Assembly: GCF_902500225.1 (NCBI RefSeq) | Contig: NZ_LR722649.1 | Span: 406,072-470,071, forward strand | Length of the DNA: 64,000 bases | From: Buttiauxella massiliensis | GTDB lineage: Bacteria; Pseudomonadota; Gammaproteobacteria; Enterobacterales; Enterobacteriaceae | Reading direction: 5' to 3' | Part shown: piece by piece, positions 1-64,000 of the stretch | Numbering within the stretch: the first letter of the stretch is position 1 | Layout: each line of letters begins with the position of its first letter | Program-made: the position numbers and the translations under genes | Notes under the pieces: generated by a model | What the model saw: only the letters and a program-made list of their open reading frames with translations | What the model was told of the DNA's origin: nothing | Database searches by the model: none

Positions 1-942
1 CACAAGATCTTCACCGGTGACGTTAAGCTTTATAGCGATGGTCATGTGGGATACGAAATTGCAGTTGAGAGAAAATATCTACTTGAAGGCGAAAACGACA
101 TTAAAGTCAGCGTCACTGTTACGGACGGTGTCGGTAACACTATCACTGTTGACGACGGGCATACTGTGAATGTGGACACCCACGCTGACGCCAAAATCAC
201 TATCAATAATGTCACCGACGATAACCGTATCGACTCGCAAGAAGCGCGTCACCATGTGACACATATTACCGGTCAGATCGATAGCGCCGATGTGCATAAC
301 AACGAACATATTAGCGTCACCGTCAATGACAAACATTATGACGACGTGGTACTACACGAAGATAATGGCCATCTGACCTATGACGTTCCGGTTAATACCA
401 ATGAGCTTCATATTGGTAAAAATAGCGTGGGTGTTTCAGTTATCGCTAACGACGATCATGGCAACACCAACGTTATCCATCAAAAAGCTGATTTTACGAT
501 GGATGATCCATCCCATCGTGGAAAGCATGACGTAGATGGTAGTGACAAATCACATCATGCTGCTAATGCACATTCTCACGATAATGGATTAAGTAACCTG
601 TTTGATGACAGCCACGATACTTTCTCCTTTAATCTTGCCCATGATTCGAAAGGCCATCACGGTGATGAAAGTCTGAAGATCTTTACCGGTAAAGAAAGCC
701 ACGGAAACGAGAAAGTTGATCTGAGCGATCTGGCGCACGAACTGCACGAAGGTACAGATATTACGCAGATGATTAAGGGCGGGGATGCACACCACGGCAA
801 GGGAGGTACAAGCGCTGCTGATGCACCTTCTGTTACCCCGGCACACGGTGGTGATGCACACCATGCAAGCTTTGACTCAGCGGGGGCGGCGACCCATTCG
901 CTGGACCACCTAATCCCAAAGCCTGAGCATTACCATTCATAA
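1..942 (+). CDS. C-terminal part of a giant type I-secreted adhesin (LapA/BapA-like)
   Basis: The reading frame is open from the first base of the window, so the start lies upstream and only the last 313 residues are seen. They begin with Ig-like repeat units, with phrases such as DTHADAKITINNVTDDNRI that are typical of LapA/BapA/SiiE-type repeat adhesins. A tail follows containing FDDSHDTFSFNLAHDS and KVDLSDLAHELHEGTDI, which resembles C-terminal type I secretion target domains. The last roughly 145 residues hold about 22 histidines, which is unusual. Such proteins are exported by a LapB/LapC/LapE-type ABC system, not visible here, and are kept at the surface until LapG cuts an N-terminal TAAG-like site, also outside the window. 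The neighbouring lapD and lapG genes strongly support this role. The family is confident; the exact name is not. Confidence 0.8.
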   Translation, partial: HKIFTGDVKLYSDGHVGYEIAVERKYLLEGENDIKVSVTVTDGVGNTITVDDGHTVNVDTHADAKITINNVTDDNRIDSQEARHHVTHITGQIDSADVHNNEHISVTVNDKHYDDVVLHEDNGHLTYDVPVNTNELHIGKNSVGVSVIANDDHGNTNVIHQKADFTMDDPSHRGKHDVDGSDKSHHAANAHSHDNGLSNLFDDSHDTFSFNLAHDSKGHHGDESLKIFTGKESHGNEKVDLSDLAHELHEGTDITQMIKGGDAHHGKGGTSAADAPSVTPAHGGDAHHASFDSAGAATHSLDHLIPKPEHYHS

Positions 943-999
943 TTGAGAGCCGCCGCCCTTAACCGGGCGGTGATTCCTACGCATATAAAGGTATCGAAA

Positions 1000-1350
1000 A
1001 TGTATTACGTTCAACGTAATGAAGAAGGCCAACTGACGCGGGTTGAAAGCGAGCCGTTTGTCGGCATGACGGGTGAGATATTCTCACAGACTCCGGAGAT
1101 TGCGGCGTGGAACAATGCCCGCGATGTGGTTGATGGGACTTTGCAGCATCGTGAGTTGCTTCAGCGAAGCGACCTGGAAATGGTTCGTGTTCTGGATGAC
1201 CTGATTTTCTTGCTGATTCAAAAAGGCGTGATAACGATTACTGACTTGCCGCCAATGGCGCAAGTTAAGCTGATGAATCGTGCGCAGGCGCGCCAGGGAT
1301 TAGGTGGTCTGGAAGATCTATTAAACTCTGACGACCAGGGCATATTCTAA
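1000..1350 (+). CDS. Conserved 116-aa protein of unknown function next to the adhesin
   Basis: The start is the ATG of MYYVQRNEEGQL, which lies 57 bp after the adhesin stop; an in-frame opening further upstream gives no plausible protein. The product is soluble with no signal peptide or membrane segment. It has a C-terminal block, DLEMVRVLDDLIFLLIQKGV followed by TDLPPMAQVKL. I recall similar small proteins in pseudomonads that databases often label tryptophan synthase subunit beta, apparently in error, since there is no PLP-enzyme fold in this length. It lies between the adhesin and the lap regulators and is probably co-transcribed with the adhesin. It may have a cytoplasmic role linked to adhesin production or secretion, but that is inference. 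Confidence 0.75.
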   Translation: MYYVQRNEEGQLTRVESEPFVGMTGEIFSQTPEIAAWNNARDVVDGTLQHRELLQRSDLEMVRVLDDLIFLLIQKGVITITDLPPMAQVKLMNRAQARQGLGGLEDLLNSDDQGIF

Positions 1351-1560
1351 ATAGCCGTCATATTTCGAGCTGCTTCTGCGTTGACTGCGTTCACAAACCC
1401 CAGTCACTTACTTTTGTAAGCTCCTGGGGATTATGCGGCCCATCCATGGGCCTTACCCCTTTGGGGACGCTGCAAGCAGCGTTCAAATTTGTTCCAGAGA
1501 AATTTGTTGCTCTCTTGCCGCCTTGATGCAACTCGAACTATTTAGGCTACGCATTAGTGA
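1351..1560. repeat. Composite ERIC element carrying a hairpin-rich insert
   Basis: The ERIC core CCCAGTCACTTACTT is followed directly by TGTAAGCTCCTGGGGAT near 1400-1432. The ends are recognisable near 1360-1374 (CATATTTCGAGCTGC) and 1520-1548 (GCCGCCTTGATGCAACTCGA). Between core and right end are about 70 extra bases made of four consecutive hairpins at 1437-1452, 1456-1466, 1468-1481 and 1484-1506. ERICs with internal insertions are known from other enterobacteria. The element separates the adhesin unit from lapD. Confidence 0.75.
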
Positions 1561-1578
1561 ACGTGTTTAATGGTTTGT

Positions 1579-1613
1579 AGGGTGGATAAGCGAAGCGTCA
1601 TCCACCATTTTTT
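1579..1613. terminator. REP-like hairpin and probable terminator
   Basis: GGTGGAT (1581-1587) pairs with ATCCACC (1600-1606), with AAGCGAAGCG in the loop, and is followed by a run of T. It lies between the rightward adhesin unit and the 3' end of leftward lapD, so it can end rightward transcription. A close relative of this hairpin occurs at 27134-27156. Confidence 0.55.
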
Positions 1614-1618
1614 ACTGC

Positions 1619-3559
1619 TTAAAACGGAGCTGGTTCACCTAACAACTGCCCCATCGCACCATAAATCCCAACTTCTTGCAGCACTCGCAGTTCACCTTCG
1701 GTTTCTACTCGCTCGGCAATCAATGGCAAATCAATGTTGTTTGTCGCACCATGTAACACGTCAATAAATAAGCGCTTATCGTTTTCAATATCAATATGGC
1801 GGATATAGCTGGAGTCGATTTTCAGATAAGCCAGGCCCCATTGTGACAGGTGGCCAATCATATCGAAGCGACTACCGAAGTGTTGCAGACCCAGGCCACA
1901 GCCATACTGGTTCAACGATTTGATAAACACTTCCATCTGCTCTGGTTCCGGCAACTGGTTTTCATCCAGCTCCAGAATTAAGCGGTTGGCAAGCTGCGGG
2001 CTTTGCTTCAGTGGGTTGAGGAGCTGTTTGATACTCGCCTCATTGGCCAGTGAATTCCCGGACAAGCTGAGCGCCAGATAGCCCGGGTAGCTTTTCAACT
2101 GCTTCAGCGTCAGGCTTAACATCACTTGGTCCAGACGTTGGCTCCATCCAAAGCGGTGAATCCAGGGCAGGAAGCGACCGGCGGTAATGCTGTTGCCGTT
2201 TTCATCCACGATGCGCGACAACACTTTGTAATGAATAACTTTCTGTGTATTTTTACAATCGACAACCGGCTGGAAGAATAACTGGAACTGCTCTTTACTC
2301 AACGCATTTTCAAGGCGAGTAAACCACAGGTGTTGGTCTTCCAGGGCGGCGTCAGTTTGTACTACTGGCAGGAAATTAGTCTGATGCGTGGTATGGGTTT
2401 CTGACTCCGTCAGCGCGCGGTCAGCCTGAACAATCAGCGACTGCGCTGAATCGCCGTAGCTAAACGGCACCATTCCTGTATGTGCGACAGGGTTCATGTC
2501 AGACATACCGGTGGCATAGAATGCGGCAAGCTGCTGATTGAGCGAGTTTTGCAAATTCAGCATTTCATTATGTGTGACACCTGGGCAGAGCAGGGCGAAT
2601 TCACCACCACGGATACGCGCAAGAATACTGTCTGAGCCGGCGTATTGGTTTCTCACCACATTCATCATATCGGCAACATGTTTGAGTAGGTTGTCAGTAT
2701 GCGGGCCGCCAAAACGTTGGTTCAAACCACCCAGATCCTGAATACGCAGTAACAGTAAATATCCTGGTGCGGTTTCTTCGTCGCTTAAACGTGTCTGCAT
2801 CTGCATATCGAAAGCACGGCGGTTAGCAATACCTGTCTGGCTGTCGATATAGGCTTCACTATGCAGGCGCTCACTATGCTCGGCCTGATCTTCGAACAGC
2901 GTCTTGAGTTTGGTGACCATCAGGTTCATGGCTTCAACCACACGGCGCAGTTCGGGGGTTTTCGGTAAGTCGACCTGAGTCAGGTATTCACGGCGAGTAA
3001 TAGCTTGTGATTGTTTGACCATGTAGTTGAGGGGGCGCAATTGGCGGCGTAATAGTGCGGCACCGGCCAGAATACACACGACGCTACAGGCCAGCATCCA
3101 CAACAGGTTTGCCAACGTACTTTCCCACAAACGCTTAATGGCAAAGACTGGGTTACTCACTACTTCGACGCGTGCAGCCTGCTGCCAACCGCGCATAATG
3201 GTGGCTTCAGCGGCTTGCGGAGAGACATTAACCAGCGCAACGAACCAGTGTGGAACCTCAGGAATAGACAAAGAGGCGGTGCGCTCAAGGATGATTTTCC
3301 CGCTACTCTGATCGATAACGCGGATAGCATCGTAGTACCCACTATCAAAAATCGAGCTAACCATAAGCTCGATCATTGCCGGATCGTCAACGTGCGGAGT
3401 TAGTGATAAGCCCAGAGCCGTGGCAGCATCCTGCGCATGGGACAGCAGCTGATTATTATATTGCTCTCGAGAACTTTCGAGATTAACAATAAAACTGCCG
3501 CTGAAAATAATCAGCATAAAAAGAAAGATAGCTATAAGAAGCTGTTTGAAAAGAGACAC
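1619..3559 (-). CDS. lapD: LapD: inside-out c-di-GMP receptor controlling LapG
   Basis: This 646-aa inner-membrane protein has a first TM helix (about 5-25) and a periplasmic LapD/MoxY-type domain (about 26-150). A second TM helix (about 151-170), a HAMP domain, a GGDEF-like domain (about 236-395) and an EAL-like domain (about 405-640) follow. Both catalytic motifs are degenerate: RGGEF at 317-321 and KVL in place of EAL at 445-447, the same substitutions I recall for Pseudomonas fluorescens LapD. Trp125 (MRGWQQ) corresponds to the tryptophan needed for LapG binding there. LapD binds c-di-GMP with the EAL-like domain and then holds LapG in the periplasm, so the adhesin stays attached. The start is GTG at 3559, nine bases after lapG, and it is the last gene of the operon. 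Confidence 0.95.
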   Translation of the reverse strand: MSLFKQLLIAIFLFMLIIFSGSFIVNLESSREQYNNQLLSHAQDAATALGLSLTPHVDDPAMIELMVSSIFDSGYYDAIRVIDQSSGKIILERTASLSIPEVPHWFVALVNVSPQAAEATIMRGWQQAARVEVVSNPVFAIKRLWESTLANLLWMLACSVVCILAGAALLRRQLRPLNYMVKQSQAITRREYLTQVDLPKTPELRRVVEAMNLMVTKLKTLFEDQAEHSERLHSEAYIDSQTGIANRRAFDMQMQTRLSDEETAPGYLLLLRIQDLGGLNQRFGGPHTDNLLKHVADMMNVVRNQYAGSDSILARIRGGEFALLCPGVTHNEMLNLQNSLNQQLAAFYATGMSDMNPVAHTGMVPFSYGDSAQSLIVQADRALTESETHTTHQTNFLPVVQTDAALEDQHLWFTRLENALSKEQFQLFFQPVVDCKNTQKVIHYKVLSRIVDENGNSITAGRFLPWIHRFGWSQRLDQVMLSLTLKQLKSYPGYLALSLSGNSLANEASIKQLLNPLKQSPQLANRLILELDENQLPEPEQMEVFIKSLNQYGCGLGLQHFGSRFDMIGHLSQWGLAYLKIDSSYIRHIDIENDKRLFIDVLHGATNNIDLPLIAERVETEGELRVLQEVGIYGAMGQLLGEPAPF

Positions 3560-3568
3560 AGGCTTATC

Positions 3569-4267
3569 CTATTCATCAACCGGGAAACCTTCGTCCCGCA
3601 TTTTTTTCAACACATCCTGCCAGCGAGAAAGGCGCTTACTATCCCCGACACGTTTATTATTCTGACTTCCTGGTAACCACAGACCGTTATCATTAAAGGA
3701 ATACACAGGTAATAAATCCGTACGCTTTGTTGCAGGTAAAATGTTATCCGTCAAACTATCAAGAACTATCGGTATTGCATCGGGTGTTTCGTACCAGGTT
3801 AAAACCATATGGGCTTTATCAAGTCGTAAGGCTTTAACGTAGGTAATACGCAGCTTTTCTCCTGAAACACCTAGCTGACGTAATGTGAAATATTTAGCGA
3901 TGGCGTAGTCTTCGCAATCTGCTTCCCCTTTCCGTAGGGATTCTATCGGTGTCGCCCAGTAGTCAATTACGTGCCAGATATCTATATCTTCACGATAGTG
4001 CAGCTTCTGGTTAAAAAAGTGATTCACCGCACTTAATTGTTCAGACTCACTTTTGTTTCGCTGCTCAAGCAACAACTGCTGCCAGTCATCAATTCGCTGC
4101 CCGGCGTCAATAGGTGCAGGGCCATACAGTTTGTCGGTGCGTTGTTGAATGGTGGTGAAATCCCAGGCAGCACGTAATGAGCTTCCCGCCAATAACAACA
4201 AGAGCATGCCAGAAAATATGAAATGCGTAGCGTGTCTGGTATGCAAAAATTTCCTGACTGAGTTCAA
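3569..4267 (-). CDS. lapG: LapG: periplasmic transglutaminase-like cysteine protease
   Basis: LapG cuts the N-terminal retention module of LapA-type adhesins and thereby releases them when c-di-GMP is low. The 232-aa product has an N-terminal hydrophobic export segment (about 16-33) and the bacterial transglutaminase-like cysteine protease fold. The triad is visible as Cys118 (GEADCEDYA), His153 (KAHMVLTW) and Asp170 (PIVLDSL), with spacing close to the P. fluorescens enzyme. The annotated start is TTG at 4267; a TTG seven codons downstream, preceded by AGGAAA, is equally possible. It follows the second binding protein by 22 bp and precedes lapD by 9 bp, so the substrate-binding proteins, protease and receptor appear co-expressed. 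Confidence 0.93.
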   Translation of the reverse strand: MNSVRKFLHTRHATHFIFSGMLLLLLAGSSLRAAWDFTTIQQRTDKLYGPAPIDAGQRIDDWQQLLLEQRNKSESEQLSAVNHFFNQKLHYREDIDIWHVIDYWATPIESLRKGEADCEDYAIAKYFTLRQLGVSGEKLRITYVKALRLDKAHMVLTWYETPDAIPIVLDSLTDNILPATKRTDLLPVYSFNDNGLWLPGSQNNKRVGDSKRLSRWQDVLKKMRDEGFPVDE

Positions 4268-4289
4268 TTACACGTCCACATCGAGGCGC

Positions 4290-5156
4290 TTAATATTGGT
4301 TTTTCTGTGTGTTTTTTACGACCACTTTCTGCGTCAGCCATTTGTTGACTAACTGAGCATTAAGTGGTGATTCGAATATTGTCCCCAGAGTTTTGTCGAC
4401 AAAAGCGACAAACATTGGGTCTTCCTTTCTCATCATCAGGGCATATTTCATTTTATCACCAACAACCTCATGTGAAACAACGAAGTCTTCAGGGTGTTCG
4501 CTTTGGTTGATATATGGATAAGCCAGAATATCATCCAATATTAATGCAGCTGTACGCTTTTGCGCCATCATATCGAAAGCGTCTTCCACAGTATCTGAAG
4601 TAACAATCGAAAGGCTAAGGTTTTTTTCGCGATTAATCCTGTTCAGTTCTAACAGGTCTTTAGATCCACGCGGTACAGCAATGGCTCTGCCTTTTAAATC
4701 ATTAAGAGTTCTAATGTTATTATTGCGGAAGGACACAATGCGCATGTGCGCAACAAAGTAATCGGTAGAAAAAGAGACGCTATTTTGGCGCTCAGGTGCA
4801 ACAGTATTAACGCTGCAATCTAAATCAATCTTGCTGGAGTTCAGTGCAGAAACACGCTCGGTAAATAAAACAGGAATATAATGAACAGCGAGTTTTTTGA
4901 TACCCAGGCTTACTCGTAACTCATCAGCAATCATATTACACAGTGCAATGGTGTAACCTGTGACTTTGCCGTCGCTGTCGCGGAATGAAAATGGCTCAAG
5001 CTGGCGATAACCGATATTTAAAGTGTCACTTGATTTGATATGCTCAAGAGTCACAGAGGTTGGCTCTGCGGACAAAGGCTGCGATGCCATGCTTAATGGT
5101 ATAAACATCAATGCATTGAGTAAATGCTTTAGCTTGAGACTAAATAAATTTTTCAT
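4290..5156 (-). CDS. GltI-like periplasmic solute-binding protein, second of a pair
   Basis: This is a family 3 extracellular binding protein (SBP_bac_3). It has a signal peptide ending near SMASQPLSA and a mature domain resembling the glutamate/aspartate-binding protein GltI. The arginine that contacts the ligand carboxylate lies in PERQNSVSFS, and the acidic pair for the amino group is kept in LILDDILAY. The chosen start (MKNLFSLK, 5156) is one base after the previous stop; an ATG at 5168 is an alternative. No permease or ATPase gene is nearby, so this is an orphan binding protein. Its place between a sensor GGDEF-EAL gene and lapG suggests it presents an amino-acid-like ligand to a membrane sensor rather than to a transporter, as NspS does for MbaA in Vibrio cholerae. 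That role is inferred. Confidence 0.88.
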   Translation of the reverse strand: MKNLFSLKLKHLLNALMFIPLSMASQPLSAEPTSVTLEHIKSSDTLNIGYRQLEPFSFRDSDGKVTGYTIALCNMIADELRVSLGIKKLAVHYIPVLFTERVSALNSSKIDLDCSVNTVAPERQNSVSFSTDYFVAHMRIVSFRNNNIRTLNDLKGRAIAVPRGSKDLLELNRINREKNLSLSIVTSDTVEDAFDMMAQKRTAALILDDILAYPYINQSEHPEDFVVSHEVVGDKMKYALMMRKEDPMFVAFVDKTLGTIFESPLNAQLVNKWLTQKVVVKNTQKNQY

Positions 5157-5157
5157 T

Positions 5158-6072
5158 TTAGTTCGCATTGTTTGATGTTGATGCAATTAGTGCTTTTAGC
5201 GCAGTCGACATAGGTATGTTGAGATTTATCGCTTTCGGCGGAATGGGTGACATAAACCAGCGTTGATATAAATTATTAAAGTCCTTACTAATGAGGATTG
5301 ATTTCATTGTGTCATCAATAAAACCTTTAAATTCATTATCATTTAATGGCAGGAGTAACCCTGCAGGTATTGGCTGGCTAAACACTTCATTCGATATTTC
5401 GAACTCATCAGGATTAGGGGATAGAGTCATCATACCTTTAAGTAATACATAGCTTGAAATTAATGCAGGTAATTCCCCCGATTCAAGGCTCTGAAATGCA
5501 GCATTGTTACTATTTTCTAGTTCTATATTGAGGTTGAGATCGTTCGTTTTATTAAGCTGATGTAATTGCTCAACATAGATTGTGCCACTTTTGACTAACA
5601 CACTGTGTCCGGCTAAATCATCGATGGTATCGGTATGATTATTTTTTCGTGTGATAAAGCGTGTGCTGGAAAAGAAGAAGGGGAGGGTGAACTCTGCTTG
5701 TTGGTGGCGTGCTTCTGAATAAAATGCCGGAATGCACATCATGTCCGTAGCATGGTTTTTGATCAAAACAAACTGCGAGGCGGTGCTGCTTTTGACCCAG
5801 CGAACTTTAAGGTCTTTTATTTTTAACTTAACTTTAAGTGCATCAACGATTTTATTACAAATATCTATCGAATAGCCCGCTGGATGCTGTGACTCGACAT
5901 ACGAAAATGGGAAAGCATCATCCTGGTAGCCGAGTGTGATGGTCTTTGTCTCGGCTATCCTGTCCAGGGTTGGCTTACTATGAATATTATGCGCCCGGCA
6001 CAGCGGGCTTATCAAAAGCAATAGTGCAATGGCCAGATACGAGGTCTTACAAAACAATGGCTTATTCAGCAT
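5158..6072 (-). CDS. GltI-like periplasmic solute-binding protein, first of a pair
   Basis: The start is the ATG of MLNKPLFCKTSYLAIALLLL at 6072, which overlaps the upstream GGDEF-EAL stop by 11 bp; a longer in-frame version is unlikely because it removes the signal peptide from the N-terminus. The mature protein follows GltI to the end, including the tail MSPIPPKAINLNI. The carboxylate-binding Arg position is kept (EARHQQAEF). The Asp pair that binds the ligand amino group in GltI is replaced by Ser-Ser (LISSYVLLKG), so it may bind a different ligand than its neighbour or none. It forms a translationally coupled set with the flanking genes, with no ABC partner genes. The fold is confident and the ligand is unknown. 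Confidence 0.88.
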   Translation of the reverse strand: MLNKPLFCKTSYLAIALLLLISPLCRAHNIHSKPTLDRIAETKTITLGYQDDAFPFSYVESQHPAGYSIDICNKIVDALKVKLKIKDLKVRWVKSSTASQFVLIKNHATDMMCIPAFYSEARHQQAEFTLPFFFSSTRFITRKNNHTDTIDDLAGHSVLVKSGTIYVEQLHQLNKTNDLNLNIELENSNNAAFQSLESGELPALISSYVLLKGMMTLSPNPDEFEISNEVFSQPIPAGLLLPLNDNEFKGFIDDTMKSILISKDFNNLYQRWFMSPIPPKAINLNIPMSTALKALIASTSNNAN

Positions 6073-8293
6073 TGCAAACCTCACCATCGATGACTTTATT
6101 GCCAAAGGTTGGCTCCAGATCTTTTTCTGGCAACGGCCGGCTGTAATAGTAGCCTTGTACGTTTTGGCAGGAAATGCGTCGTAAAATAGTGCGCTGCTGT
6201 TCAGTTTCAACACCTTCGGCGGTCACACTCATGCCATATTTCTGGGCAAACTGAATCAGCATGACTACCAGATACTGACTGGCACTTTCTTGTTCCAGTT
6301 TCATAATCAGCGTGCGGGCAATTTTTATGCGCGTGAATGGATAAATAAGCAGGTAATCCAATGCTGCGTATCCGGTGCCCAGGTCGTCCATTGCAATTGA
6401 GATACCCATCTCGCGAATACTGTTAAAGACGGGTAATGCGATGGACTGATCCAGTTTTTCGGATTCAGTGACTTCGATTTCAAGGCGGTTTGCCGAAAGG
6501 CCGCTTTGTTTCAATGCATCAACAATAATATCAAGCAATCCAGGGCTATGAAGTTGATAGGCAGAAATGTTAACGGCAACTTTTATTGTCTCAGGCCACT
6601 TAGCGGCTGCCATACAGGACTGGCGAATAATCCACTCGCCTAGTCGAATAATCAGACCTGATTCTTCAGCAATATTAATGAAGTAATCAGGGTATATCAG
6701 ACCTTTGGTTGGATGATTCCAACGAATAAGCGATTCATAACCACAAACAGTTTCATTTTCCAAATCGACAATCGGCTGGTAGTGCAGCACAAACTCATTG
6801 TTATCAATACTATTAATGATTTCCTGGTTCACAAACACACTGTTGGTGTGCTTCATCATCATGCCATCTTCAAAGAAGTGGTAGCAGCCACGGCCACTGT
6901 GTTTTGAGGCATACAAGGCCAGGTCGGCATTGATCATCAGCGTCGTAGCGCTATTGCCCTGCGAAGGTGCCGTAACAATCCCGACGCTACAACTGATGGC
7001 GAAGGAGTTTGTGCCGTAGGTAAATGGAATGCTTAACGCGCGGACAATTTTTTGCGACAGCGCGGCAGCTTCCTGATTATTGTCTGACTTCACGCTTTGA
7101 AGGATCGCGAACTCGTCACCGCCCAAGCGGGCAGCAAAATCCATTGGCCCTAACAGCAGTGATAAACGTTGGGCAACACCGATAAGTACTTCATCCCCGG
7201 CCGAGTGGCCGAAGGTATCGTTTACCGGTTTAAAGTTATCAAGGTCAATAAGCAGAAGGTTGAATAGTTGCCCGTTCTGATTCACTTCGCGGATGCACTT
7301 ATCAAGTGCCTGGCTAAATGAGGCGCGGTTAGGAAAGCCGGTCAGTGAATCATGGTGAGCCATATATTCCATTTTTTGCGACATCTCCTGCATTTTCTGC
7401 AGGTAATCTCGTTCAACCATCGCCACGCGCAGTTTTTCAATTGCCGATGCAAGCTTGCCGATTTCATCATCCTGGTCTAAGAAAGGAGTAATGAGGTCGG
7501 TTTGCTCGTGTGCAATACGGGTTAAAGAGTTAATCAGTACAGGGACCGGACGGAATAGTCGGCGCATAAAAATGGTAACCAGCGCAAGCGTTGCCAGTAA
7601 AATCAACGCCAGAATGACAAGGGTCTTCTTCAACATGGCATCGTAAGCTGCATACAGCTGGCTTTTATCACCGATGCTACTGATCAAACTACCAAGAATT
7701 TCACCGGATGGTGCAAGGATCGGAACGGCACTAATAAAGCACTCTTTTCCGTTAATAGAAGCGAAGCCAATATAGTAGTTCACCAGAACGTCTGTGGCTC
7801 TTTGCCCTTTAAAGACTATTTTTGCTTCTGGTGAATCTGAATTATTGCTGATGCCCTGAAAGCCTTTTTCTGGCGTATAAAGGAAAAGCCAGGTTGGGTT
7901 ACGGGTTTGCACTGAAGCCAGTGCCAATACATCAACAGGGTTATAACCGGTTTGGATGACTGAGTCAGGGTCACCAAGTTTATGTTCCGAGACAATACGT
8001 GTAATTTGCCCGGTTGAGCTCGTTCCTACCGCGACATTGGTGTACACGTTACGGACGATGTAAGTCATTATTTGAGCATTCGCTTCAGCCTGGTGTACCC
8101 ATTGCTGGTACGAGAAGCTATCAATCAGGCCCCAACCAGCACATGCACCCGCACCAAACGCAATAAGGATACCAGCCAACAAGAATTGGGTTATTTTTCC
8201 TGCGATAGAATGGTGCCAACCTTTTACGCGTTTAAGCGAGAAAAAATTTTTAGCCACAGATTGATAGTTTCCTAATAAATGCGAATGACTCAT
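6062..8293 (-). CDS. Membrane sensor GGDEF-EAL protein heading the lapG-lapD operon
   Basis: The 743-aa product has a TM helix at about 32-56, a periplasmic Cache-like sensor domain (about 60-220), a second TM (about 222-245) and a HAMP-like linker. A GGDEF domain (intact GGDEF at 391-395) and a C-terminal EAL domain follow. The inhibitory RxxD site upstream of GGDEF is absent (GPMD). The EAL signature reads ESL at 520-522, but the metal- and substrate-binding positions look intact (VAVNIS, EVTES, MDDLGTG, IKIA, AEGVETEQ, VQGYY). It could therefore make or break c-di-GMP. It is the first gene of a five-gene operon ending in lapD, and the following two genes encode periplasmic binding proteins that are good candidates to contact its sensor domain. 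Confidence 0.92.
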   Translation of the reverse strand: MSHSHLLGNYQSVAKNFFSLKRVKGWHHSIAGKITQFLLAGILIAFGAGACAGWGLIDSFSYQQWVHQAEANAQIMTYIVRNVYTNVAVGTSSTGQITRIVSEHKLGDPDSVIQTGYNPVDVLALASVQTRNPTWLFLYTPEKGFQGISNNSDSPEAKIVFKGQRATDVLVNYYIGFASINGKECFISAVPILAPSGEILGSLISSIGDKSQLYAAYDAMLKKTLVILALILLATLALVTIFMRRLFRPVPVLINSLTRIAHEQTDLITPFLDQDDEIGKLASAIEKLRVAMVERDYLQKMQEMSQKMEYMAHHDSLTGFPNRASFSQALDKCIREVNQNGQLFNLLLIDLDNFKPVNDTFGHSAGDEVLIGVAQRLSLLLGPMDFAARLGGDEFAILQSVKSDNNQEAAALSQKIVRALSIPFTYGTNSFAISCSVGIVTAPSQGNSATTLMINADLALYASKHSGRGCYHFFEDGMMMKHTNSVFVNQEIINSIDNNEFVLHYQPIVDLENETVCGYESLIRWNHPTKGLIYPDYFINIAEESGLIIRLGEWIIRQSCMAAAKWPETIKVAVNISAYQLHSPGLLDIIVDALKQSGLSANRLEIEVTESEKLDQSIALPVFNSIREMGISIAMDDLGTGYAALDYLLIYPFTRIKIARTLIMKLEQESASQYLVVMLIQFAQKYGMSVTAEGVETEQQRTILRRISCQNVQGYYYSRPLPEKDLEPTFGNKVIDGEVCNAE

Positions 8294-9007
8294 GAATTAA
8301 AAACTTGGTATTAACTCATTACTATATATTGTCTGGTTGTTGCTTTTATGTGAGTTTTTATGAAGTGTGTCAGACGTTGCGTCAACAATAATGAACTGTA
8401 ATGTAGCATTATTGATGAGATAATAAATAAAGGCAAAACGACGCGCCGGGACTATAGTTAACACTGCTATTCAAGTCAATCATAATAAATGCCTGCTAAA
8501 AACCAAACTCGGCATTGATTGATTCTCTTTAACATCCATATTAAATAAACACGTTAAGCACTATTGTATATTGTCCTGCATTAAACATTATAGAATTAAT
8601 TCTATTTAGTGATTTTCTATTAGTTTTGTTATTTTTCAGCGTGTTGCGTGATTGCTTTGTTTGAGGTTAGATGTTTTTCAATTGTTTGTTATTGTCCATT
8701 TTTACCTATAAATAGCTGTTCTTTTTTGTTCGAAAAATGAATACAATTAAAAATGACTTGAGAGTGAAAGCGGTTTTAACATTCATTAATCATAAAGATT
8801 ATTAAAGTTAAGCGTAATTGTTAGTTATTTGTTTATACCACTGTTGGCTTGGAAGTGTGTATGTTCTTTTTTGCTATGGTGTGAATGTTAATTAATCGCA
8901 GCATTTGTTTTAATTCATTATATCTTCTGCAAGAATTTTGTCCATTTAGCAATACACTCACCACATCACATTATTAACATTCGAAAGCATACAAACGGGT
9001 TAAATAC
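8294..9007. other. AT-rich divergent control region between the two c-di-GMP gene groups
   Basis: No gene is seen in these 714 bases. The stretch is strongly AT-rich, especially 8480-8960, and must hold the promoters of the leftward sensor-lapG-lapD operon and of the rightward pdeF-like gene. Such composition is typical of H-NS-silenced accessory DNA. A dyad is present at 8382-8393/8407-8418 (CAATAATG facing CATTATTG, with one mismatch further out). I cannot assign promoters or operators with confidence. Confidence 0.6.
8382..8418. promoter_or_regulatory. Inverted repeat upstream of the sensor GGDEF-EAL gene
   Basis: TCAACAATAATG at 8382-8393 faces CATTATTGATGA at 8407-8418, a 12-base dyad with one mismatch and a 13-base spacer. 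It lies about 90-125 bp upstream of the leftward start and could be an operator. No known regulator is recognised. Confidence 0.35.
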
Positions 9008-11200
9008 TTGGACTCTACAGTGAGCAATAGCACAGCATATACCAATAAACGGTGGGTTTTACCGCTGGTACTTCCGTGCCTGCTTTACTTACTGGCGCAG
9101 CTACTAAGCAGTCATCGGGTTTTTGAAGACCAGGTATTGGTAGTGTATGACCTGAGATTAGCAGCTCTGACGGCTTTGCTTGTGTTGTTTGGCTACAGAG
9201 TCATTGCCGGGGTTACTCTGCTTGCTGTTTACACATTGTTATACCGTCCAGAACCTGAAATCTATGAACTGTTTTGCTATCAGTCTACGGCCCTAATCAG
9301 CTACTTCCTTTATAAACAGAGTACGGGCTGGCGAAGTGCGGCAAGTTTTGGGCGTATAAAGCTCACTACCAAAAGAATTATCTGGCTATGTGTTTGTAAT
9401 GCTTTACTAAATACCGTTATGAGCGAAGTGATTTTTCTGTTTACGACCTATCACACCGACTCAAAAATGGTCTTTGATCAAGTTTTCAATGCGGAAACTC
9501 TGGTCAGAATACAAGGGGTGATGAACGGGTGTGTTACCGGCATTCCTTTGTTTTATACCGTGTTAAGGATTATTTGCCGCCCGAAGTATTGGTTTACTTG
9601 CGTAAGAACGATGAAGGCTCAGTTTTCTGCAAACGTGAGTCTTTCCCAGTTTGCCGCGTGGTCGGTAGTGCTGATTGCTCTGATGTACTGCCTGAATACT
9701 CCTTACCAGGGCTCGGTCTTATTCACCTTTTATAGCCTGATATTAATCTTCCCGCTCATGCTGTGGAGCTCTGTTCGTATCGGCTATGTTTTTACGGCAC
9801 CTGTCTGGACCGTGATGATGATTGTGCTGGCGAAGAACAACGCAAATTATATCGCGCTAAACGATGACTTCATGCTTCATCAGGTGTTGGTTTCAACGGT
9901 CATTTTTATCTTTACCCTGACCATTGTCATCATGGGCGTTTTGGCGAGATTCAATACGTTACGCTTCGAGCAGTTGCTTCATATGGGGTTCACAGACCCC
10001 ATGACCAACATGCCTAATCTCCGGGCATTAAAGGCTGATATAAAAGCATCCCCGAACTCTACCGTTTGTCTGATACAAGTTCCTGAAGTGGATCTGTTTG
10101 CCCGGCGCTATGGCACGCACTTTCGTGCCAGATATCAGAAAAAACTAGCTCAAGAGTTACGTACAAAACTGAATGACGATGAAAAGGTTTACTACCACGC
10201 GGGCTACGGTCTGCTGTTCAAGCTCGAGCAGCCGAGCTGGGGAAGACTTAGCATTCTGTACCGGTCAGCGAATACGTTTCGTTATTCCCATAATAACCAG
10301 CAACTCGGCTTTCGCAGTGGGCTTGGCTATTGCCGGGCCACACAATTTTGCGATGACGTTTACAGCCTGACCGGGAAGCTCGGCATCGTCTCCGGGCTAT
10401 CGGTGGTGAGCGGTAAGCCTGAAAACCTCGAAGCACAATCCAGTCGCGCCATTGAACATCATATTGTTGGGCGTACCGATATCCGAACAGTCTTACAGAA
10501 GACGCTGGATAACGATGCATTTGTCTTAATGGCGCAGCCCATCGTCAGCACCCGTGGTGAAGAGCGGTATCACGAAATACTGCTTCGCATGCTGGATGAA
10601 GAAGGGCGCTTTATTCCGCCAGATCGGTTCTTACCGGTGGCAACCGAAGCGGGCCTGGCACCAGAAATTGATTTATGGGTGATTAAGAACACCTTAAAAA
10701 ATATGCAGTTGTACCCTGACCGCTGTTTTTCAATCAACCTGACGCCGGTGACTGTTTGTCGCGCAAGCTTTGTTAATAGCGTTCAGCTATTGCTAACGCA
10801 GTTTGGGGTCGATCCACATAGGATCATCTTTGAAATTACCGAAGCGGACGCGCTGTCCGATACGGAGCAGTCACAGAATACGGTGCGCTCGCTCAAAAGT
10901 CTGGGATGCCGGATAGCGATTGATGACTTTGGCACGGGCTTTTCTAGCCACGCCCGTTTAAGAGACGTCAGCGCGGACATTCTGAAAATAGACGGTTCTT
11001 TCATTCGTGAAATTACCGAGAACGAACTCAGCCACTACATTGTTGAGTCGTTTTGCCATGTAGCAAGAATGAAGAATATGCAGGTCGTTGCTGAGTATGT
11101 TGAGAATGAAAAAATTCAGCGGTGCCTGGAAAAAATGAACGTTGAATGGCTACAGGGCTATCACTTAGGTAAGCCTGTGCCTTTACTGACGTTGGTATGA
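9008..11200 (+). CDS. PdeF/YfgF-like membrane c-di-GMP phosphodiesterase
   Basis: The 730-aa protein has a multi-pass MASE1-like membrane module (about 15-320), a degenerate GGDEF-like domain and a C-terminal EAL domain. Sequence and layout follow E. coli PdeF (YfgF), for example TDPMTNMPNLRALK and the EIL form of the EAL motif at about residue 523. The GGDEF site is lost (YHAGYGLLF). The EAL residues FEITEAD, AIDDFGTG, LKIDGSFI and VVAEYVENE are present, so phosphodiesterase activity is expected. The start is TTG at 9008 or GTG at 9020; no ribosome site clearly decides. It is a paralogue placed directly upstream of the chemosensory operon, from which a hairpin at 11210-11239 separates it. 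It probably lowers the c-di-GMP pool that the following cyclases raise. Confidence 0.88.
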   Translation: MDSTVSNSTAYTNKRWVLPLVLPCLLYLLAQLLSSHRVFEDQVLVVYDLRLAALTALLVLFGYRVIAGVTLLAVYTLLYRPEPEIYELFCYQSTALISYFLYKQSTGWRSAASFGRIKLTTKRIIWLCVCNALLNTVMSEVIFLFTTYHTDSKMVFDQVFNAETLVRIQGVMNGCVTGIPLFYTVLRIICRPKYWFTCVRTMKAQFSANVSLSQFAAWSVVLIALMYCLNTPYQGSVLFTFYSLILIFPLMLWSSVRIGYVFTAPVWTVMMIVLAKNNANYIALNDDFMLHQVLVSTVIFIFTLTIVIMGVLARFNTLRFEQLLHMGFTDPMTNMPNLRALKADIKASPNSTVCLIQVPEVDLFARRYGTHFRARYQKKLAQELRTKLNDDEKVYYHAGYGLLFKLEQPSWGRLSILYRSANTFRYSHNNQQLGFRSGLGYCRATQFCDDVYSLTGKLGIVSGLSVVSGKPENLEAQSSRAIEHHIVGRTDIRTVLQKTLDNDAFVLMAQPIVSTRGEERYHEILLRMLDEEGRFIPPDRFLPVATEAGLAPEIDLWVIKNTLKNMQLYPDRCFSINLTPVTVCRASFVNSVQLLLTQFGVDPHRIIFEITEADALSDTEQSQNTVRSLKSLGCRIAIDDFGTGFSSHARLRDVSADILKIDGSFIREITENELSHYIVESFCHVARMKNMQVVAEYVENEKIQRCLEKMNVEWLQGYHLGKPVPLLTLV

Positions 11201-11209
11201 AATGGCTGT

Positions 11210-11239
11210 GAAAAATCACTTTCTTTGGAATGATTTTTC
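11210..11239 (+). terminator. Hairpin after the pdeF-like gene
   Basis: GAAAAATCA pairs perfectly with TGATTTTTC across a 12-base loop, nine bases after the stop codon. The 3' arm is T-rich, so it may act as a weak terminator before the chemosensory operon. Confidence 0.5.
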
Positions 11240-11330
11240 TGGCCCTTACGCTCGCGTGTCCAGTGAGTACTGCACGTAGCAAGATATTAATTCGGCATTA
11301 ATTTCACATTATCTAGATCACTGGAATCTC

Positions 11331-13430
11331 ATGCATAAATTCTTAAACATGCAGCAACCTGCGGAAGCTGACGCCTTAGCTACTACGGAAAAATTTCTGA
11401 CATCATGGCTGCATAAGTTGCAAATCGGTGTCGCCATGAAGCTGGGCCTGATGCTGGTTTCATGCATTGCTGTGTTGTTGGTTGGTGCATCCTTCGTGCT
11501 TTCGTCTTACCTGGCGACTCAGCTGCAAGATAATGCTCTGGAAGTTCTGCGTTCCAATACACGGATTTTCCACAATAACATCAACACCGAATACAAAAGG
11601 GTCCTGCGGGACGCTGAGCGTTATAGCAACGTTTATATTAACAATTACCAGAATATGTCCCCGGCTCCGCTGCGTTCGCTGGATGAAACTGCGCTTAAAG
11701 CTTTATTAAGTGATACCAATATTAATTCCCACTTCACTGAGTTAACCAGCGTATTCGCTTCCACCTTAGTGCGTGAAGGCGATCAGTTTGTGCGCGTTTC
11801 TTCGACCTTGCAGGGTAAAGAAGGAAAGATTGCCACTTCTACCGTTCTGAGCCATGACAACCCTGCATATGCTGCGTTAATCAAAAACAAACCCTTCTCT
11901 GGTGTAGTGGTGATTTACGGAAAACAGTTCATTAGCCACTACGAACCGATTGCCGATAAATTCGGCCAGGTTGTTGGGGCGGTGGCAATTGGTTTTGACG
12001 TTAAACTTGCTTTGCAGCCGGTCATTAAAGAACTGTTAGCGGTACACATCGGCGAGGGAGGTTACGCATACGTGCTGGATGCTGGATTTAGCCCAGGCAC
12101 TATGGTCGCACACCCGACTCTGGTGAATCAGCATGTTGAGAACCTCACCGACGCCCATGGTTATAAGCGTTACGCCGATATTTTAGCGCGTAAAAACGGC
12201 ACGATTTATTACGAAACCGTCAGTGGATATGGTGCTGCTCCTCGCAAAAGAGTCGCGGTGTTCGAATATATTGATGGGATTAACTGGATCATCGCCACTA
12301 CCAGTTATGTTGATGATGTTGCTCGCAGCAGCAACCTGGTACGCAATAGCCTGCTGCTTTTCAGCTTGCTGCTGATGCCGATAATTTTGCTGTTGATTGC
12401 CGGAACCAGCCGAATCCTGATTTCCAAGCGTTTGAAGAACGTATTGAAAATTTCACAAGCGATTTCTCAGGGTGATCTCACCGTTGATATTCGTATCGAT
12501 CATAAAGATGAAATCGGTGACTTGCTGAGCGCCAACGAAAAGATGCGGGCTTCTTTGCATGCGTTAGTCGGCGGAGTTGTTTCTCACGCCCATCACGTAC
12601 ATGAAGCGGCACTAAAAATTACAGAGGCTGTTGATGGCCAGGCTTCTACTAGCGTTGAAACCTCTTCTTCGGTAGCAGAAATCACCTCGACCATGGAAGA
12701 GTTGTCAGCTTCTTCTACGCAGATTGCTGAGCATTCTCGCGCAGTGGTAGACATTGCCAATGTGACTCTTGATGACTGCAACAAGGGCTCCGATTCGATG
12801 GGTGAATTGCTGACTCGCATGTCTGATATCGACAGCGACAACCAGCAAAGCATGCGCGAAATTATGATGCTGGGTAACAAGTCTAAAGAGATTAGCCGCG
12901 TGATGGTTATCATCAACAACGTTGCTGACCAGACTAAACTCATTGCCTTTAACGCGGCTCTGGAAGCTTCTAGTGCTGGCGAGTCCGGTAAACGTTTCTC
13001 AGTAGTTGCTGCAGAAATTCGCCGCCTGGCAGACTCAGTGACCGAATCGACCTTTGAGATTGAGAACAAAATCAGCGAAATCCAAAACTCGATTAATCGC
13101 CTGGTTCTTAACGCAGAGAAGGGCAGCAATAGCATTAAAGCGGGCACTAAAGCCTGTAAAGTCAGCGCCGACCGCTTACATGACATAGTAGCAACTGCTG
13201 AACAAACCTCTACCGCGGCCATGCAGATTTCTTTGTCTACTCAGCAACAGAAAACGGCAAGTAATCAGGTCGTTATGGCTTTGCGCGAAATCGTAGTTGC
13301 CAGCAATTACACCTCTCAATCAATTAAAGACATTCTGTCCATCAGCCAGGATATGACCCAGTTATCCGAAGAGTTGAACCAGGCCTCAGGGTCTTTCAAA
13401 TTGACGGATAGACCTGATGAACAGGCCTAA
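11331..13430 (+). CDS. Methyl-accepting chemotaxis protein of a Wsp-like pathway
   Basis: This 699-aa receptor has TM1 at about 34-56, a large periplasmic Cache-type sensor domain (about 57-335), TM2 (about 338-360), HAMP and a methyl-accepting signalling domain. The hairpin tip reads VADQTKLIAFNAALEASSAG. That differs from the usual flagellar-receptor tip (QTNLLALNAAIEAARAGE) and resembles receptors of non-flagellar alternative pathways. No C-terminal CheR-docking pentapeptide is seen, which fits a CheR that carries its own TPR. It is the first gene of a tightly packed operon, and its last 14 bases overlap the CheB gene. The ligand is unknown. Confidence 0.93.
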   Translation: MHKFLNMQQPAEADALATTEKFLTSWLHKLQIGVAMKLGLMLVSCIAVLLVGASFVLSSYLATQLQDNALEVLRSNTRIFHNNINTEYKRVLRDAERYSNVYINNYQNMSPAPLRSLDETALKALLSDTNINSHFTELTSVFASTLVREGDQFVRVSSTLQGKEGKIATSTVLSHDNPAYAALIKNKPFSGVVVIYGKQFISHYEPIADKFGQVVGAVAIGFDVKLALQPVIKELLAVHIGEGGYAYVLDAGFSPGTMVAHPTLVNQHVENLTDAHGYKRYADILARKNGTIYYETVSGYGAAPRKRVAVFEYIDGINWIIATTSYVDDVARSSNLVRNSLLLFSLLLMPIILLLIAGTSRILISKRLKNVLKISQAISQGDLTVDIRIDHKDEIGDLLSANEKMRASLHALVGGVVSHAHHVHEAALKITEAVDGQASTSVETSSSVAEITSTMEELSASSTQIAEHSRAVVDIANVTLDDCNKGSDSMGELLTRMSDIDSDNQQSMREIMMLGNKSKEISRVMVIINNVADQTKLIAFNAALEASSAGESGKRFSVVAAEIRRLADSVTESTFEIENKISEIQNSINRLVLNAEKGSNSIKAGTKACKVSADRLHDIVATAEQTSTAAMQISLSTQQQKTASNQVVMALREIVVASNYTSQSIKDILSISQDMTQLSEELNQASGSFKLTDRPDEQA

Positions 13431-14484
13431 AATTCGGGTGCTGATCGTCGATCATGGCAGCGTGTCGCGCAACGATCTGATTAGACAGCTTGAGATCAAT
13501 AAAAACATAGTGGTCGTAGGCCAGGCTGTGCATCGCGAACAAGCGGCGAGCCTGGTTCAAAAGATGGCTCCGCAACTTCTGTTGCTGACGTTAGGTGCGC
13601 CAGGTCCGGAAAACGTCGAAACCGTTGAAACGATTATGGCCACTTGCGCGATCCCTATTATGGTGATGCGTTACTATCCCGATGCGCAGTGGGATGCGGA
13701 GTTCATCACGCGTGGTGCCCTGGCTGTGGTAAACAACCAGGGTGAGTCAGCACAGGCGACTAAAGCGTTGCATCGTCAGGTTGAGATGTTGGTCGGTGTT
13801 AAGGTTATTCGCCATATCCAGGGGCTACGTCAGCATTCCGAGGTTCAGCCAGATAGCATTCAGGCTCCCATTTTTGACGAGGCGTATCACCGAGAGTGGC
13901 CCTATGTGTTGGCAATCGCCTGCTCAACGGGTGGGCCACAGGCGCTAAGCAAATTACTGCAGGCACTGCCTGCAGATTTTCCTTGCCCGATTATTATCGC
14001 CCAGCATATTGCTGACGGCTTTGCCAAAAGCATGGTTGAGTGGCTGGATAGTGTCACTGGACTTATTGTGCAACTCGCTCAGGAAAATGATGTGTTATGT
14101 GCCGGCCACGTTTATATCCTGCCTCCGGAGCACCATCTGGTGGTCAAAAAGTATCATCGTTTGGCTGTTATTCCTCGCAAGGTGACTGATGTTTATCATC
14201 CAAGCTGCAATTTGCTGCTGGAGTCTGTGGCTGAAGTTTATGGTGAAAAAGCAGTAGGACTCATCATGACGGGCATGGGTAGCGATGGATGCCGTGGCAT
14301 CGAGGCTATCTTCCATAATGGCGGTAAAACACTGGCGCAGGATGAAGTGTCCTCTGTCGTATTTGGTATGAATAAATTCGCCATCGACAAAAACGTGGTT
14401 CATAAGACACTTCCGCTGGAAAAACTTGCTGGTGCTTTGTTGGCTATGGCTCGTCTTGGGCAATCTGAGGGCAAACTGCCATGA
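13417..14484 (+). CDS. CheB-type methylesterase with a degenerate receiver domain
   Basis: The 355-aa protein has the CheB layout: receiver domain (about 5-120), linker, methylesterase domain (about 162-350). The esterase triad is intact: Ser170 (ACSTGGPQ), His197 (AQHIADGF) and Asp290 (MTGMGSDG). The receiver has lost its phosphorylation site: the acceptor Asp aligns with Thr58 (LLLLTLGAP for the usual TLDVEMP), the acidic pair is Asp12-His13, and the conserved Lys is Asn. CheA therefore probably cannot switch it by phosphorylation. It would remove methyl groups from the upstream receptor as WspF does, but under different control. It overlaps the receptor gene by 14 bp and the cheR gene by 4 bp. 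Confidence 0.92.
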   Translation: MNRPKIRVLIVDHGSVSRNDLIRQLEINKNIVVVGQAVHREQAASLVQKMAPQLLLLTLGAPGPENVETVETIMATCAIPIMVMRYYPDAQWDAEFITRGALAVVNNQGESAQATKALHRQVEMLVGVKVIRHIQGLRQHSEVQPDSIQAPIFDEAYHREWPYVLAIACSTGGPQALSKLLQALPADFPCPIIIAQHIADGFAKSMVEWLDSVTGLIVQLAQENDVLCAGHVYILPPEHHLVVKKYHRLAVIPRKVTDVYHPSCNLLLESVAEVYGEKAVGLIMTGMGSDGCRGIEAIFHNGGKTLAQDEVSSVVFGMNKFAIDKNVVHKTLPLEKLAGALLAMARLGQSEGKLP

Positions 14485-15905
14485 TCCCAAATATTGCGGC
14501 CTTTAAAACACTCATCAAAGATAGAGTGGGTCTGCATTTTTTTAATGGCATGGAAGGATTGCTCAATGCGGCATTGCAGCAGCGCATCTCTGAGCGCGGT
14601 AAAGAGAGCTTTGAAGAATACTATGAGATCCTCTGCGTCTCGACTGACGAATTCGATAAGCTTCTTAGCCTACTGACGATTAACGAAACGTACTTTTTCC
14701 GTGAGCCGGATGTGCTGGATATCATTTGCGATAAGCTGGTGCCGCGCATTCTTGAGCAACGCAGTGGCCCGGTGCGCATCTTAAGCGCAGGCTGTTCTTC
14801 GGGCGAAGAAGCTTACTCTCTGGCAATAAAGCTCCATCAGAAATACCACGATAAATTCATCGACAACGTTGAGATTCACGGCTGCGATATCGATACCAAA
14901 ATTCTGGAAAAGGCTCGTACAGCAATTTACTCCAGTTACTCTTTCCGTGGTGTCGATCCTTTATTGCAGCAAAGCTATTTCACACGCAACGGTAACCAGT
15001 TCCAACTGCATGATGTGATTCGTAATAAGGTGAAGTTTCACCGTGCGAACATTGTTAAAGAACAGCTTCAACCCACATTCGATATTATTTTGCTGCGTAA
15101 CGTCTCCATCTACTTTGATGTCGAAACGCGCCGAGCACTGCATTTTAACCTGCTGAACATGCTGCAACCGGAAGGGGCGCTGTTTTTTGGTAACGCTGAA
15201 ACGCTGGCTAATAATTTTGGCATCCTGAAGCTTAAACAAGAGTTCGGGAATTTCTACTTCTGCCAACCGAAAGCGGCGCGTACTCAGGCTCCGGTAACCA
15301 ACGTACGACCACGTATTATTACTCCGGTTATTCCGGCCGCCGCACCTTTCATTGATGCTCCGGTTCCTTCCGCGCAGCAGTGTGATAGCTGGATTAAAAA
15401 AGCACTCGCCTGCGTTGCTGACAAACGCTTTTCTGAAGCAGAAGAGCTGATAGGTCAGGTGTTGAATAGCGACATTCATAATCTGGAAGCGCTGGTTATC
15501 AAAGGTGCCATTGCACTGGAGAAATGTGAGTTCGAGCAAACGGCTTTAAGTGCGAAACACGTGCTTGAGCTGGATGAATGGTCTGCGGAAGCGAAAATGC
15601 TACTTGGTTTGGCAATGATGTGGCAGCAGCATACCCAACAGGCGATTGCCTGGTTTAAACAGGTTGTTTATCAACAGCCTGGATACTGGCCTGCCCATTA
15701 CTACCTAGCCGAAATGTATCGACAAAGCGAGTTGTACCGCCCGGCTCAACGGACTTATCGCATTACTCTTCAATTACTCAACGCCGAAATGAGCAATACC
15801 GGCAACGCCACCGCATTGCGGCTGCCGCTGTCATTTCCGAGTAATTCTTTTCGTTTTCTTTGTGAACATCAGCTGGCGCAGTTCACCACTCAGGATGGGC
15901 AATAG
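14481..15905 (+). CDS. CheR-type receptor methyltransferase with C-terminal TPRs
   Basis: CheR adds methyl groups from S-adenosylmethionine to receptor glutamates. The 474-aa protein has the N-terminal helical domain, the signature NETYFFRE (68-75), the AdoMet loop LSAGCSSGEEAYSLA (101-115) and LLRNVSIYFD. From about residue 300 it carries tetratricopeptide-like helices (AEELIGQVLNSDIHNLEALV, AIAWFKQVVYQQPGYWPAHY). The flagellar CheR of E. coli lacks the TPR part; WspC of Pseudomonas has one, so this supports an alternative-function pathway. ATGA overlap with the CheB gene implies translational coupling, and the CheA gene begins 8 bp after its stop. Confidence 0.93.
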   Translation: MIPNIAAFKTLIKDRVGLHFFNGMEGLLNAALQQRISERGKESFEEYYEILCVSTDEFDKLLSLLTINETYFFREPDVLDIICDKLVPRILEQRSGPVRILSAGCSSGEEAYSLAIKLHQKYHDKFIDNVEIHGCDIDTKILEKARTAIYSSYSFRGVDPLLQQSYFTRNGNQFQLHDVIRNKVKFHRANIVKEQLQPTFDIILLRNVSIYFDVETRRALHFNLLNMLQPEGALFFGNAETLANNFGILKLKQEFGNFYFCQPKAARTQAPVTNVRPRIITPVIPAAAPFIDAPVPSAQQCDSWIKKALACVADKRFSEAEELIGQVLNSDIHNLEALVIKGAIALEKCEFEQTALSAKHVLELDEWSAEAKMLLGLAMMWQQHTQQAIAWFKQVVYQQPGYWPAHYYLAEMYRQSELYRPAQRTYRITLQLLNAEMSNTGNATALRLPLSFPSNSFRFLCEHQLAQFTTQDGQ

Positions 15906-15913
15906 AGAACCGT

Positions 15914-18058
15914 ATGGCTATCGATCTTAAAAAATTTGTGCTGCGCTTTATTGATGAAGCAAACGGCCATTTACATACCGTAAAAGAGGGGGCGTTCCTG
16001 CTCTCATCTGGTCAAAATACCGACGCACAAATCGGAGAGATGTTCCGTGCGGCACATACCCTGAAAGGGGGCGCGCGAATGCTGAAATTGCAAAGCATCG
16101 CCGATGTTACCCATCAGCTTGAAGAGATATTAAGCGAGCTACGAGATAAAAAACTCGAGCCTAACCAAAGCATTGGTACATTAATTCTTCAGGCCTGTGA
16201 CTACATTTCAAACCAACTGGCACAACTGTCGGCAAGTGAAGGTAATAACCAGTTGCCTCCGGCCGATGTTGCATTATGCGAGCAGTTAGCCCGCGCCAGC
16301 CGTGGAGAAATAGACACAGCTGCTGATGAAATAGCTAAAGCCCCGGTAGAAAAAACGGCCACTTTGCCATCGCTCGAAGTATTAGATGGTGGCTTAAAAC
16401 AGGCCGGTTCGGTTCGGGTTAAGCTCGAAAAACTCGATGACCTGATTAACATCCTCGGTGAAGTTGTCGCCAGTCATGACCGTCTCGAGCAGCAAGTACA
16501 CACGTTAGTCAATCTTGGGCCACGGCTGGCACAAATGGATGTCGAACAACTGCGCAAGCAGGTTCTGCAATTCAGCCGCAAGCTAAAAGATGATTTCCAG
16601 GTTCAACATCTCCAGATGCATGAACTTTATGATGTTGCCACCACCATTCGAATGCTTCCGGTGTCGATGCTGTTTGAACCGGTCTCAATGCAGGTGCGGG
16701 AACTGGCATCCTCCCTGAATAAGCAGGTGGACTGCCGTATTTTGGGTGGTGAAGTAGAGATCGACAGGCAATTAATCGACAGACTTTCTGAGCCTTTAAC
16801 CCACTTGCTGCGTAATGCCGTTGATCATGGTCTTTGCGAAGCACCAGAACGGTTGGCTGCCGGAAAGTCGGCGCGTGGCACCATCACCCTGACCACTCAG
16901 CAAGACGGGCGCGGTATTTTGCTACGTGTGGAAGATGATGGCCGTGGCCTGGATTACGCGGCTATTCGCGCTAAAGCGGTGGCTCGTGGTTTGGTTGATG
17001 CGGCTGTGGTTGATCAGCTTTCAGAGCTGGAATGTAACGAGCTTATTTTCCATCCTGGATTTTCAACCAGCAAGATTGTCACTGAATTATCCGGCCGTGG
17101 TGTGGGCCTGGATATTGTTCGCAAGACTATTGTGACTGATTTACAAGGCACGCTTCAGGTCCATAGCCGCCCAGGGCAAGGCACCACCTTTATTATCAGG
17201 CTGCCCATTTCTCTGGCAATGATGCGCATTTTGCAGTTTGAACAGCAGAACCATCTTTTTGGGGTTGCTGCGCAGTACGTCGTTGAAGTGGTTAAATATT
17301 CTCGTGATGAAATTCGTGATATTGCCGGGCGCCCGGCAATTATTCTGCACAACGAATTTATCCCGGTTATCTCCGCGGCTGAAATACTGCGTATCAACGA
17401 CAGGCCTGGAGTACATAACTCATCGGCCTCTAATGCGAATGACTTGCTGCTTATTATCATTCAGAACCAGTTTGGCAAGATGGCGATGCTGGTGGACAGC
17501 TTGCTCGATGAACGCAGCATGATGATTAAGCCTCTGCCGAAGCATATGCAGCAGCAGTCGCTAGTCTCTGGCATGGTTCTAAGCCCCGACAATCAACTGG
17601 TCAGTATCTTGCAAGTTCCAGTTTTAATGGATATGGCACAAAAACAAGGGCAGCCACGGACCGCTGCACCTAAGCCACAAGTTCGACAGAACTCATGGCA
17701 TGTGCTGATCGTCGATGATTCATTGAATACGCGTGAAATTGAGAAAAACGTTCTGGAAGCACACGGTTATCAGGTCACGCTCGCCGAAGATGGATTCTCG
17801 GGGTTACAAAAAGCGCGTTTAACACAGTTTGACGCAGTGTTGACGGACGTAGAAATGCCAGTGATGGATGGATTCTCGCTCACTAAAGCATTGCGTGCCG
17901 AAGATAACTACCAACATATTCCGATTATTATCGTGACTTCACGGGCTAAAGAAGAAGATCGCCGCCGAGGGATCCAGGTGGGTGCGGATGCATATATAGC
18001 CAAGGGTGATTTCGAACAGGACAGCCTCATAGAAACATTAAAAATGCTTTTATGCTGA
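15914..18058 (+). CDS. Hybrid CheA histidine kinase with fused receiver (WspE-like)
   Basis: The 714-aa kinase contains an Hpt/P1 domain with phospho-His48 (RAAHTLKGGARM) and a dimerisation domain. The HATPase domain has N-box LLRNAVDHG, G1 VEDDGRGL and G2 GRGVGLDIV; a CheW-like domain (about 425-560) and a C-terminal receiver (about 595-714) follow. The receiver has the acidic pair in LIVDDS and the acceptor Asp in LTDVEMPVMDG. A P2 domain for flagellar CheY is not evident between P1 and the dimerisation domain. CheA-REC fusion is the WspE and FrzE arrangement. It should phosphorylate its own receiver, the stand-alone REC and the GGDEF response regulator encoded just downstream. Confidence 0.94.
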   Translation: MAIDLKKFVLRFIDEANGHLHTVKEGAFLLSSGQNTDAQIGEMFRAAHTLKGGARMLKLQSIADVTHQLEEILSELRDKKLEPNQSIGTLILQACDYISNQLAQLSASEGNNQLPPADVALCEQLARASRGEIDTAADEIAKAPVEKTATLPSLEVLDGGLKQAGSVRVKLEKLDDLINILGEVVASHDRLEQQVHTLVNLGPRLAQMDVEQLRKQVLQFSRKLKDDFQVQHLQMHELYDVATTIRMLPVSMLFEPVSMQVRELASSLNKQVDCRILGGEVEIDRQLIDRLSEPLTHLLRNAVDHGLCEAPERLAAGKSARGTITLTTQQDGRGILLRVEDDGRGLDYAAIRAKAVARGLVDAAVVDQLSELECNELIFHPGFSTSKIVTELSGRGVGLDIVRKTIVTDLQGTLQVHSRPGQGTTFIIRLPISLAMMRILQFEQQNHLFGVAAQYVVEVVKYSRDEIRDIAGRPAIILHNEFIPVISAAEILRINDRPGVHNSSASNANDLLLIIIQNQFGKMAMLVDSLLDERSMMIKPLPKHMQQQSLVSGMVLSPDNQLVSILQVPVLMDMAQKQGQPRTAAPKPQVRQNSWHVLIVDDSLNTREIEKNVLEAHGYQVTLAEDGFSGLQKARLTQFDAVLTDVEMPVMDGFSLTKALRAEDNYQHIPIIIVTSRAKEEDRRRGIQVGADAYIAKGDFEQDSLIETLKMLLC

Positions 18059-18069
18059 AGGCTTAAAAA

Positions 18070-18450
18070 GTGAGAAAAGAGATGCGTGTTTTATTAGTTG
18101 ATGATGATTTGTTTGCCGCTGAATTGGCTTCGGTATTTCTGGAAATGAGCGGCTATGAAGTGGTTCTTGCTGAAAGTGCAATGACCGCATTAGCCAATCT
18201 TGATTCTGACGATGGAATCGATTTGGTCATCAGCGATTTCCATATGCCGGAAATTACCGGGCTGGATTTACTAGAGGTTTTGCGTGCCAACGGCTGGAAA
18301 AAACCTTTTATTTTACTCAGCGCCAGTGAGATGACTGACATCACTATCATTCCAGATTGCTGGGTGAAGAAAGACGAGAATATGGCTGAAAGGCTGGTGG
18401 CTGTAGTGAATGAGTTACTTAAGCCAGATGCTGCGGTAGAGCAACTATAA
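18070..18450 (+). CDS. Stand-alone receiver domain (CheY-like)
   Basis: The 126-aa single-domain response regulator has acidic cluster LLVDDD, phospho-acceptor Asp in VISDFHMPEITG, the switch Ser in ILLSASE and the Lys in CWVKKDE, so phosphorylation should work. There is no output domain. The start is GTG at 18070, eight bases after GAAGG; an ATG at 18082 is an alternative. It sits between the hybrid CheA and the multi-domain cyclase, where it may serve as a phosphate relay or sink between the kinase and the Hpt domain of the next protein, or as an output binding another partner. The Wsp system lacks such a component. Confidence 0.9.
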   Translation: MRKEMRVLLVDDDLFAAELASVFLEMSGYEVVLAESAMTALANLDSDDGIDLVISDFHMPEITGLDLLEVLRANGWKKPFILLSASEMTDITIIPDCWVKKDENMAERLVAVVNELLKPDAAVEQL

Positions 18451-18453
18451 ATC

Positions 18454-20142
18454 ATGATAAAACAAGAGTTTATGCAAAATACGATGAATACTGCTCAAGA
18501 TAAAATCGCTCGCTTGCGTCAGCGCTTTTTGCAGCGTATTCCCGTGATGTTAAGTCAGGCAGATGCTCTGCTGGCAAAATTAGTCACTGAACCGAATGAA
18601 GTGGATAGTAAGCAATTGCACCTTTTGTTGCATAGCATCCACGGGACCAGTGCGTCGTTTGGTTTCACGAAAATTGCCAGCCAGGCTGCTGAAGGTGAGC
18701 ACCTGTTAGTGAGTCATTCTGTTTCGGATACGAAATACAGCAAGCTTGGCGAGATATTACGCCAGCTATATGCATTGACTGAAGAGCAGATGGAAAGCGC
18801 ACGTCGTGGAGCAGACTCTTTAGTTAAGTTCCCGATAGCGGCTTCGACTCAGGAAGAGGTTGCGATTAATCGCACCATTAAGCCTGTTTATCTGTGTGAC
18901 GATGAATGCGACCAGGCTGAATTACTGGCAACCCAACTTCGCTGTTTTGGCTTTATCTGTTATGTGTTTACCAACACCGCCGATTTTACCAAGGCGGTTT
19001 TATCACAGCCTCCGTCAGTGGTCATTATGGATGTTAGCTTCCCGGATAACGCTTATGGCGGCCCGCTTGCGATGTCTGATCTGAGAGAGAAAGTCGGCAC
19101 ACCTTTCCCGGTGCTTTATCTTTCCTGCCATAGCCATTTCCACGCTCGCATTAATGCGATTAAAGCCGGCTGTGATGGTTACTATGTAAAACCTGCATCA
19201 ACCACCGATTTAGTTCAGGAGTTGCACCGCTTAACGCAACCGTCACTGAAAAAACCGTATCAGGTTTTACTGATTGATGATGAGCCTGAAGTCGCGCAAT
19301 ACAATGCCGAGATGCTGCGTATGGCGGGGATGGAAGTGCATGTTCTTACGCAGATTCCACACTTGCTGAATGTTCTCAATACTCATCCGATCGATATTGT
19401 TCTGATGGATTTCCACATGCCGGACTACAGTGGCGAAGAACTGACAAAACTGATTCGTCAGATCCCACAACATATCGGTTTGCCTATCGCCTATCTCTCA
19501 AGCGAGACCAATAAGAAAACCCAGTTTGGGGCGATGAGTACTGGCGCGGAAGATTTTATTATTAAGCAGGCCGATCCGCAGGAGTTAATTAATGCGGTTT
19601 CGATTCGCGCAGAAAGAATGCGTACACTGCGTGCTCGCATGTCTCAGGATAGTTTGACGGGCCTGTATAACCACTCAACGACGACGCATTATCTGGAAAG
19701 CGCCATCACAGAGTCCAACTACAGCGGCATTCCATTTAGTCTGGTAATGGTCGATTTGGATCACTTTAAAAATATCAATGATACCTACGGTCATGTCGCG
19801 GGCGATCAGGTGATTCTGGGCATCTCACAGCTGTTTTCCCACCGTTTACGCAGCACCGATATTGTTGGGCGCTATGGCGGCGAAGAGTTTGCGATAATTA
19901 TGCCGGGCACCACGCAAGAACAGGCAGCCGCAGTGGTTGAAAGACTGCGCCAGGGATTTGAAAAAATTCACTTCTCAGTCAACCAGACTAACTTCAGCAA
20001 TACCTTCAGTGCGGGAATTGCCTCCTGGCAGCCGGGAGACAAAATAGAAACTATCCGCGAACGTGCAGACCAGGCTCTATATTCGGCAAAACAGCATGGC
20101 CGTAACCGTTATTGCATTGCCGATGATAAGGAAGTCGCATGA
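18454..20142 (+). CDS. Hpt-REC-REC-GGDEF response regulator, output cyclase of the pathway
   Basis: The 562-aa protein combines an N-terminal Hpt domain (phospho-His63 in LHSIHGTSASFG), a first receiver (Asp pair 149-150, acceptor Asp193 in VIMDVSFP), a second receiver (LLIDDE, acceptor Asp319 in VLMDFHMP) and a GGDEF domain. The cyclase has an intact GGEEF (475-479) and an intact inhibitory RxxD (Arg466, Asp469) five residues before it. It should make c-di-GMP when phosphorylated and be limited by product. WspR has only one receiver and no Hpt, so this is a more elaborate output. It follows the REC gene by 3 bp and overlaps the CheW gene by 4 bp. ATGs at codons 7 and 11 are alternative starts. 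Confidence 0.93.
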   Translation: MIKQEFMQNTMNTAQDKIARLRQRFLQRIPVMLSQADALLAKLVTEPNEVDSKQLHLLLHSIHGTSASFGFTKIASQAAEGEHLLVSHSVSDTKYSKLGEILRQLYALTEEQMESARRGADSLVKFPIAASTQEEVAINRTIKPVYLCDDECDQAELLATQLRCFGFICYVFTNTADFTKAVLSQPPSVVIMDVSFPDNAYGGPLAMSDLREKVGTPFPVLYLSCHSHFHARINAIKAGCDGYYVKPASTTDLVQELHRLTQPSLKKPYQVLLIDDEPEVAQYNAEMLRMAGMEVHVLTQIPHLLNVLNTHPIDIVLMDFHMPDYSGEELTKLIRQIPQHIGLPIAYLSSETNKKTQFGAMSTGAEDFIIKQADPQELINAVSIRAERMRTLRARMSQDSLTGLYNHSTTTHYLESAITESNYSGIPFSLVMVDLDHFKNINDTYGHVAGDQVILGISQLFSHRLRSTDIVGRYGGEEFAIIMPGTTQEQAAAVVERLRQGFEKIHFSVNQTNFSNTFSAGIASWQPGDKIETIRERADQALYSAKQHGRNRYCIADDKEVA

Positions 20143-20663
20143 GCGAGCCATTAGAGCAAATACTCAGTCTCTATCAGGACGAAAATCGGGAAATTGCCAA
20201 CGTTGATGAACCGCAGTGCAGCCTTGTTTTGTTTAAGCAGGCTGACAAAAATTTTGCTTTTTACGGTTCGCAAATAAAAGAGATTCTGGCCGAGCGCCCT
20301 GTGTCATGGGTGCCAGGCTGCCCGCCTTCTCTTGAAGGGGTGATTAATTATCGTGGGCGCGTTGAATCAGTGATTAACATTAATCAGTTAATTGATGCCG
20401 CTGGTCAGGATGTGCCAGGCAAACGCACAATTTTTATTGGCCGGGGCAATAAAATGCAAAGCGGGATACTTATCGACAAATTAATAGATGTGCTGGATGT
20501 GGCTGAAAGCCTGATTCTTCCTGCCGCTGATAATTTATCTGCTGCTATGCAAAAAGTGGTGGTCGGTATTGTTCCTGTAGGCCACGAGTATTTTGCGCTA
20601 CTGGATTTGAATTTAGTCTTTGAGCGTTACCTGGAAACCAGTGGCTATGACTCACTCGCTTAG
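20139..20663 (+). CDS. CheW-type coupling protein
   Basis: The 174-aa protein is a single CheW domain preceded by about 25 variable residues. Family features include LVLFKQADKNFAFYGSQIKE, PGCPPSLEGVINYRG, GILIDKLIDVLDV and VGHEYFALLDL. CheW proteins bridge the receptor tip and the CheA regulatory domain in signalling arrays. It begins with ATGA overlapping the stop of the cyclase gene, and its own 3' end overlaps the next coding region by 17 bp, so its level is probably tied to both neighbours. Confidence 0.92.
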   Translation: MSEPLEQILSLYQDENREIANVDEPQCSLVLFKQADKNFAFYGSQIKEILAERPVSWVPGCPPSLEGVINYRGRVESVININQLIDAAGQDVPGKRTIFIGRGNKMQSGILIDKLIDVLDVAESLILPAADNLSAAMQKVVVGIVPVGHEYFALLDLNLVFERYLETSGYDSLA

Positions 20664-21006
20664 TCTTGCGGCAGTGCGAATCACCCTCGGGAAGATGCAT
20701 TTTTATATCCCATCATCGCAGGTGCAGCGCTGTGTGCTGGCGGGGCCCGATACACCGGATATACAGCAATTTAGCCACTGGCTAGGGTTGCCGGGTGAGC
20801 CACAGAGCGGTATGCATCTGCATTTATTAGTTCCTGCAAGTAACGTCGCAAAAGGTTGGTACTTCTGGGGAGAGCTGGAAAATGTGGTACTACGGCCAAA
20901 TGAAATACTCCCGCTACCCGTGATATTACAGCAATGTTGCAAATTACCCGGGCTGCGCGCGCTGGTGCAGGATGAAAGCCTGAGTCCGTTATTAAGCTGG
21001 CGGTGA
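20647..21006 (+). CDS. Small, divergent second CheW-like protein
   Basis: The start is the ATG of MTHSLSLAAVRITLGK, inside the last codons of the CheW gene. The 119-aa product is shorter than CheW (about 150-170 aa) but keeps a CheW-like order: an early strand pair (VRITLGKMHFYIPSSQVQRC), a middle loop, and LPLPVILQQCCKLPGLRALV near the end. The Wsp operon also has two CheW homologues, WspB and WspD. It could be a reduced coupling protein specific for this array. The assignment rests on position and weak similarity, so function is uncertain. It is the last gene of the operon. Confidence 0.7.
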   Translation: MTHSLSLAAVRITLGKMHFYIPSSQVQRCVLAGPDTPDIQQFSHWLGLPGEPQSGMHLHLLVPASNVAKGWYFWGELENVVLRPNEILPLPVILQQCCKLPGLRALVQDESLSPLLSWR

Positions 21007-21226
21007 ATTTTGCACCGCCCGCTCTCTTCGTTATCACTACGTCAAATTCGCAGATAACTCCCTGAACTAAACGTTTCTTCAATCTTGTGAAAAATGAATC
21101 CATCCAACGAGTGGCAGACTCCCAATAGTCATATTTGGCAGGGGAAGTCGTACTCAAAATATGTTAAAAACATACCCATCTGAGATTTACATCTGTGCGA
21201 TTAATTAAAAAGGTATACCCGATTTT

Positions 21227-22237
21227 ATGTCTGACAATCTTATCGAGCGTATTTCCACCGCGTTAGAATCTGAATACACACTTGAGGGGCTTGTCCGACA
21301 GCTGCTGGAAATGCTCGAATTGGTTACCAACATGGAGTCAACTTACCTGACTCGTATTGACCCGGACGGCAGTTTCCAGCATATCCTCTTTGCCCGTAAT
21401 ACCCATCACATGCAGATCCCTGAAGGCCTTTCGGTTCCTTGGGGTGATACGCTTTGCAAGCGCGCGTTAGACGAAGGAAAGCGTTACACCTGCGATGTGG
21501 CCAATGTTTGGGGGGATTCGCAGGCCGCGAAAGCGTTAGGCATTACCACTTACGTCAGCACGCCGGTAACACTTGCGGATGGTTCTTTATATGGCACGCT
21601 GTGCGCAGCCAGTTCCGAGCATCGCATTTTGACTGAGCGTAGCGAACAAGTGCTGCAACTCTTTGCACAGCTGATTGCGCAACAAATTCAGAATGAACAG
21701 CTTTTGCAGCAGCTCCAGCAGGCAAATGCCGCGCTCACTACCGCCAGCTATACTGATGAACTGACAGGGCTGCCTAACCGCCGAGCGGTATTTGAAAAGT
21801 TACCAAAACTCTTTTCTCAGGCTCGTCAGGATGCGCGTTTTGTGTTGCTGGCTTTTGCCGATCTGGATGATTTCAAAGAAATTAATGATGTTTATGGCCA
21901 CGATTCTGGTGATGACTTCCTCTGCTCCATTGGGCAGCGCTTGCAAGCAGGTGCCCGGCCTGACGATATAATAGGGCGAGTCGGTGGTGATGAGTTTATC
22001 GTGGCCGGTATTGGTCCTAAAGAGTACGGCATGGCGCTACAGGCTGCGCAGGCATTCAAAATTCGCCTCTCAAACTTGCTGACTGGCGAGTATCAGCTAC
22101 ATTCCAGTGTGATTAATTATGCAGGCCCGAGTATTGGTGTTGTTGCAATCAACCCAGAGCTAACCGATCACGATCAGGCGTTGCGCGAAGCTGATGCCGC
22201 GATGTATCTCGAGAAAGATCGTCGCCGGGGCTTATAA
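21227..22237 (+). CDS. GAF-GGDEF diguanylate cyclase
   Basis: This soluble 336-aa protein has an N-terminal GAF domain (about 15-160), a short coiled linker rich in Gln (QNEQLLQQLQQANAAL) and a GGDEF domain. The catalytic motif GGDEF is intact at 253-257 and the inhibitory site is present (Arg244, Asp247). It should make c-di-GMP under control of a small cytoplasmic ligand or redox/light cue sensed by GAF; nothing in the sequence fixes which. It is 220 bp downstream of the chemosensory operon and probably has its own promoter. It is the last gene of the accessory block before the conserved yqeF. Confidence 0.9.
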   Translation: MSDNLIERISTALESEYTLEGLVRQLLEMLELVTNMESTYLTRIDPDGSFQHILFARNTHHMQIPEGLSVPWGDTLCKRALDEGKRYTCDVANVWGDSQAAKALGITTYVSTPVTLADGSLYGTLCAASSEHRILTERSEQVLQLFAQLIAQQIQNEQLLQQLQQANAALTTASYTDELTGLPNRRAVFEKLPKLFSQARQDARFVLLAFADLDDFKEINDVYGHDSGDDFLCSIGQRLQAGARPDDIIGRVGGDEFIVAGIGPKEYGMALQAAQAFKIRLSNLLTGEYQLHSSVINYAGPSIGVVAINPELTDHDQALREADAAMYLEKDRRRGL

Positions 22238-22276
22238 CCTTTCCAGTAAAGCAGTCACAACGTTGCGGAGATAATG

Positions 22277-23458
22277 ATGAAAGATGTCGTGATAGTGGGG
22301 GCTGCACGAACGCCTATTGGCTGCTTTCAGGGGGCTCTTTCACCACGTAGCGCTTCGGAGCTGGGGAGTGCGGTGGTTAAAGCGCTACTAGAACGCAGCG
22401 GCGTGAGTGAGCAAGAAGTTGATGAAGTGATCCTGGGGCAGGTTCTCACTGCGGGAGCCGGGCAAAACCCTGCGCGCCAAACCGCACTGAACAGTGGTTT
22501 GCCGTGGTCTGTTTCCGCTATCACCATTAATGATGTTTGTGGCTCCGGCTTAAAAGCGCTTCATCTTGCGACTCAGGCGATTCAATGTGGTGAAGCTGAC
22601 GTAGTGATTGCTGGTGGACAGGAAAATATGAGTCGTGCTCCACACGTTTTGGCCGATAGCCGTAACGGTGCTGGCCTGGGGAATAGCCAACTTATCGACA
22701 GCCTGGTTCACGATGGATTGTGGGATGCCTTCAACGATTATCATATGGGCGTGACGGCTGAAAACCTTGCGCGTGAATATGGTATCAGCCGTGAAAGCCA
22801 GGATGCCTATGCTCTGGCATCACAACATAAAGCGCGGGCAGCGATTGATGCCGGGCGTTTTAAAGATGAAATTGTGCCGGTGGCGTTTGAGACTAACAGT
22901 GGAAAACTGGTGATTGTTGATACCGACGAGCAACCACGCACCGATGCCAGTGCCGAAGCTCTGGCGCAATTGCACCCAACCTTCGATATTCAAGGAAGCG
23001 TAACCGCGGGAAATGCCTCTTCTATTAATGACGGTGCCGCAGCGGTATTAATGATGAGCGCCAGCAAAGCCGAAGAATTGAATCTGCCGGTGTTGGCTCG
23101 TATCAAAGCTTTTGCAAGCGTTGGTGTTGATCCCGCTTATATGGGCATTGCGCCAGTCACCGCGACCCAGCGTTGCCTTGAACGCGCGGGCTGGAAGCTT
23201 GAGGAGCTTGATCTTATCGAAGCCAATGAAGCCTTTGCGGCGCAGGCACTTTCGGTGGGAAAAATGCTTGAATGGGACGAGCGCAAAGTGAATGTCAACG
23301 GCGGTGCGCTGGCGTTAGGGCACCCGATTGGCGCGTCCGGCTGCCGGATTCTGGTGTCGCTGGTGCATGAAATGATCAAGCGCGATGCCAAAAAAGGGCT
23401 AGCGACGTTGTGTATTGGCGGCGGGCAGGGCGTGGCGCTGGCAATAGAACGCGACTAA
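22277..23458 (+). CDS. yqeF: Acetyl-CoA C-acetyltransferase YqeF
   Basis: This 393-aa thiolase matches E. coli YqeF closely from MKDVVIVGAARTPIGCF to the end. It condenses two acetyl-CoA to acetoacetyl-CoA or runs the reverse reaction. The nucleophilic Cys lies in NDVCGSGLKAL, the catalytic His in LGHPIGASG and the second Cys in TLCIGGGQG. The ATG at 22277 is preferred over the adjacent ATG at 22274 because GGAG is then six bases upstream. In E. coli yqeF lies beside kduI-kduD, so this gene marks the return to the shared enterobacterial backbone after the c-di-GMP block. Confidence 0.95.
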   Translation: MKDVVIVGAARTPIGCFQGALSPRSASELGSAVVKALLERSGVSEQEVDEVILGQVLTAGAGQNPARQTALNSGLPWSVSAITINDVCGSGLKALHLATQAIQCGEADVVIAGGQENMSRAPHVLADSRNGAGLGNSQLIDSLVHDGLWDAFNDYHMGVTAENLAREYGISRESQDAYALASQHKARAAIDAGRFKDEIVPVAFETNSGKLVIVDTDEQPRTDASAEALAQLHPTFDIQGSVTAGNASSINDGAAAVLMMSASKAEELNLPVLARIKAFASVGVDPAYMGIAPVTATQRCLERAGWKLEELDLIEANEAFAAQALSVGKMLEWDERKVNVNGGALALGHPIGASGCRILVSLVHEMIKRDAKKGLATLCIGGGQGVALAIERD

Positions 23459-23495
23459 TTTCCTATATTAATTTTGATTATTGATTTTTAAGAAT

Positions 23496-23518
23496 ACCGC
23501 CTTATGGGCGGTGTTTTT
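23496..23518 (+). terminator. Rho-independent terminator after yqeF
   Basis: ACCGCC pairs with GGCGGT around a five-base loop and is followed by GTTTTT, 38 bp after the yqeF stop. Confidence 0.8.
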
Positions 23519-23850
23519 CTATTACAGAGGTCACACTTTCACTCCATTTTATTTAACTGCGTCACAAAATCCCCCCTGTTACTCATTTTAATTGTTAAGC
23601 ATCCACCCATTTTAATTTCATTTAAGTCCTCAGCTTTTTCTTGTGTAAATAAATTTAAATATCATTGAAATGTATACCAAATGAAGTTTTTGGTTATTTT
23701 AATGTGATGATTGTCGCCAAATATCAGGTGTTGTCCTTAGTTTTGTTGATAGTCATCACGAAGATTACCAGATGTTAATTTCGACATAAATATTTACGAT
23801 CTCGATCACTAAAATAATGTTCATTTAAAAATAAAATCCAGTTTCATAAT
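23519..23850. other. AT-rich upstream region of kdgM
   Basis: No coding sequence is seen between the yqeF terminator and the kdgM operator. The stretch is AT-rich and should contain the kdgM promoter and possibly a CRP site; I could not place a convincing one. Confidence 0.5.
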
Positions 23851-23869
23851 AATGAAACGATATTTCAAT
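23851..23869 (+). promoter_or_regulatory. KdgR-type operator in front of kdgM
   Basis: AATGAAACGATATTTCAAT matches the KdgR pattern (TGAAAN5TTTCA) and ends 13 bp before the kdgM ATG, touching the ribosome site. A second palindrome, GTTTCAT-AATA-ATGAAAC at 23841-23858, overlaps its left half. Pectin-derived KDG would lift KdgR repression. Confidence 0.8.
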
Positions 23870-23882
23870 GAGGGATTTATTT

Positions 23883-24578
23883 ATGTTGAAGAAAACTCTG
23901 GGCCTGGCAATGTTGATTGGTGCTTCTTTTGCAGCCCAGGCTGTAACCGTCGACTTACGCCATGAATTCATTGACGGTGGTAATAAGGATAAAACCAACG
24001 CCGATCGCGTCTCAGTTTCACATCGTTTTGCAAACGGCTTTGGTTTCTCTGTCGAAGCGAAGTGGAAATCAGGCGGTGATAATACCGATCAACCTTATAG
24101 CGATTTCGTGGGTAACGGCCATGAAGAAAATATTAGCTGGCAATGGAAAGCGGATAAAAACTTCTCTCTGACGCCCGGTTTTGCCATCGAAAGTAATGAC
24201 AGCCGCACTATTTATAAGCCGAACCTACGTGCGCAATATAGCTTCGACAATGGTTTCTATGTTGCAGCTCGTTATCGTTACGATTACACCCGCTTCCCGG
24301 CGAACGCAAATAAAGATGACGATAAAGTCAACCGTGGTGACGCATGGGCTGGCTTCGTGATGGGGGACTGGCGTACCGAGCTGAACTACGTTTATGCGCG
24401 TAGTGAAGAAGGTAATAAGCGTAATAATAACAAACCTTATTCCCAGGAATATAACGTGAAGTTGGCTTATAAACTGGATAAAAACTGGTCCCCATATGGT
24501 GAAGTCGGTAACGTCGGTGTGAATGACCGTGACGATCGCCAGACGCGTTTACGTGTCGGTGTTGCGTACTCCTTCTGA
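23883..24578 (+). CDS. kdgM: KdgM-family oligogalacturonate porin
   Basis: The 231-aa precursor has a clear signal peptide (MLKKTLGLAMLIGASFAAQA) and a mature beta-barrel of alternating hydrophobic strands ending in Phe (LRVGVAYSF), as in outer-membrane proteins. KdgM proteins are small monomeric channels for acidic oligogalacturonates. The ATG at 23883 is chosen because GAGGGA lies eight bases upstream and it starts the signal peptide. The KdgR-type operator upstream and the neighbouring ogl, kduD and tog genes agree with pectin-oligomer uptake. E. coli K-12 instead has the related NanC, OmpL and OmpG channels. Confidence 0.9.
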   Translation: MLKKTLGLAMLIGASFAAQAVTVDLRHEFIDGGNKDKTNADRVSVSHRFANGFGFSVEAKWKSGGDNTDQPYSDFVGNGHEENISWQWKADKNFSLTPGFAIESNDSRTIYKPNLRAQYSFDNGFYVAARYRYDYTRFPANANKDDDKVNRGDAWAGFVMGDWRTELNYVYARSEEGNKRNNNKPYSQEYNVKLAYKLDKNWSPYGEVGNVGVNDRDDRQTRLRVGVAYSF

Positions 24579-24606
24579 TAGTTTAATCCTTTAATATCCT
24601 CTCCCA

Positions 24607-24633
24607 GCCTCTGCTATTAGCAGAGGCTTTTTT
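24607..24633 (+). terminator. Terminator of kdgM
   Basis: GCCTCTGC pairs with GCAGAGGC across TATTA and is followed by six T, just downstream of kdgM. Confidence 0.9.
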
Positions 24634-24700
24634 ATATTTGAATAAGATATAAAGCGATTAATTTTAAGTACACAACCAACACCTTAAATAAATAGATATA

Positions 24701-24726
24701 AAAAAGCCCTCTCATAAAGAGAGGGC
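24701..24726 (-). terminator. Terminator of ogl
   Basis: On the minus strand GCCCTCTC pairs with GAGAGGGC around a five-base loop and runs into a T stretch (AAAAA at 24701-24705 on the plus strand), 33 bp after the ogl stop. Confidence 0.9.
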
Positions 24727-24758
24727 AAGGCCTACACAGGGCACACTATGTTTATCTA

Positions 24759-25934
24759 TCAGGCAGAAATTAATTCTGGGTTAGCAGGCATTTTGGCAAT
24801 ATACAGTGCAGGCTTACCATCTTTATCGGAGCTGAATAAAATGGCACTGTCATCCGGAGTAAATGAAGGATGCGGATGCGTAACCTGGCGGCTATTAGCA
24901 AAAGTTGCCCAGGAAGTATCGTGGCGAGCGACGCGGAAATAAGCTTTTTTCGCTACATCGAAGGCATATAAATATGGATCGTTGTCGATGGTGTAACCGC
25001 TAGTATCTTTAACGTCAACCGGCGTACCGGAACCGTCTCCAACCAGCAACGAACCATCGAAGTTACTCATCAGGTGTGAACATGCTGGCATCTGCATGAC
25101 TTCGGTATTTTCGCCGTTATCTGGGTTGTAACTATAAATGGTGCGGCCTTGCTGACCTTTCAAATAAGAAACGTACATCAGCGAAGAACCGTTTGGCACC
25201 CAGAATTCGTGCGTGCAACTTTCGCCTTCCGCATGTTCTTTCACTTTGCGCACGTTGCTGCCGTCTTCATTAACCATCCACATGCGCGCATCGACTAAAT
25301 CATGCGGGCCTTCGTGGCAGAACGCGACAGTGTTGTCATCGAACGGGCGGTAAATCGGGTGGCCGAGCCAGTTTTTTTCCTGATGGATAACCGCGCTTTC
25401 GCCGGTTTGTAAATCCACACGCAGCAGGCGGCAGTTTGGTCCTTTATGGAAGAAGTCATGGAAGATTTTCCAGTCGTTCAGTGGAACCCAATCGTCTTTG
25501 GAAATTTCAATACCGACTAATTTGGTGCAATCGCTGTTAGCAACCCAGGTACCGTAACCAACCCAGTCAGCAGGTACACGATAAACTTCACGCTCAACCA
25601 GAGTTTCAAGGTTAACTTCCAGCAGAGTGCGCTCGTTCTTCACATAATAGAGAGATTTGTCATCCGGGGAGAGGAAACCACCAAAGGTATTGTCGCCAGT
25701 ACCTTCCGTTAACTGTACGGCTTCGGCAGCGGCGATATCCAGCAGATAGTAGTTCCAGTTACCGTCAAATTCGCCTGCAAACAGTAACTTACTGCCATCC
25801 TGGGTAAAGCATTTTTGGTAGAAGTAATTGCGGTGGCACGTTACTTCCGGTGGCGTTAAGCGGGTGACTTCGACGCCTGTGTCTGGGTCCTGGCTCACTT
25901 CGTAAACCAGTTTAACCCGCATACCTTTAGCCAT
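24759..25934 (-). CDS. ogl: Oligogalacturonate lyase
   Basis: Ogl is a cytoplasmic lyase that splits unsaturated and saturated digalacturonates, giving 5-keto-4-deoxyuronate. The 391-aa sequence starts at MAKGMRVKLVYEV, the usual family start; an in-frame extension upstream runs into an ERIC remnant. It has the seven-bladed beta-propeller blocks of the family (EVTRLTPPEVTCHRNYFYQK, GDNTFGGFLSPDD, WVGYGTWVANSDC). The histidines for metal and substrate are visible in CHEGPHDLVDARMW, CTHEFWVPNG and VTHPHPSFTPDD. It is divergent from kduD, with KdgR-type and CRP-type sites between them. Confidence 0.95.
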   Translation of the reverse strand: MAKGMRVKLVYEVSQDPDTGVEVTRLTPPEVTCHRNYFYQKCFTQDGSKLLFAGEFDGNWNYYLLDIAAAEAVQLTEGTGDNTFGGFLSPDDKSLYYVKNERTLLEVNLETLVEREVYRVPADWVGYGTWVANSDCTKLVGIEISKDDWVPLNDWKIFHDFFHKGPNCRLLRVDLQTGESAVIHQEKNWLGHPIYRPFDDNTVAFCHEGPHDLVDARMWMVNEDGSNVRKVKEHAEGESCTHEFWVPNGSSLMYVSYLKGQQGRTIYSYNPDNGENTEVMQMPACSHLMSNFDGSLLVGDGSGTPVDVKDTSGYTIDNDPYLYAFDVAKKAYFRVARHDTSWATFANSRQVTHPHPSFTPDDSAILFSSDKDGKPALYIAKMPANPELISA

Positions 25935-25964
25935 GATGCTCTCCTTTAAATGACAATTCATATA

Positions 25965-25996
25965 CCCGTCATCCTGCAACTCGAATGCTAACGGAT
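25965..25996. repeat. Short ERIC remnant upstream of ogl
   Basis: TATACCCGTCAT followed by CCTGCAACTCGAATG joins the two outer ends of an ERIC-like element with the middle missing. It lies in the ogl 5' untranslated region. Confidence 0.4.
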
Positions 25997-26035
25997 ATCC
26001 GGTGAAATCAATGTTCAAAATTCTGGTGTTAATTT

Positions 26036-26055
26036 ATCAAAACATTGTTTCAATA
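26036..26055 (-). promoter_or_regulatory. KdgR-type operator for ogl
   Basis: AAAACATTGTTTCAAT fits the KdgR consensus (AAACANTGTTTCA). It is about 100 bp upstream of the ogl start and directly next to a CRP-type site. Confidence 0.7.
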
Positions 26056-26076
26056 TATGTGATTGCATTCACTAAA
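26055..26076. promoter_or_regulatory. CRP-type site between ogl and kduD
   Basis: ATATGTGATTGCATTCACTAA carries TGTGA-N6-TCACT, one base from the symmetric CRP core. Pectin genes of this group are usually activated by CRP and repressed by KdgR. Confidence 0.7.
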
Positions 26077-26179
26077 CAGCAACACCACTAACAATACTTT
26101 CAGTAAACAGATGCATTTAAGGGGGTAAGTGCAGAGGGAACGTGATCGAAATATCAAATTTGAGAAGTATTCTCCGAAA

Positions 26180-26221
26180 GTTGAAACAACGTTTCATTTA
26201 TAATTGAAAAGCGATTTCAAC
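26180..26221 (+). promoter_or_regulatory. Two adjacent KdgR-type operators for kduD
   Basis: TTGAAACAACGTTTCATTT (26181-26199) is a strong KdgR-like palindrome. ATTGAAAAGCGATTTCAA (26204-26221) is a second, weaker one one helical repeat pair downstream. Both lie about 140-180 bp before the kduD ATG. Confidence 0.7.
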
Positions 26222-26361
26222 AAGATTACTATGAATCCATCAAAGATTACGGAACAGCGTTTTTACCGTAAGTGATTTATGAGTTGCGCAATTTGCGTGA
26301 ACAAATTTTTCCCCAAAATGCTTGCACTTACAGCAGGCCCGTATAAAAAAAGGAAACCTAC

Positions 26362-27123
26362 ATGATTCTGGATTCATTCTCCCTGGAAGGTAAAGTTGCT
26401 GTTGTTACTGGTTGTGATACAGGTCTGGGCCAGGGTATGGCTATCGGTCTTGCAGAAGCTGGTTGTGACATCGTTGGTATCAACATCGTTGAACCGGCTG
26501 AAACCATCGAGCGTGTAAATGCTCTGGGTCGCCGCTTCCTGAGCCTGACCGCTGACCTGCGCCAGATTGATGGTATTCCATCTTTGTTGGAGCGTGCGGT
26601 TGCTGAGTTCGGCCAAATCGACATTCTAGTTAACAACGCAGGTCTGATTCGTCGTGAAGATGCCATCAACTTCAGCGAAAAAGACTGGGACGACGTAATG
26701 AACCTGAACATCAAGAGCGTATTCTTCATGTCTCAGGCTGTGGCTCGCCAGTTCATTGCTCAAGGCAAAGGCGGCAAAATCATTAACATCGCTTCTATGC
26801 TCTCTTACCAGGGTGGCATCCGCGTACCGTCTTACACTGCTTCTAAAAGCGCAGTTATGGGTGTGACTCGTCTGCTGGCGAACGAGTGGGCACAACACGG
26901 TATCAACGTGAATGCTATCGCACCGGGCTACATGGCGACCAACAACACCCAACAGCTGCGTGCTGATGAAGAGCGTAGCGCTGCAATTCTGGAGCGTATT
27001 CCTGCTGGTCGTTGGGGTCTGCCAGAAGATCTGAAAGGTCCAATCGTGTTCCTGGCATCTACTGCTTCTGATTACATCAACGGTTACACCGTTGCAGTTG
27101 ATGGCGGCTGGTTAGCACGTTAA
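26362..27123 (+). CDS. kduD: 2-dehydro-3-deoxy-D-gluconate 5-dehydrogenase
   Basis: KduD is a cytoplasmic short-chain dehydrogenase that interconverts 2,5-diketo-3-deoxygluconate and KDG with NAD(H). The 253-aa protein shows the nucleotide-binding motif TGCDTGLGQGMAIGL, the NNAGLIRR block and the catalytic Ser plus YTASK set (IASMLSYQGGIRVP then SYTASKSA). Its length equals the E. coli enzyme. In E. coli it is followed by kduI; here kduI is absent on both sides and ogl is the divergent neighbour. A strong hairpin with T-run at 27221-27247 ends the transcript. Confidence 0.96.
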   Translation: MILDSFSLEGKVAVVTGCDTGLGQGMAIGLAEAGCDIVGINIVEPAETIERVNALGRRFLSLTADLRQIDGIPSLLERAVAEFGQIDILVNNAGLIRREDAINFSEKDWDDVMNLNIKSVFFMSQAVARQFIAQGKGGKIINIASMLSYQGGIRVPSYTASKSAVMGVTRLLANEWAQHGINVNAIAPGYMATNNTQQLRADEERSAAILERIPAGRWGLPEDLKGPIVFLASTASDYINGYTVAVDGGWLAR

Positions 27124-27133
27124 TTCGGGTCAG

Positions 27134-27200
27134 CGGTGGATGACGCTTATCCACCGTACAACACCAAGCCCGTAGGTCGGGCAAGCGAAGCGCCCCCGAC
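27134..27200. repeat. Two REP-like hairpins after kduD
   Basis: CGGTGGAT-GACGCTT-ATCCACCG (27134-27156) is a shortened relative of the hairpin at 1581-1606. GTCGGG (27176-27181) pairs with CCCGAC (27195-27200) around CAAGCGAAGCG. The shared inner AAGCGAAGCG marks one repeat family. Confidence 0.6.
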
Positions 27201-27220
27201 ACCATCAAACGATAGAGAAG

Positions 27221-27247
27221 CCTCCTGAAACCAGGAGGTTTTTTTTA
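27221..27247 (+). terminator. Terminator of kduD
   Basis: CCTCCTG pairs with CAGGAGG around a short AAAC loop and is followed by nine T. Confidence 0.9.
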
Positions 27248-27299
27248 TTCTGTGAGTCGCGAGACTGTTCCGTTCACTTGGAGTTCAGTGTTTTATATA

Positions 27300-27960
27300 G
27301 CCACTGTACCGGTGAACGTCTTAGGGTGACCACCGTCGTCACCCTAAGAACCCGGACTCCCGGCAAATCAATCGCCGCAAGCGGTAAGCACCGTTTTTCA
27401 CCCAACATTCGCGGTCGTTCGCGACTCGTTCCCGACGATCGCTCACTCACGTGGCTCCCGGCCACGTGACCCCGACTGAAGGGTGAAAAACGGCGCGATT
27501 GAAGCCGGAACCAAAGTTCAAATTCAAAGACCACACCGAGCCGGTTTTGACCTTGTTCCCGGTATAAATTGCCCCCAGTGTTCGCCATAAGTCAGGGTTG
27601 AGCTGCCGTCCGCCGTGAAAGAGAGCGATCCGTTGTTCAAAAATGTCAGGAACATTTTTGAACAACGCTTGCGTTGGCCACGAAGTGGTTCGGCACAGGG
27701 ATGTGCCGAATAACCGAGTCGCGAACGACCCTGATGTTGGGGATAAGCTGGGGTTTACCGCGCAGCGGCAATTTAATGACCGGGTGCCTGGATTATCAAG
27801 GAGATGGCGTAATCTCCTTGATACGTTCACCGTTTTCGGGAATGAAAGAGATAACTGAACGCACGGGTGAACGGAAAATCAACGAGGCTTACAGATCTCA
27901 CCCTGACAAAATTGCCAGGGTGAGTTGTGACTAAGAGACAACACCGCAAGCGGTGCAGGG
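27300..27960. repeat. Non-coding string of perfect hairpins, nature unknown
   Basis: No convincing gene is present; the open frames on both strands lack family features. Perfect inverted repeats follow one another: 27320-27330/27338-27348 (11 bp), 27391-27403/27481-27493 (13 bp), 27447-27455/27461-27469 (9 bp), 27631-27646/27652-27667 (16 bp), 27689-27697/27702-27710 (9 bp), 27795-27805/27812-27822 (11 bp), 27897-27905/27916-27924 (9 bp) and 27942-27955 (6 bp). Tiny hairpins sit at 27664-27675, 27677-27687 and 27758-27768. A long-range pair joins 27413-27428 with 27715-27730 (16 bp). It separates kduD from the tog operon. Confidence 0.7.
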
Positions 27961-27984
27961 TATCTATCCAAATACTTAGGCTAA

Positions 27985-29274
27985 TTAACGCATTGCGCGT
28001 TTCAGAATACGGTTACCCTGGCGTTCAAACTCAGCAGCGGTTTCTTCTACGGTTTTCTGGCCATAGTCGATGTACTGCAAAGAAGTACCGAACAGGGAAA
28101 CAATCTGCGGGTCATCAAAGTAAGGCGATGTTGGCAGTTTGTTTGGCAAAGATTGCGCCAGTTTCAGGCCCGCAACCGCCGGGTCGTTATCTTTAATCAC
28201 ACCATCAGCAGTCAGCTGAGTCACAGCCGCTTTGCTCAACGGAACGCCACGCTCAAGGCCCAGCGCTTCCACGCCTGCTTTTTCGTTCAGCAAGAAGTTA
28301 ATCAGCATCGCTGCTTCTTTCGAGTGCTTGGTCGTTTTGCTGATAGAGAACATCTGTGCTGGTTTAAAGAACATACCGGCGTCTGTTGCACCTGGCAGCA
28401 TTGGGTAAGAACCCAGCTCGAGTTTCGCTGGTGGCTTCAGGTTGTCGGAATACTTTTTAATGGTCGAGTTCCACATATAAGTACCGGCCCATTCTCCCTC
28501 AATCCACGGCTTCATCTCATACATATTGCTCTTACCAAATGACGCATAGTATTTGGTATCAGGCATTACGTGGCTGTCGATAAGCTTTTTGTACATGCCA
28601 AAGAACTCAACCCACTGTTCTTTGGAGTAGCCGAATTGCTTTTTCGCGGTATCGATTTCAGGAATATTATATTTCTGCACCATGTAAGAGCGCAGCAGGG
28701 ACAGCGTATCCTGGTGCTCAAGCACTACTGGGAAATATTGCTTGCCCAGTTTGGATTCAAAGGTTTTACCCGCCGCCATCAACTCATCCCAGGTTTTCGG
28801 GTATTCAACACCCGCTTTTTTCCAGGTCTCATCGTTGAAATAGAACACACGAGCAGTCACGGAGATTGGAATGCCGTTCAGCTTGCCGTCAACGGTGGTG
28901 GTTTGCAGCTCTTTCGGGTCAAACTGAGTCAGATCCAATTCACCTTTCACAGTGTTCAGATCGTAGAAGCCCGTGCCGGTTTTGGAGAAAATTGGCAGCC
29001 AGTTCCAGTTAGTTTGCATCACGTCAGGCTCGGTACCGCCAGCAATCTGTGTAGTCAGACGCGAAAGGTGGCCGTCCCAACCGGTGTACTCAGACTTCAC
29101 CTTAATGTTCGGGTGTTGCTTCTGGAATTCTTCAACTGCTTTCAGTGTGACCTGATGGCGACCGTTGCCGCCCCACCAGGACATACGTAAATCAACATCA
29201 TCTGCCGCAAATGCCGAGCCGGCAGCCATTCCTAAAGTAGAAGCAATCAGGGTACTTAACAGCACTTTTTTCAT
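27985..29274 (-). CDS. togB: TogB: periplasmic oligogalacturonide-binding protein
   Basis: This 429-aa family 1 binding protein has a signal peptide ending GSAFA, and its mature part starts ADDVDLRMSWWGGNGRHQVT, very like Dickeya TogB. It delivers unsaturated oligogalacturonides to the TogMNA importer. Characteristic blocks include GGTEPDVMQTNWNWLPIF, EGEWAGTYMW and FLLNEKAGVEALGLERGVPL. It is the last gene of togMNAB, 14 bp after togA. The hairpin-rich non-coding stretch begins just beyond its 3' end and the hairpin at 27897-27924 may help end transcription. Confidence 0.93.
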   Translation of the reverse strand: MKKVLLSTLIASTLGMAAGSAFAADDVDLRMSWWGGNGRHQVTLKAVEEFQKQHPNIKVKSEYTGWDGHLSRLTTQIAGGTEPDVMQTNWNWLPIFSKTGTGFYDLNTVKGELDLTQFDPKELQTTTVDGKLNGIPISVTARVFYFNDETWKKAGVEYPKTWDELMAAGKTFESKLGKQYFPVVLEHQDTLSLLRSYMVQKYNIPEIDTAKKQFGYSKEQWVEFFGMYKKLIDSHVMPDTKYYASFGKSNMYEMKPWIEGEWAGTYMWNSTIKKYSDNLKPPAKLELGSYPMLPGATDAGMFFKPAQMFSISKTTKHSKEAAMLINFLLNEKAGVEALGLERGVPLSKAAVTQLTADGVIKDNDPAVAGLKLAQSLPNKLPTSPYFDDPQIVSLFGTSLQYIDYGQKTVEETAAEFERQGNRILKRAMR

Positions 29275-29288
29275 TATGATAGATCCTG

Positions 29289-30416
29289 TTAGAGAGAGAT
29301 GTTCTGTTCAGTTTTAGCGTCAAAAATATGACATTTTTCCATGTCAAACTTGAAATACACCTTGCGGTGAAGGCCTTTTTCAATCATTGGCTTAGCTTCA
29401 TCGGAAGGGATGCGGCAGGTCATTTCGAAATCAGCTACTTTCAGGTAGATGAAGAATTCATGGCCCATATTCTCTACACGCACCATTTCACCGCTTGAAT
29501 GGCTTTCAGCGAACGGTTCATCAGAGATTGAAATAAACTCAGGACGGATACCGAAGAATATGTCCTGATTCTTGTACTCAGCGCAGCGCTTCTGCTGACG
29601 CTCGTTCAGTGCCAGGGTGTCATTCCCCACGCTAATTTGCAGACGGCCATCTTTCTCGATCAGCTTGCTCGGGCGAATGTTCATTTCTGGCGCACCAATG
29701 AAGCCTGCCACGAACATGTTTTTCGGGAAGTGATAAAGATTATCTGGCGTATCCACCTGCATGATGTGGCCCAGTTTCATCACGCAAATACGGTCGCCCA
29801 TGGTCATTGCTTCGGTCTGATCGTGGGTTACGTAGACAGTGGTCGCAGGCTTGCCGCTTTTCTTGAGTTGCTTATGCAGGTCGGAGATACGAATACGCAT
29901 CGACGCACGCAGCTTGGCATCAAGGTTAGATAACGGTTCGTCAAACAAGAACACGTCAGGTTTTTTCACAATCGCACGGCCTACGGCCACACGTTGTGCC
30001 TGGCCGCCGGATAACTGGCGCGGCAGGCGGTCCATCAGCTCATCGAGCTCAAGAATTTTGGCTGCTTCATTCACCTGGGACTCGATCTGCTGTTTTGGCA
30101 GCTTGCTGAGTTTCAGGCCAAAGGCCAGGTTTTCACGCACGGTCATGTGCGGATAGAGCGCATAGTTCTGGAACACCATCGCGATACCGCGAGATTTCGG
30201 TGCCAGGTTATTCACCACGCGGTCGCCAATTCTGACTTCGCCGCCGCTGATGGTTTCAAGGCCCGCCAGCATGCGCAGGGTGGTTGATTTCGCGCAGCCG
30301 GATGGGCCGACGATAACCATAAATTCACCGTCTTCAATTTTCAGGTCGATACCATGAACCGCCTGAAAGCCGTTGGAGTAAACTTTTTGCAATTTGTTGA
30401 AAATAACTTCAGCCAT
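29289..30416 (-). CDS. togA: TogA: ATPase of the oligogalacturonide importer
   Basis: This 375-aa ABC ATPase of the MalK/UgpC type energises TogMN. It has Walker A as VGPSGCAKSTTLRML, Q-loop FQNYALYPHMTVRENL, signature LSGGQAQRVAVGRAIV, Walker B VFLFDEPLSNLDAKLRA and H-loop YVTHDQTEAMTMGD, followed by the C-terminal OB-type regulatory domain. The third glycine of Walker A is alanine; this may be normal for TogA-type proteins but is worth noting. It lies 13 bp after togN and 14 bp before togB. In some sugar systems such ATPases serve several importers. Confidence 0.94.
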   Translation of the reverse strand: MAEVIFNKLQKVYSNGFQAVHGIDLKIEDGEFMVIVGPSGCAKSTTLRMLAGLETISGGEVRIGDRVVNNLAPKSRGIAMVFQNYALYPHMTVRENLAFGLKLSKLPKQQIESQVNEAAKILELDELMDRLPRQLSGGQAQRVAVGRAIVKKPDVFLFDEPLSNLDAKLRASMRIRISDLHKQLKKSGKPATTVYVTHDQTEAMTMGDRICVMKLGHIMQVDTPDNLYHFPKNMFVAGFIGAPEMNIRPSKLIEKDGRLQISVGNDTLALNERQQKRCAEYKNQDIFFGIRPEFISISDEPFAESHSSGEMVRVENMGHEFFIYLKVADFEMTCRIPSDEAKPMIEKGLHRKVYFKFDMEKCHIFDAKTEQNISL

Positions 30417-30429
30417 GATATTCCCTCAC

Positions 30430-31344
30430 TTAACCTTTAATTCCGCTGCTGGTCACGCCTTGTACGAAGTAGCGTTGAGCCAGGAAGAAGATGATGATCG
30501 ATGGCAGAATGGAGATGCTCGCCATTGCCAGAATTTCGTTCCATGGAGCGCCTTCAGTCACGTCGATAGACATTTTGAGCGCCAGTGCAATTGGGTATTT
30601 GTCTACGCTGTACACATAAATCAGCGGCCCGATAAAGTCGTTCATCGACCACATGAACTGGAACAGGGCGACGGAGATAATGGCCGGTTTCAGAATCGGC
30701 ACCACCACATACCACAGCACCTGGAAGGAGTTACAGCCATCAATCTGCGCTGCTTCTTCCATATCGCGTGGCACACCACGCAGGAACTGGATCAACATGA
30801 AGACAAAGAACCCTTGGGTTGCGAATGCCATTGGCAGCCACAGCGGCAGGTAGCTATTCAACATGCCCATTTCACGGAACATCAGGTATTGCGGGATTAG
30901 CAACACGGTGCTTGGCAACAACATGGTGGTAATCAAAGTTGCGAACCAAAACTTCTTGAACGGGATTTCGAAACGGGCAAAGCCGTAAGCGACAATCGTT
31001 GAAGAGATAATGGTTAGCAGTACTTTTGGAATCACATACTGCATTGTGTTCCACATATAGTGGCCAAAGGTGTACTCAGTACCGGTTTTCCAGCCGTTGA
31101 CGAAGCCGTCGCTGGTTGGGTTTGAAGGCCACAGGCCGAGGGTTGTGAAGATCTCATGGTTCGGTTTAAACGCCGCAGAGAACATCCACACCAACGGGTA
31201 GAGCATCAACAGACCGACAATAATCAGCACCACGTAACGGATGGTGCGGCTGATTTTTTCACGGCGCAACGTACGCGCAATCTCTTCTTCTGCAAGGTCC
31301 GTCGCATTTTTAGCCGCTAGCTGGCTTGGTTGGATATCAGCCAT
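30430..31344 (-). CDS. togN: TogN: oligogalacturonide importer permease
   Basis: The 304-aa inner-membrane protein begins at MADIQPSQLAAKNATDL (31344), overlapping the end of togM by 8 bp; a longer frame upstream is a shadow of togM. After a cytoplasmic N-terminus it has six TM segments (for example VVLIIVGLLMLYPLVWMF). The EAA loop that contacts the ATPase reads MEEAAQIDGCNSFQVLWYVV. It is of the MalG type and ends with the usual VQGVTSSGIKG. It forms the membrane channel with TogM. Confidence 0.93.
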   Translation of the reverse strand: MADIQPSQLAAKNATDLAEEEIARTLRREKISRTIRYVVLIIVGLLMLYPLVWMFSAAFKPNHEIFTTLGLWPSNPTSDGFVNGWKTGTEYTFGHYMWNTMQYVIPKVLLTIISSTIVAYGFARFEIPFKKFWFATLITTMLLPSTVLLIPQYLMFREMGMLNSYLPLWLPMAFATQGFFVFMLIQFLRGVPRDMEEAAQIDGCNSFQVLWYVVVPILKPAIISVALFQFMWSMNDFIGPLIYVYSVDKYPIALALKMSIDVTEGAPWNEILAMASISILPSIIIFFLAQRYFVQGVTSSGIKG

Positions 31345-32227
31345 TTTTGCCTCCCTTATCTGCGGAGTAGAACACCCAGTATTTCGATGACTTAAAGGCG
31401 ATGGAGGCAAAGACCGCCACGACCAGGAACAGAACCCACGCCAGCGCCGCGCCATAACCCATATCGAAGTATTTGAAGGCGGTGTCGTAGATGTAGAGCG
31501 AGAACAAGTAGGTGTAGTGAGTCGGGCCGCCACCGGTGATGATGTACGGTGCGGTAAACTCCTGGAACGCCTGCGTGGTCTGCATGATGAAGTTGAAGAA
31601 GATGACCGGCGTAATCAAAGGCACGGTCACTTTCATGAACATCTGCCATTTAGACGCGCCGTCGATCATTGCGGCTTCATACTGTGATTGCGGAACGTTT
31701 TGCAGTGCTGCCAGGAAGATGACCATCGCCGAGCCGAACTGCCAGACACGCAAAAGCGTAACGGACATCAGCGCCAGAGACGGCTCGCCCAGCCAGTTCA
31801 CCGGGTCCAGACCAAACACACCAATAAAGCTGTTCAGCAGGCCGTCGATAGCAAACAGTGCGCGCCACAAAACGGCGATGGCAACAGAGCTACCAAGAAT
31901 TGACGGAATGTAATATGCAGTACGGAAGAAACCGATGCCGCGCAGTTTAAAGTTCAGCACAAACGCGATGCCAAGTGCGAATGCGAGTTTTAACGGGATG
32001 GTTAAAAACACATACGCAAAAGTCACACCCATGGATTTCCAGAAGAGTGAATCTTCGGTCAACATGTAGCGATAGTTCTCAATACCGGTGAATACCGGCG
32101 GGTTCATCAAATCGTACTCAGTAAAACTGAGGAAGAAAGATGAAACAAACGGGAAGGCAGTAAAGACTAACAACCCTATTATGTAGGGCGAAATCCATGC
32201 CAATCCCAGCATTTTGTTTTCATTCAT
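31337..32227 (-). CDS. togM: TogM: oligogalacturonide importer permease
   Basis: This 296-aa MalF/UgpA-type permease has six TM helices, starting with LGLAWISPYIIGLLVFTAFP. The EAA loop is QYEAAMIDGASKWQMFMKVT. It is the first gene of the leftward togMNAB operon and overlaps togN by 8 bp. A KdgR-type palindrome lies about 310 bp upstream (32536-32552), which fits induction by pectin breakdown products. Confidence 0.93.
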   Translation of the reverse strand: MNENKMLGLAWISPYIIGLLVFTAFPFVSSFFLSFTEYDLMNPPVFTGIENYRYMLTEDSLFWKSMGVTFAYVFLTIPLKLAFALGIAFVLNFKLRGIGFFRTAYYIPSILGSSVAIAVLWRALFAIDGLLNSFIGVFGLDPVNWLGEPSLALMSVTLLRVWQFGSAMVIFLAALQNVPQSQYEAAMIDGASKWQMFMKVTVPLITPVIFFNFIMQTTQAFQEFTAPYIITGGGPTHYTYLFSLYIYDTAFKYFDMGYGAALAWVLFLVVAVFASIAFKSSKYWVFYSADKGGKNG

Positions 32228-32919
32228 ACATACCTACCTGGTGGTCAATGGTTTAAAAATTGTTTTTGCAAAAATCGTTCTTGAAACTCATTGCCTCACC
32301 CGTGAAGCCAAACGGATGGGTCGGAAAGAGGTGGGCGTGCCTGTCATATTCATTCCCTGATAATTAATTGATAAATAGAGATTAAAAATCCATGTCGTTT
32401 GTTCGTGTTCTGTATTTACATTCAGATTTCATAAACATGCGAACCATGGTTCCCGATTAGTAAAACAGCGTTTTAATTAATCCTATTACGATTTGTAACT
32501 GAGTCATTCAATTCATGATGGAAATGTGATCAAAGTCGAAACACTGTTTCGATAATGTGAAATGGACGAGGTTTTGCTCGGGATGAAAAAAGGAAGGGAG
32601 AAATTCTTAGTTTTTAAACTGCAATAGTTGGTGGTTGTTTTTCAGTTGATTCTTAGGAATAATGGCCATTCATTAAAGAGAGTTACGTTTCTTTACAGGG
32701 TTAAGGCTTTGTTATCAGTGCGTTACCAGATGGTGATTTTGTTATTTAAAGTCAGTTTTTGATATCGACAGTGACATGCACAAGGAAAAGATATACAGCC
32801 TTTCTAATGGTTTAAAAACCCAACCTATTTCTCATTCTTTGGCGTAAGCGCTGCTTAATTTCCTGCTCCTGGAAGTTAGACGGGTATTTTTCTCAATAAC
32901 TTAAAAAAACCGGCTAGTT
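32228..32919. other. Control region between togM and the fepE-like gene
   Basis: These 692 bases have no gene. They contain the KdgR-type operator at 32536-32552, a shorter related sequence AAAACAGCGTTTTAAT at 32463-32478 and a perfect palindrome GAACCATGGTTC at about 32442-32453. Promoters for the divergent togM and fepE-like genes must be here. The rest is AT-rich without recognised structure. Confidence 0.5.
32536..32552 (-). promoter_or_regulatory. KdgR-type operator for togMNAB
   Basis: TCGAAACACTGTTTCGA is a near-perfect palindrome fitting the KdgR core. A TGTGA half-site (32525-32529) just beside it could be part of a CRP site. Confidence 0.75.
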
Positions 32920-34029
32920 ATGTCTTCTATAGAAATGAAAACCAATCAATTAGAGAACGCGTCTCCATACCCACTTATGGCTCCTCGCCACGAAGAGATC
33001 GACTTACTAGGTCTGATGTCTGCTCTTTACGCGGCAAAAAAACAGATAATTACCATTACGCTACTGTTTGCATTATGTGGACTGGCTGTCAGTTTTCTAC
33101 TGCCGCAAAAATGGACTAGTGAAGCGATTATCACCCCGCCTGAAACAAGAAATATGATTGGGCTGCGCCGTGCGCTGGTGGATATGACGGTGCTTGGTGT
33201 GGATGCGAATGTTGATGCGGGTAGTCTCTATAATATGTTTTTGAAGAAATTTGAATCGCAAGAGCTGCGCGAGCAATTTCTGGCAAAATCTCCTTATGTA
33301 CAGACTTTGGTGAAAAATGCGGATGTAGATAAGAGTGCGCTATATCGCGCAATATCCAACGTTTCGGAAAACTTCAAAGCAGTAAACAATATCGATCCTA
33401 AAAAAACCGACAATGCTCCTTATTCTTCCTGGACGCTAAGTTTTACCGCACCAGATGCGGAAACAGCTCAACAGGTGTTGAAAAGCTATGTTGAGTTTGT
33501 TGCTGATGAAGTGAACAAAGACGTTATCTCCAATGTAAAAAATGCTCTTGAGCTCAAAGTGGCATTTGAAAAAAACAAACTGGCTCTTGACCGTATTGCG
33601 CTTGAGAATCAGCACAATGTTAACCTGGAACGTCTGGGGTATTCACTGCAGGTAGCAAATGCTGCAGGCCTGAAAGACCCTGTATATAGTAATGGCCAGG
33701 CGGTAAAAGATGACCCTGATTACTCTGTTGCGCTCGGTGCTAAAGGCCTTACGGAAAAATTGAAGATTGAGCAGTCGATCAAAGATGTGGCTCAATTGAA
33801 TGCATCAATGCAAAACCGTGATCATGTTCTTAGTGCTTTAGAATCAATTAATCTTGGCAATATCGACTTCAAGCCTTACCAATTCCAGATGCAGCCTTCG
33901 TTGCCACTGAAAAAAAATGGCCCAGGTAAAGCGCTGATTATCGTGTTGGCGTCACTAGTGGGTTTGATTGTCGCTTCAGGTGTGGTGTTGGTGCGTGGTG
34001 CATTCACATCTCGTATGCATATCGATTGA
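32920..34029 (+). CDS. FepE/Wzz-type polysaccharide chain-length regulator
   Basis: This 369-aa polysaccharide co-polymerase has a cytoplasmic N-terminus, TM1 (about 39-60, IITITLLFALCGLAVSFLLP), a long periplasmic helical domain and TM2 near the end (ALIIVLASLVGLIVASGVVLV) after the proline-rich PSLPLKKNGPGKA. The sequence resembles E. coli FepE along its length (NEIDLL-like start, LPQKWTSEAIITPPE, ASPYSNGQAVKDDPD-type block as VYSNGQAVKDDPDYSVALG). FepE-type proteins set very long O-antigen chain lengths by acting on the Wzy polymerase. In E. coli fepE lies in the enterobactin locus, so its place between tog and kdgF is unusual. It has its own terminator and no clear operon partner. Confidence 0.9.
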   Translation: MSSIEMKTNQLENASPYPLMAPRHEEIDLLGLMSALYAAKKQIITITLLFALCGLAVSFLLPQKWTSEAIITPPETRNMIGLRRALVDMTVLGVDANVDAGSLYNMFLKKFESQELREQFLAKSPYVQTLVKNADVDKSALYRAISNVSENFKAVNNIDPKKTDNAPYSSWTLSFTAPDAETAQQVLKSYVEFVADEVNKDVISNVKNALELKVAFEKNKLALDRIALENQHNVNLERLGYSLQVANAAGLKDPVYSNGQAVKDDPDYSVALGAKGLTEKLKIEQSIKDVAQLNASMQNRDHVLSALESINLGNIDFKPYQFQMQPSLPLKKNGPGKALIIVLASLVGLIVASGVVLVRGAFTSRMHID

Positions 34030-34056
34030 AGACATCTAAATTAGTTTTCTCACAAG

Positions 34057-34083
34057 CGGCGCCTTATCAGGCGCCGTTTTTTT
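34057..34083 (+). terminator. Terminator of the fepE-like gene
   Basis: CGGCGCC pairs with GGCGCCG around TTATCA and is followed by seven T, directly between the convergent fepE-like gene and kdgF. Confidence 0.95.
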
Positions 34084-34088
34084 GTACC

Positions 34089-34412
34089 CTACTTTAGGAA
34101 GTCTTCACGCACTGGGGTAAAGGTGTCTAGCAGAGTACCCGCCTTCAGGCATACGCAGCCATGCATCACATGCGGTTCTTTATATAACGTATCACCCGCT
34201 GTAACGCGGTGAGTTTCATCACCGATAGTGAATTCAAACTCGCCGGAAAGTACGTAGGTCAACTGCTCATGTGGATGGTTATGCATCGGGCCAATTGCGC
34301 CAGCTTCAAAGTTAACCTGTACACCCATCATTTTACCGTCGTGCGCAAGAATACGACGACTTACGCCAGCACCTAAATCTTCCAGTTTGGTATCTTTAAT
34401 AAAAGTGAACAT
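34089..34412 (-). CDS. kdgF: KdgF: cupin acting on unsaturated galacturonate
   Basis: KdgF catalyses linearisation of 4,5-unsaturated galacturonate to the open-chain keto acid. The 107-aa protein is a single cupin. The metal-binding histidines and acid are visible in GPMHNHPHEQLTYVLSG and HVMHGCVC, and GDTLYKEPHVMHG forms the second cupin motif. The length matches the family. A perfect KdgR-type operator lies just upstream, confirming the pectin role. It is monocistronic and faces the terminator of the fepE-like gene. Confidence 0.94.
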   Translation of the reverse strand: MFTFIKDTKLEDLGAGVSRRILAHDGKMMGVQVNFEAGAIGPMHNHPHEQLTYVLSGEFEFTIGDETHRVTAGDTLYKEPHVMHGCVCLKAGTLLDTFTPVREDFLK

Positions 34413-34426
34413 TCGCGATCCTTTTT

Positions 34427-34451
34427 ATGTGAAACATTGTTTCATTTAATT
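34427..34451 (-). promoter_or_regulatory. KdgR-type operator for kdgF
   Basis: GTGAAACATTGTTTCATTT at 34429-34447 is the best KdgR match in the window, a TGAAACANTGTTTCA palindrome. It ends about 15 bp upstream of the kdgF start and so would block initiation. Confidence 0.9.
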
Positions 34452-34575
34452 AATCGTATCTTGAAAAGTCCTTTTACGGTAGTTCACAACAGCGTTTTGT
34501 AAGGCAGATCACGCTTTCCTGCCAGGTAATCTCTCTGATATAACCAAAGTAATAAAAGTTAACAGGTGAAAAGTC

Positions 34576-35271
34576 ATGAAAACAATTGGTTTGCTGGGCG
34601 GGATGAGTTGGGAGTCGACCATCCCTTATTATCGTTTAATTAATGAAGGCATTAAGGAACGATTAGGCGGCCTACATTCAGCGAAAATTGTTCTGCATAG
34701 TGTTGATTTTCATGAGATTGAAGCTTGCCAGTCAAAAGGCGAATGGGATCTAGCTGGCGATATGCTGGCACAGGCAGCGTTAGGGCTGCAGAAAGCCGGA
34801 GCGGAAGGTATTGTGTTGTGCACCAACACGATGCACAAAGTCGCGCACCATATTGAATCGCGCTGTGGGCTGCCGTTTTTGCATATCGCTGATGCAACTG
34901 GCCGTGCGATTACTGCGCAAAATGTGCAGCGTGTTGCGCTGCTTGGCACGCGTTACACCATGGAACAAGATTTCTATCGTGGCCGCCTGAGTGCTGAGTT
35001 TGGTATCGAAACTCTTATCCCGGAAGAGCCTCAACGTTTGCGTATCAACCAGATTATCTTCGAAGAGCTTTGCCTTGGGAAAATCACCGAAGAATCGAAA
35101 CGCTACTATCAGCAAGTAATTGAAAAGCTACAAGGGCAGGGTGCACAAGGTGTGATTTTTGGCTGTACTGAAATTGGGTTGCTGTTAAACCAACAGGATT
35201 GCCCGCTCCCAGTCTTCGATACCGCTACGATTCACGCGGCCGACGCGGTGAATTTTATGCTGGCTGAGTAA
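34576..35271 (+). CDS. ygeA: YgeA: aspartate/glutamate racemase-family amino-acid racemase
   Basis: This 231-aa cytoplasmic, PLP-independent racemase belongs to the Asp/Glu racemase family. The two catalytic cysteines lie in [10 protein letters not shown] and [10 protein letters not shown], and the N-terminal [12 protein letters not shown] is typical. E. coli YgeA (RacD) racemises several amino acids, including homoserine. In E. coli it sits between lysR and araE; here it is separated from lysR by an MFS gene, and araE is missing. A terminator follows at 35330-35355. Confidence 0.94.
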
Positions 35272-35329
35272 TATTTTTTTATTTCGTATTTCAAATGGTT
35301 AAACCATAAAAAAGAGTATCCTTAGCGTA

Positions 35330-35355
35330 CGTCGGGTCACCCCCGGCGTTTTTTG
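35330..35355 (+). terminator. Terminator of ygeA
   Basis: CGTCGGG pairs with CCCGGCG (one G-T pair) and is followed by six T. Confidence 0.75.
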
Positions 35356-35478
35356 TGTTATTAATTTGTTAAGCAGCGCACGTTTTTCCAAACAAGCTGC
35401 ACCTCTGACATCCTCGTAATCTGGCGGTCGAACACAGTTCTCCCGCCTTTTGTTATTTCTGCAACCTGGAGTTATTCC

Positions 35479-36645
35479 ATGCCTATTTCCTTACTCGCGC
35501 TGGCGATGAGTGCATTTGCCATCGGCACAACGGAGTTCGTTATTATGGGCCTGTTGCCCGATGTGGCAGGAGATCTGGCGATCTCTATTCCCACAGCCGG
35601 TTGGTTGATTAGTGGCTATGCGCTAGGTGTGGCGATTGGCGCACCTATCATGGCTTTGCTTACGGCACGATTGCCACGCAAACTCTCACTGGTACTACTG
35701 ATGGTGATTTTTATTGTCGGTAACATCCTGTGTGCCTTAGCGCTGAATTACCAATTCCTGATGCTGGCTCGCATAATTACCGCGCTGTGCCACGGTGCCT
35801 TCTTCGGAATTGGCGCGGTGGTAGCTGCAAGTCTGGTTGCCCCTAATCGTAAAGCATCAGCGGTGGCACTTATGTTCACCGGTCTGACGCTGGCCAATGT
35901 GTTGGGCGTGCCGATTGGCACCTGGTTTGGGCAATTGTACGGTTGGCGTTCGACGTTTTGGGGAGTGGCGATTATCGGTGTGGTTGCCTTTATTGCGCTG
36001 ATTGTCAGCCTGCCATCGCAGAAAGAGGAAGCGCCGACCGACCTTAAACGTGAAGTCAGCGCACTGGCTAATGGCAAGCTTTGGCTTTCTTTGGCGATGA
36101 CGGTGTTTTTTGCCGCAGCGATGTTCACCTTATTTAGCTACATTGCCCCAATGTTGTTACAGGTGACGGGAGTGACTCATCAAGGCGTAAGCTGGACACT
36201 GTTCTTGATTGGTGCCGGTTTAACGGTTGGCAATATCCTTGGTGGGCGTCTGGCAGATTGGAAAGTTTCCTTTAGTTTGATACTGAGTTTTAGCTTGATT
36301 GCTATCTTCTCTCTGCTGTTTCGCTGGACCAGCCACGGAATGTGGCTTGCGGAAATCACCTTATTCCTTTGGGCAATGGCGGCTTTTGCAACCGTCCCCG
36401 CGCTGCAAATCAACGTTGTGCTGCACGGTAAAGATGCACCGAACCTGGTTTCGACGCTGAATATTGCGGCTTTTAATGTCGGCAATGCGCTCGGTGCATG
36501 GGTTGGCGGCACAGTTATTGCTCACGGTTTTGGTCTGACTGCCGTTCCGGTCGCGGCAGCAGGGCTTGCGGCTATCGGGCTTATCATTTGCCTGATTAAC
36601 TTTAGCAGCGGAACGGGTCACCATCAGCCGGTGACCGAGCAGTAA
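35479..36645 (+). CDS. MFS efflux transporter, DHA1/YdhP-like
   Basis: The 388-aa protein has twelve predicted TM helices and the drug:H+ antiporter-1 features FAIGTTEFVIMGLLPDVA in helix 1, the motif A-like LTARLPRKLS and GLTLANVLGVPIGTWFG (motif C-like) in helix 5. It is similar to the YdhP/AraJ/PbuE branch, whose substrates vary (sugars, purines, drugs). It takes the place between ygeA and lysR where E. coli has no such gene. Its stop is one base from the stop of lysR. The substrate cannot be told from sequence. Confidence 0.88.
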   Translation: MPISLLALAMSAFAIGTTEFVIMGLLPDVAGDLAISIPTAGWLISGYALGVAIGAPIMALLTARLPRKLSLVLLMVIFIVGNILCALALNYQFLMLARIITALCHGAFFGIGAVVAASLVAPNRKASAVALMFTGLTLANVLGVPIGTWFGQLYGWRSTFWGVAIIGVVAFIALIVSLPSQKEEAPTDLKREVSALANGKLWLSLAMTVFFAAAMFTLFSYIAPMLLQVTGVTHQGVSWTLFLIGAGLTVGNILGGRLADWKVSFSLILSFSLIAIFSLLFRWTSHGMWLAEITLFLWAMAAFATVPALQINVVLHGKDAPNLVSTLNIAAFNVGNALGAWVGGTVIAHGFGLTAVPVAAAGLAAIGLIICLINFSSGTGHHQPVTEQ

Positions 36646-36646
36646 T

Positions 36647-37570
36647 TCAGGCATCGAGCAGCTGATTTAGCGGCTCGATGTAAATCTGCATACTATTTTG
36701 CAGGTGTTCGCTGAACGCCGTGACTAGCGCAGAAGCAGGGCGGTGAAGTGGGCGAATCAGGCTCACCGTAAACGGCACCGCCACGCTAAATCGGCGGGCA
36801 ACCACGCCACTTGAAGCATAATCCAGAGCGGTCAACGGATTGACCACCGATACACCCACACCCGCACGTACCATCGCGCAAACTGAGGCTGCACTGTGTG
36901 TTTCCATCACCATTCGTCGCTTAACGTCGTGCTCCTGAAATAGTGAATCCAACAACTGGCGATAGCTGTCTGTGCGTGAAAGGCTAATGTAGTTTTCCCC
37001 AGCGAAATCTTGCGGTGTGAGTACTTTTTTATCGGCGAGGTGATGCCCTGCGGGTAACACGCACACTTCATTGAGCGTCAGTAACGTCTGGCGCTCCGTT
37101 CCGGCAGGTGTTGTGGTGTTTTCGGTTAACCCTAAATCATGGCGCTGAGCTGATAGCCACTCCTCTAACAGCGGTGATTCCTGCGGCACAATATTCAGAC
37201 TCAATTCCGGGTAGCGTGCCAGAAAAGGTTGAATCAACATTGGCAAGAATGATTGTGAAAACACCGGCAGACAGGCTATGGAGAGCTCGCCCTGGCGGAA
37301 TTCACGTAAGCTCTCAGCGGCACTCAGAATTCTGTCCAACCCGTACCAGGAGCGCTGTACCTCTTCAAATAACCGTAAACCTTGCACTGTCGGGTGCAAA
37401 CGCCCACGGCTACGTTCGAACAATTGCAGACCAATTAACTTCTCAAGTCTTGCCAGTTCGCGGCTAACGGTAGGCTGCGAAGTATGAAGCAACCCTGCGG
37501 CTTCGGTGAGGTTACCGGCGGTCATTATCGCGTGAAAAATTTCAATATGGCGCAGAGTTATTGAGGGCAT
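36647..37570 (-). CDS. lysR: LysR, activator of lysA
   Basis: This 307-aa founding member of the LysR family has an N-terminal winged helix (LTEAAGLLHTSQPTVSRELA) and a C-terminal periplasmic-binding-like effector domain that senses diaminopimelate and lysine. The sequence follows E. coli LysR (311 aa) closely, including EVQRSWYGLDRILSAAESL. It is divergent from lysA with 112 bp between the two starts, the standard arrangement in which LysR binds the shared control region and activates lysA while repressing itself. Confidence 0.96.
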   Translation of the reverse strand: MPSITLRHIEIFHAIMTAGNLTEAAGLLHTSQPTVSRELARLEKLIGLQLFERSRGRLHPTVQGLRLFEEVQRSWYGLDRILSAAESLREFRQGELSIACLPVFSQSFLPMLIQPFLARYPELSLNIVPQESPLLEEWLSAQRHDLGLTENTTTPAGTERQTLLTLNEVCVLPAGHHLADKKVLTPQDFAGENYISLSRTDSYRQLLDSLFQEHDVKRRMVMETHSAASVCAMVRAGVGVSVVNPLTALDYASSGVVARRFSVAVPFTVSLIRPLHRPASALVTAFSEHLQNSMQIYIEPLNQLLDA

Positions 37571-37682
37571 GATAGTCTCCTTTATCTATATCAGTTTTGC
37601 ATAGACTCTTGCTAAAGAGATATTTTTTCTTCACTTCACTCTGTGGCGTAATACAAAAAACAAATTGTTGCCGGAGCCCACC

Positions 37683-38942
37683 ATGCCACGCCCACTGAAT
37701 AACACCGACACTGCTTTGAATGCGCAAAACCTGCTGGCATTGCCAGCCGAATTTGGCTGCCCAATCTGGGTTTACGATGCTGAAATTATTCGCCAGCAGA
37801 TTGCTCAACTGCGTCAGTTTGATGTGATTCGCTTCGCGCAAAAAGCGTGCTCCAATATTCATATTTTGCGTCTGATGTGCGAGCAGGGCGTGAAGGTGGA
37901 TTCCGTTTCGCAGGGCGAAATTGAGCGTGCGCTGGCTGCAGGTTACAAGCCATTGGAAAATCACGACGATATCGTATTCACCGCCGATATGATTGACCAG
38001 CCGACGTTACAACTGGTCGCCGAACAACAGATTCCTGTGAACGCGGGTTCCGTGGATATGCTGCAACAGCTTGGCGAGGTTTCTCCAGGTCATCGCGTCT
38101 GGTTGCGTGTCAACCCTGGCTTCGGCCATGGCCACAGCCAGAAAACCAATACCGGTGGCGAAAACAGCAAACACGGTATCTGGCACGCAGATTTACCGCA
38201 GGCACTGGAAATTATTCAGCGCTACAAACTGCATTTGGTCGGCATCCATATGCATATTGGTTCTGGTGTGGATTACGGTCACCTTGAGCGTGTTTGTGGT
38301 GCGATGGTACAGCAGGTGATTGATTTTGGTCAGGATCTGGAAGCGATTTCCGCAGGTGGTGGCTTGTCTATTCCGTATCGTGAAGGTGAAGAGACTATCG
38401 ACACCAATCACTATTACGGACTGTGGAATGCTGCACGTGAAAAAATTGCTCAGCGTCTGGGGCACCCGGTGAAACTTGAAATTGAACCTGGCCGTTTCCT
38501 GGTAGCACAGTCAGGTGTGCTGGTGGCTCAGGTACGTTCGGTGAAAAACATGGGATCGCGCCACTTCGTGCTGATTGATGCCGGGTTTAACGATCTCATG
38601 CGCCCGTCGATGTACGGCAGCTACCACCATATTTCTGCTTTAGCGGGTGACGGGCGTGAGCTGACTCAGCTCCCGTTAGTCGAAACTGTCGTCGCCGGGC
38701 CATTATGTGAATCGGGGGATGTATTTACCCAACAGGAAGGCGGAAAAGTAGAAACTCGCACGCTGCCGCCGGTACAGGTGGGAGATTATCTGGTGCTACA
38801 CGATACCGGGGCGTATGGCGCATCAATGTCGTCTAATTACAACAGCCGTCCATTGTTGCCTGAAGTGTTATTTGATAATGGCGCGGCGCGACTGATTCGC
38901 CGCCGCCAGACTATTCAGGAATTGCTTGCGCTGGAAATGTAA
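37683..38942 (+). CDS. lysA: Diaminopimelate decarboxylase
   Basis: LysA makes L-lysine from meso-diaminopimelate and is PLP-dependent. The start is ATG 37683 (MPRPLNNTDTALNAQNLLAL), as in E. coli; the upstream in-frame TTG is not needed. In the 419-aa protein the PLP lysine lies in FAQKACSNIHILRL, the phosphate-binding block is ISAGGGLSIPYREG, and the dimer-contact Cys is in GPLCESGDVF. The 3' end overlaps the convergent LacI-family gene by 28 bp, which is tight for two separate transcripts. Confidence 0.97.
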   Translation: MPRPLNNTDTALNAQNLLALPAEFGCPIWVYDAEIIRQQIAQLRQFDVIRFAQKACSNIHILRLMCEQGVKVDSVSQGEIERALAAGYKPLENHDDIVFTADMIDQPTLQLVAEQQIPVNAGSVDMLQQLGEVSPGHRVWLRVNPGFGHGHSQKTNTGGENSKHGIWHADLPQALEIIQRYKLHLVGIHMHIGSGVDYGHLERVCGAMVQQVIDFGQDLEAISAGGGLSIPYREGEETIDTNHYYGLWNAAREKIAQRLGHPVKLEIEPGRFLVAQSGVLVAQVRSVKNMGSRHFVLIDAGFNDLMRPSMYGSYHHISALAGDGRELTQLPLVETVVAGPLCESGDVFTQQEGGKVETRTLPPVQVGDYLVLHDTGAYGASMSSNYNSRPLLPEVLFDNGAARLIRRRQTIQELLALEM

Positions 38943-39943
38943 TACGGGCCCGGGCCGACTGAATCACGTAATACCAGCTTGCCGACAAACGGTGGGATTG
39001 CTTCTAGCGACTCGCCGTTTGCCAGTTTTATGACTTGATCGATAGCCGTGGTTATCATGCTATCGATAGGCAAATAGACACTGGATAGCGCAGGTTCCAG
39101 CCATTGAGCGCTCGGTGCATCATCGAAACCAAACAACGAAATATCCTGTGGAATTCGCACGCCTGCCTGATGCAAAGCTTTCGAAGCACCTAATGCCATA
39201 TCATCGTTGCAGGCAAACAGTGCGGTAAATGGTACGCGACTTTCAAGCAATTCCTGGCACAGTTTATGGCCGAGTTCCATGCTTGAATCACCATATTTGA
39301 CCCGCTCTTCACTAAAGGCAATACCATGCTTTTGTAGCGCTTTTCGATAACCCATCAGGCGCGCCTGGCCAGTTGGTGTGGAAATTGGCACCGTAATGCA
39401 TGCAATGTCGCGATGCCCTTGCTGAACGAGGTATTCGGTCGCCTGAAATGCAGCATCTTGTTGCTCGAAGAACACGCAGCGATCGCGAGCCTGGCTTACA
39501 TCACGGTTAATGACGACCAGTGGCACTTTGATGCTATTGATGAGCGAAAGTAATGTACGTTCATTCATAAAGCGGGTGTACAGCACAATAGCGTCGCAAT
39601 GCCTGTCCACCAGCATTTGAACGGCTTCCAGCTCCTTTTGCGGCGTGTCGTGCCCATCAGTGACAATCAGCTGTTTACCCCAGACTTCAGTCTGGCGTGA
39701 GGCTTGCTGGAGCAGGCGTCCAAAGTAGAAGCCATCAAAAGTAGACACCACCAGACCAACGCTATTACTGCTGCGATTGGCAAGAGATCGTGCCAAAAAG
39801 TTAGGCCGGTAGCCCAACTCTTCCATGGCGTTAAATACCTGTTCACGGGTGCTCTCTTTGACTTGCCCAATCCCGTTGAGCACGCGTGATACCGTTGCTT
39901 TAGAAACGCCAGCGCGTAGCGCGACATCCAGCATTGTTACCAT
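38915..39943 (-). CDS. LacI-family repressor of the beta-glucoside unit (AscG-like)
   Basis: The ATG at 39943 follows AGGA at eight bases; an in-frame TTG just upstream is unlikely. The 342-aa protein has a LacI helix-turn-helix (TMLDVALRAGVSKATVSRVL) and a sugar-binding core resembling E. coli AscG and GalR (FACNDDMALGASKALH). It is divergent from the EIIC gene, and the 306-bp gap carries three similar palindromes, so it very probably represses that unit and answers to a phosphorylated beta-glucoside. Its 3' end lies inside lysA on the other strand. Confidence 0.9.
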   Translation of the reverse strand: MVTMLDVALRAGVSKATVSRVLNGIGQVKESTREQVFNAMEELGYRPNFLARSLANRSSNSVGLVVSTFDGFYFGRLLQQASRQTEVWGKQLIVTDGHDTPQKELEAVQMLVDRHCDAIVLYTRFMNERTLLSLINSIKVPLVVINRDVSQARDRCVFFEQQDAAFQATEYLVQQGHRDIACITVPISTPTGQARLMGYRKALQKHGIAFSEERVKYGDSSMELGHKLCQELLESRVPFTALFACNDDMALGASKALHQAGVRIPQDISLFGFDDAPSAQWLEPALSSVYLPIDSMITTAIDQVIKLANGESLEAIPPFVGKLVLRDSVGPGPYYISSASNS

Positions 39944-40083
39944 CAATTCATTCCTGATTAAGACGCTTGCTGCGTGGTCGCATGATTTCGCTAGTTTAAC
40001 ATGCTGTGCTTTTGAAACATCGGGCTTGCGGGTTCGTTATGCCACGGATCACGCTTTTGAATGATTAAGGCTACTTACCTCTA

Positions 40084-40193
40084 TTTGGTATACCAAAATA
40101 AGTGAATTGGTTGGCATTGGAATTCCAATATAACAATGTGGGACATTTGTCACGGAAGTGTTACGCAGTTACTTCTATTTTTGGTATGCCAAA
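40084..40193 (+). promoter_or_regulatory. Three operator-like palindromes before the EIIC gene
   Basis: TTTGGTATACCAAA (40084-40097), ATTGGAATTCCAAT (40116-40129) and TTTGGTATGCCAAA (40180-40193) share the half-site TTGG with a CCAA mirror. Their centres are 32 and 64 bp apart, close to three and six helical turns, as expected for looping by one LacI-type tetramer. The last lies 56 bp before the EIIC ATG. Confidence 0.8.
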
Positions 40194-40249
40194 TCGGTCG
40201 TCTTCCATCGCAGTAAATAATAAAAAACGACAACACAGAGGTATACCCT

Positions 40250-41587
40250 ATGGCTTTGCAGGAAAAGTTAATCGACTCTCTGGGAAGTTTTGCCACTAAA
40301 TTCAATAGCTACCGCTATATTATGGCGATCAAATCTTCCTTTATTACCCTGATGCCAGTGATCATCGTCGGGGCATTCTCAGTACTAATATCCAACATGG
40401 TGCTAGATCCCAAAAACGGTCTTGCCAGTTTTTCTGCGCTGTCGTTTCTCGCACAACTAAAGCCGATTACCGCGGCGATAAACTACGCCACGCTTAACTT
40501 TTTGAACATTGGTGCGGTGTTCCTGATTGGTATCGAACTGGGCCGGATCAACGGTATTAAAAGTCTGTTCCCGGGCTTGCTGGCGGTGATCTGCTTTATC
40601 TGTGTTACACCGACCACCATCGAGATGATGGTCGACGGGCAGATGCATATGGTGAAAGACATTCTGGCACGCCAGTTTTCTGATACCCGCAGTCTGTTCC
40701 TTGGCATGTTTATCGCCATTTTGTCGGTTGAAATTTACTGCTGGCTAGAAAAAAGGGAAGGGCTGAAGATCAAAATGCCTGACACCGTTCCACCAAACGT
40801 TTCGGCCTCTTTCTCCGCGTTGATCCCGTCGATCATTACCGTTACCGCTATAGCGACCTTTGGTTTTATCTTCCATCAAACTACCGGTATGTACTTGTAT
40901 GACGCAGTCTATCAGGTGGTGCAACAACCGCTGGAAAAAGTGGTGCAAAGCTTGCCGGGAATTCTGCTGTTGATGTTTGTGGCGCAGCTTTTCTGGGTTA
41001 TCGGAATTCACGGTAACCAGATGATTAAGCCTATCCGCGAGCCGCTGCTGCTGGGGGCGATTACCGTCAACATGAGTGCGTTTGAACAGGGCAAAGAGAT
41101 TCCTAATATCATCACCATGCCGTTCTGGGATGTGTATATGAGTATTGGTGGTTCTGGCTTAACCATCGGTCTGCTGATTGCGGTGATGATTGCGACAAAA
41201 AGAAAAGAAATGAAGGAGATAGCCAAGCTCTCTTTTGGCCCTGGGATCTTCAATATTAACGAGCCAGTGATTTTTGGTATGCCGATTATGCTTAATCCTA
41301 TTTTGGCGATTCCTTTCATTATTACGCCGTTGGTGACCGGCACCATTGGCTACTTCGCAACCGCCATGGGTTTTGCCGGTAAAGCCGTGGTGATGGTGCC
41401 ATGGACCACACCGCCACTGATCAATGCCTGGCTTTCGACCGCGGGTTCTATGGGCGCGGTGGTCACGCAATTGGGCTGCATTCTGGTATCCATTCTGATT
41501 TACCTGCCATTTGTGAAAATTGCCTCCCGACGTGCCGAACAGGCGCAACTGTTGGCCGAGCAGCAACAAATTGCCAATAACGCGTGA
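40250..41587 (+). CDS. PTS EIIC permease, lactose/cellobiose family
   Basis: The 445-aa membrane protein is a ChbC/CelB-type EIIC with about eight to ten TM helices and the family block FNINEPVIFGMPIMLNPILA. It imports and phosphorylates a beta-glucoside with a matching EIIB and EIIA. Neither EIIA nor EIIB is encoded in this operon, so partners must be borrowed from elsewhere in the genome. It is followed after 7 bp by a GH1 enzyme that would split the imported phospho-sugar. The likely substrate is cellobiose or an aryl beta-glucoside, from family only. Confidence 0.92.
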   Translation: MALQEKLIDSLGSFATKFNSYRYIMAIKSSFITLMPVIIVGAFSVLISNMVLDPKNGLASFSALSFLAQLKPITAAINYATLNFLNIGAVFLIGIELGRINGIKSLFPGLLAVICFICVTPTTIEMMVDGQMHMVKDILARQFSDTRSLFLGMFIAILSVEIYCWLEKREGLKIKMPDTVPPNVSASFSALIPSIITVTAIATFGFIFHQTTGMYLYDAVYQVVQQPLEKVVQSLPGILLLMFVAQLFWVIGIHGNQMIKPIREPLLLGAITVNMSAFEQGKEIPNIITMPFWDVYMSIGGSGLTIGLLIAVMIATKRKEMKEIAKLSFGPGIFNINEPVIFGMPIMLNPILAIPFIITPLVTGTIGYFATAMGFAGKAVVMVPWTTPPLINAWLSTAGSMGAVVTQLGCILVSILIYLPFVKIASRRAEQAQLLAEQQQIANNA

Positions 41588-41594
41588 GGAAGGC

Positions 41595-43022
41595 ATGAGC
41601 AACGTAAAAATCACCATCCCAAAAGATTTCATCCTTGGCGCTGCAGCATCAGCCTGGCAAACAGAAGGCTGGAGCGGCAAAAAAGAAGGGCAGGACTCGT
41701 GGCTGGACGCCTGGTATAAAAACGACAGGCATGTCTGGCATGAAGGCTATGGTCCGGCGGTCGCCACGGATTTTATTAATCGTTATCGCGAAGACGTGGC
41801 GTTGATGAAACAGGCAGGATTGACGCATTACCGCACCTCCATCAACTGGGCACGCTTTTTCACTGATTATGAAAATGGCGTTGTTGATGAAGAATATGCG
41901 CAGTACTACGACAATCTGATCGACGAAATGCGCAGCACCGGCATTGAGCCGATGATCTGCCTCGAACACTACGAACTGCCTGCCACATTGTTTGAAACTT
42001 ACGGTGGGTGGGCGTCGAAGAAAGTCGTCGATTTATATGTGTTATACGCGGAGAAAGTTTTTGCACGCTATGCCCACAAGGTGAATCGCTGGTTCACCTT
42101 TAATGAGCCGATTGTGGTGCAAACTCGTGTTTATCTTGATGCATTGCGCTGGCCATACGAGCAAAACACCCATAAATGGATGCAGTGGAATCACCATAAA
42201 AACCTCGCGACTGCGAAAGTCGTAAAACTATTCCGCGAGAAAGGATATAGCGGAACCGTAGGCTGCATTCTTAATCCGGAAGTGACTTACGCACGTTCCA
42301 GTGCCGCCCATGATCAGCAAGCCGCGCAAATTTACGATCTGTTCTACAACCGCGTATTCCTCGACCCTCTGGTGAATGGAGAATATCCACAGCAGTTGAT
42401 TGACCTGCTTGAAAAACACAATGTGCAATGGGATTACACAGAACAAGAACTCGCGATCATCCGCGAAAATACCGTTGATGAATTGGGGATTAACTTGTAC
42501 TACCCACATCGGGTAAAAGCACCGTCGCGAGCCTGGAACCCGGAGACGCCATTCCATCCGGCTTATTATTATGAGCCGTTTGAGTTGCAGGGGCGGCGCA
42601 TGAATAAATCGCGTGGCTGGGAAATCTACCCGCGCATCGTTTATGACATGGCGATGCGCATTAAAACCGAGTACCGCAATATTCCGTGGTTTGTCGCAGA
42701 AAGCGGAATGGGTACAGAAAATGAAGCGCAGTTCCGCAACGCCGACGGCGTGATTGAAGATGATTATCGGATTGCGTTTATCAGTGAGCATTTGTACCAG
42801 ACGCTGCGCGCCCGTGAAGATGGGGCAAATTGTCTGGGTTATATGCTGTGGGCATTCACCGATAACGTTTCGCCGATGAATGCATTCAAAAACCGCTACG
42901 GTTTGATTGAAATTAATCTGCAAAACAACCGCGAGCGGCGCGCTAAAAAATCAGCACATTGGTATCGGTCTATCAGCGAATCTCGAATGTTACAGCTCAA
43001 CCTTGATGATGAATGGAAATAA
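41595..43022 (+). CDS. Family GH1 6-phospho-beta-glucosidase
   Basis: The start is ATG 41595, preceded by AGGAAGG; a longer frame inside the EIIC gene is a shadow. The 475-aa enzyme has the GH1 (beta/alpha)8 barrel with YRTSINWARFF, the acid/base Glu in WFTFNEPIV and the nucleophile Glu in WFVAESGMGTEN (normally ITENG). Coupling with a PTS permease indicates a phosphorylated beta-glucoside substrate giving glucose 6-phosphate and an aglycone or glucose. It shares the operon and the LacI-type control with the EIIC gene, and a terminator follows at 43064-43090. Confidence 0.92.
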   Translation: MSNVKITIPKDFILGAAASAWQTEGWSGKKEGQDSWLDAWYKNDRHVWHEGYGPAVATDFINRYREDVALMKQAGLTHYRTSINWARFFTDYENGVVDEEYAQYYDNLIDEMRSTGIEPMICLEHYELPATLFETYGGWASKKVVDLYVLYAEKVFARYAHKVNRWFTFNEPIVVQTRVYLDALRWPYEQNTHKWMQWNHHKNLATAKVVKLFREKGYSGTVGCILNPEVTYARSSAAHDQQAAQIYDLFYNRVFLDPLVNGEYPQQLIDLLEKHNVQWDYTEQELAIIRENTVDELGINLYYPHRVKAPSRAWNPETPFHPAYYYEPFELQGRRMNKSRGWEIYPRIVYDMAMRIKTEYRNIPWFVAESGMGTENEAQFRNADGVIEDDYRIAFISEHLYQTLRAREDGANCLGYMLWAFTDNVSPMNAFKNRYGLIEINLQNNRERRAKKSAHWYRSISESRMLQLNLDDEWK

Positions 43023-43063
43023 TATTTCAGATGAATAGTTTGATAAGCTAATGGGTATTAATC

Positions 43064-43090
43064 AGCGGCAGGACACTATGCCGCTTTTTT
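43064..43090 (+). terminator. Terminator of the beta-glucoside operon
   Basis: AGCGGCA pairs with TGCCGCT around eight bases and runs into six T. Confidence 0.9.
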
Positions 43091-43111
43091 AGCAAACACG
43101 TAGGTAACATT

Positions 43112-43885
43112 GTGGATAAGCTCGTACTTTCGCCAGAAAAAAAACAATACCAGGAAATTGGTGAGGATCTGCGCGCGCAAATAATACAGGGATTGTATCC
43201 GGTTGGTTCGCGTTTACCGCCGGAACGAAATATTGCTGAGACTTACGGAGTTAGCCGCACCATCGTCCGTGAAGCACTGCTCATGCTTGAACTGCAAGGT
43301 ACGGTCGATATTCGACAGGGCTCGGGAGTGTATGTCACCCGTGTTCCTGCAGAAAACGAAGCGGAAGAAGAAGCCTTTTTCAGTAGCGATATTGGCCCGT
43401 TTGAAATGCTCCAGGCCCGCCAGTTGCTGGAAAGCAACATCGCGGCGTTCGCTGCCAAAATGGCGACTAAAGCTGATATCGACAATCTCAAACGTATTCT
43501 TGAACAAGAGCAGCGTGCCATTGCGATTAATGACCTGGGCCAGGACAACTGCAAAATGTTTCATCTTGTGTTGGCAGGCGCTTCGCAAAACCAGATGCTA
43601 CTGGCGACGGTTGAAAGTATCTGGCGTCATATGGACAGCAGCCCAATGTGGCAGCAACTACGCGCGCATATCGATTCCCGCAGTTATCGTCTGAAATGGC
43701 TTGGCGACTTACAAACTATTCTGGCTGCACTTCGCCGCAGGGACGTGATGGGGTCTTGGCAGGCAATGTGGCAGCATCTTGAGAACGTGAAAAACAGTCT
43801 GCTTGAACAGTCGGATTCTGATGCCCCTGATTTTGACGGCTATTTGTTCGAGTCCGTTCCTATCTTCCAGGGAAAACTGATGTGA
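43112..43885 (+). CDS. GntR/FadR-family regulator resembling UxuR/ExuR
   Basis: The 257-aa regulator has an N-terminal winged helix (RLPPERNIAETYGVSRTIVR, then EALLMLELQG) and an FCD ligand domain (PFEMLQARQLLESNIAAFAA). The tail WQHLENVKNSLLEQSDS and DGYLFES follows the E. coli hexuronate regulators UxuR and ExuR. The ligand may therefore be a sugar acid such as a hexuronate, which would suit the nearby pectin regulon, though its targets are unknown. The start is GTG 43112 with AGG eight bases before it. It overlaps the GNAT gene by 4 bp, so the two are translated together. Confidence 0.88.
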   Translation: MDKLVLSPEKKQYQEIGEDLRAQIIQGLYPVGSRLPPERNIAETYGVSRTIVREALLMLELQGTVDIRQGSGVYVTRVPAENEAEEEAFFSSDIGPFEMLQARQLLESNIAAFAAKMATKADIDNLKRILEQEQRAIAINDLGQDNCKMFHLVLAGASQNQMLLATVESIWRHMDSSPMWQQLRAHIDSRSYRLKWLGDLQTILAALRRRDVMGSWQAMWQHLENVKNSLLEQSDSDAPDFDGYLFESVPIFQGKLM

Positions 43886-44331
43886 AAATTGTGCCACTTT
43901 ATGCCGAGCCGCAACATGAACAGCCAGTCACCGACTGGCTGTGGCAGGCGTTTGGTACTCCCGATAGCCGGGACTTTTTCGCCTCGATTATCACAACCAG
44001 CCAGCTGGAAGGTGAAATGCCGCTGACGTTTGTTGCCGTAGAAGGTGAGAAATTGGTTGGAACGGTGGGATTGTGGCGTTGCGATCTGATTAGCCGCCAG
44101 GATCTTTATCCATGGCTGGCTGCACTCTACATCGATGAAAACCAGCGCGGACATGGCTTAGGGGCAAAACTGCAACAACACGTTATCGAACATGCCCGTG
44201 CGTTAGGTTACCCGCAGCTTTATCTCTACTCAGCCAGTAAAGGCTATTACGAACGCTTTGGCTGGCAGTACATTGGCGATGGCCTGGACTACCCAAATAC
44301 GCCCGTCCATCTGTACCAATTCACTCTCTGA
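43882..44331 (+). CDS. GNAT-family N-acetyltransferase
   Basis: This 149-aa single-domain acetyltransferase starts at GTG 43882, overlapping the end of the GntR gene (GTGA). The acetyl-CoA pyrophosphate loop is visible as QRGHGLGAKLQQHV after the LAALYIDEN strand, and a C-terminal KGYYERFGWQYIG block is typical. The substrate is unknown. Coupling to a GntR regulator is unusual and may mean that the two answer to the same metabolite. Its stop is only 3 bp from the convergent galR stop. Confidence 0.88.
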   Translation: MKIVPLYAEPQHEQPVTDWLWQAFGTPDSRDFFASIITTSQLEGEMPLTFVAVEGEKLVGTVGLWRCDLISRQDLYPWLAALYIDENQRGHGLGAKLQQHVIEHARALGYPQLYLYSASKGYYERFGWQYIGDGLDYPNTPVHLYQFTL

Positions 44332-44334
44332 AAA

Positions 44335-45342
44335 TCATTCGCCTGAATACGCAATGACTGAATGGCGGCGTACAAGTGTTGGGCTAAACATATGAGTGAT
44401 TTCGGGTAATTCACGTTTTTCAGCCAGCGCCAGTGCCAGTTCTGCAGCTTGTGCTGCCATGGTGATTATCGGATAACGCACTGTTGTCAGACGTGGACGC
44501 ACATAGCGCGAGATCAGCACATCATCGAAGCCAATCAGTGAAATCTCTTTTGGTACGTCAATTCCGTTGTCGTTTAGAACGCCCATCGCACCTGCGGCCA
44601 TAGAATCGTTATAACAGGCGACGGCACTGAAATGTTTCCCACGACCTAATAATTCGGTCATGGCCTGTTCACCGCCACTTTCATCCGGCTCACCGTAAGT
44701 CACTAAGCGATCATTCACCGACAAGCCGTGCTCCGTTAGCGCATCGTAGTAACCCTGTAGCCGGTCATCCGCGTCGGAAATCTGGTGGTTGGAACACAGA
44801 TAACCAATTTTGGTATGGCCTTGCTGAATCAGATGTCGTGTCGCGAGCCACGCGCCATAGCGATCGTCCAGCGCCACACAACGCTGCTCAAAACCGGGCA
44901 AGATGCGGTTAATCACCACCATCCCAGGCATCTGCTTCATCAGAGAAATCAACTCACTATCAGGAATCATCTTCGCGTGAACCACTAATGCCGCACACCG
45001 ATGGCGAATGAGTTGTTCAATCGCCTGGCGCTCTTTTTGTTCGTTGTGATAGCCGTTGCCGATCAACAAAAAATTGCCGGTGCGGTAAGCAACTTGTTCG
45101 ACCGCTTTTACCATTGCGCCAAAGAAAGGGTCGGACACATCACCAACGATAAGGCCAATAGTTTCAGTGGTTTGCTGTGCCAGTGCACGGGCATTGGCGT
45201 TAGGGTGATAATTTAGCTCTTCCATCGCGCAGGTGACTGCCTGACGTGATGCATCGCTGGCTTTTGGTGAATCATTAATGACACGAGACACAGTGGCGAC
45301 AGAAACGCCTGCCAGTCTTGCTACATCCTTTATTGTCGCCAT
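44335..45342 (-). CDS. galR: GalR, galactose regulon repressor
   Basis: The 335-aa protein is LacI-family, with helix-turn-helix TIKDVARLAGVSVATVSRVI and the galactose-binding core. The synteny galR-omrB-omrA-aas is that of E. coli. It represses gal transport and metabolism genes and itself, and galactose releases it. A GalR-type operator lies 17 bp upstream of its start, as expected for autoregulation. It is slightly shorter at the C-terminus than the 343-aa E. coli protein. Confidence 0.94.
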   Translation of the reverse strand: MATIKDVARLAGVSVATVSRVINDSPKASDASRQAVTCAMEELNYHPNANARALAQQTTETIGLIVGDVSDPFFGAMVKAVEQVAYRTGNFLLIGNGYHNEQKERQAIEQLIRHRCAALVVHAKMIPDSELISLMKQMPGMVVINRILPGFEQRCVALDDRYGAWLATRHLIQQGHTKIGYLCSNHQISDADDRLQGYYDALTEHGLSVNDRLVTYGEPDESGGEQAMTELLGRGKHFSAVACYNDSMAAGAMGVLNDNGIDVPKEISLIGFDDVLISRYVRPRLTTVRYPIITMAAQAAELALALAEKRELPEITHMFSPTLVRRHSVIAYSGE

Positions 45343-45358
45343 CGTAGATATTCCTTGG

Positions 45359-45374
45359 TGGGTAAACGCTTACA
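45359..45374 (-). promoter_or_regulatory. GalR operator upstream of galR
   Basis: GGGTAAACGCTTACAC matches GTGTAANCGNTTNCAC at all but one position and lies 17 bp before the galR start. Confidence 0.75.
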
Positions 45375-45462
45375 CAACTTTAAGTGTTACGGAAAAGACG
45401 CGTCACTTCAAGGTCGCAACTGTATTCCTTGTCGCAAACCTATGCAAAATGGGGGCGTTTTG

Positions 45463-45479
45463 AGTGTAATCGTTACACT
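45463..45479. promoter_or_regulatory. Second GalR-like palindrome with shortened centre
   Basis: AGTGTAA-TCG-TTACACT is a perfect 7-bp inverted repeat, but its centre is three rather than four bases, so GalR binding is uncertain. Confidence 0.5.
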
Positions 45480-45628
45480 TAGCGAACATGGGAATTCAAG
45501 CGCAGCGGCAGATAAAGGCATGTTCTGGATTTTTAATGATTTCAGACTAAATCTTTGCTTACAGTTTGCAGCGTGCTGTTGCTATTTCGCCATGGCGAAA
45601 AGTATTCAGCCACTGCTACATTTGAAGT

Positions 45629-45712
45629 CCCAGAGGTATTGATAGGTGATGTCAGCATCTAATGCTGATCACATGATTTACACCAACCTGCGCGGATGCG
45701 CAGGTTTTTTTT
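45629..45712 (+). ncRNA. omrB: OmrB small RNA
   Basis: The 84-nt RNA starts with the conserved seed CCCAGAGGTATTGATAGGTG and ends with the hairpin CCTGCGCGGATGCGCAGG and eight T. The middle differs from E. coli, but CACATGATTTACACCA is recognisably OmrB. OmrA/B are made under EnvZ-OmpR control and, with Hfq, repress outer-membrane receptors, csgD, flhDC and ompR. It is located between galR and aas, as in E. coli. Confidence 0.93.
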
Positions 45713-45831
45713 GCCCAAAATTTGCCTGCCTGTAACAAGACGCGATGTTTTAAACACCTGGTTGCACTTTCCGCTAATTCTCTTGCTTTTTGTCGCTGGT
45801 GACACTGACTGGACTGAGCCACACTTCAGAT

Positions 45832-45919
45832 CCCAGAGGTATTGATTGGTGAGAATTCTAGTTACATTGTTAAGTACAATTCTTTTGCACCGACCTGCGC
45901 AGATGCGCAGGTTTTTTTT
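45832..45919 (+). ncRNA. omrA: OmrA small RNA
   Basis: This 88-nt RNA has the same length as in E. coli. It shares the 5' seed CCCAGAGGTATTGATTGGTG and the terminator CCTGCGCAGATGCGCAGG plus eight T with OmrB, while the centre is different. It is the second of a tandem pair with about 120 bp between them. By repressing csgD and flhDC it could link osmotic signals to the adhesion programme at the left of the window. Confidence 0.93.
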
Positions 45920-46031
45920 GCCTTTTTTTCAGACTTTACACACATTCCGACTCTCGCTCCTATGCAGTTAGTCATGTAATCTGCCGCTACACTTAATTGC
46001 CTGCGGTTCATTAATGACAAAGGGAGTTGCT

Positions 46032-48191
46032 ATGCTATTTGGTTTTTTCCGTACGCTTTTTCGTATTCTGTTCAGGGTGCGACTTCATGGCGATCAACAA
46101 CTTCTTTCCCAATCACGCGTTCTGATTGTCCCCAATCACGTCTCCTTTATTGACGGAATTTTACTGGCGTTGTTTTTACCGGGGCGTCCGGTTTTTGCTG
46201 TGTACTCATCGATTAGCCAGCAGTGGTATATGCGTTGGTTAAAATCGCTAATTGATTTTGTGCCGCTTGACCCAACAAAACCGATGTCGATTAAGCATCT
46301 GGTTCGCCTGGTTGAGCAGGGCAGGCCGGTTGTCATCTTCCCGGAAGGGCGCATCACGGTGAGTGGCTCATTGATGAAAATCTATGAGGGCGCAGGGTTT
46401 GTTGCCGCTAAATCTAATGCGACTGTTATCCCTATTCGCATTGACGGTGCCGAACTGACATTTTTCAGCCGCCTGAAAGGATTGGTCAAACGCCGCTTAT
46501 TCCCGCGAATTAATCTGCACATTCTGCCACCCACTTCAGTTGCGATGCCGGATGCACCACGTGCCCGCGATCGCCGCAAAATGGCCGGAGAAATGCTGCA
46601 CCAGATAATGATGGAAGCACGTATGGCGGTGCGCCCTCGTGAGACATTGTTCGAAGCGTTGCTTTCCGCGCAGTACCGCTATGGTGACCGTAAAAACTGC
46701 ATCGAAGACATTAATTTCAAACCTGATACCTATCGTAGCTTGCTGACCAAAACGCTGTTTGTTGGACGCATCCTGAATAAATACAGTGCGCCGGGCGAAA
46801 CCATCGGGCTGATGTTGCCGAATGCGGCAATAACCGCCGCTGTTATTTTTGGTGCTTCATCGCGCGGACGAATTCCTGCCATGATGAACTACACCGCTGG
46901 CGTGAAAGGGTTGACCAGCGCGATTACGGCAGCACAGCTCAAAACGATTTTCACTTCGCGCCAGTTCCTCGATAAAGGCAAACTATGGCACCTCCCGGAG
47001 CAACTCACGCAGGTGCGTTGGGTGTTCCTGGAAGATTTAAAAGCAGATGTGACGCTTAGCGATAAACTGTGGATATTCGGCCATTTATTCGTGCCGCATC
47101 TTGCGCAGGTAAAACAGCAGCCAGAAGATGCTGCGATGGTGCTGTTCACTTCCGGTTCCGAAGGGAACCCAAAAGGTGTTGTGCATAGCCATAAAAGCCT
47201 GCTGGCAAACGTCGAGCAAATTCGCACGATTGCAGATTTCACCGCCAATGACCGCTTTATGTCAGCGCTGCCGTTATTTCACTCTTTTGGCCTGACGGTA
47301 GGTTTGTTCACACCGCTATTTACCGGCGCGGAAGTATTTCTATACCCAAGCCCGCTGCATTACCGAATTGTGCCGGAACTGGTGTATGACCGTAACTGTA
47401 CTGTGTTGTTTGGCACTTCTACGTTCCTTGGCAACTATGCTCGTTTTGCTAATCCATATGATTTCTACCGTCTGCGATATGTCGTGGCGGGGGCGGAAAA
47501 ACTTCAGGAAAGCACCAAACAAATCTGGCAGGACAAATTCGGCCTGCGCATTCTTGAAGGCTACGGCGTAACGGAGTGCGCACCAGTGGTTTCCATCAAC
47601 GTTCCAATGGCGGCGAAAGTCGGCACTGTGGGGCGCATTCTCCCGGCGATGGATGCCCGTCTGATGGCGGTTCCTGGTATTGAAGATGGTGGTCGGCTAC
47701 AACTGAAGGGGCCGAACATCATGAAAGGTTATCTGCGTGTGGAAAATCCTGGTGTGCTAGAAGCGCCGAGTGCTGAAAATGCGCTGGGTGAAGTTGAACC
47801 GGGTTGGTATGACACGGGTGATATCGTCAAATTTGATGAAAACGGTTTTTGTGTGATTCAGGGACGAGCGAAACGCTTTGCAAAAATTGCCGGTGAAATG
47901 GTTTCGCTGGAAATGGTAGAGCAACTGGCACTCGGCGTTTCTCCAGAAAAAATGCATGCAACCGTCATCAAAATGGATGTAGCAAAGGGTGAGGCACTGG
48001 TGATGTTCACCACTGATAACGAACTTAACCGCGAAAAACTGCTGCAATATGCTCGCGCAAATGGTGTGCCAGAGCTGGCTATTCCGCGCGATATTCGCTT
48101 CCTGAAACAGTTGCCTGTGTTAGGTAGCGGTAAACCCGATTACGTCAGCCTGAAAGCGCTGGTAGACCAGCCGGAGACACAGAATGCATGA
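46032..48191 (+). CDS. aas: Aas: 2-acyl-GPE acyltransferase / acyl-ACP synthetase
   Basis: This 719-aa inner-membrane enzyme has the same length as E. coli Aas and re-acylates lysophosphatidylethanolamine. The N-terminal acyltransferase has the NHVSFIDG and [10 protein letters not shown] motifs. The C-terminal AMP-forming ligase has [30 protein letters not shown] and [10 protein letters not shown]. The start is ATG 46032 ([13 protein letters not shown]), with AGGGAG upstream; an earlier in-frame start is not supported. It overlaps lplT by 8 bp, and LplT brings in the lysophospholipid that Aas acylates. Confidence 0.97.
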
Positions 48192-49380
48192 TAATGCCGT
48201 GAACGATACCTCAATCTGGTCCAGAGGTATGATGGCAGTTACCGGCGCGCAGTTTCTATCGGCGTTTGGCGATAACGCACTGCTGTTTGCCACGCTTGCG
48301 GTACTGAAACAACAGTTCTACCCCGACTGGAGCCAGCCTGTTTTGCAGATGGTCTTTGTCGGTGCGTACATTCTGTTTGCTCCTTTTGTCGGCCAGATAG
48401 CTGACAGCTTTGCCAAGGGGCGGGTGATGATGTTCGCCAACAGCCTCAAGCTGATGGGAGCGGCGATTATCTGTTTTGGCTTCAACCCGTTTGTCGGCTA
48501 TACGCTGGTGGGCGTGGGGGCTGCTGCTTATTCTCCGGCTAAATATGGCATTCTTGGTGAACTAACCACCGGCGATCGCCTGGTGAAGGCTAATGGCCTG
48601 ATGGAATCTTCGACCATTGCCGCAATATTGCTTGGCTCAATGGCTGGCGGTGTGCTGGCCGACTGGCATATCGTGGCGGCACTTAGTGTGTGCGTGCTGG
48701 TGTATGCGGGTGCGGTTGTTGCCAACCTATTCATCCCGAAACTCGCCCCTGCACGCCCTGGTCAGTCATGGCGCTTTACACCGATGACGCGTAGTTTCTT
48801 CACGGCGTGTCGCACACTTTGGCACAACGGTGAAACTCGTTTCTCATTAGTTGGCACCAGTTTGTTCTGGGGGGCAGGCGTAACACTGCGCTTCTTGCTG
48901 GTGTTGTGGGTGCCGGTGGCGCTGGGTATTACCGATAACGCGACGCCAACCTATCTGAATGCGATGGTGGCGGTGGGGATTGTCGTTGGGGCCGGTGCGG
49001 CGGCGAAACTGGTGACGCTTAAAACTGTAGCGCGTTGTATGCCTGCCGGTATTTTGATTGGCGTTGGCGTACTGTTCTTCGCTATGCAAACCGCATTGCT
49101 GCCGTCTTATATGCTGCTGGTGCTGATTGGTATTATGGGCGGGTTCTTTGTGGTTCCGCTCAATGCGCTGCTTCAGGAACGCGGCAAACATTCCGTCGGC
49201 GCAGGGAATGCGATTGCTGTGCAGAATCTCGGCGAAAATACCGCGATGTTGCTAATGCTGGGGCTTTATTCGCTGGCGGTAAAAACCGGCGCGCCGATAG
49301 TCGGAATTGGAATTGGTTTTGGTGCCGTGTTTGCGCTCGCGATTGGCTGGCTGTGGGTTTGGCAGATTCGGCAGAAATAG
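48184..49380 (+). CDS. lplT: LplT: lysophospholipid flippase (MFS)
   Basis: The 398-aa twelve-TM transporter moves lysophosphatidylethanolamine across the inner membrane to Aas. It is highly similar to E. coli LplT ([54 protein letters not shown]). The start overlaps the aas stop by 8 bp, giving translational coupling. A hairpin at 49385-49407 lies between it and the convergent tas gene. Confidence 0.96.
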
Positions 49381-49384
49381 TTTT

Positions 49385-49411
49385 ATCCTCTCCCTGGGGG
49401 AGAGGATATTT
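49385..49411. terminator. Hairpin between convergent lplT and tas
   Basis: ATCCTCTCCC pairs with GGGAGAGGAT around a three-base loop; the T-tracts on both sides are weak, so it is probably a modest bidirectional terminator. Confidence 0.6.
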
Positions 49412-49416
49412 CTACA

Positions 49417-50457
49417 TCACGGTGCCGGATAAGTATAAATCCGGTTCACCGCTTCTAACTCTTCAAGTACGTCTTCGGTCAAGTCCAGATGCAGGCTCTC
49501 AAGGTTAGTTTTCAACTGCTCAAGTGTGGTGGCACCTAACAGCGTGCTGGCAACAAACGGCTGACGGCGAACAAACGCCAGAGCCATTTGAGCTGGGTCC
49601 AGATTGTGTCGCTTAGCAACATCAACATAGGCGGCAACGGCATGCTGAGTCTGTTCGCCGCTATAACGAGTGAACCGGCTAAATAGCGTGTTGCGAGCGC
49701 CAGCAGGTTTAGCTCCGTTGAGATATTTACCGGTCAGCGTACCGAACGCCAGACAGGAGTAAGCCAGCAACTCCACACCTTCGCGCTGAGTAATTTCTGC
49801 CAGCCCCACTTCAAAGCTGCGGTTCACCAGACTGTATGGGTTCTGAATGGTGACAATGCGCGGTAAATCATGTTTTTCAGCAAGTTGCAGATAACGCATC
49901 ACGCCCCATGGTGTTTCATTGGAGACGCCGATATAGCGGATTTTCCCAGCACGCTGGAACTCCGTGAGTGCTTCCAGGGTTTCAAGCAGGGTGACCGGTA
50001 CAGCGTTATCGGTCCACGTATACCCCAATTTGCCAAAGCAGTTGGTGACACGTTGTGGCCAGTGAACCTGATAAAGGTCGATATAGTCGGTTTGCAAACG
50101 CTTCAGGCTGGCATCTAACGCATCACGAATATTTCTGCGATCCAGCATTTGATTTGGGCGGATGCCGGCATCGTTGTTGCGGCTTGGGCCACTGACTTTT
50201 GTGGCGATAATCAGTTTTTCGCGATTCGCGCGCTGCTTTAGCCAGTTACCGACGTAGGTTTCTGTTAAGCCTTGGGTTTCCGGGCGAGGTGGCACAGGGT
50301 ACATTTCTGCGACATCAATCAGGTTAACACCCTGGCTGACTGCGTAATCGAGTTGTTCATGAGCGTCGGCTTCGCTGTTTTGCTCACCAAACGTCATGGT
50401 TCCCAGCCCTAGCGTACTTATTTCAAGAGAGCTGTGGGGGATACGGTGATATTGCAT
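49417..50457 (-). CDS. tas: Tas: NADP(H)-dependent aldo-keto reductase
   Basis: This 346-aa cytosolic (alpha/beta)8 aldo-keto reductase corresponds to E. coli Tas, known as a multicopy suppressor of tyrosine auxotrophy in starved cells. Catalytic residues Asp, Tyr, Lys and His are visible in NLIDVAEMYPVPP, IIATKVSGP and LYQVHWPQR. The cofactor-binding end (TTLEQLKTNLESL) is normal. It stands alone between lplT and an ERIC element. Confidence 0.95.
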   Translation of the reverse strand: MQYHRIPHSSLEISTLGLGTMTFGEQNSEADAHEQLDYAVSQGVNLIDVAEMYPVPPRPETQGLTETYVGNWLKQRANREKLIIATKVSGPSRNNDAGIRPNQMLDRRNIRDALDASLKRLQTDYIDLYQVHWPQRVTNCFGKLGYTWTDNAVPVTLLETLEALTEFQRAGKIRYIGVSNETPWGVMRYLQLAEKHDLPRIVTIQNPYSLVNRSFEVGLAEITQREGVELLAYSCLAFGTLTGKYLNGAKPAGARNTLFSRFTRYSGEQTQHAVAAYVDVAKRHNLDPAQMALAFVRRQPFVASTLLGATTLEQLKTNLESLHLDLTEDVLEELEAVNRIYTYPAP

Positions 50458-50528
50458 AGCCGCCTTCCTTATTCTTCTGTCTTATCGGTCAGGCAAGCAC
50501 CCGACAAAAAATTGACTAATAACCAAAA

Positions 50529-50644
50529 TAATTCGAGCTGCATCGCGGCGGCAAGTGAATGAATCCCGATGAGCTTACATAAGTAAGTGATTCGGGTGAA
50601 TAAACGTAGCCAACAATGATGCAGCTTGAAGTATGACGGGTATA
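50529..50644. repeat. ERIC element between ygdR and tas
   Basis: ATTCGAGCTGCATC at the left and GATGCAGCTTGAAGTATGAC at the right form long inverted ends. The core GAGCTTACATAAGTAAGTGA (50571-50590) matches the ERIC consensus. It is about 116 bp, close to full length. Confidence 0.85.
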
Positions 50645-50736
50645 AACATGGCAGAAGGGAGGCAAAAGCGGAAGGGGGAATGTGAAGAAAAAGTGTTACA
50701 GGCCAGCGAGGCGCTGACCTTTATACGCTGTATTTA

Positions 50737-50955
50737 CTAACGTTCGATAATTTGTGAAACATCATCGCGATTAATCTGCATCTCATTGCCTTGCTGATCG
50801 CGATAGCTAACCAAACCGGTGTCGTCATCGACTTGCGGTTTACCATCAGTCAGGATCATACGGCCATCTTTGGTTGCCATCACGTAATCGCTGCTACAAC
50901 CTGAAACCGCAAATGCCAGACCGACAGCGGAAATTATAACTGCCCATTTTTTCAT
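50737..50955 (-). CDS. ygdR: YgdR: small DUF903 lipoprotein
   Basis: This 72-aa lipoprotein precursor has a lipobox (AVSGC) after a short signal sequence. The mature part [18 protein letters not shown]...[21 protein letters not shown] is the DUF903 fold, a small beta-barrel seen in YgdI and YgdR. Its function is unknown. Position and sequence match E. coli ygdR, between tas and ygdQ. Confidence 0.93.
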
Positions 50956-51049
50956 CGTTATTCGCCTCGTGTGGTATGGAATGACATATACAGTCTAGTA
51001 ATAACTCGGGCAACCGTTAAAAGTAAGCAGTAAATTCTTAAAAGAAACA

Positions 51050-51075
51050 GCGGGGAAGCGAGAATGCTTCCCCCG
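51050..51075 (-). terminator. Terminator of ygdQ
   Basis: On the minus strand GGGGAAGC pairs with GCTTCCCC around six bases, just past the ygdQ stop; the T-tract is interrupted. Confidence 0.6.
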
Positions 51076-51081
51076 AGACGA

Positions 51082-51795
51082 TTAAAGCGGGTTCTTTTTG
51101 TTGCGAATAAGATTTAGCGTTTCTACCGCAATTGAGAAGAACATAGCAAAGTAGATGTAACCTTTTGGCACATGAATATCGAAGCCTTCAAGAATCAGCG
51201 TAAAACCGACCAGCAACAAGAATGACAGCGCCAGCATTTTCACCGAAGGGTGACGTTCTACAAAATCACCAATCGATTTTGCAGCAAACATCATCACCAT
51301 TACGGCAATCACCACAGCAGCCATCATAATAAACAGATGATCGGACAGGCCAACGGCTGTAATGACGGAATCCAGACTGAAGATAATATCCAGCAGCATT
51401 ATCTGCACAATTGCGCCAAAGAAGGAGTGAACGTTGGTTTTTATTCCTTCCTCTTCACCTTCAATGGACTCGTGAATCTCTTTACTCGCTTTCCAGATTA
51501 AGAACACGCCACCTAATGTCAAAATGAGGTCTCGTGCCGAGAACGCATGGCCCATCACGGAAAAAAGAGGGTGAATTAAGTGCGTCATCCAGGCGATAGA
51601 CGCCAGTAACACCAGACGCATAATCATCGCAGCCCCCAGTCCCAGGCGGCGCGCTTGGGCTTGCTGCGCTTTAGGCAGCTTCGCCACAACAAGTGAGAGG
51701 AAGATGATATTGTCGATACCCAGAACGATTTCTAGAATCGTCAGTGTCCCTAGCGCCATCCACGCGTTAGGATCGGTAACCCATGCAAACAACAT
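51082..51795 (-). CDS. ygdQ: YgdQ: TerC-family inner-membrane protein
   Basis: The 237-aa protein has seven TM helices and the TerC family sequences LGIDNIIFLSLVVAKLP and DIIFSLDSVITAVGL, each with the buried acidic residue that is thought to bind metal ions. The family includes manganese exporters and tellurite-resistance proteins; the substrate of YgdQ is not established. Its order next to ygdR and mutH is as in E. coli. Confidence 0.94.
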   Translation of the reverse strand: MLFAWVTDPNAWMALGTLTILEIVLGIDNIIFLSLVVAKLPKAQQAQARRLGLGAAMIMRLVLLASIAWMTHLIHPLFSVMGHAFSARDLILTLGGVFLIWKASKEIHESIEGEEEGIKTNVHSFFGAIVQIMLLDIIFSLDSVITAVGLSDHLFIMMAAVVIAVMVMMFAAKSIGDFVERHPSVKMLALSFLLLVGFTLILEGFDIHVPKGYIYFAMFFSIAVETLNLIRNKKNPL

Positions 51796-51868
51796 TTAAA
51801 GCCCTGCCAGAAATTATAAAACGCCAATTATAAACGCGAGCTGAACGCAGGACACAAATTAATTGGTG

Positions 51869-52555
51869 CTACAACGAGAAATGATTAGCCAGTAAAGCGG
51901 CGGTAAAGTTCTTTTTCAGATAAAAACCGCGCGGGAGCGTAAGAATTGGCGCGCCATCAGCACCGAATGCATTGGTTAGCGCTTTGCTATTGGCGGCTTT
52001 GGGGCGTAACTGCAACACTTCTCCGTGTCGTGCGGTGATGCGCTCAACCTGGCCGAGCACAATCAAATCCATTAACTCCTCCCAATCCTGACGCAACTGC
52101 TGCTCTTCTTCCTCGGAAGGAGTCCACAGCAAAGGGGTGCCGATATGACGCAGAGCAAGGGGAATTTGCCGCTCTCCTTCAACCGGAACCCACAGAACCC
52201 GTTTTAATTTGTGGCGCACATGGCTGGTTTCCCACGTCACCCCTGTGTTGCCGGTGAGCGGGGCCACGCAAACAAAAGTAGTTTCCAACGGGCGGCCAAA
52301 TCTATCCACAGGGATAGTTTTCAGCTCAATTCCTAATGCTGCGAAATCTTGTTCAGGTTTGCTACCAGCGCTGGCACCCAGCCATAGTTCGAGCAAAACA
52401 CCGATCCAGCCTTTGTCGCGCTTGAGATCCTTTGGGATCGGCAATCTGGCTAAAGCAGCCAGTTCACCTAGCGTATAGCCAGCCAGCTTCTGAGCTTGAG
52501 TCAGTAATATCTGTTCGTTTTCTGGAGGGTTAAGTAAGGGACTGAGTGTTTGCAT
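51869..52555 (-). CDS. mutH: MutH: mismatch-repair nicking endonuclease
   Basis: MutH cuts the unmethylated strand at hemimethylated GATC sites when activated by MutS-MutL. The 228-aa protein has the Sau3AI-like fold with catalytic Asp (EQDFAALG) and ELK ([10 protein letters not shown]). It matches E. coli MutH (229 aa) in length and order next to ygdQ. The DARS2 intergenic region lies immediately upstream. Confidence 0.96.
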
Positions 52556-52559
52556 GTTG

Positions 52560-53240
52560 TCTTGTTACTGGCTGTTCAAAAAGTAAGCGTAATTATCCCG
52601 CGATATAAAGATAGTTTAGCGTGCCGGGGATAAGAATGACAATGCACTGATTTTTAATAACTTTTAAGATTAAAACTTATCGTTTTTTAATTTGGAAAAA
52701 ACCTTTTCCCATTCTGGTCACCGGGAGTGAACAGGATCTTACACCGGGTTATCCACAGAAAAATGGGATAAGTGATAAAAAAGCTCACTACTGGTTCGAT
52801 TTACAGCCTTGACTGGGGGTTAAACCCATTTTTTCACCAGATTGTGACTAACTTGTTGGCACAATCTGTGGATAAAAACGTCATTGGTCGATCTTTCATC
52901 AGTGTGAGATCTTCATGTGTGATGATCATCACATTACTGGGCTGTAAGTTATTCATTATATCTTTATTGTATTGAATATATTGATTATTTTATTTCATAT
53001 TTTTAGTGGGTTTCAGGAGTTATCCTAAGTTGTCCCGAGTGTATAAGGTAGTTCTTCACAGTTATATCCACAGAAAAAGTGAATAAACTGCGAGGCCCAT
53101 CCACGTTAATGTTTATAACTCGGTCATATTTTGTGAGTTATTCAAATGTTATTCCTTCTGAGAACCGTTACACAGTGGTTTACCGTCTAGCGCTTGTATG
53201 AAACAATCGCCCTAATCTAAGTTTGTTTTGAGGTAGTCCG
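52560..53240. other. DARS2, DnaA-reactivating chromosomal site
   Basis: In E. coli DARS2 lies between mutH and rppH (ygdP), and this 685-bp gene-free region is in the same place. It has a perfect DnaA box TTATCCACA at 52749-52757, a perfect inverted one TGTGGATAA at 52867-52875 and a one-mismatch box ATATCCACA at 53064-53072, separated by AT-rich DNA as expected for IHF and Fis binding. DARS2 converts ADP-DnaA into ATP-DnaA and sets initiation timing. Several GATC sites cluster at 52735-52926. Confidence 0.85.
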
Positions 53241-53771
53241 GTGATCGATGATGATGGCTACCGCCCGAATGTTGGTATCGTAATCTGTAATCGGCAGGGT
53301 CAAGTAATGTGGGCCAGGCGTTTTGGTCAACATTCCTGGCAGTTTCCGCAAGGTGGCATCAATCCTGGCGAATCCCCGGAACAGGCAATGTACCGGGAGC
53401 TTTTCGAGGAAGTGGGTTTACAGCGAAAAGATGTCCGAATACTCGCCTCGACCCGAAACTGGTTACGTTACAAGTTACCTAAACGTTTGGTGCGTTGGGA
53501 CACAAAGCCGGTTTGTATCGGCCAGAAACAAAAATGGTTTCTCTTGCAGTTGATCAGTAGCGATAACGATATCAATATGCAAACCAGTAGTACCCCAGAG
53601 TTTGATGGCTGGCGTTGGGTTAGTTATTGGTATCCGGTTCGTCAGGTCGTCTCCTTTAAACGCGATGTTTATCGTCGGGTGATGAAAGAGTTTGCAAGCG
53701 TCGTAATGCCGCTACAGGAAGTTGCGCCACCACGTAATAACGCGCCTGCATGGCGACGTAAAAGAGGTTAA
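53241..53771 (+). CDS. rppH: RppH: RNA pyrophosphohydrolase
   Basis: RppH removes pyrophosphate from the 5' end of triphosphorylated mRNA and starts RNase E-dependent decay. The 176-aa Nudix enzyme has the Nudix box [20 protein letters not shown] with VGL after it. The start is GTG 53241 ([20 protein letters not shown]), with GAGG seven to ten bases before it. ptsP follows after 12 bp, the usual operon. Confidence 0.97.
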
Positions 53772-53783
53772 GTCACGCGAAAA

Positions 53784-56030
53784 ATGCTTACCCGTCTGCG
53801 AGAAATAGTCGAGAAGGTTGCCAGTGCCCCGCGCCTCAATGAGGCGCTGGATATTTTGGTTACAGACATCTGCCTTGCGATGGATACCGAGGTATGCTCG
53901 GTTTATCTCGCAGATCATGACAGGCGCTGCTTTTATCTCATGGCAACACGTGGCCTTAAAAAGCCACGTGGTCGCACCATTACACTCGCATTTGATGAAG
54001 GCATTGTCGGACTGGTTGGGCGTCTTGCAGAGCCGATAAACCTTGCTGATGCGCAGAAGCACCCAAGTTTTAAATATGTACCTGCAGTAAAAGAAGAACG
54101 TTTTCGCGCCTTCTTGGGTGTCCCTATCATCCAGCGTCGCCAGTTGCTGGGTGTGTTGGTAGTACAACAACGTGAGCACCGGCAATATGATGAAAGCGAG
54201 GAGTCTTTCCTCGTTACGCTCGCCACACAAATGGCGGCAATCCTCTCTCAATCACAGCTAGCTGCCTTATTTGGTCAATATCGCCAAACGCGTATTCGTG
54301 CGTTGCCTGCATCTCCGGGTGTAGCAATTGCCGAAGGTTGGATGGATTCGACACTCCCTTTAATGGAGCAAGTGTCGGAGGCATCTACACTCGATACGAC
54401 ACTTGAGCGTGAACGTCTGACTGCAGCACTTGAAGAGGCTTCCAACGAATTTCGCCGCTATAGCAAACGCTTTGCAGCGGGAGCTCAGAAAGAAACTGCG
54501 GCCATCTTTGACCTTTATTCTCACCTACTTACCGATGCCCGACTTCGTCGTGAACTATTCGAAGAGGTGGATAAAGGGTCGGTGGCAGAATGGGCAGTCA
54601 AAAAAGTCATCGAAAAATTTGCAGAGCAATTCGCAAGCCTCAGCGACAGCTACCTAAAAGAACGAGCGGGCGATCTCCGCACGCTCGGTCAACGTCTGCT
54701 ATTCCATCTTGATGACAACATTCAGAGCCCAAATACCTGGCCTGAACGCTTTGTGCTGGTGGCTGATGAGCTATCTGCAACCACGCTTGCTGAATTGCCG
54801 CAAAACCGCCTGGTTGGTGTTGTTGTGCGTGATGGTGCTGCGAACTCGCATGCTGCAATCATGGTGCGGGCGTTGGGCATTCCAACCGTCATGGGAGCTG
54901 ATATTCAACCCTCTGTGCTGCATCGGCGCACATTGGTTGTTGATGGCTATCGGGGTGAATTGCTGGTTGACCCTGAAACAGTGTTGTTGCAGGAATACCA
55001 ACGGCTTATCACCGAAGAGAATGAACTCACTCTTCTGGTTGAAGACGGCGTTGATAGCCCGGCTGTACTGAAAAGTGGTGAGCGTGTGCAAGTCATGCTG
55101 AATGCGGGTCTGAGCCCGGAGCATGAGCAGCAACTTGGCAGTCGTATCGACGGAATCGGTTTATACCGCACCGAAATCCCGTTCATGCTGCAAAGCGGCT
55201 TCCCGTCAGAAGAAGAACAGGTCGCCCAATATCAGGGCATGTTGCAGATGTTTAACGAAAAACCGGTCACACTACGAACGCTTGATGTTGGGGCGGATAA
55301 ACAATTGCCGTATATGCCTATCAGTGAAGAAAATCCATGTCTGGGCTGGCGGGGAATCCGTATCACGCTTGACCAACCTGAGATTTTCCTCGTGCAGGTG
55401 CGCGCTATGCTGCGTGCTAACGCTGCCACGGGTAACTTGAGCATTCTGCTACCGATGATCACTAGCATCGACGAGATTGATGAGGCACGCCGCCTGATTG
55501 ACCGTGCCGGGCGCGAAGTGGAAGAGGTACTGGGTTATGAGCTACCTAAGCCGCGTATTGGTGTGATGGTTGAAGTCCCGTCGATGGTATTCATGATGGG
55601 GCACCTTGCCAGCCGCGTTGATTTTATCTCTGTGGGCACCAACGACCTGACGCAATATTTGCTGGCCGTCGATCGCAATAACACTCGTGTTGCAAGCCTG
55701 TATGACAGTCTTCACCCGGCAATGATCCGTGCGTTGAGCCACATTGCGAAAGAGGCGGAACGTAACGGTATTGACCTATGTTTATGTGGTGAAATGGCGG
55801 GTGACCCGATGTGCGTGGCACTGCTGGTGGGTATGGGGTATCGCCATTTATCGATGAACGGCCGCTCGGTGGCTCGCGTCAAATATCTGTTGCGCCACAT
55901 TAGCCTGGAAGAGACACAACAGCTTGCGCAGCGTAGCCTGGAAGCTCAATTATCGACAGAAGTGCGCCATCAGGTTGCGTCCTTCATGGAACGACGTGGA
56001 ATGGGCGGTTTGATTCGCGGCGGGCGTTAG
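53784..56030 (+). CDS. ptsP: PtsP: enzyme I of the nitrogen phosphotransferase system
   Basis: The 748-aa protein has an N-terminal GAF domain (about 1-160) that senses glutamine/2-oxoglutarate, then the enzyme I phosphotransfer domain with active His in DGAANSHAAIMVRALGIPTV. The PEP-binding barrel has DGIGLYRTEIPFM, CLGWRGIRITL and FISVGTNDLTQYLLAVDRNN. It phosphorylates NPr, then EIIA-Ntr, affecting potassium and nitrogen balance. It is co-transcribed with rppH. Confidence 0.97.
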   Translation: MLTRLREIVEKVASAPRLNEALDILVTDICLAMDTEVCSVYLADHDRRCFYLMATRGLKKPRGRTITLAFDEGIVGLVGRLAEPINLADAQKHPSFKYVPAVKEERFRAFLGVPIIQRRQLLGVLVVQQREHRQYDESEESFLVTLATQMAAILSQSQLAALFGQYRQTRIRALPASPGVAIAEGWMDSTLPLMEQVSEASTLDTTLERERLTAALEEASNEFRRYSKRFAAGAQKETAAIFDLYSHLLTDARLRRELFEEVDKGSVAEWAVKKVIEKFAEQFASLSDSYLKERAGDLRTLGQRLLFHLDDNIQSPNTWPERFVLVADELSATTLAELPQNRLVGVVVRDGAANSHAAIMVRALGIPTVMGADIQPSVLHRRTLVVDGYRGELLVDPETVLLQEYQRLITEENELTLLVEDGVDSPAVLKSGERVQVMLNAGLSPEHEQQLGSRIDGIGLYRTEIPFMLQSGFPSEEEQVAQYQGMLQMFNEKPVTLRTLDVGADKQLPYMPISEENPCLGWRGIRITLDQPEIFLVQVRAMLRANAATGNLSILLPMITSIDEIDEARRLIDRAGREVEEVLGYELPKPRIGVMVEVPSMVFMMGHLASRVDFISVGTNDLTQYLLAVDRNNTRVASLYDSLHPAMIRALSHIAKEAERNGIDLCLCGEMAGDPMCVALLVGMGYRHLSMNGRSVARVKYLLRHISLEETQQLAQRSLEAQLSTEVRHQVASFMERRGMGGLIRGGR

Positions 56031-56070
56031 TTGCTGGCGCCGCTCTTCTTTCTCATACCTTATTCATGCC

Positions 56071-56127
56071 GAAATAATTCGAGTTGCAGCCAACACAGCC
56101 GCGGCTCGAAGTATGAAGGGCATTACA
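56071..56127. repeat. Internally deleted ERIC remnant
   Basis: AATAATTCGAGTTGCAG and GGCTCGAAGTATGAAGGGCAT are the outer parts of an ERIC-type element, joined by about a dozen bases with no central core. It lies between ptsP and lgt. Confidence 0.5.
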
Positions 56128-56264
56128 TATCTTTTACAACTTCACCGACTTAATCCTTGAGCCCTTTGTGCTATGATCCGCTGCTTTCGGAGCGCATCCG
56201 CACAGATGCGTACTTGCAACCCATCGTCGACTTTCGGTGGGGTAACAATGGTTTGTGGTGACAG

Positions 56265-57140
56265 ATGAATAGTGGCTATCTGCATTTCCCTGAATTTGAC
56301 CCGGTGATTTTTTCCGTCGGGCCAGTCTCTTTGCACTGGTACGGAGTGATGTACCTGGTTGGTTTCGTGTTTGCTATGTGGCTTGCAGGTCGTCGCGCCA
56401 ATAAGCCAGGTAGCGGTTGGACGAAAGACGAAGTCGAAAACCTGCTATATGCTGGCTTCCTCGGGGTATTCCTCGGCGGGCGCCTTGGTTATGTCTTCTT
56501 CTACAACCTGCCATCCTTCCTTGCTGACCCACTGTATCTGTTTAAAGTCTGGGATGGCGGTATGTCCTTCCACGGCGGGCTAGTTGGTGTTATCTGCGTG
56601 ATGATTTGGTTCGCGCGCCGTACTCACCGCAACTTCTTCCAGGTTGCTGATTTTATTGCACCATTGATCCCATTTGGTTTGGGCGCAGGCCGCCTGGGCA
56701 ACTTCATCAATGGTGAACTGTGGGGCCGTGTTGATCCAAACTTCCAGTGGGCGATGCTGTTCCCTGGTTCCCGTAGTGAAGACGTTGGCCTGTTGGCTAC
56801 ACATCCTGAATGGCAGTCGCTGTTTAACACCTACGGTGTCTTACCACGTCATCCTTCTCAGCTTTACGAGATGGTTTTGGAAGGTATCGTGCTGTTCATC
56901 ATTCTTAACGTCTTCATCCGTAAACCGCGCCCAATGGGGGCTGTATCCGGCCTGTTCCTGATTGGCTATGGTGCTTTCCGCATTATCGTTGAATTCTTCC
57001 GCCAGCCGGATGCACAGTTTACCGGTGCGTGGGTGCAGTACATCAGCATGGGGCAAATCCTCTCGATTCCGATGATTGTCGCCGGTGTGGTAATGATGGT
57101 TTGGGCGTATCGTCGTCGTCCACAGCAACAGCTTTCGTGA
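56265..57140 (+). CDS. lgt: Lgt: prolipoprotein diacylglyceryl transferase
   Basis: This 291-aa inner-membrane enzyme with seven TM helices transfers diacylglycerol from phosphatidylglycerol to the lipobox cysteine, the first step of lipoprotein maturation. The signature [16 protein letters not shown] is present with the essential Arg and Asn, as is the HGGLVGV block with His103-type residue. Its length equals E. coli Lgt. thyA starts 6 bp after the stop and is co-transcribed. Confidence 0.97.
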
Positions 57141-57146
57141 GGAAAC

Positions 57147-57941
57147 ATGCAACAGTATCTTGATTTGATGAAACATGTGCTGGAAAACGGCACTCCAAAA
57201 GATGACCGCACTGGCACCGGTACGCTGTCGATTTTCGGTCATCAGATGCGCTTCAATTTGCAAGATGGTTTCCCGCTGGTTACCACTAAACGCTGCCATT
57301 TACGCTCCATCATTCATGAACTACTGTGGTTCCTGAAGGGGGAAACCAACGTTGCATATCTGCATGAAAACAACGTCTCTATCTGGGACGAATGGGCAGA
57401 TGAAAATGGCGACCTTGGCCCTGTGTATGGCAAGCAGTGGCGCTCTTGGGCAACGCCAGATGGCCGCCATATTGACCAGTTAACCACTGTGATTAACCAG
57501 CTTAAAAACGATCCCGACTCACGCCGCATTATTGTTTCGGCGTGGAACGTGGGTGAGCTGGATAAAATGGCACTGGCACCATGCCATGCGTTCTTCCAGT
57601 TCTATGTGGCTGACGGCAAGCTTTCCTGCCAGCTTTATCAACGTTCATGTGACATCTTCCTTGGCCTGCCGTTTAATATCGCCAGCTATGCGTTACTGGT
57701 GCATATGATGGCGCAGCAATGTGACCTGGAAGTGGGTGATTTTGTCTGGACCGGTGGCGATACTCATTTGTACAGCAACCACCTCGAGCAAACTCGCTTG
57801 CAGTTAACCCGTGAGCCACGGGCTCTGCCAAAACTGGTGATTAAACGTAAACCTGAATCACTGTTCGATTACCGTTTCGAAGATTTTGAAATCGAGGGCT
57901 ACGATCCGCACCCTGCGATCAAAGCGCCAGTCGCTATCTGA
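57147..57941 (+). CDS. thyA: ThyA: thymidylate synthase
   Basis: ThyA makes dTMP from dUMP with methylenetetrahydrofolate. The 264-aa enzyme equals E. coli in length. The catalytic Cys is in [12 protein letters not shown], the dUMP-phosphate arginines are in [11 protein letters not shown] and [13 protein letters not shown], and [20 protein letters not shown] is invariant. It is the second gene of lgt-thyA and ends with a strong terminator at 57961-57990. Confidence 0.98.
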
Positions 57942-57960
57942 CGACTGACAGCCTGCCATA

Positions 57961-57990
57961 ACCGGTGCCATTTGTGCGCCGGTTTTTTTT
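57961..57990 (+). terminator. Terminator of thyA
   Basis: ACCGGTGC pairs with GCGCCGGT (one G-T pair) and is followed by eight T. Confidence 0.9.
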
Positions 57991-58125
57991 GCCTGAATTT
58001 TGTCTTTGCGAGCCTCTTTCCAGCACTTCTGCAACCTTATGAAACCCTAAAACTATCCTTCGAGTCACCCCGAAAAATAGTTCTTTGGCAGTGGCGAAGA
58101 ATTTTTCGGCTGGCACACTGCCGCC

Positions 58126-58599
58126 ATGAAAATAAAACAACAAGGCTTTAGCCTGATAGAAATGATGGTGGTAATGATCATTGTTGCGGTACTTGGCGCT
58201 GGCGGTTTGTTTGGCTGGCAACAGTGGCAGCAACAGCAACGGCTATGGATAACCACCCAGCATGTCCGCAATTTGCTCGAAGAGCTACGCAGTGATGCTA
58301 ACTGGCATAACCGAGACCATCTGTTAGTAGTGAAACGAACAGAAAAAATGTGGTGTCTTACCAGTAAGTTGGCGGAGGACAGTGAATGTCATTCTGACAA
58401 ACGCTGGCGATTAAACCAGCCTTTTACTGATGTTGATATTACTGAGATAACGCCAGGTGTGGGATTTTATGGATTGAGAAATACCGCCTGGCCTGGCCAT
58501 ATATTGTTGCAAAGCATGGCTGGTAAATGGCGGGTTGTTCTTTCGGCTCAGGGAAGAGTTCGTGTCTGCGAGGTTATAGGGAGCAACAAATGCAGCTAA
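58126..58599 (+). CDS. ppdA: PpdA: minor type IV pseudopilin
   Basis: The 157-aa prepilin-like protein has a short leader ending in Gly before FSLIEMMVVMIIVAVLGAGG, with the conserved Glu at position +5 and a hydrophobic helix. The rest is a small periplasmic head domain. It is the first gene of the ppdA-ppdB-ygdB-ppdC-recC run seen in E. coli. Such minor pseudopilins prime assembly of type IV pili or type II secretion pseudopili; the matching assembly machine is not in this window. Confidence 0.92.
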   Translation: MKIKQQGFSLIEMMVVMIIVAVLGAGGLFGWQQWQQQQRLWITTQHVRNLLEELRSDANWHNRDHLLVVKRTEKMWCLTSKLAEDSECHSDKRWRLNQPFTDVDITEITPGVGFYGLRNTAWPGHILLQSMAGKWRVVLSAQGRVRVCEVIGSNKCS

Positions 58600-59150
58600 A
58601 TCAGCAGGGATTCACCTTACTGGAAACGCTCATCGCTATGGCATTAAGTAGTATTGTTTTGCTAGGTGCAGGACGGTTATTTCCAGCTCTGCAACAAGCA
58701 GTATTGCAGCAATATCAAAAAGAAAGTCTACAAGAGTCACTCTGGCAGTTGGCGTTCAGTTTGGGGAAACAGTTGCAAAGAGCAGGCTATTGCCACGGAA
58801 GCTGCCAGGGAGATGGGTTGATACTGCGCAAAGAGGGCGGATGCGTTTTGTTGCAATGGGATAGCAATAGTAATGGGCGCTGGGAGCCTTCCAGCCATGC
58901 CGAAACTGAATTGGCAGGTTATCGACTAAACGGTAGCAATCTGGAATTTATGCGCGGAGCTACCAGTTGTGAAGGAAGTGGCTGGGAGAAAATATCCGAT
59001 CCAGCAATAATGGCTATACAGAAATTCTCGGTGACCCGCCAGGCTCGTCACTCAATGCCTCCGCTGTTAATAATTGAACTGGAAGCGGCTTTCAAAAAAG
59101 GCCGAAACCAGGTGTCTTTGCACCATACCGTTGTGGGATATAACTTGTGA
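58590..59150 (+). CDS. ppdB: PpdB: minor type IV pseudopilin
   Basis: The ATG at 58590 (MQLNQQGFTLLETLIAMALS) overlaps ppdA by 10 bp and has TAGGGAG upstream. The 186-aa protein has the class III leader and methylated Phe segment GFTLLETLIAMALSSIVLLG with Glu+5. The head domain contains several cysteines (CHGSCQG, GGCVLLQW, TSCEGSG) that could form disulphides. It belongs with PpdA and PpdC in a minor-pilin complex. Confidence 0.92.
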   Translation: MQLNQQGFTLLETLIAMALSSIVLLGAGRLFPALQQAVLQQYQKESLQESLWQLAFSLGKQLQRAGYCHGSCQGDGLILRKEGGCVLLQWDSNSNGRWEPSSHAETELAGYRLNGSNLEFMRGATSCEGSGWEKISDPAIMAIQKFSVTRQARHSMPPLLIIELEAAFKKGRNQVSLHHTVVGYNL

Positions 59151-59581
59151 GTGGACATCCTGAGCGGGGAAATATCACCCTCGGATTCGTGCTGCTATTA
59201 TTTGCGCTGGGGATATTAATGCTAGGTGGATTACAACGACAGTTAAGTCACCAGCGGCACTTAGTCGCCAGCGAAATAGGTTTTCTTAAGCAATATGCTG
59301 CTGCCATTTCTGCTCAGGCCTGGGGAAGTCAGTTAATCTGGCAACCTCAGCAAACCTGGCACTGCCAGCAAGAAATAGAAAAAGGCTGGAAGGCCTGCGT
59401 CTTGTTGGTCGAAAGAAATGAGGTGCTGATGGCGGTGCGTGGAACGTATTCAGGAGCGCAATTGCCACTCACACTTTGGCGATGGGGTGTTGTAGATAAT
59501 TCACGTTGGTTATCGACCCCTCATGGCTGGCTGGATTTTTGCCCTTTTACTGAGGTGCCCAGATGTCAGTTACCACAGTAA
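59147..59581 (+). CDS. ygdB: YgdB: small pseudopilin-cluster protein
   Basis: The 144-aa protein starts at GTG 59147 overlapping the ppdB stop (GTGA). It has an N-terminal hydrophobic segment (ITLGFVLLLFALGILMLGG) that resembles a prepilin core without the usual Glu+5, and a C-terminal head ending LDFCPFTEVPRCQLPQ, similar to E. coli YgdB. It resembles PilX/GspK-like components of pilin tips in position and build. It overlaps ppdC by 19 bp. Confidence 0.88.
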   Translation: MSGHPERGNITLGFVLLLFALGILMLGGLQRQLSHQRHLVASEIGFLKQYAAAISAQAWGSQLIWQPQQTWHCQQEIEKGWKACVLLVERNEVLMAVRGTYSGAQLPLTLWRWGVVDNSRWLSTPHGWLDFCPFTEVPRCQLPQ

Positions 59582-59904
59582 AATCATTAGAGCGCGGATT
59601 TAGCCTGATTGAAGTGTTGTGTGCTATGGCATTATTTTCAGTAGTGATGCTGGCTCTGCTGGGGTATTACCGGGTATTACAACAAGGTTTTCAGTCTCAA
59701 TGGCATTCTCGCCAGCTGTGGCGTTTAGCCGTAGAAATGAGCGAGCCTGATGTGCCATTGCCAACAGATGGATGGAAAGTCAGTCGACAGCAGACATCAG
59801 CGGCGGGATGTGTCAGCATCGCCGTTACTATTATTAGCCCTGGCGGGCGAACCGGGCAGCTATCACGGCTACATTGCCCGCAAAAAGAGAAAAGTCAGGA
59901 GTAG
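59563..59904 (+). CDS. ppdC: PpdC: minor type IV pseudopilin
   Basis: The 113-aa prepilin-like protein has leader LERG before FSLIEVLCAMALFSVVMLAL, with Glu+5 and the usual hydrophobic helix. Its head domain is short. It overlaps ygdB by 19 bp, and recC begins 7 bp after its stop, so the pilin genes and recC are in one transcript, as in E. coli. Confidence 0.9.
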   Translation: MSVTTVKSLERGFSLIEVLCAMALFSVVMLALLGYYRVLQQGFQSQWHSRQLWRLAVEMSEPDVPLPTDGWKVSRQQTSAAGCVSIAVTIISPGGRTGQLSRLHCPQKEKSQE

Positions 59905-59911
59905 AGATTCT

Positions 59912-62900
59912 ATGTTGCGTGTTTACCATTCCAACCGGCTGGATGTGCTGGAAGCAATTATGGAATTTATTGTGGAAAGGCAACCGTTGCCGGACCCTTT
60001 CCAGCCTGAAGTGGTGTTGGTGCAAAGCACCGGTATGGCTCAGTGGCTACAAATGACCTTGGCACAAAAATTTGGTATCGCGGCGAATATTAGTTTCCCG
60101 CTTCCCGCCAGTTTCATCTGGGACATGTTTGTACGTGTGTTACCAAATATTCCTGAGCAAAGTGCTTTTAACAAGCAAAGCATGAGTTGGAAACTGATGA
60201 CGCTCATCCCCACGATGCTAGAGCAGCCTGAATTTTCACTGCTGAGTCAGTATCTTGAAGAAGATGAAAATGGGCGAAAACTATCCCAGTTGGCCTCAAG
60301 AATTGCTGACCTCTATGACCAATATTTAGTTTATCGGCCTACATGGTTAAGCCTGTGGGAAAAAGGTGAACTTGTAGATAATGTGGGTGAAGCCCAATTG
60401 TGGCAGGCTCCGCTCTGGGCTGCATTGGTACGGCATACGCAAGAACTTGAACAGCCGGAATGGCACCGTGCAAATCTCTATCAACGTTTCATTGATACTC
60501 TGGAAAAAAGCAGTGAATGCCCGCCGGGCTTACCAGAGCGTGTGTTTATTTGTGGTATTTCGGCATTGCCACCGGTTTATCTTCAGGCGCTACAGGCACT
60601 TGGTAAGCACATTGACGTGCATTTGCTGTTTACCAACCCTTGCCGCTACTACTGGGGCGATATTAAAGACCCCGCTTATCTTGCACGCTTGATCAGCCGT
60701 CGGCGTCGCAGCCACGCGCAGCGAGACATCACGCTGCCACTGTTTAAAGATTGCGACTCAGCCTCAGCATTGTTCAACGACGATGGTGAGCAAGACATTG
60801 GCAACCCACTGCTGGCCTCATGGGGGAAGTTGGGGCGTGATTACACGTACTTGTTAGCTGAATTACAGCGTTTTGAAGAGATTGACGTATTTGTCGATAT
60901 TGAGCCTGACAATGTGCTGCGGAATGTGCAGTACGATTTGCTGGAGCTGCAAAACAATGCTGTCACCGGATTAACCGAAGAAGAGTTTGAACATAGTCAT
61001 AAGAAACGCCTTCTTGCCCTTAATGATCAATCAGTGACATTCCATGAATGCCACAGTCCTCAGCGTGAAGTCGAAGTGCTGCACGATCAACTACTTGCGA
61101 TGCTGGATGCCGATCCGGCATTAACTCCGCGTGACATCATCGTGATGGTGGCAGATATCGATAGCTACAGCCCATTTATCCAGGCCGTATTTGGTAATGC
61201 TGTAGGTGAGCGCCGCTTACCCTTTGCGATCTCTGACCGTCGCGCCAGGCAGGCTCATCCGGCTCTGCAGGCGTTTATTTCTCTACTTTCCCTTCCTGAT
61301 AGCCGTTTCGCAGCACAGGATGTTCTTGCGCTGCTTGAGGTTCCCGCACTGGCTGCTCGCTTCTCAATTAACGAAGAAGGGCTGCGCTATTTGCGCCAAT
61401 GGGTCAATGAATCTGGGATCCGTTGGGGAATTGACGACGACAATGTGCGTGAATTGGATCTTCCCGCAACCGGGCAGCACACTTGGCGCTTTGGTCTCAC
61501 GCGTATGCTGTTGGGTTATGCCATGGATAGTCAGGCGGGTGAATGGCAGTCAATTCTCCCTTACGATGAGTCGAGCGGTTTAATTGCTGAACTTGTCGGG
61601 CAACTGGCCGAATTACTAATGCAGTTGAACATCTGGCGTAGGGAGCTCTCTGTAGCCCGGCCATTAGCCGAGTGGACAACAGTCTGCCGCGACATGTTAT
61701 CGAGTTTCTTCATGCCTGATACTGAAACAGAAGGTGCGTTGGCGCTGATTGAACAGCAGTGGCAAGAGATCATTAAATATGGTCTTGAGTCGCGTTACCA
61801 GGAGCATATCTCGCTGACGTTATTACGTGACGAGCTGGCCCAGCGCCTCGATCAGGAACGTATCAGTCAACGTTTCCTGGCCGGGCCAATAAACTTCTGT
61901 ACCCTGATGCCGATGCGTTCCATTCCTTTCAAAGTTGTGTGCTTGCTTGGTATGAATGATGGCGTTTATCCGCGCACGCTGGCGCCACTTGGGTTTGATC
62001 TAATGAGCCAGAAGCCGCAACGTGGTGACCGTAGCCGCAGGGACGATGACCGTTACTTATTCCTTGAAGCCCTCAATTCGGCACAATTACGTTTTTATAT
62101 CAGCTATATCGGGCGGTCTATTCAGGACAACAGCCAACGCTACCCTTCAGTGCTGGTTGATGAATTACTGGACTACATCGCGCAAAGCCATTGCTTGCCA
62201 CAGAACACGGAACAGACCTGTGATGAAAGCAGTGAGCTTGTGAAAAAACATCTGGTTCAGCGGCATTATCGCACTCCTTTTGAGGCTGGTAATTTTTTGC
62301 CGGGAGCGCTTGTACAAAGCTATGCCAACGAGTGGTTGCCAGCTGCAAGTGAGCAGGGCCAGGCCCAGGTGGCATTTATTCAACCATTACAAGAAGAGAG
62401 CCTGGACGTCATTACGCTCGACCAGTTACAGCGTTTCTGGCGTCATCCAGTACGAGCGTTTTTCCAGATGCGTCTGGGTATCCATTTTCGACTTGAAGAG
62501 AGCGATTTACCCGATGCCGAGCCGTTTACATTAGATAGCCTTGAGCGTTTCCAGATGAATCAGGAACTGCTCAATACCCTGGTTCAGGAAGGTAACTCTC
62601 AGCAACTATTCCGCCGCTACCGTGCGGCAGGCTCGTTGCCGTATGGAGCTTTCGGTGAGATTTTATGGGAAACCCAGTTAACAGAAATGGCTGAGCTGGC
62701 GCAAAAAGTGAGAGCCGAACGGCAAAGCGGTAACAGCCTGGAAGTCTCGCTAGATTTAGACGGAACAAGGCTTGAAGGTTGGTTGTCGGATGTGCAGGCT
62801 GATGGCTTGTTACGCTGGCGTCCTTCCATCCTCAACCCGGCACACGGTCTGCAGCTATGGATTGAACATGTTGTCTGGTGTGCATTGGGAGGTGATGGTG

Positions 62901-63286
62901 AAAGCCGCCTGTATGGAAGGGATTCAACAGAGTGGAAATTCCCTGCACTTGATGTGAAACAGGCAAAAAGCTATCTCCAGCAACTTATTGATGGTTATCG
63001 GAAAGGATTAGTACAACCGCTCTTATTGCTTCCCATGAGTGGTGGAGCATGGATAAAAGCCTGTTATGAACCCGCGAATGATGCCATTTTATGGGATGAG
63101 CAAACGCAACAGAAAGCCAAAAGTAAACTATTGGCGGCCTGGGAAGGGAATCAGAGAGTTGAAGGTGAGGGGGCCGATATGTGGTTACAACGACTGTATC
63201 GTACGCTCGAGCCAGACTACTACGAGGCAATTATAAGAGAGGCGGAGCGCTACTTACTGCCGCTGTTTCGTTTCAATAAAGCTTAA
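59912..63286 (+). CDS. recC: RecC: Chi-recognising subunit of RecBCD
   Basis: RecC, with RecB and RecD, processes double-strand ends; RecC reads the Chi sequence and holds the strand split pin. The 1124-aa protein starts at MLRVYHSNRLDVLEAIMEFI (59912); a longer frame upstream overlaps ppdC and is not real. It is close to the 1122-aa E. coli protein, with invariant blocks LVQSTGMAQWLQM, FNKQSMSWKLMTLIP, FTNPCRYYWGDIKDPAYLA and QKPQRGDRSRRDDDRYLFLE. It is followed by ptrA and then, outside the window, recB and recD are expected. Confidence 0.98.
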   Translation: MLRVYHSNRLDVLEAIMEFIVERQPLPDPFQPEVVLVQSTGMAQWLQMTLAQKFGIAANISFPLPASFIWDMFVRVLPNIPEQSAFNKQSMSWKLMTLIPTMLEQPEFSLLSQYLEEDENGRKLSQLASRIADLYDQYLVYRPTWLSLWEKGELVDNVGEAQLWQAPLWAALVRHTQELEQPEWHRANLYQRFIDTLEKSSECPPGLPERVFICGISALPPVYLQALQALGKHIDVHLLFTNPCRYYWGDIKDPAYLARLISRRRRSHAQRDITLPLFKDCDSASALFNDDGEQDIGNPLLASWGKLGRDYTYLLAELQRFEEIDVFVDIEPDNVLRNVQYDLLELQNNAVTGLTEEEFEHSHKKRLLALNDQSVTFHECHSPQREVEVLHDQLLAMLDADPALTPRDIIVMVADIDSYSPFIQAVFGNAVGERRLPFAISDRRARQAHPALQAFISLLSLPDSRFAAQDVLALLEVPALAARFSINEEGLRYLRQWVNESGIRWGIDDDNVRELDLPATGQHTWRFGLTRMLLGYAMDSQAGEWQSILPYDESSGLIAELVGQLAELLMQLNIWRRELSVARPLAEWTTVCRDMLSSFFMPDTETEGALALIEQQWQEIIKYGLESRYQEHISLTLLRDELAQRLDQERISQRFLAGPINFCTLMPMRSIPFKVVCLLGMNDGVYPRTLAPLGFDLMSQKPQRGDRSRRDDDRYLFLEALNSAQLRFYISYIGRSIQDNSQRYPSVLVDELLDYIAQSHCLPQNTEQTCDESSELVKKHLVQRHYRTPFEAGNFLPGALVQSYANEWLPAASEQGQAQVAFIQPLQEESLDVITLDQLQRFWRHPVRAFFQMRLGIHFRLEESDLPDAEPFTLDSLERFQMNQELLNTLVQEGNSQQLFRRYRAAGSLPYGAFGEILWETQLTEMAELAQKVRAERQSGNSLEVSLDLDGTRLEGWLSDVQADGLLRWRPSILNPAHGLQLWIEHVVWCALGGDGESRLYGRDSTEWKFPALDVKQAKSYLQQLIDGYRKGLVQPLLLLPMSGGAWIKACYEPANDAILWDEQTQQKAKSKLLAAWEGNQRVEGEGADMWLQRLYRTLEPDYYEAIIREAERYLLPLFRFNKA

Positions 63287-63441
63287 ATGTCTGTATAAAA
63301 ATTGCACAACCCGGCAGGTTCATCTATGATGCGCTACTTGCTCAGGGTTGGCGAAAAAAGAAACAACTAAAATAGTAGATTGTTTTTAAAAGTTGTTAAT
63401 GATGAGTGAGTTAGGAAGTTTCGTGATTATGAGGTTTGTGA

Positions 63442-64000
63442 ATGCCTAAATGCAGCACCTGGTTAAAACCGCTTTTCTTGTTGTTAGTTGCCCTTTGGGC
63501 ACCATTAAGTCAGGCAGACACGGGTTGGCAACCTATCCAGGAAACTATCCGCAAAAGTGAGAAAGACAACCGTCAATATCAGGCTATACGTCTTGATAAT
63601 GGTATGACAGTGCTGCTGGTTTCTGATCCGCAAGCTGTTAAGTCATTGTCTGCGTTGGTTGTTCCTGTTGGATCTTTAGAAGATCCTAACAACCATCTTG
63701 GCTTGGCTCACTATCTTGAACATATGACGCTGATGGGCTCTAAAAAATATCCGGAGCCGGATAGCCTGTCAGAGTTTCTCAAAAAGCATGGTGGCAGCCA
63801 CAACGCCAGTACTGCAACTTACCGCACTGCGTTTTATCTCGAAGTGGAAAACGATGCGCTGGAAGGGGCTGTTGACCGTTTGTCTGATGCTATCGCTGAA
63901 CCCAATCTCGCCCCAGAATATGCTGAACGTGAACGTAATGCGGTTAATGCTGAGCTGACCTTAGCTCGCGCCCGTGACGGTATGCGTATGGCGCAAGTTA
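63442..64000 (+). CDS. ptrA: PtrA: periplasmic protease III (pitrilysin), N-terminal part
   Basis: The gene runs off the right end; 186 residues are visible. The signal peptide is MPKCSTWLKPLFLLLVALWA followed by PLSQA. The inverted zinc motif HxxEH is seen as LAHYLEHMTLMGSKKYPE, and the third ligand region is YAERERNAVNAEL. Pitrilysin is an M16 metalloprotease of the periplasm that degrades small peptides such as insulin fragments. Its position between recC and recB is the enterobacterial standard. Confidence 0.96.
   Translation, partial: MPKCSTWLKPLFLLLVALWAPLSQADTGWQPIQETIRKSEKDNRQYQAIRLDNGMTVLLVSDPQAVKSLSALVVPVGSLEDPNNHLGLAHYLEHMTLMGSKKYPEPDSLSEFLKKHGGSHNASTATYRTAFYLEVENDALEGAVDRLSDAIAEPNLAPEYAERERNAVNAELTLARARDGMRMAQV

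Follow-up and report, generated by a model that had tools for sequence, protein, structure and literature searches.

The chemosensory operon at positions 11331–21006 of the window (the whole 64,000-nucleotide stretch of Buttiauxella massiliensis contig NZ_LR722649.1 analyzed here) and the Lap-type adhesin system next to it are interpreted as one co-inherited sense-and-attach module, in which a receptor would act through CheA on a diguanylate cyclase, and c-di-GMP in turn on LapD (probability roughly 0.7). Because the operon adjoins the adhesin system, the two probably form one circuit. Gene content, residues, phylogeny, constant linkage, and joint presence and absence are established by sequence. 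The operon is of a known but uncommon kind and is not new: the earlier note knew of no named enterobacterial system with this set of genes, and is corrected here by Gasperotti et al., who in 2018 described Halomonas 'chemosensory cluster 2', identical in gene order and domain composition, and named Enterobacteriales among its carriers (sections of PMC5907407 available to us).

Organization of the operon

Eight open reading frames, all in the same direction on the forward strand, encode a chemoreceptor (MCP, 11331–13430), a CheB methylesterase with a pseudo-receiver (13417–14484), a CheR methyltransferase with C-terminal TPR (14481–15905), a CheA hybrid kinase (15914–18058), the stand-alone receiver CheY2 with a GTG start (18070–18450), an Hpt-REC-REC-GGDEF diguanylate cyclase (18454–20142), a CheW coupling protein (20139–20663; Pfam PF01584), and a small aberrant CheW, CheW3 (20647–21006). 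Their coordinates and Pfam domains confirm the eight packed genes listed in the earlier note. Neighbors overlap by 4–14 bases or are separated by 3–11; the one exception is CheW and the small CheW, whose overlap is 44 bases, or 17 if the latter begins at ATG 20647. The block is far from a chance arrangement, since the order MCP-CheB-CheR-CheA-REC-DGC-CheW was identical in all 23 related loci compared, which had been chosen for high CheA similarity.

A gene for a GAF-GGDEF protein (Pfam; 21227–22237, forward strand) lies just 3' of the operon; it is found at 6/6 other Buttiauxella loci and is absent from three loci of the second enterobacterial genus. No sigma-28-type promoter was matched within the operon at up to three mismatches; elsewhere in the window two matches with three mismatches were obtained, a result equalled by 14 of 100 shuffles. 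Scans for sigma-70 promoters (14 matches; shuffle mean 20.5) and for terminators (18; 15.0 in shuffles) yielded no site that merits mention. Recent acquisition has no compositional support, since the G+C content of the operon (0.46–0.50 in 2-kb windows) resembles that of much of the window. The plasmid search matched 435 records, all below 60% identity; the best match (45.5%) was to a 1.8-Mb Halomonas replicon, and the other 19 among the matches listed reached at most 32%.

Receptor and coupling proteins

The MCP carries a periplasmic Cache_3-Cache_2 sensor, HAMP, and MCPsignal (Pfam), has no NWETF-type tether at its C-terminus, and forms a 40-heptad hairpin with 14 additional residues per arm relative to the genome's own flagellar MCPs, which we take to be 36H. 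Its class is read as 40H from these symmetric 14-residue inserts. The sensor domain depends on lineage, being Cache_3-Cache_2 in enterobacterial and dCache_1-like in Halomonas copies; the AlphaFold model of the sensor domain in the window has a pLDDT of 33. The Halomonas cluster-2 receptor reportedly binds purines, according to a later study.

The 128-amino-acid frame at 20620–21006 has no match in Pfam or NCBIfam. Its predicted fold (mean pLDDT 73.6) returned only CheW and CheA structures at Foldseek ranks 1–17, with E below 0.001 for rank 1 only (8e-4), and the model suggests that 20647–21006 encodes a small CheW; the start is placed at ATG 20647 because related frames align from that position. 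Among 31 loci, 26 (the window included; rows judged by eye) have a frame resembling CheW3 after CheW.

CheB, CheR, and CheA

In an alignment of 36 CheBs, the phosphoacceptor column of the window CheB holds Thr58; the second acidic, Ser/Thr, and Lys positions of the receiver are likewise lost, and the esterase residues are retained. The degenerate CheB of the earlier note is thus borne out, the degeneration being restricted to the receiver domain. The phosphoacceptor Asp is gone from 10/10 enterobacterial copies compared and retained in all 20 other cluster-2 CheBs. CheR was assigned from Pfam and aligned motifs; the Pfam matches for the CheB receiver, TPR, and CheR_N all lie below curated cut-offs. 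CheA comprises Hpt, dimerization, HATPase, CheW-like, and C-terminal REC domains, has no P2 match in Pfam, and has intact phosphosites in the alignment.

Receiver and diguanylate cyclase

The phosphoacceptor of CheY2 is intact (alignment of 31). In the cyclase, the Hpt His, both REC Asp residues, the RxxD I-site, and GGEEF are all intact, so that the aligned motifs agree with the earlier note in making the terminal regulator a GGDEF protein with intact catalytic and inhibitory sites; the phosphosites, I-site, and GG(D/E)EF are kept in 31/31 cyclases compared. These motifs suggest a cyclase activity under phosphorylation control. Enterobacterial copies have a Lys-to-His change in Hpt (HSIHG), which makes the activity of this domain uncertain. 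PleD of Caulobacter likewise has tandem receivers ahead of GGDEF and is the top NCBIfam match (209 bits, far under the cut-off of 474); the window cyclase differs in its additional N-terminal Hpt and in that both its receivers keep Asp.

The adjoining Lap system

Upstream of the MCP gene lies a MASE1-EAL gene (9008–11200, forward strand; Pfam, EAL residues by eye), whose product is a probable phosphodiesterase and with which transcription of the operon may begin in enterobacteria. It is present in Buttiauxella and second-genus loci; it was not seen upstream of the MCP gene in 12 Halomonas, Thiopseudomonas, and distant loci. Divergent from it, on the reverse strand, are conserved genes for a GGDEF-EAL protein (6062–8293) and two SBP_bac_3 periplasmic solute-binding proteins (5158–6213 and 4290–5186), all assigned by Pfam, followed by LapG, a periplasmic cysteine protease (3569–4267; Peptidase_C93; 363 bits against the NF045674 cut-off of 320), and LapD, a c-di-GMP receptor (1619–3559; LapD_MoxY_N, HAMP, GGDEF, EAL; 1070 bits against the NF045673 cut-off of 1020).

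Positions 46–942 on the forward strand encode the C-terminus of a giant Ig-like-repeat adhesin (NF012196); the rest of the gene is outside the window, in a region with runs of N in this assembly. Homologues are frames of 2702–4661 amino acids in five relatives, one of them clipped by the end of the stretch. The N-terminal piece has TAAG at 103–106; TAAG is present in all five adhesin N-termini examined and is presumably the N-terminal dialanine motif of a Lap-type adhesin. In Pfam the long adhesin pieces matched no adhesin family, giving just scattered weak matches. A type I secretion trio (HlyD, ABC with Peptidase_C39, OEP) lies beyond the window.

In the Lap system of Pseudomonas fluorescens and P. 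putida (LapD, LapG, LapA, LapBCE), no chemosensory operon is described as a component in the sections of the literature available to us. The Buttiauxella locus shares with it LapD and LapG, both above the curated cut-offs, the type I secretion trio, and a giant adhesin, here bearing TAAG near residue 105. LapD is predicted to bind c-di-GMP and sequester LapG here, following the LapD-LapG-LapA mechanism as given in the consulted part of PMC4694147; other literature drawn on in part is PMC3447774, PMC9237845, PMC11123878, PMC5231407, and PMC6050961.

The earlier note did not mention the LapD/LapG/adhesin block beside the operon. This block is, we think, the most informative feature of the locus.

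Linkage of the operon with lapD

The distance from cheA to lapD is 12,132–12,531 bp in all 22 carrying genomes; in six genomes every gene of the block was inspected individually. Of 17 species of the second enterobacterial genus, 10 carry both the operon and lapD, and the remaining seven carry neither; the mutS locus was without the block in the three of these seven inspected. The mutS side is variable in this genus, and an isochorismatase-like flank gene is present in 3/17 genomes. LapD exceeds the 1020-bit cut-off in four of the 10 genomes with linked LapD, in one of them (G266) by an unlinked second copy; linked copies in this genus score 1001–1020 bits. Buttiauxella keeps the same block though the genes after CheW3 differ from those of the second genus.

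LapD does not need the operon, since it occurs without one in 26 of 242 sampled genomes of the family. No lapD or lapG was found in the fetched flanks of the 12 Halomonas, Thiopseudomonas, and distant cluster-2 loci, which makes Lap an unlikely ancestral output. No link between a cluster-2 operon and Lap was described in the titles and abstract openings of the matches listed in a literature search, and the main text of PMC5907407, as available to us, has no mention of LapD.

Relation to known systems and alternative explanations

In the CheA tree, cluster 2 forms a clade of 18 rows (support 100/100 for full length, 100/99 for the kinase core) that includes the window CheA and that of Halomonas titanicae KHS3, apart from Wsp and flagellar CheAs; the six Wsp rows form a clade of their own. 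Three further CheAs (L180, L181, L190; 648–697 bits) lie in other neighborhoods, outside the clade, and are not cluster 2. According to the sections of PMC5907407 available to us, cluster 2 of strain KHS3 has the same eight genes, order, and domains, including the Hpt-REC-REC-GGDEF cyclase and aberrant small CheW. Enterobacterial loci differ from it in the dead CheB receiver, intact in Halomonas, in the Cache_3-Cache_2 rather than dCache_1-like sensor, and in the linked EAL gene and Lap system. A phosphorylatable CheB receiver, usual in cluster 2 and not stated as defining for it, is thus lacking in the window. The loss of the CheB receiver, the lineage-dependent sensor, and the Lap linkage go beyond PMC5907407.

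Wsp of Pseudomonas shares the part classes (40H receptor, CheR-TPR, CheA-REC, two CheWs, GGDEF response regulator), and cluster 2 is said to resemble it in the available part of PMC5907407. That the operon is an ordinary Wsp system with its genes rearranged is nevertheless very improbable: the order wspA-B-C-D-E-F-R with REC-GGDEF output, as in the six Wsp operons fetched, is not found, an extra REC and the Hpt-double-REC cyclase are present, and a tree forcing enterobacterial CheAs together with Wsp CheAs (WspA-F, WspR systems) was rejected (AU p 3.3e-5). The earlier description, Wsp-like with these same departures, is upheld by order, domains, and tree. Judged by its sequence, the operon is a cousin of Wsp, not Wsp by descent. 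CheR-TPR, the multidomain regulator, and the 40H receptor also agree with the ACF class of Wuichet and Zhulin, in a comparison of features and not of class profile models. We give almost no credence to a role in flagellar chemotaxis, for which the presence of MCP, CheA, CheW, CheB, CheR, and a CheY-like receiver would speak. A separate flagellar-type che set lies on another contig of the same genome, the receptor length class is unlike that of flagellar receptors, and the operon has no sigma-28-type match. A CheA placed among flagellar systems, which the earlier note had set against its own non-flagellar claim, was looked for, and the CheA falls outside the flagellar row, the single labeled one (the genome's own; 19 other rows are unlabeled).

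Alternatively, the operon may feed the cell-wide c-di-GMP pool, with motility, cellulose, or something else as output, and Lap may be adjacent only because the mutS region gathers inserts. The genome is rich in GGDEF and EAL proteins, the LapD model alone matching it in 42 places at E of at most 0.001, so the signal may be shared; LapD without the operon, Halomonas cluster 2 without adjacent lapD, and the variable mutS side in the second genus point the same way. Against this stand the constant 12.1–12.5 kb spacing in 22/22 genomes, joint presence or absence in 17/17 second-genus genomes, and the same block in Buttiauxella despite different genes after CheW3, and we regard a general pool as unlikely, though a real contender.

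Proposed circuit

The operon represents an enterobacterial branch of cluster 2. In the sense-and-attach module, the Cache-domain receptor with its own CheW or CheWs would govern the hybrid CheA. CheA would pass phosphoryl groups to its own REC, the lone REC, and the two cyclase RECs, perhaps via the cyclase Hpt, and this transfer would set GGEEF activity and hence the level of c-di-GMP, which the neighboring EAL protein would degrade. In Buttiauxella and the second genus, c-di-GMP is probably read mainly by the Lap system next to the operon: LapD with c-di-GMP bound would retain LapG, and the adhesin, after export through the linked type I secretion system, would stay surface-held and allow attachment; at low c-di-GMP, LapG would be freed and cells released. 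The direction of phosphoflow, the change in c-di-GMP, and LapD as target are what we infer. As CheB of the enterobacterial branch would not be switchable by phosphorylation, kinase-driven feedback via receptor demethylation would be absent.

More tentatively, and with doubt prevailing, the locus may be a horizontally mobile, self-contained attach-or-leave unit of about 40 kb (receptor array, CheA relay, cyclase, phosphodiesterase or phosphodiesterases, LapD/LapG switch, adhesin, and exporter), with local c-di-GMP passing from cyclase to LapD; with CheB freed from kinase feedback, receptor methylation might then store a slow signal and not serve adaptation to kinase output.

The output of cluster 2 is left open in the available sections of PMC5907407, and the Lap linkage in two genera offers a concrete, testable answer for the enterobacterial branch. 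The operon also provides a naturally occurring example of CheB feedback lost from a chemosensory pathway in one lineage, and an example of sensor domains swapped on a conserved relay.

Gene content and distribution of the operon

Eight co-directional, packed genes make up the chemosensory operon (11331-21006, + strand), as the earlier note had claimed; domains of the first seven were assigned by Pfam (MCP, CheB, CheR-TPR, CheA-REC, REC, Hpt-REC-REC-GGDEF, CheW). For the last ORF, a small aberrant CheW (CheW3), no family match was found in Pfam or NCBIfam; its predicted fold (mean pLDDT 73.6) resembles CheW and CheA structures. Flagellar-type che genes sit elsewhere in the 4.88 Mb genome. The gap between the preceding EAL gene and the MCP gene (11201-11330) contains a 9-base inverted repeat, seen by eye and absent from the terminator scan, perhaps an attenuator or weak terminator. 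A GAF-GGDEF gene (21227-22237, + strand; GGDEF present, RxxD by eye) lies directly 3' of the operon in Buttiauxella loci and is absent in three loci of a second enterobacterial genus.

The operon is known in kind, and its main features are already published. The earlier note knew of no named enterobacterial system with this exact set; the same set, aberrant CheW3 included, was described in 2018 as chemosensory cluster 2 of Halomonas titanicae KHS3, with Enterobacteriales among the other orders carrying it (Gasperotti et al. 2018, PMC5907407, available portions). The main text available makes no mention of Buttiauxella.

Among the best 80 of 548 CheA matches, the top four were from Buttiauxella (86-95% identity), followed at 44-47% full-length identity by Halomonas, Vreelandella, Marinospirillum, and Thiopseudomonas, after which identity drops to 35% or less. 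Any CheA of at least 74% identity occurs in 4/246 sampled family genomes; CheA is present in 12/12 Buttiauxella genomes and, at 73-75% identity, in 10/17 genomes of the second genus, from the same family. Further high-scoring CheAs came from profile searches that covered 369 genomes of the class and 398 of the phylum. Fetched loci with a CheA of at least 898 bits carry the cluster-2 set, loci L180, L181, and L190 (648-697 bits) have different neighbourhoods, and the CheAs of six recognised Wsp operons score 446-478 bits.

The order MCP-CheB-CheR-CheA-REC-cyclase-CheW is common to 23/23 compared loci, chosen for high CheA similarity. Among the fetched loci of at least 898 bits, L178, L179, L185, and L189 have the set complete up to CheW; in L182 CheB was undetected, the one such case in 31 loci. 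A CheW3-like ORF follows CheW in 26/31 loci. At L042, L044, and L185 the stretch searched contained none of 70 aa or more, and the ORFs at this place in L182 and L189 are unlike the others.

CheA phylogeny

The CheA phylogeny proposed in the earlier note was calculated from 44 full-length rows (18 cluster-2; 6 Wsp, identified from their gene order; 1 flagellar, from the same genome as the operon; 19 others). Cluster-2 CheAs, that of the operon included, form a single clade (support 100/100), Wsp CheAs a separate one (100/100), with no nesting of the enterobacterial branch within the Halomonadaceae. In a kinase-core tree of 42/44 rows (two left out, core not delimited), supports are 100/99 for cluster 2 and 100/100 for Wsp. 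A single group of enterobacterial and Wsp CheAs was rejected on the kinase core (p-AU 3.3e-5). Two Wsp operons (L187, L191), from families other than those of the four Wsp operons in comparison group f162, have a CheA with two Hpt domains detected.

Receptor

The MCP hairpin has 14 extra residues per arm compared with the genome's own flagellar receptors, as expected of a 40H receptor; no tether pentapeptide was found in the MCP. The sensor domain varies with lineage (10 receptors scanned, plus that of the window): Buttiauxella and the second genus have Cache_3-Cache_2, Halomonas and Thiopseudomonas have a dCache_1-like domain that scores under Pfam's cut-off, and the distant loci have dCache_3. 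Solved structures exist for the Halomonas-type sensor (9b9s matches that of L058, E 4e-179), and the Halomonas cluster-2 receptor reportedly binds purines. For the window's sensor, the structure found was 8py0, which matches weakly and covers just residues 78-232 of the domain (E 4e-8).

Conserved and lost residues

The residue comparison covered 31 loci, the window's own plus 30 related ones; those from close relatives are not independent. The Hpt histidine, both receiver aspartates, RxxD, and GGEEF are kept in 31/31 cyclases, in agreement with the intact catalytic and inhibitory sites read earlier from sequence; the Hpt lysine is replaced by histidine in all 10 enterobacterial cyclases. The lone receivers have their aspartate in 31 (read by eye).

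CheB had been called degenerate, which holds for its receiver and not for its esterase serine. In 10/10 enterobacterial CheBs (7 Buttiauxella, 3 second genus), the phosphoacceptor aspartate is replaced by Thr (9 copies) or Ala (1 copy), the second acidic residue is His or Leu, the Ser/Thr is Arg or His, and the lysine is Asn, Tyr, or His. The phosphoacceptor is kept in 20/20 other cluster-2 copies and 6/6 Wsp copies. The esterase serine is kept in 30/30, the histidine in at least 29/30, and the aspartate in at least 25/30, the latter two in every variant among the matches listed. Judged from these residues, the CheB change is specific to the enterobacterial lineage. With a dead receiver, demethylation would be constant or set by receptor shape, and adaptation would thus be independent of kinase output.

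Linkage to a Lap-type adhesin block

Going upstream from the operon, the window encodes an EAL protein, a GGDEF-EAL protein, a pair of solute-binding proteins, LapG, LapD, and the C-terminal part of a giant adhesin; the remaining adhesin and then HlyD, ABC, and OEP genes lie beyond it. Pfam assigned the long adhesin pieces to no adhesin family; the adhesin was called from an Ig-like model (end piece), size, neighbours, and TAAG at the N-terminus (103-106 in 5/5 N-termini seen). The block from adhesin to CheW3 has identical order in three Buttiauxella (the window's genome, G252, G249) and three second-genus genomes (G168, G261, G255), with secretion genes in 5/6; the sixth stretch ends within the adhesin. 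The two SBP_bac_3 proteins between lapG and the GGDEF-EAL gene (4290-6213, - strand), kept in both genera, may control activity of the GGDEF-EAL protein, a parallel being the NspS-MbaA pair of Vibrio. Past the secretion genes of the window's genome are MHYT-GGDEF and MASE1-EAL genes (L194, 14260-17908, - strand), the EAL protein being 36% identical to that at 9008.

Full-length LapD is present in 12/12 Buttiauxella and, in the second genus, in exactly the 10/17 genomes having CheA (Fisher p 5e-5, relatedness ignored). There, the scores of the linked copies (1001-1020 bits) lie close to the curated cut-off, 1020 bits, which 4/17 genomes pass, and the best match in the seven genomes without CheA scores 160-169 bits; 2/10 carriers have a second, unlinked LapD. 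The cheA-lapD gap is 12,132-12,531 bp in 22/22 carrying genomes of the two genera. In 9/10 second-genus carriers mutS is on the cheA contig, 22.8-57.8 kb away, so the intervening DNA differs in size; towards mutS the locus is variable, with cargo that changes from species to species (L284, L285, L286, L287, L290). The block of G255 is flanked by permease-like genes (identified by eye) on one side and mutS on the other, with 39.3 kb between these markers; in the three genomes inspected of the seven without the block, the distance between the two markers is 2.3, 2.9, and 7.4 kb. From this short spacing and the joint presence and absence, the block appears to be gained and lost as a single unit. 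LapD also occurs in 26/242 sampled family genomes without the operon, and none was seen in the flanking DNA retrieved for 12 non-enterobacterial loci; both observations argue against exclusive pairing.

Proposed function

The operon likely works as a chain from receptor through CheA and cyclase to LapD. Receptor state would control CheA autophosphorylation; phosphate would reach the cyclase receivers directly or via the stand-alone REC, the REC of CheA, and the Hpt of the cyclase itself; c-di-GMP would then rise, and LapD would bind it and hold LapG, the adhesin staying on the cell. In the available portions of the sources, the LapD-LapG-adhesin step is established in Pseudomonas, the LapG effect on the P. 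aeruginosa adhesin CdrA was uncovered in a wspF background (PMC4694147), and GcbC is a Cache-domain cyclase signalling to LapD by contact (PMC6050961).

Each Buttiauxella genome has 28-43 places that match the LapD model at E<=0.001, for the most part within its GGDEF/EAL region, an indication of a large c-di-GMP network. Downstream of the operon, a KdgM porin, an oligogalacturonate lyase, and a short-chain dehydrogenase (23868-27123) probably serve uptake and breakdown of pectin fragments. No description of a physical union of the operon with an adhesin-retention system was found in the literature searched; this union makes the function of the operon testable.
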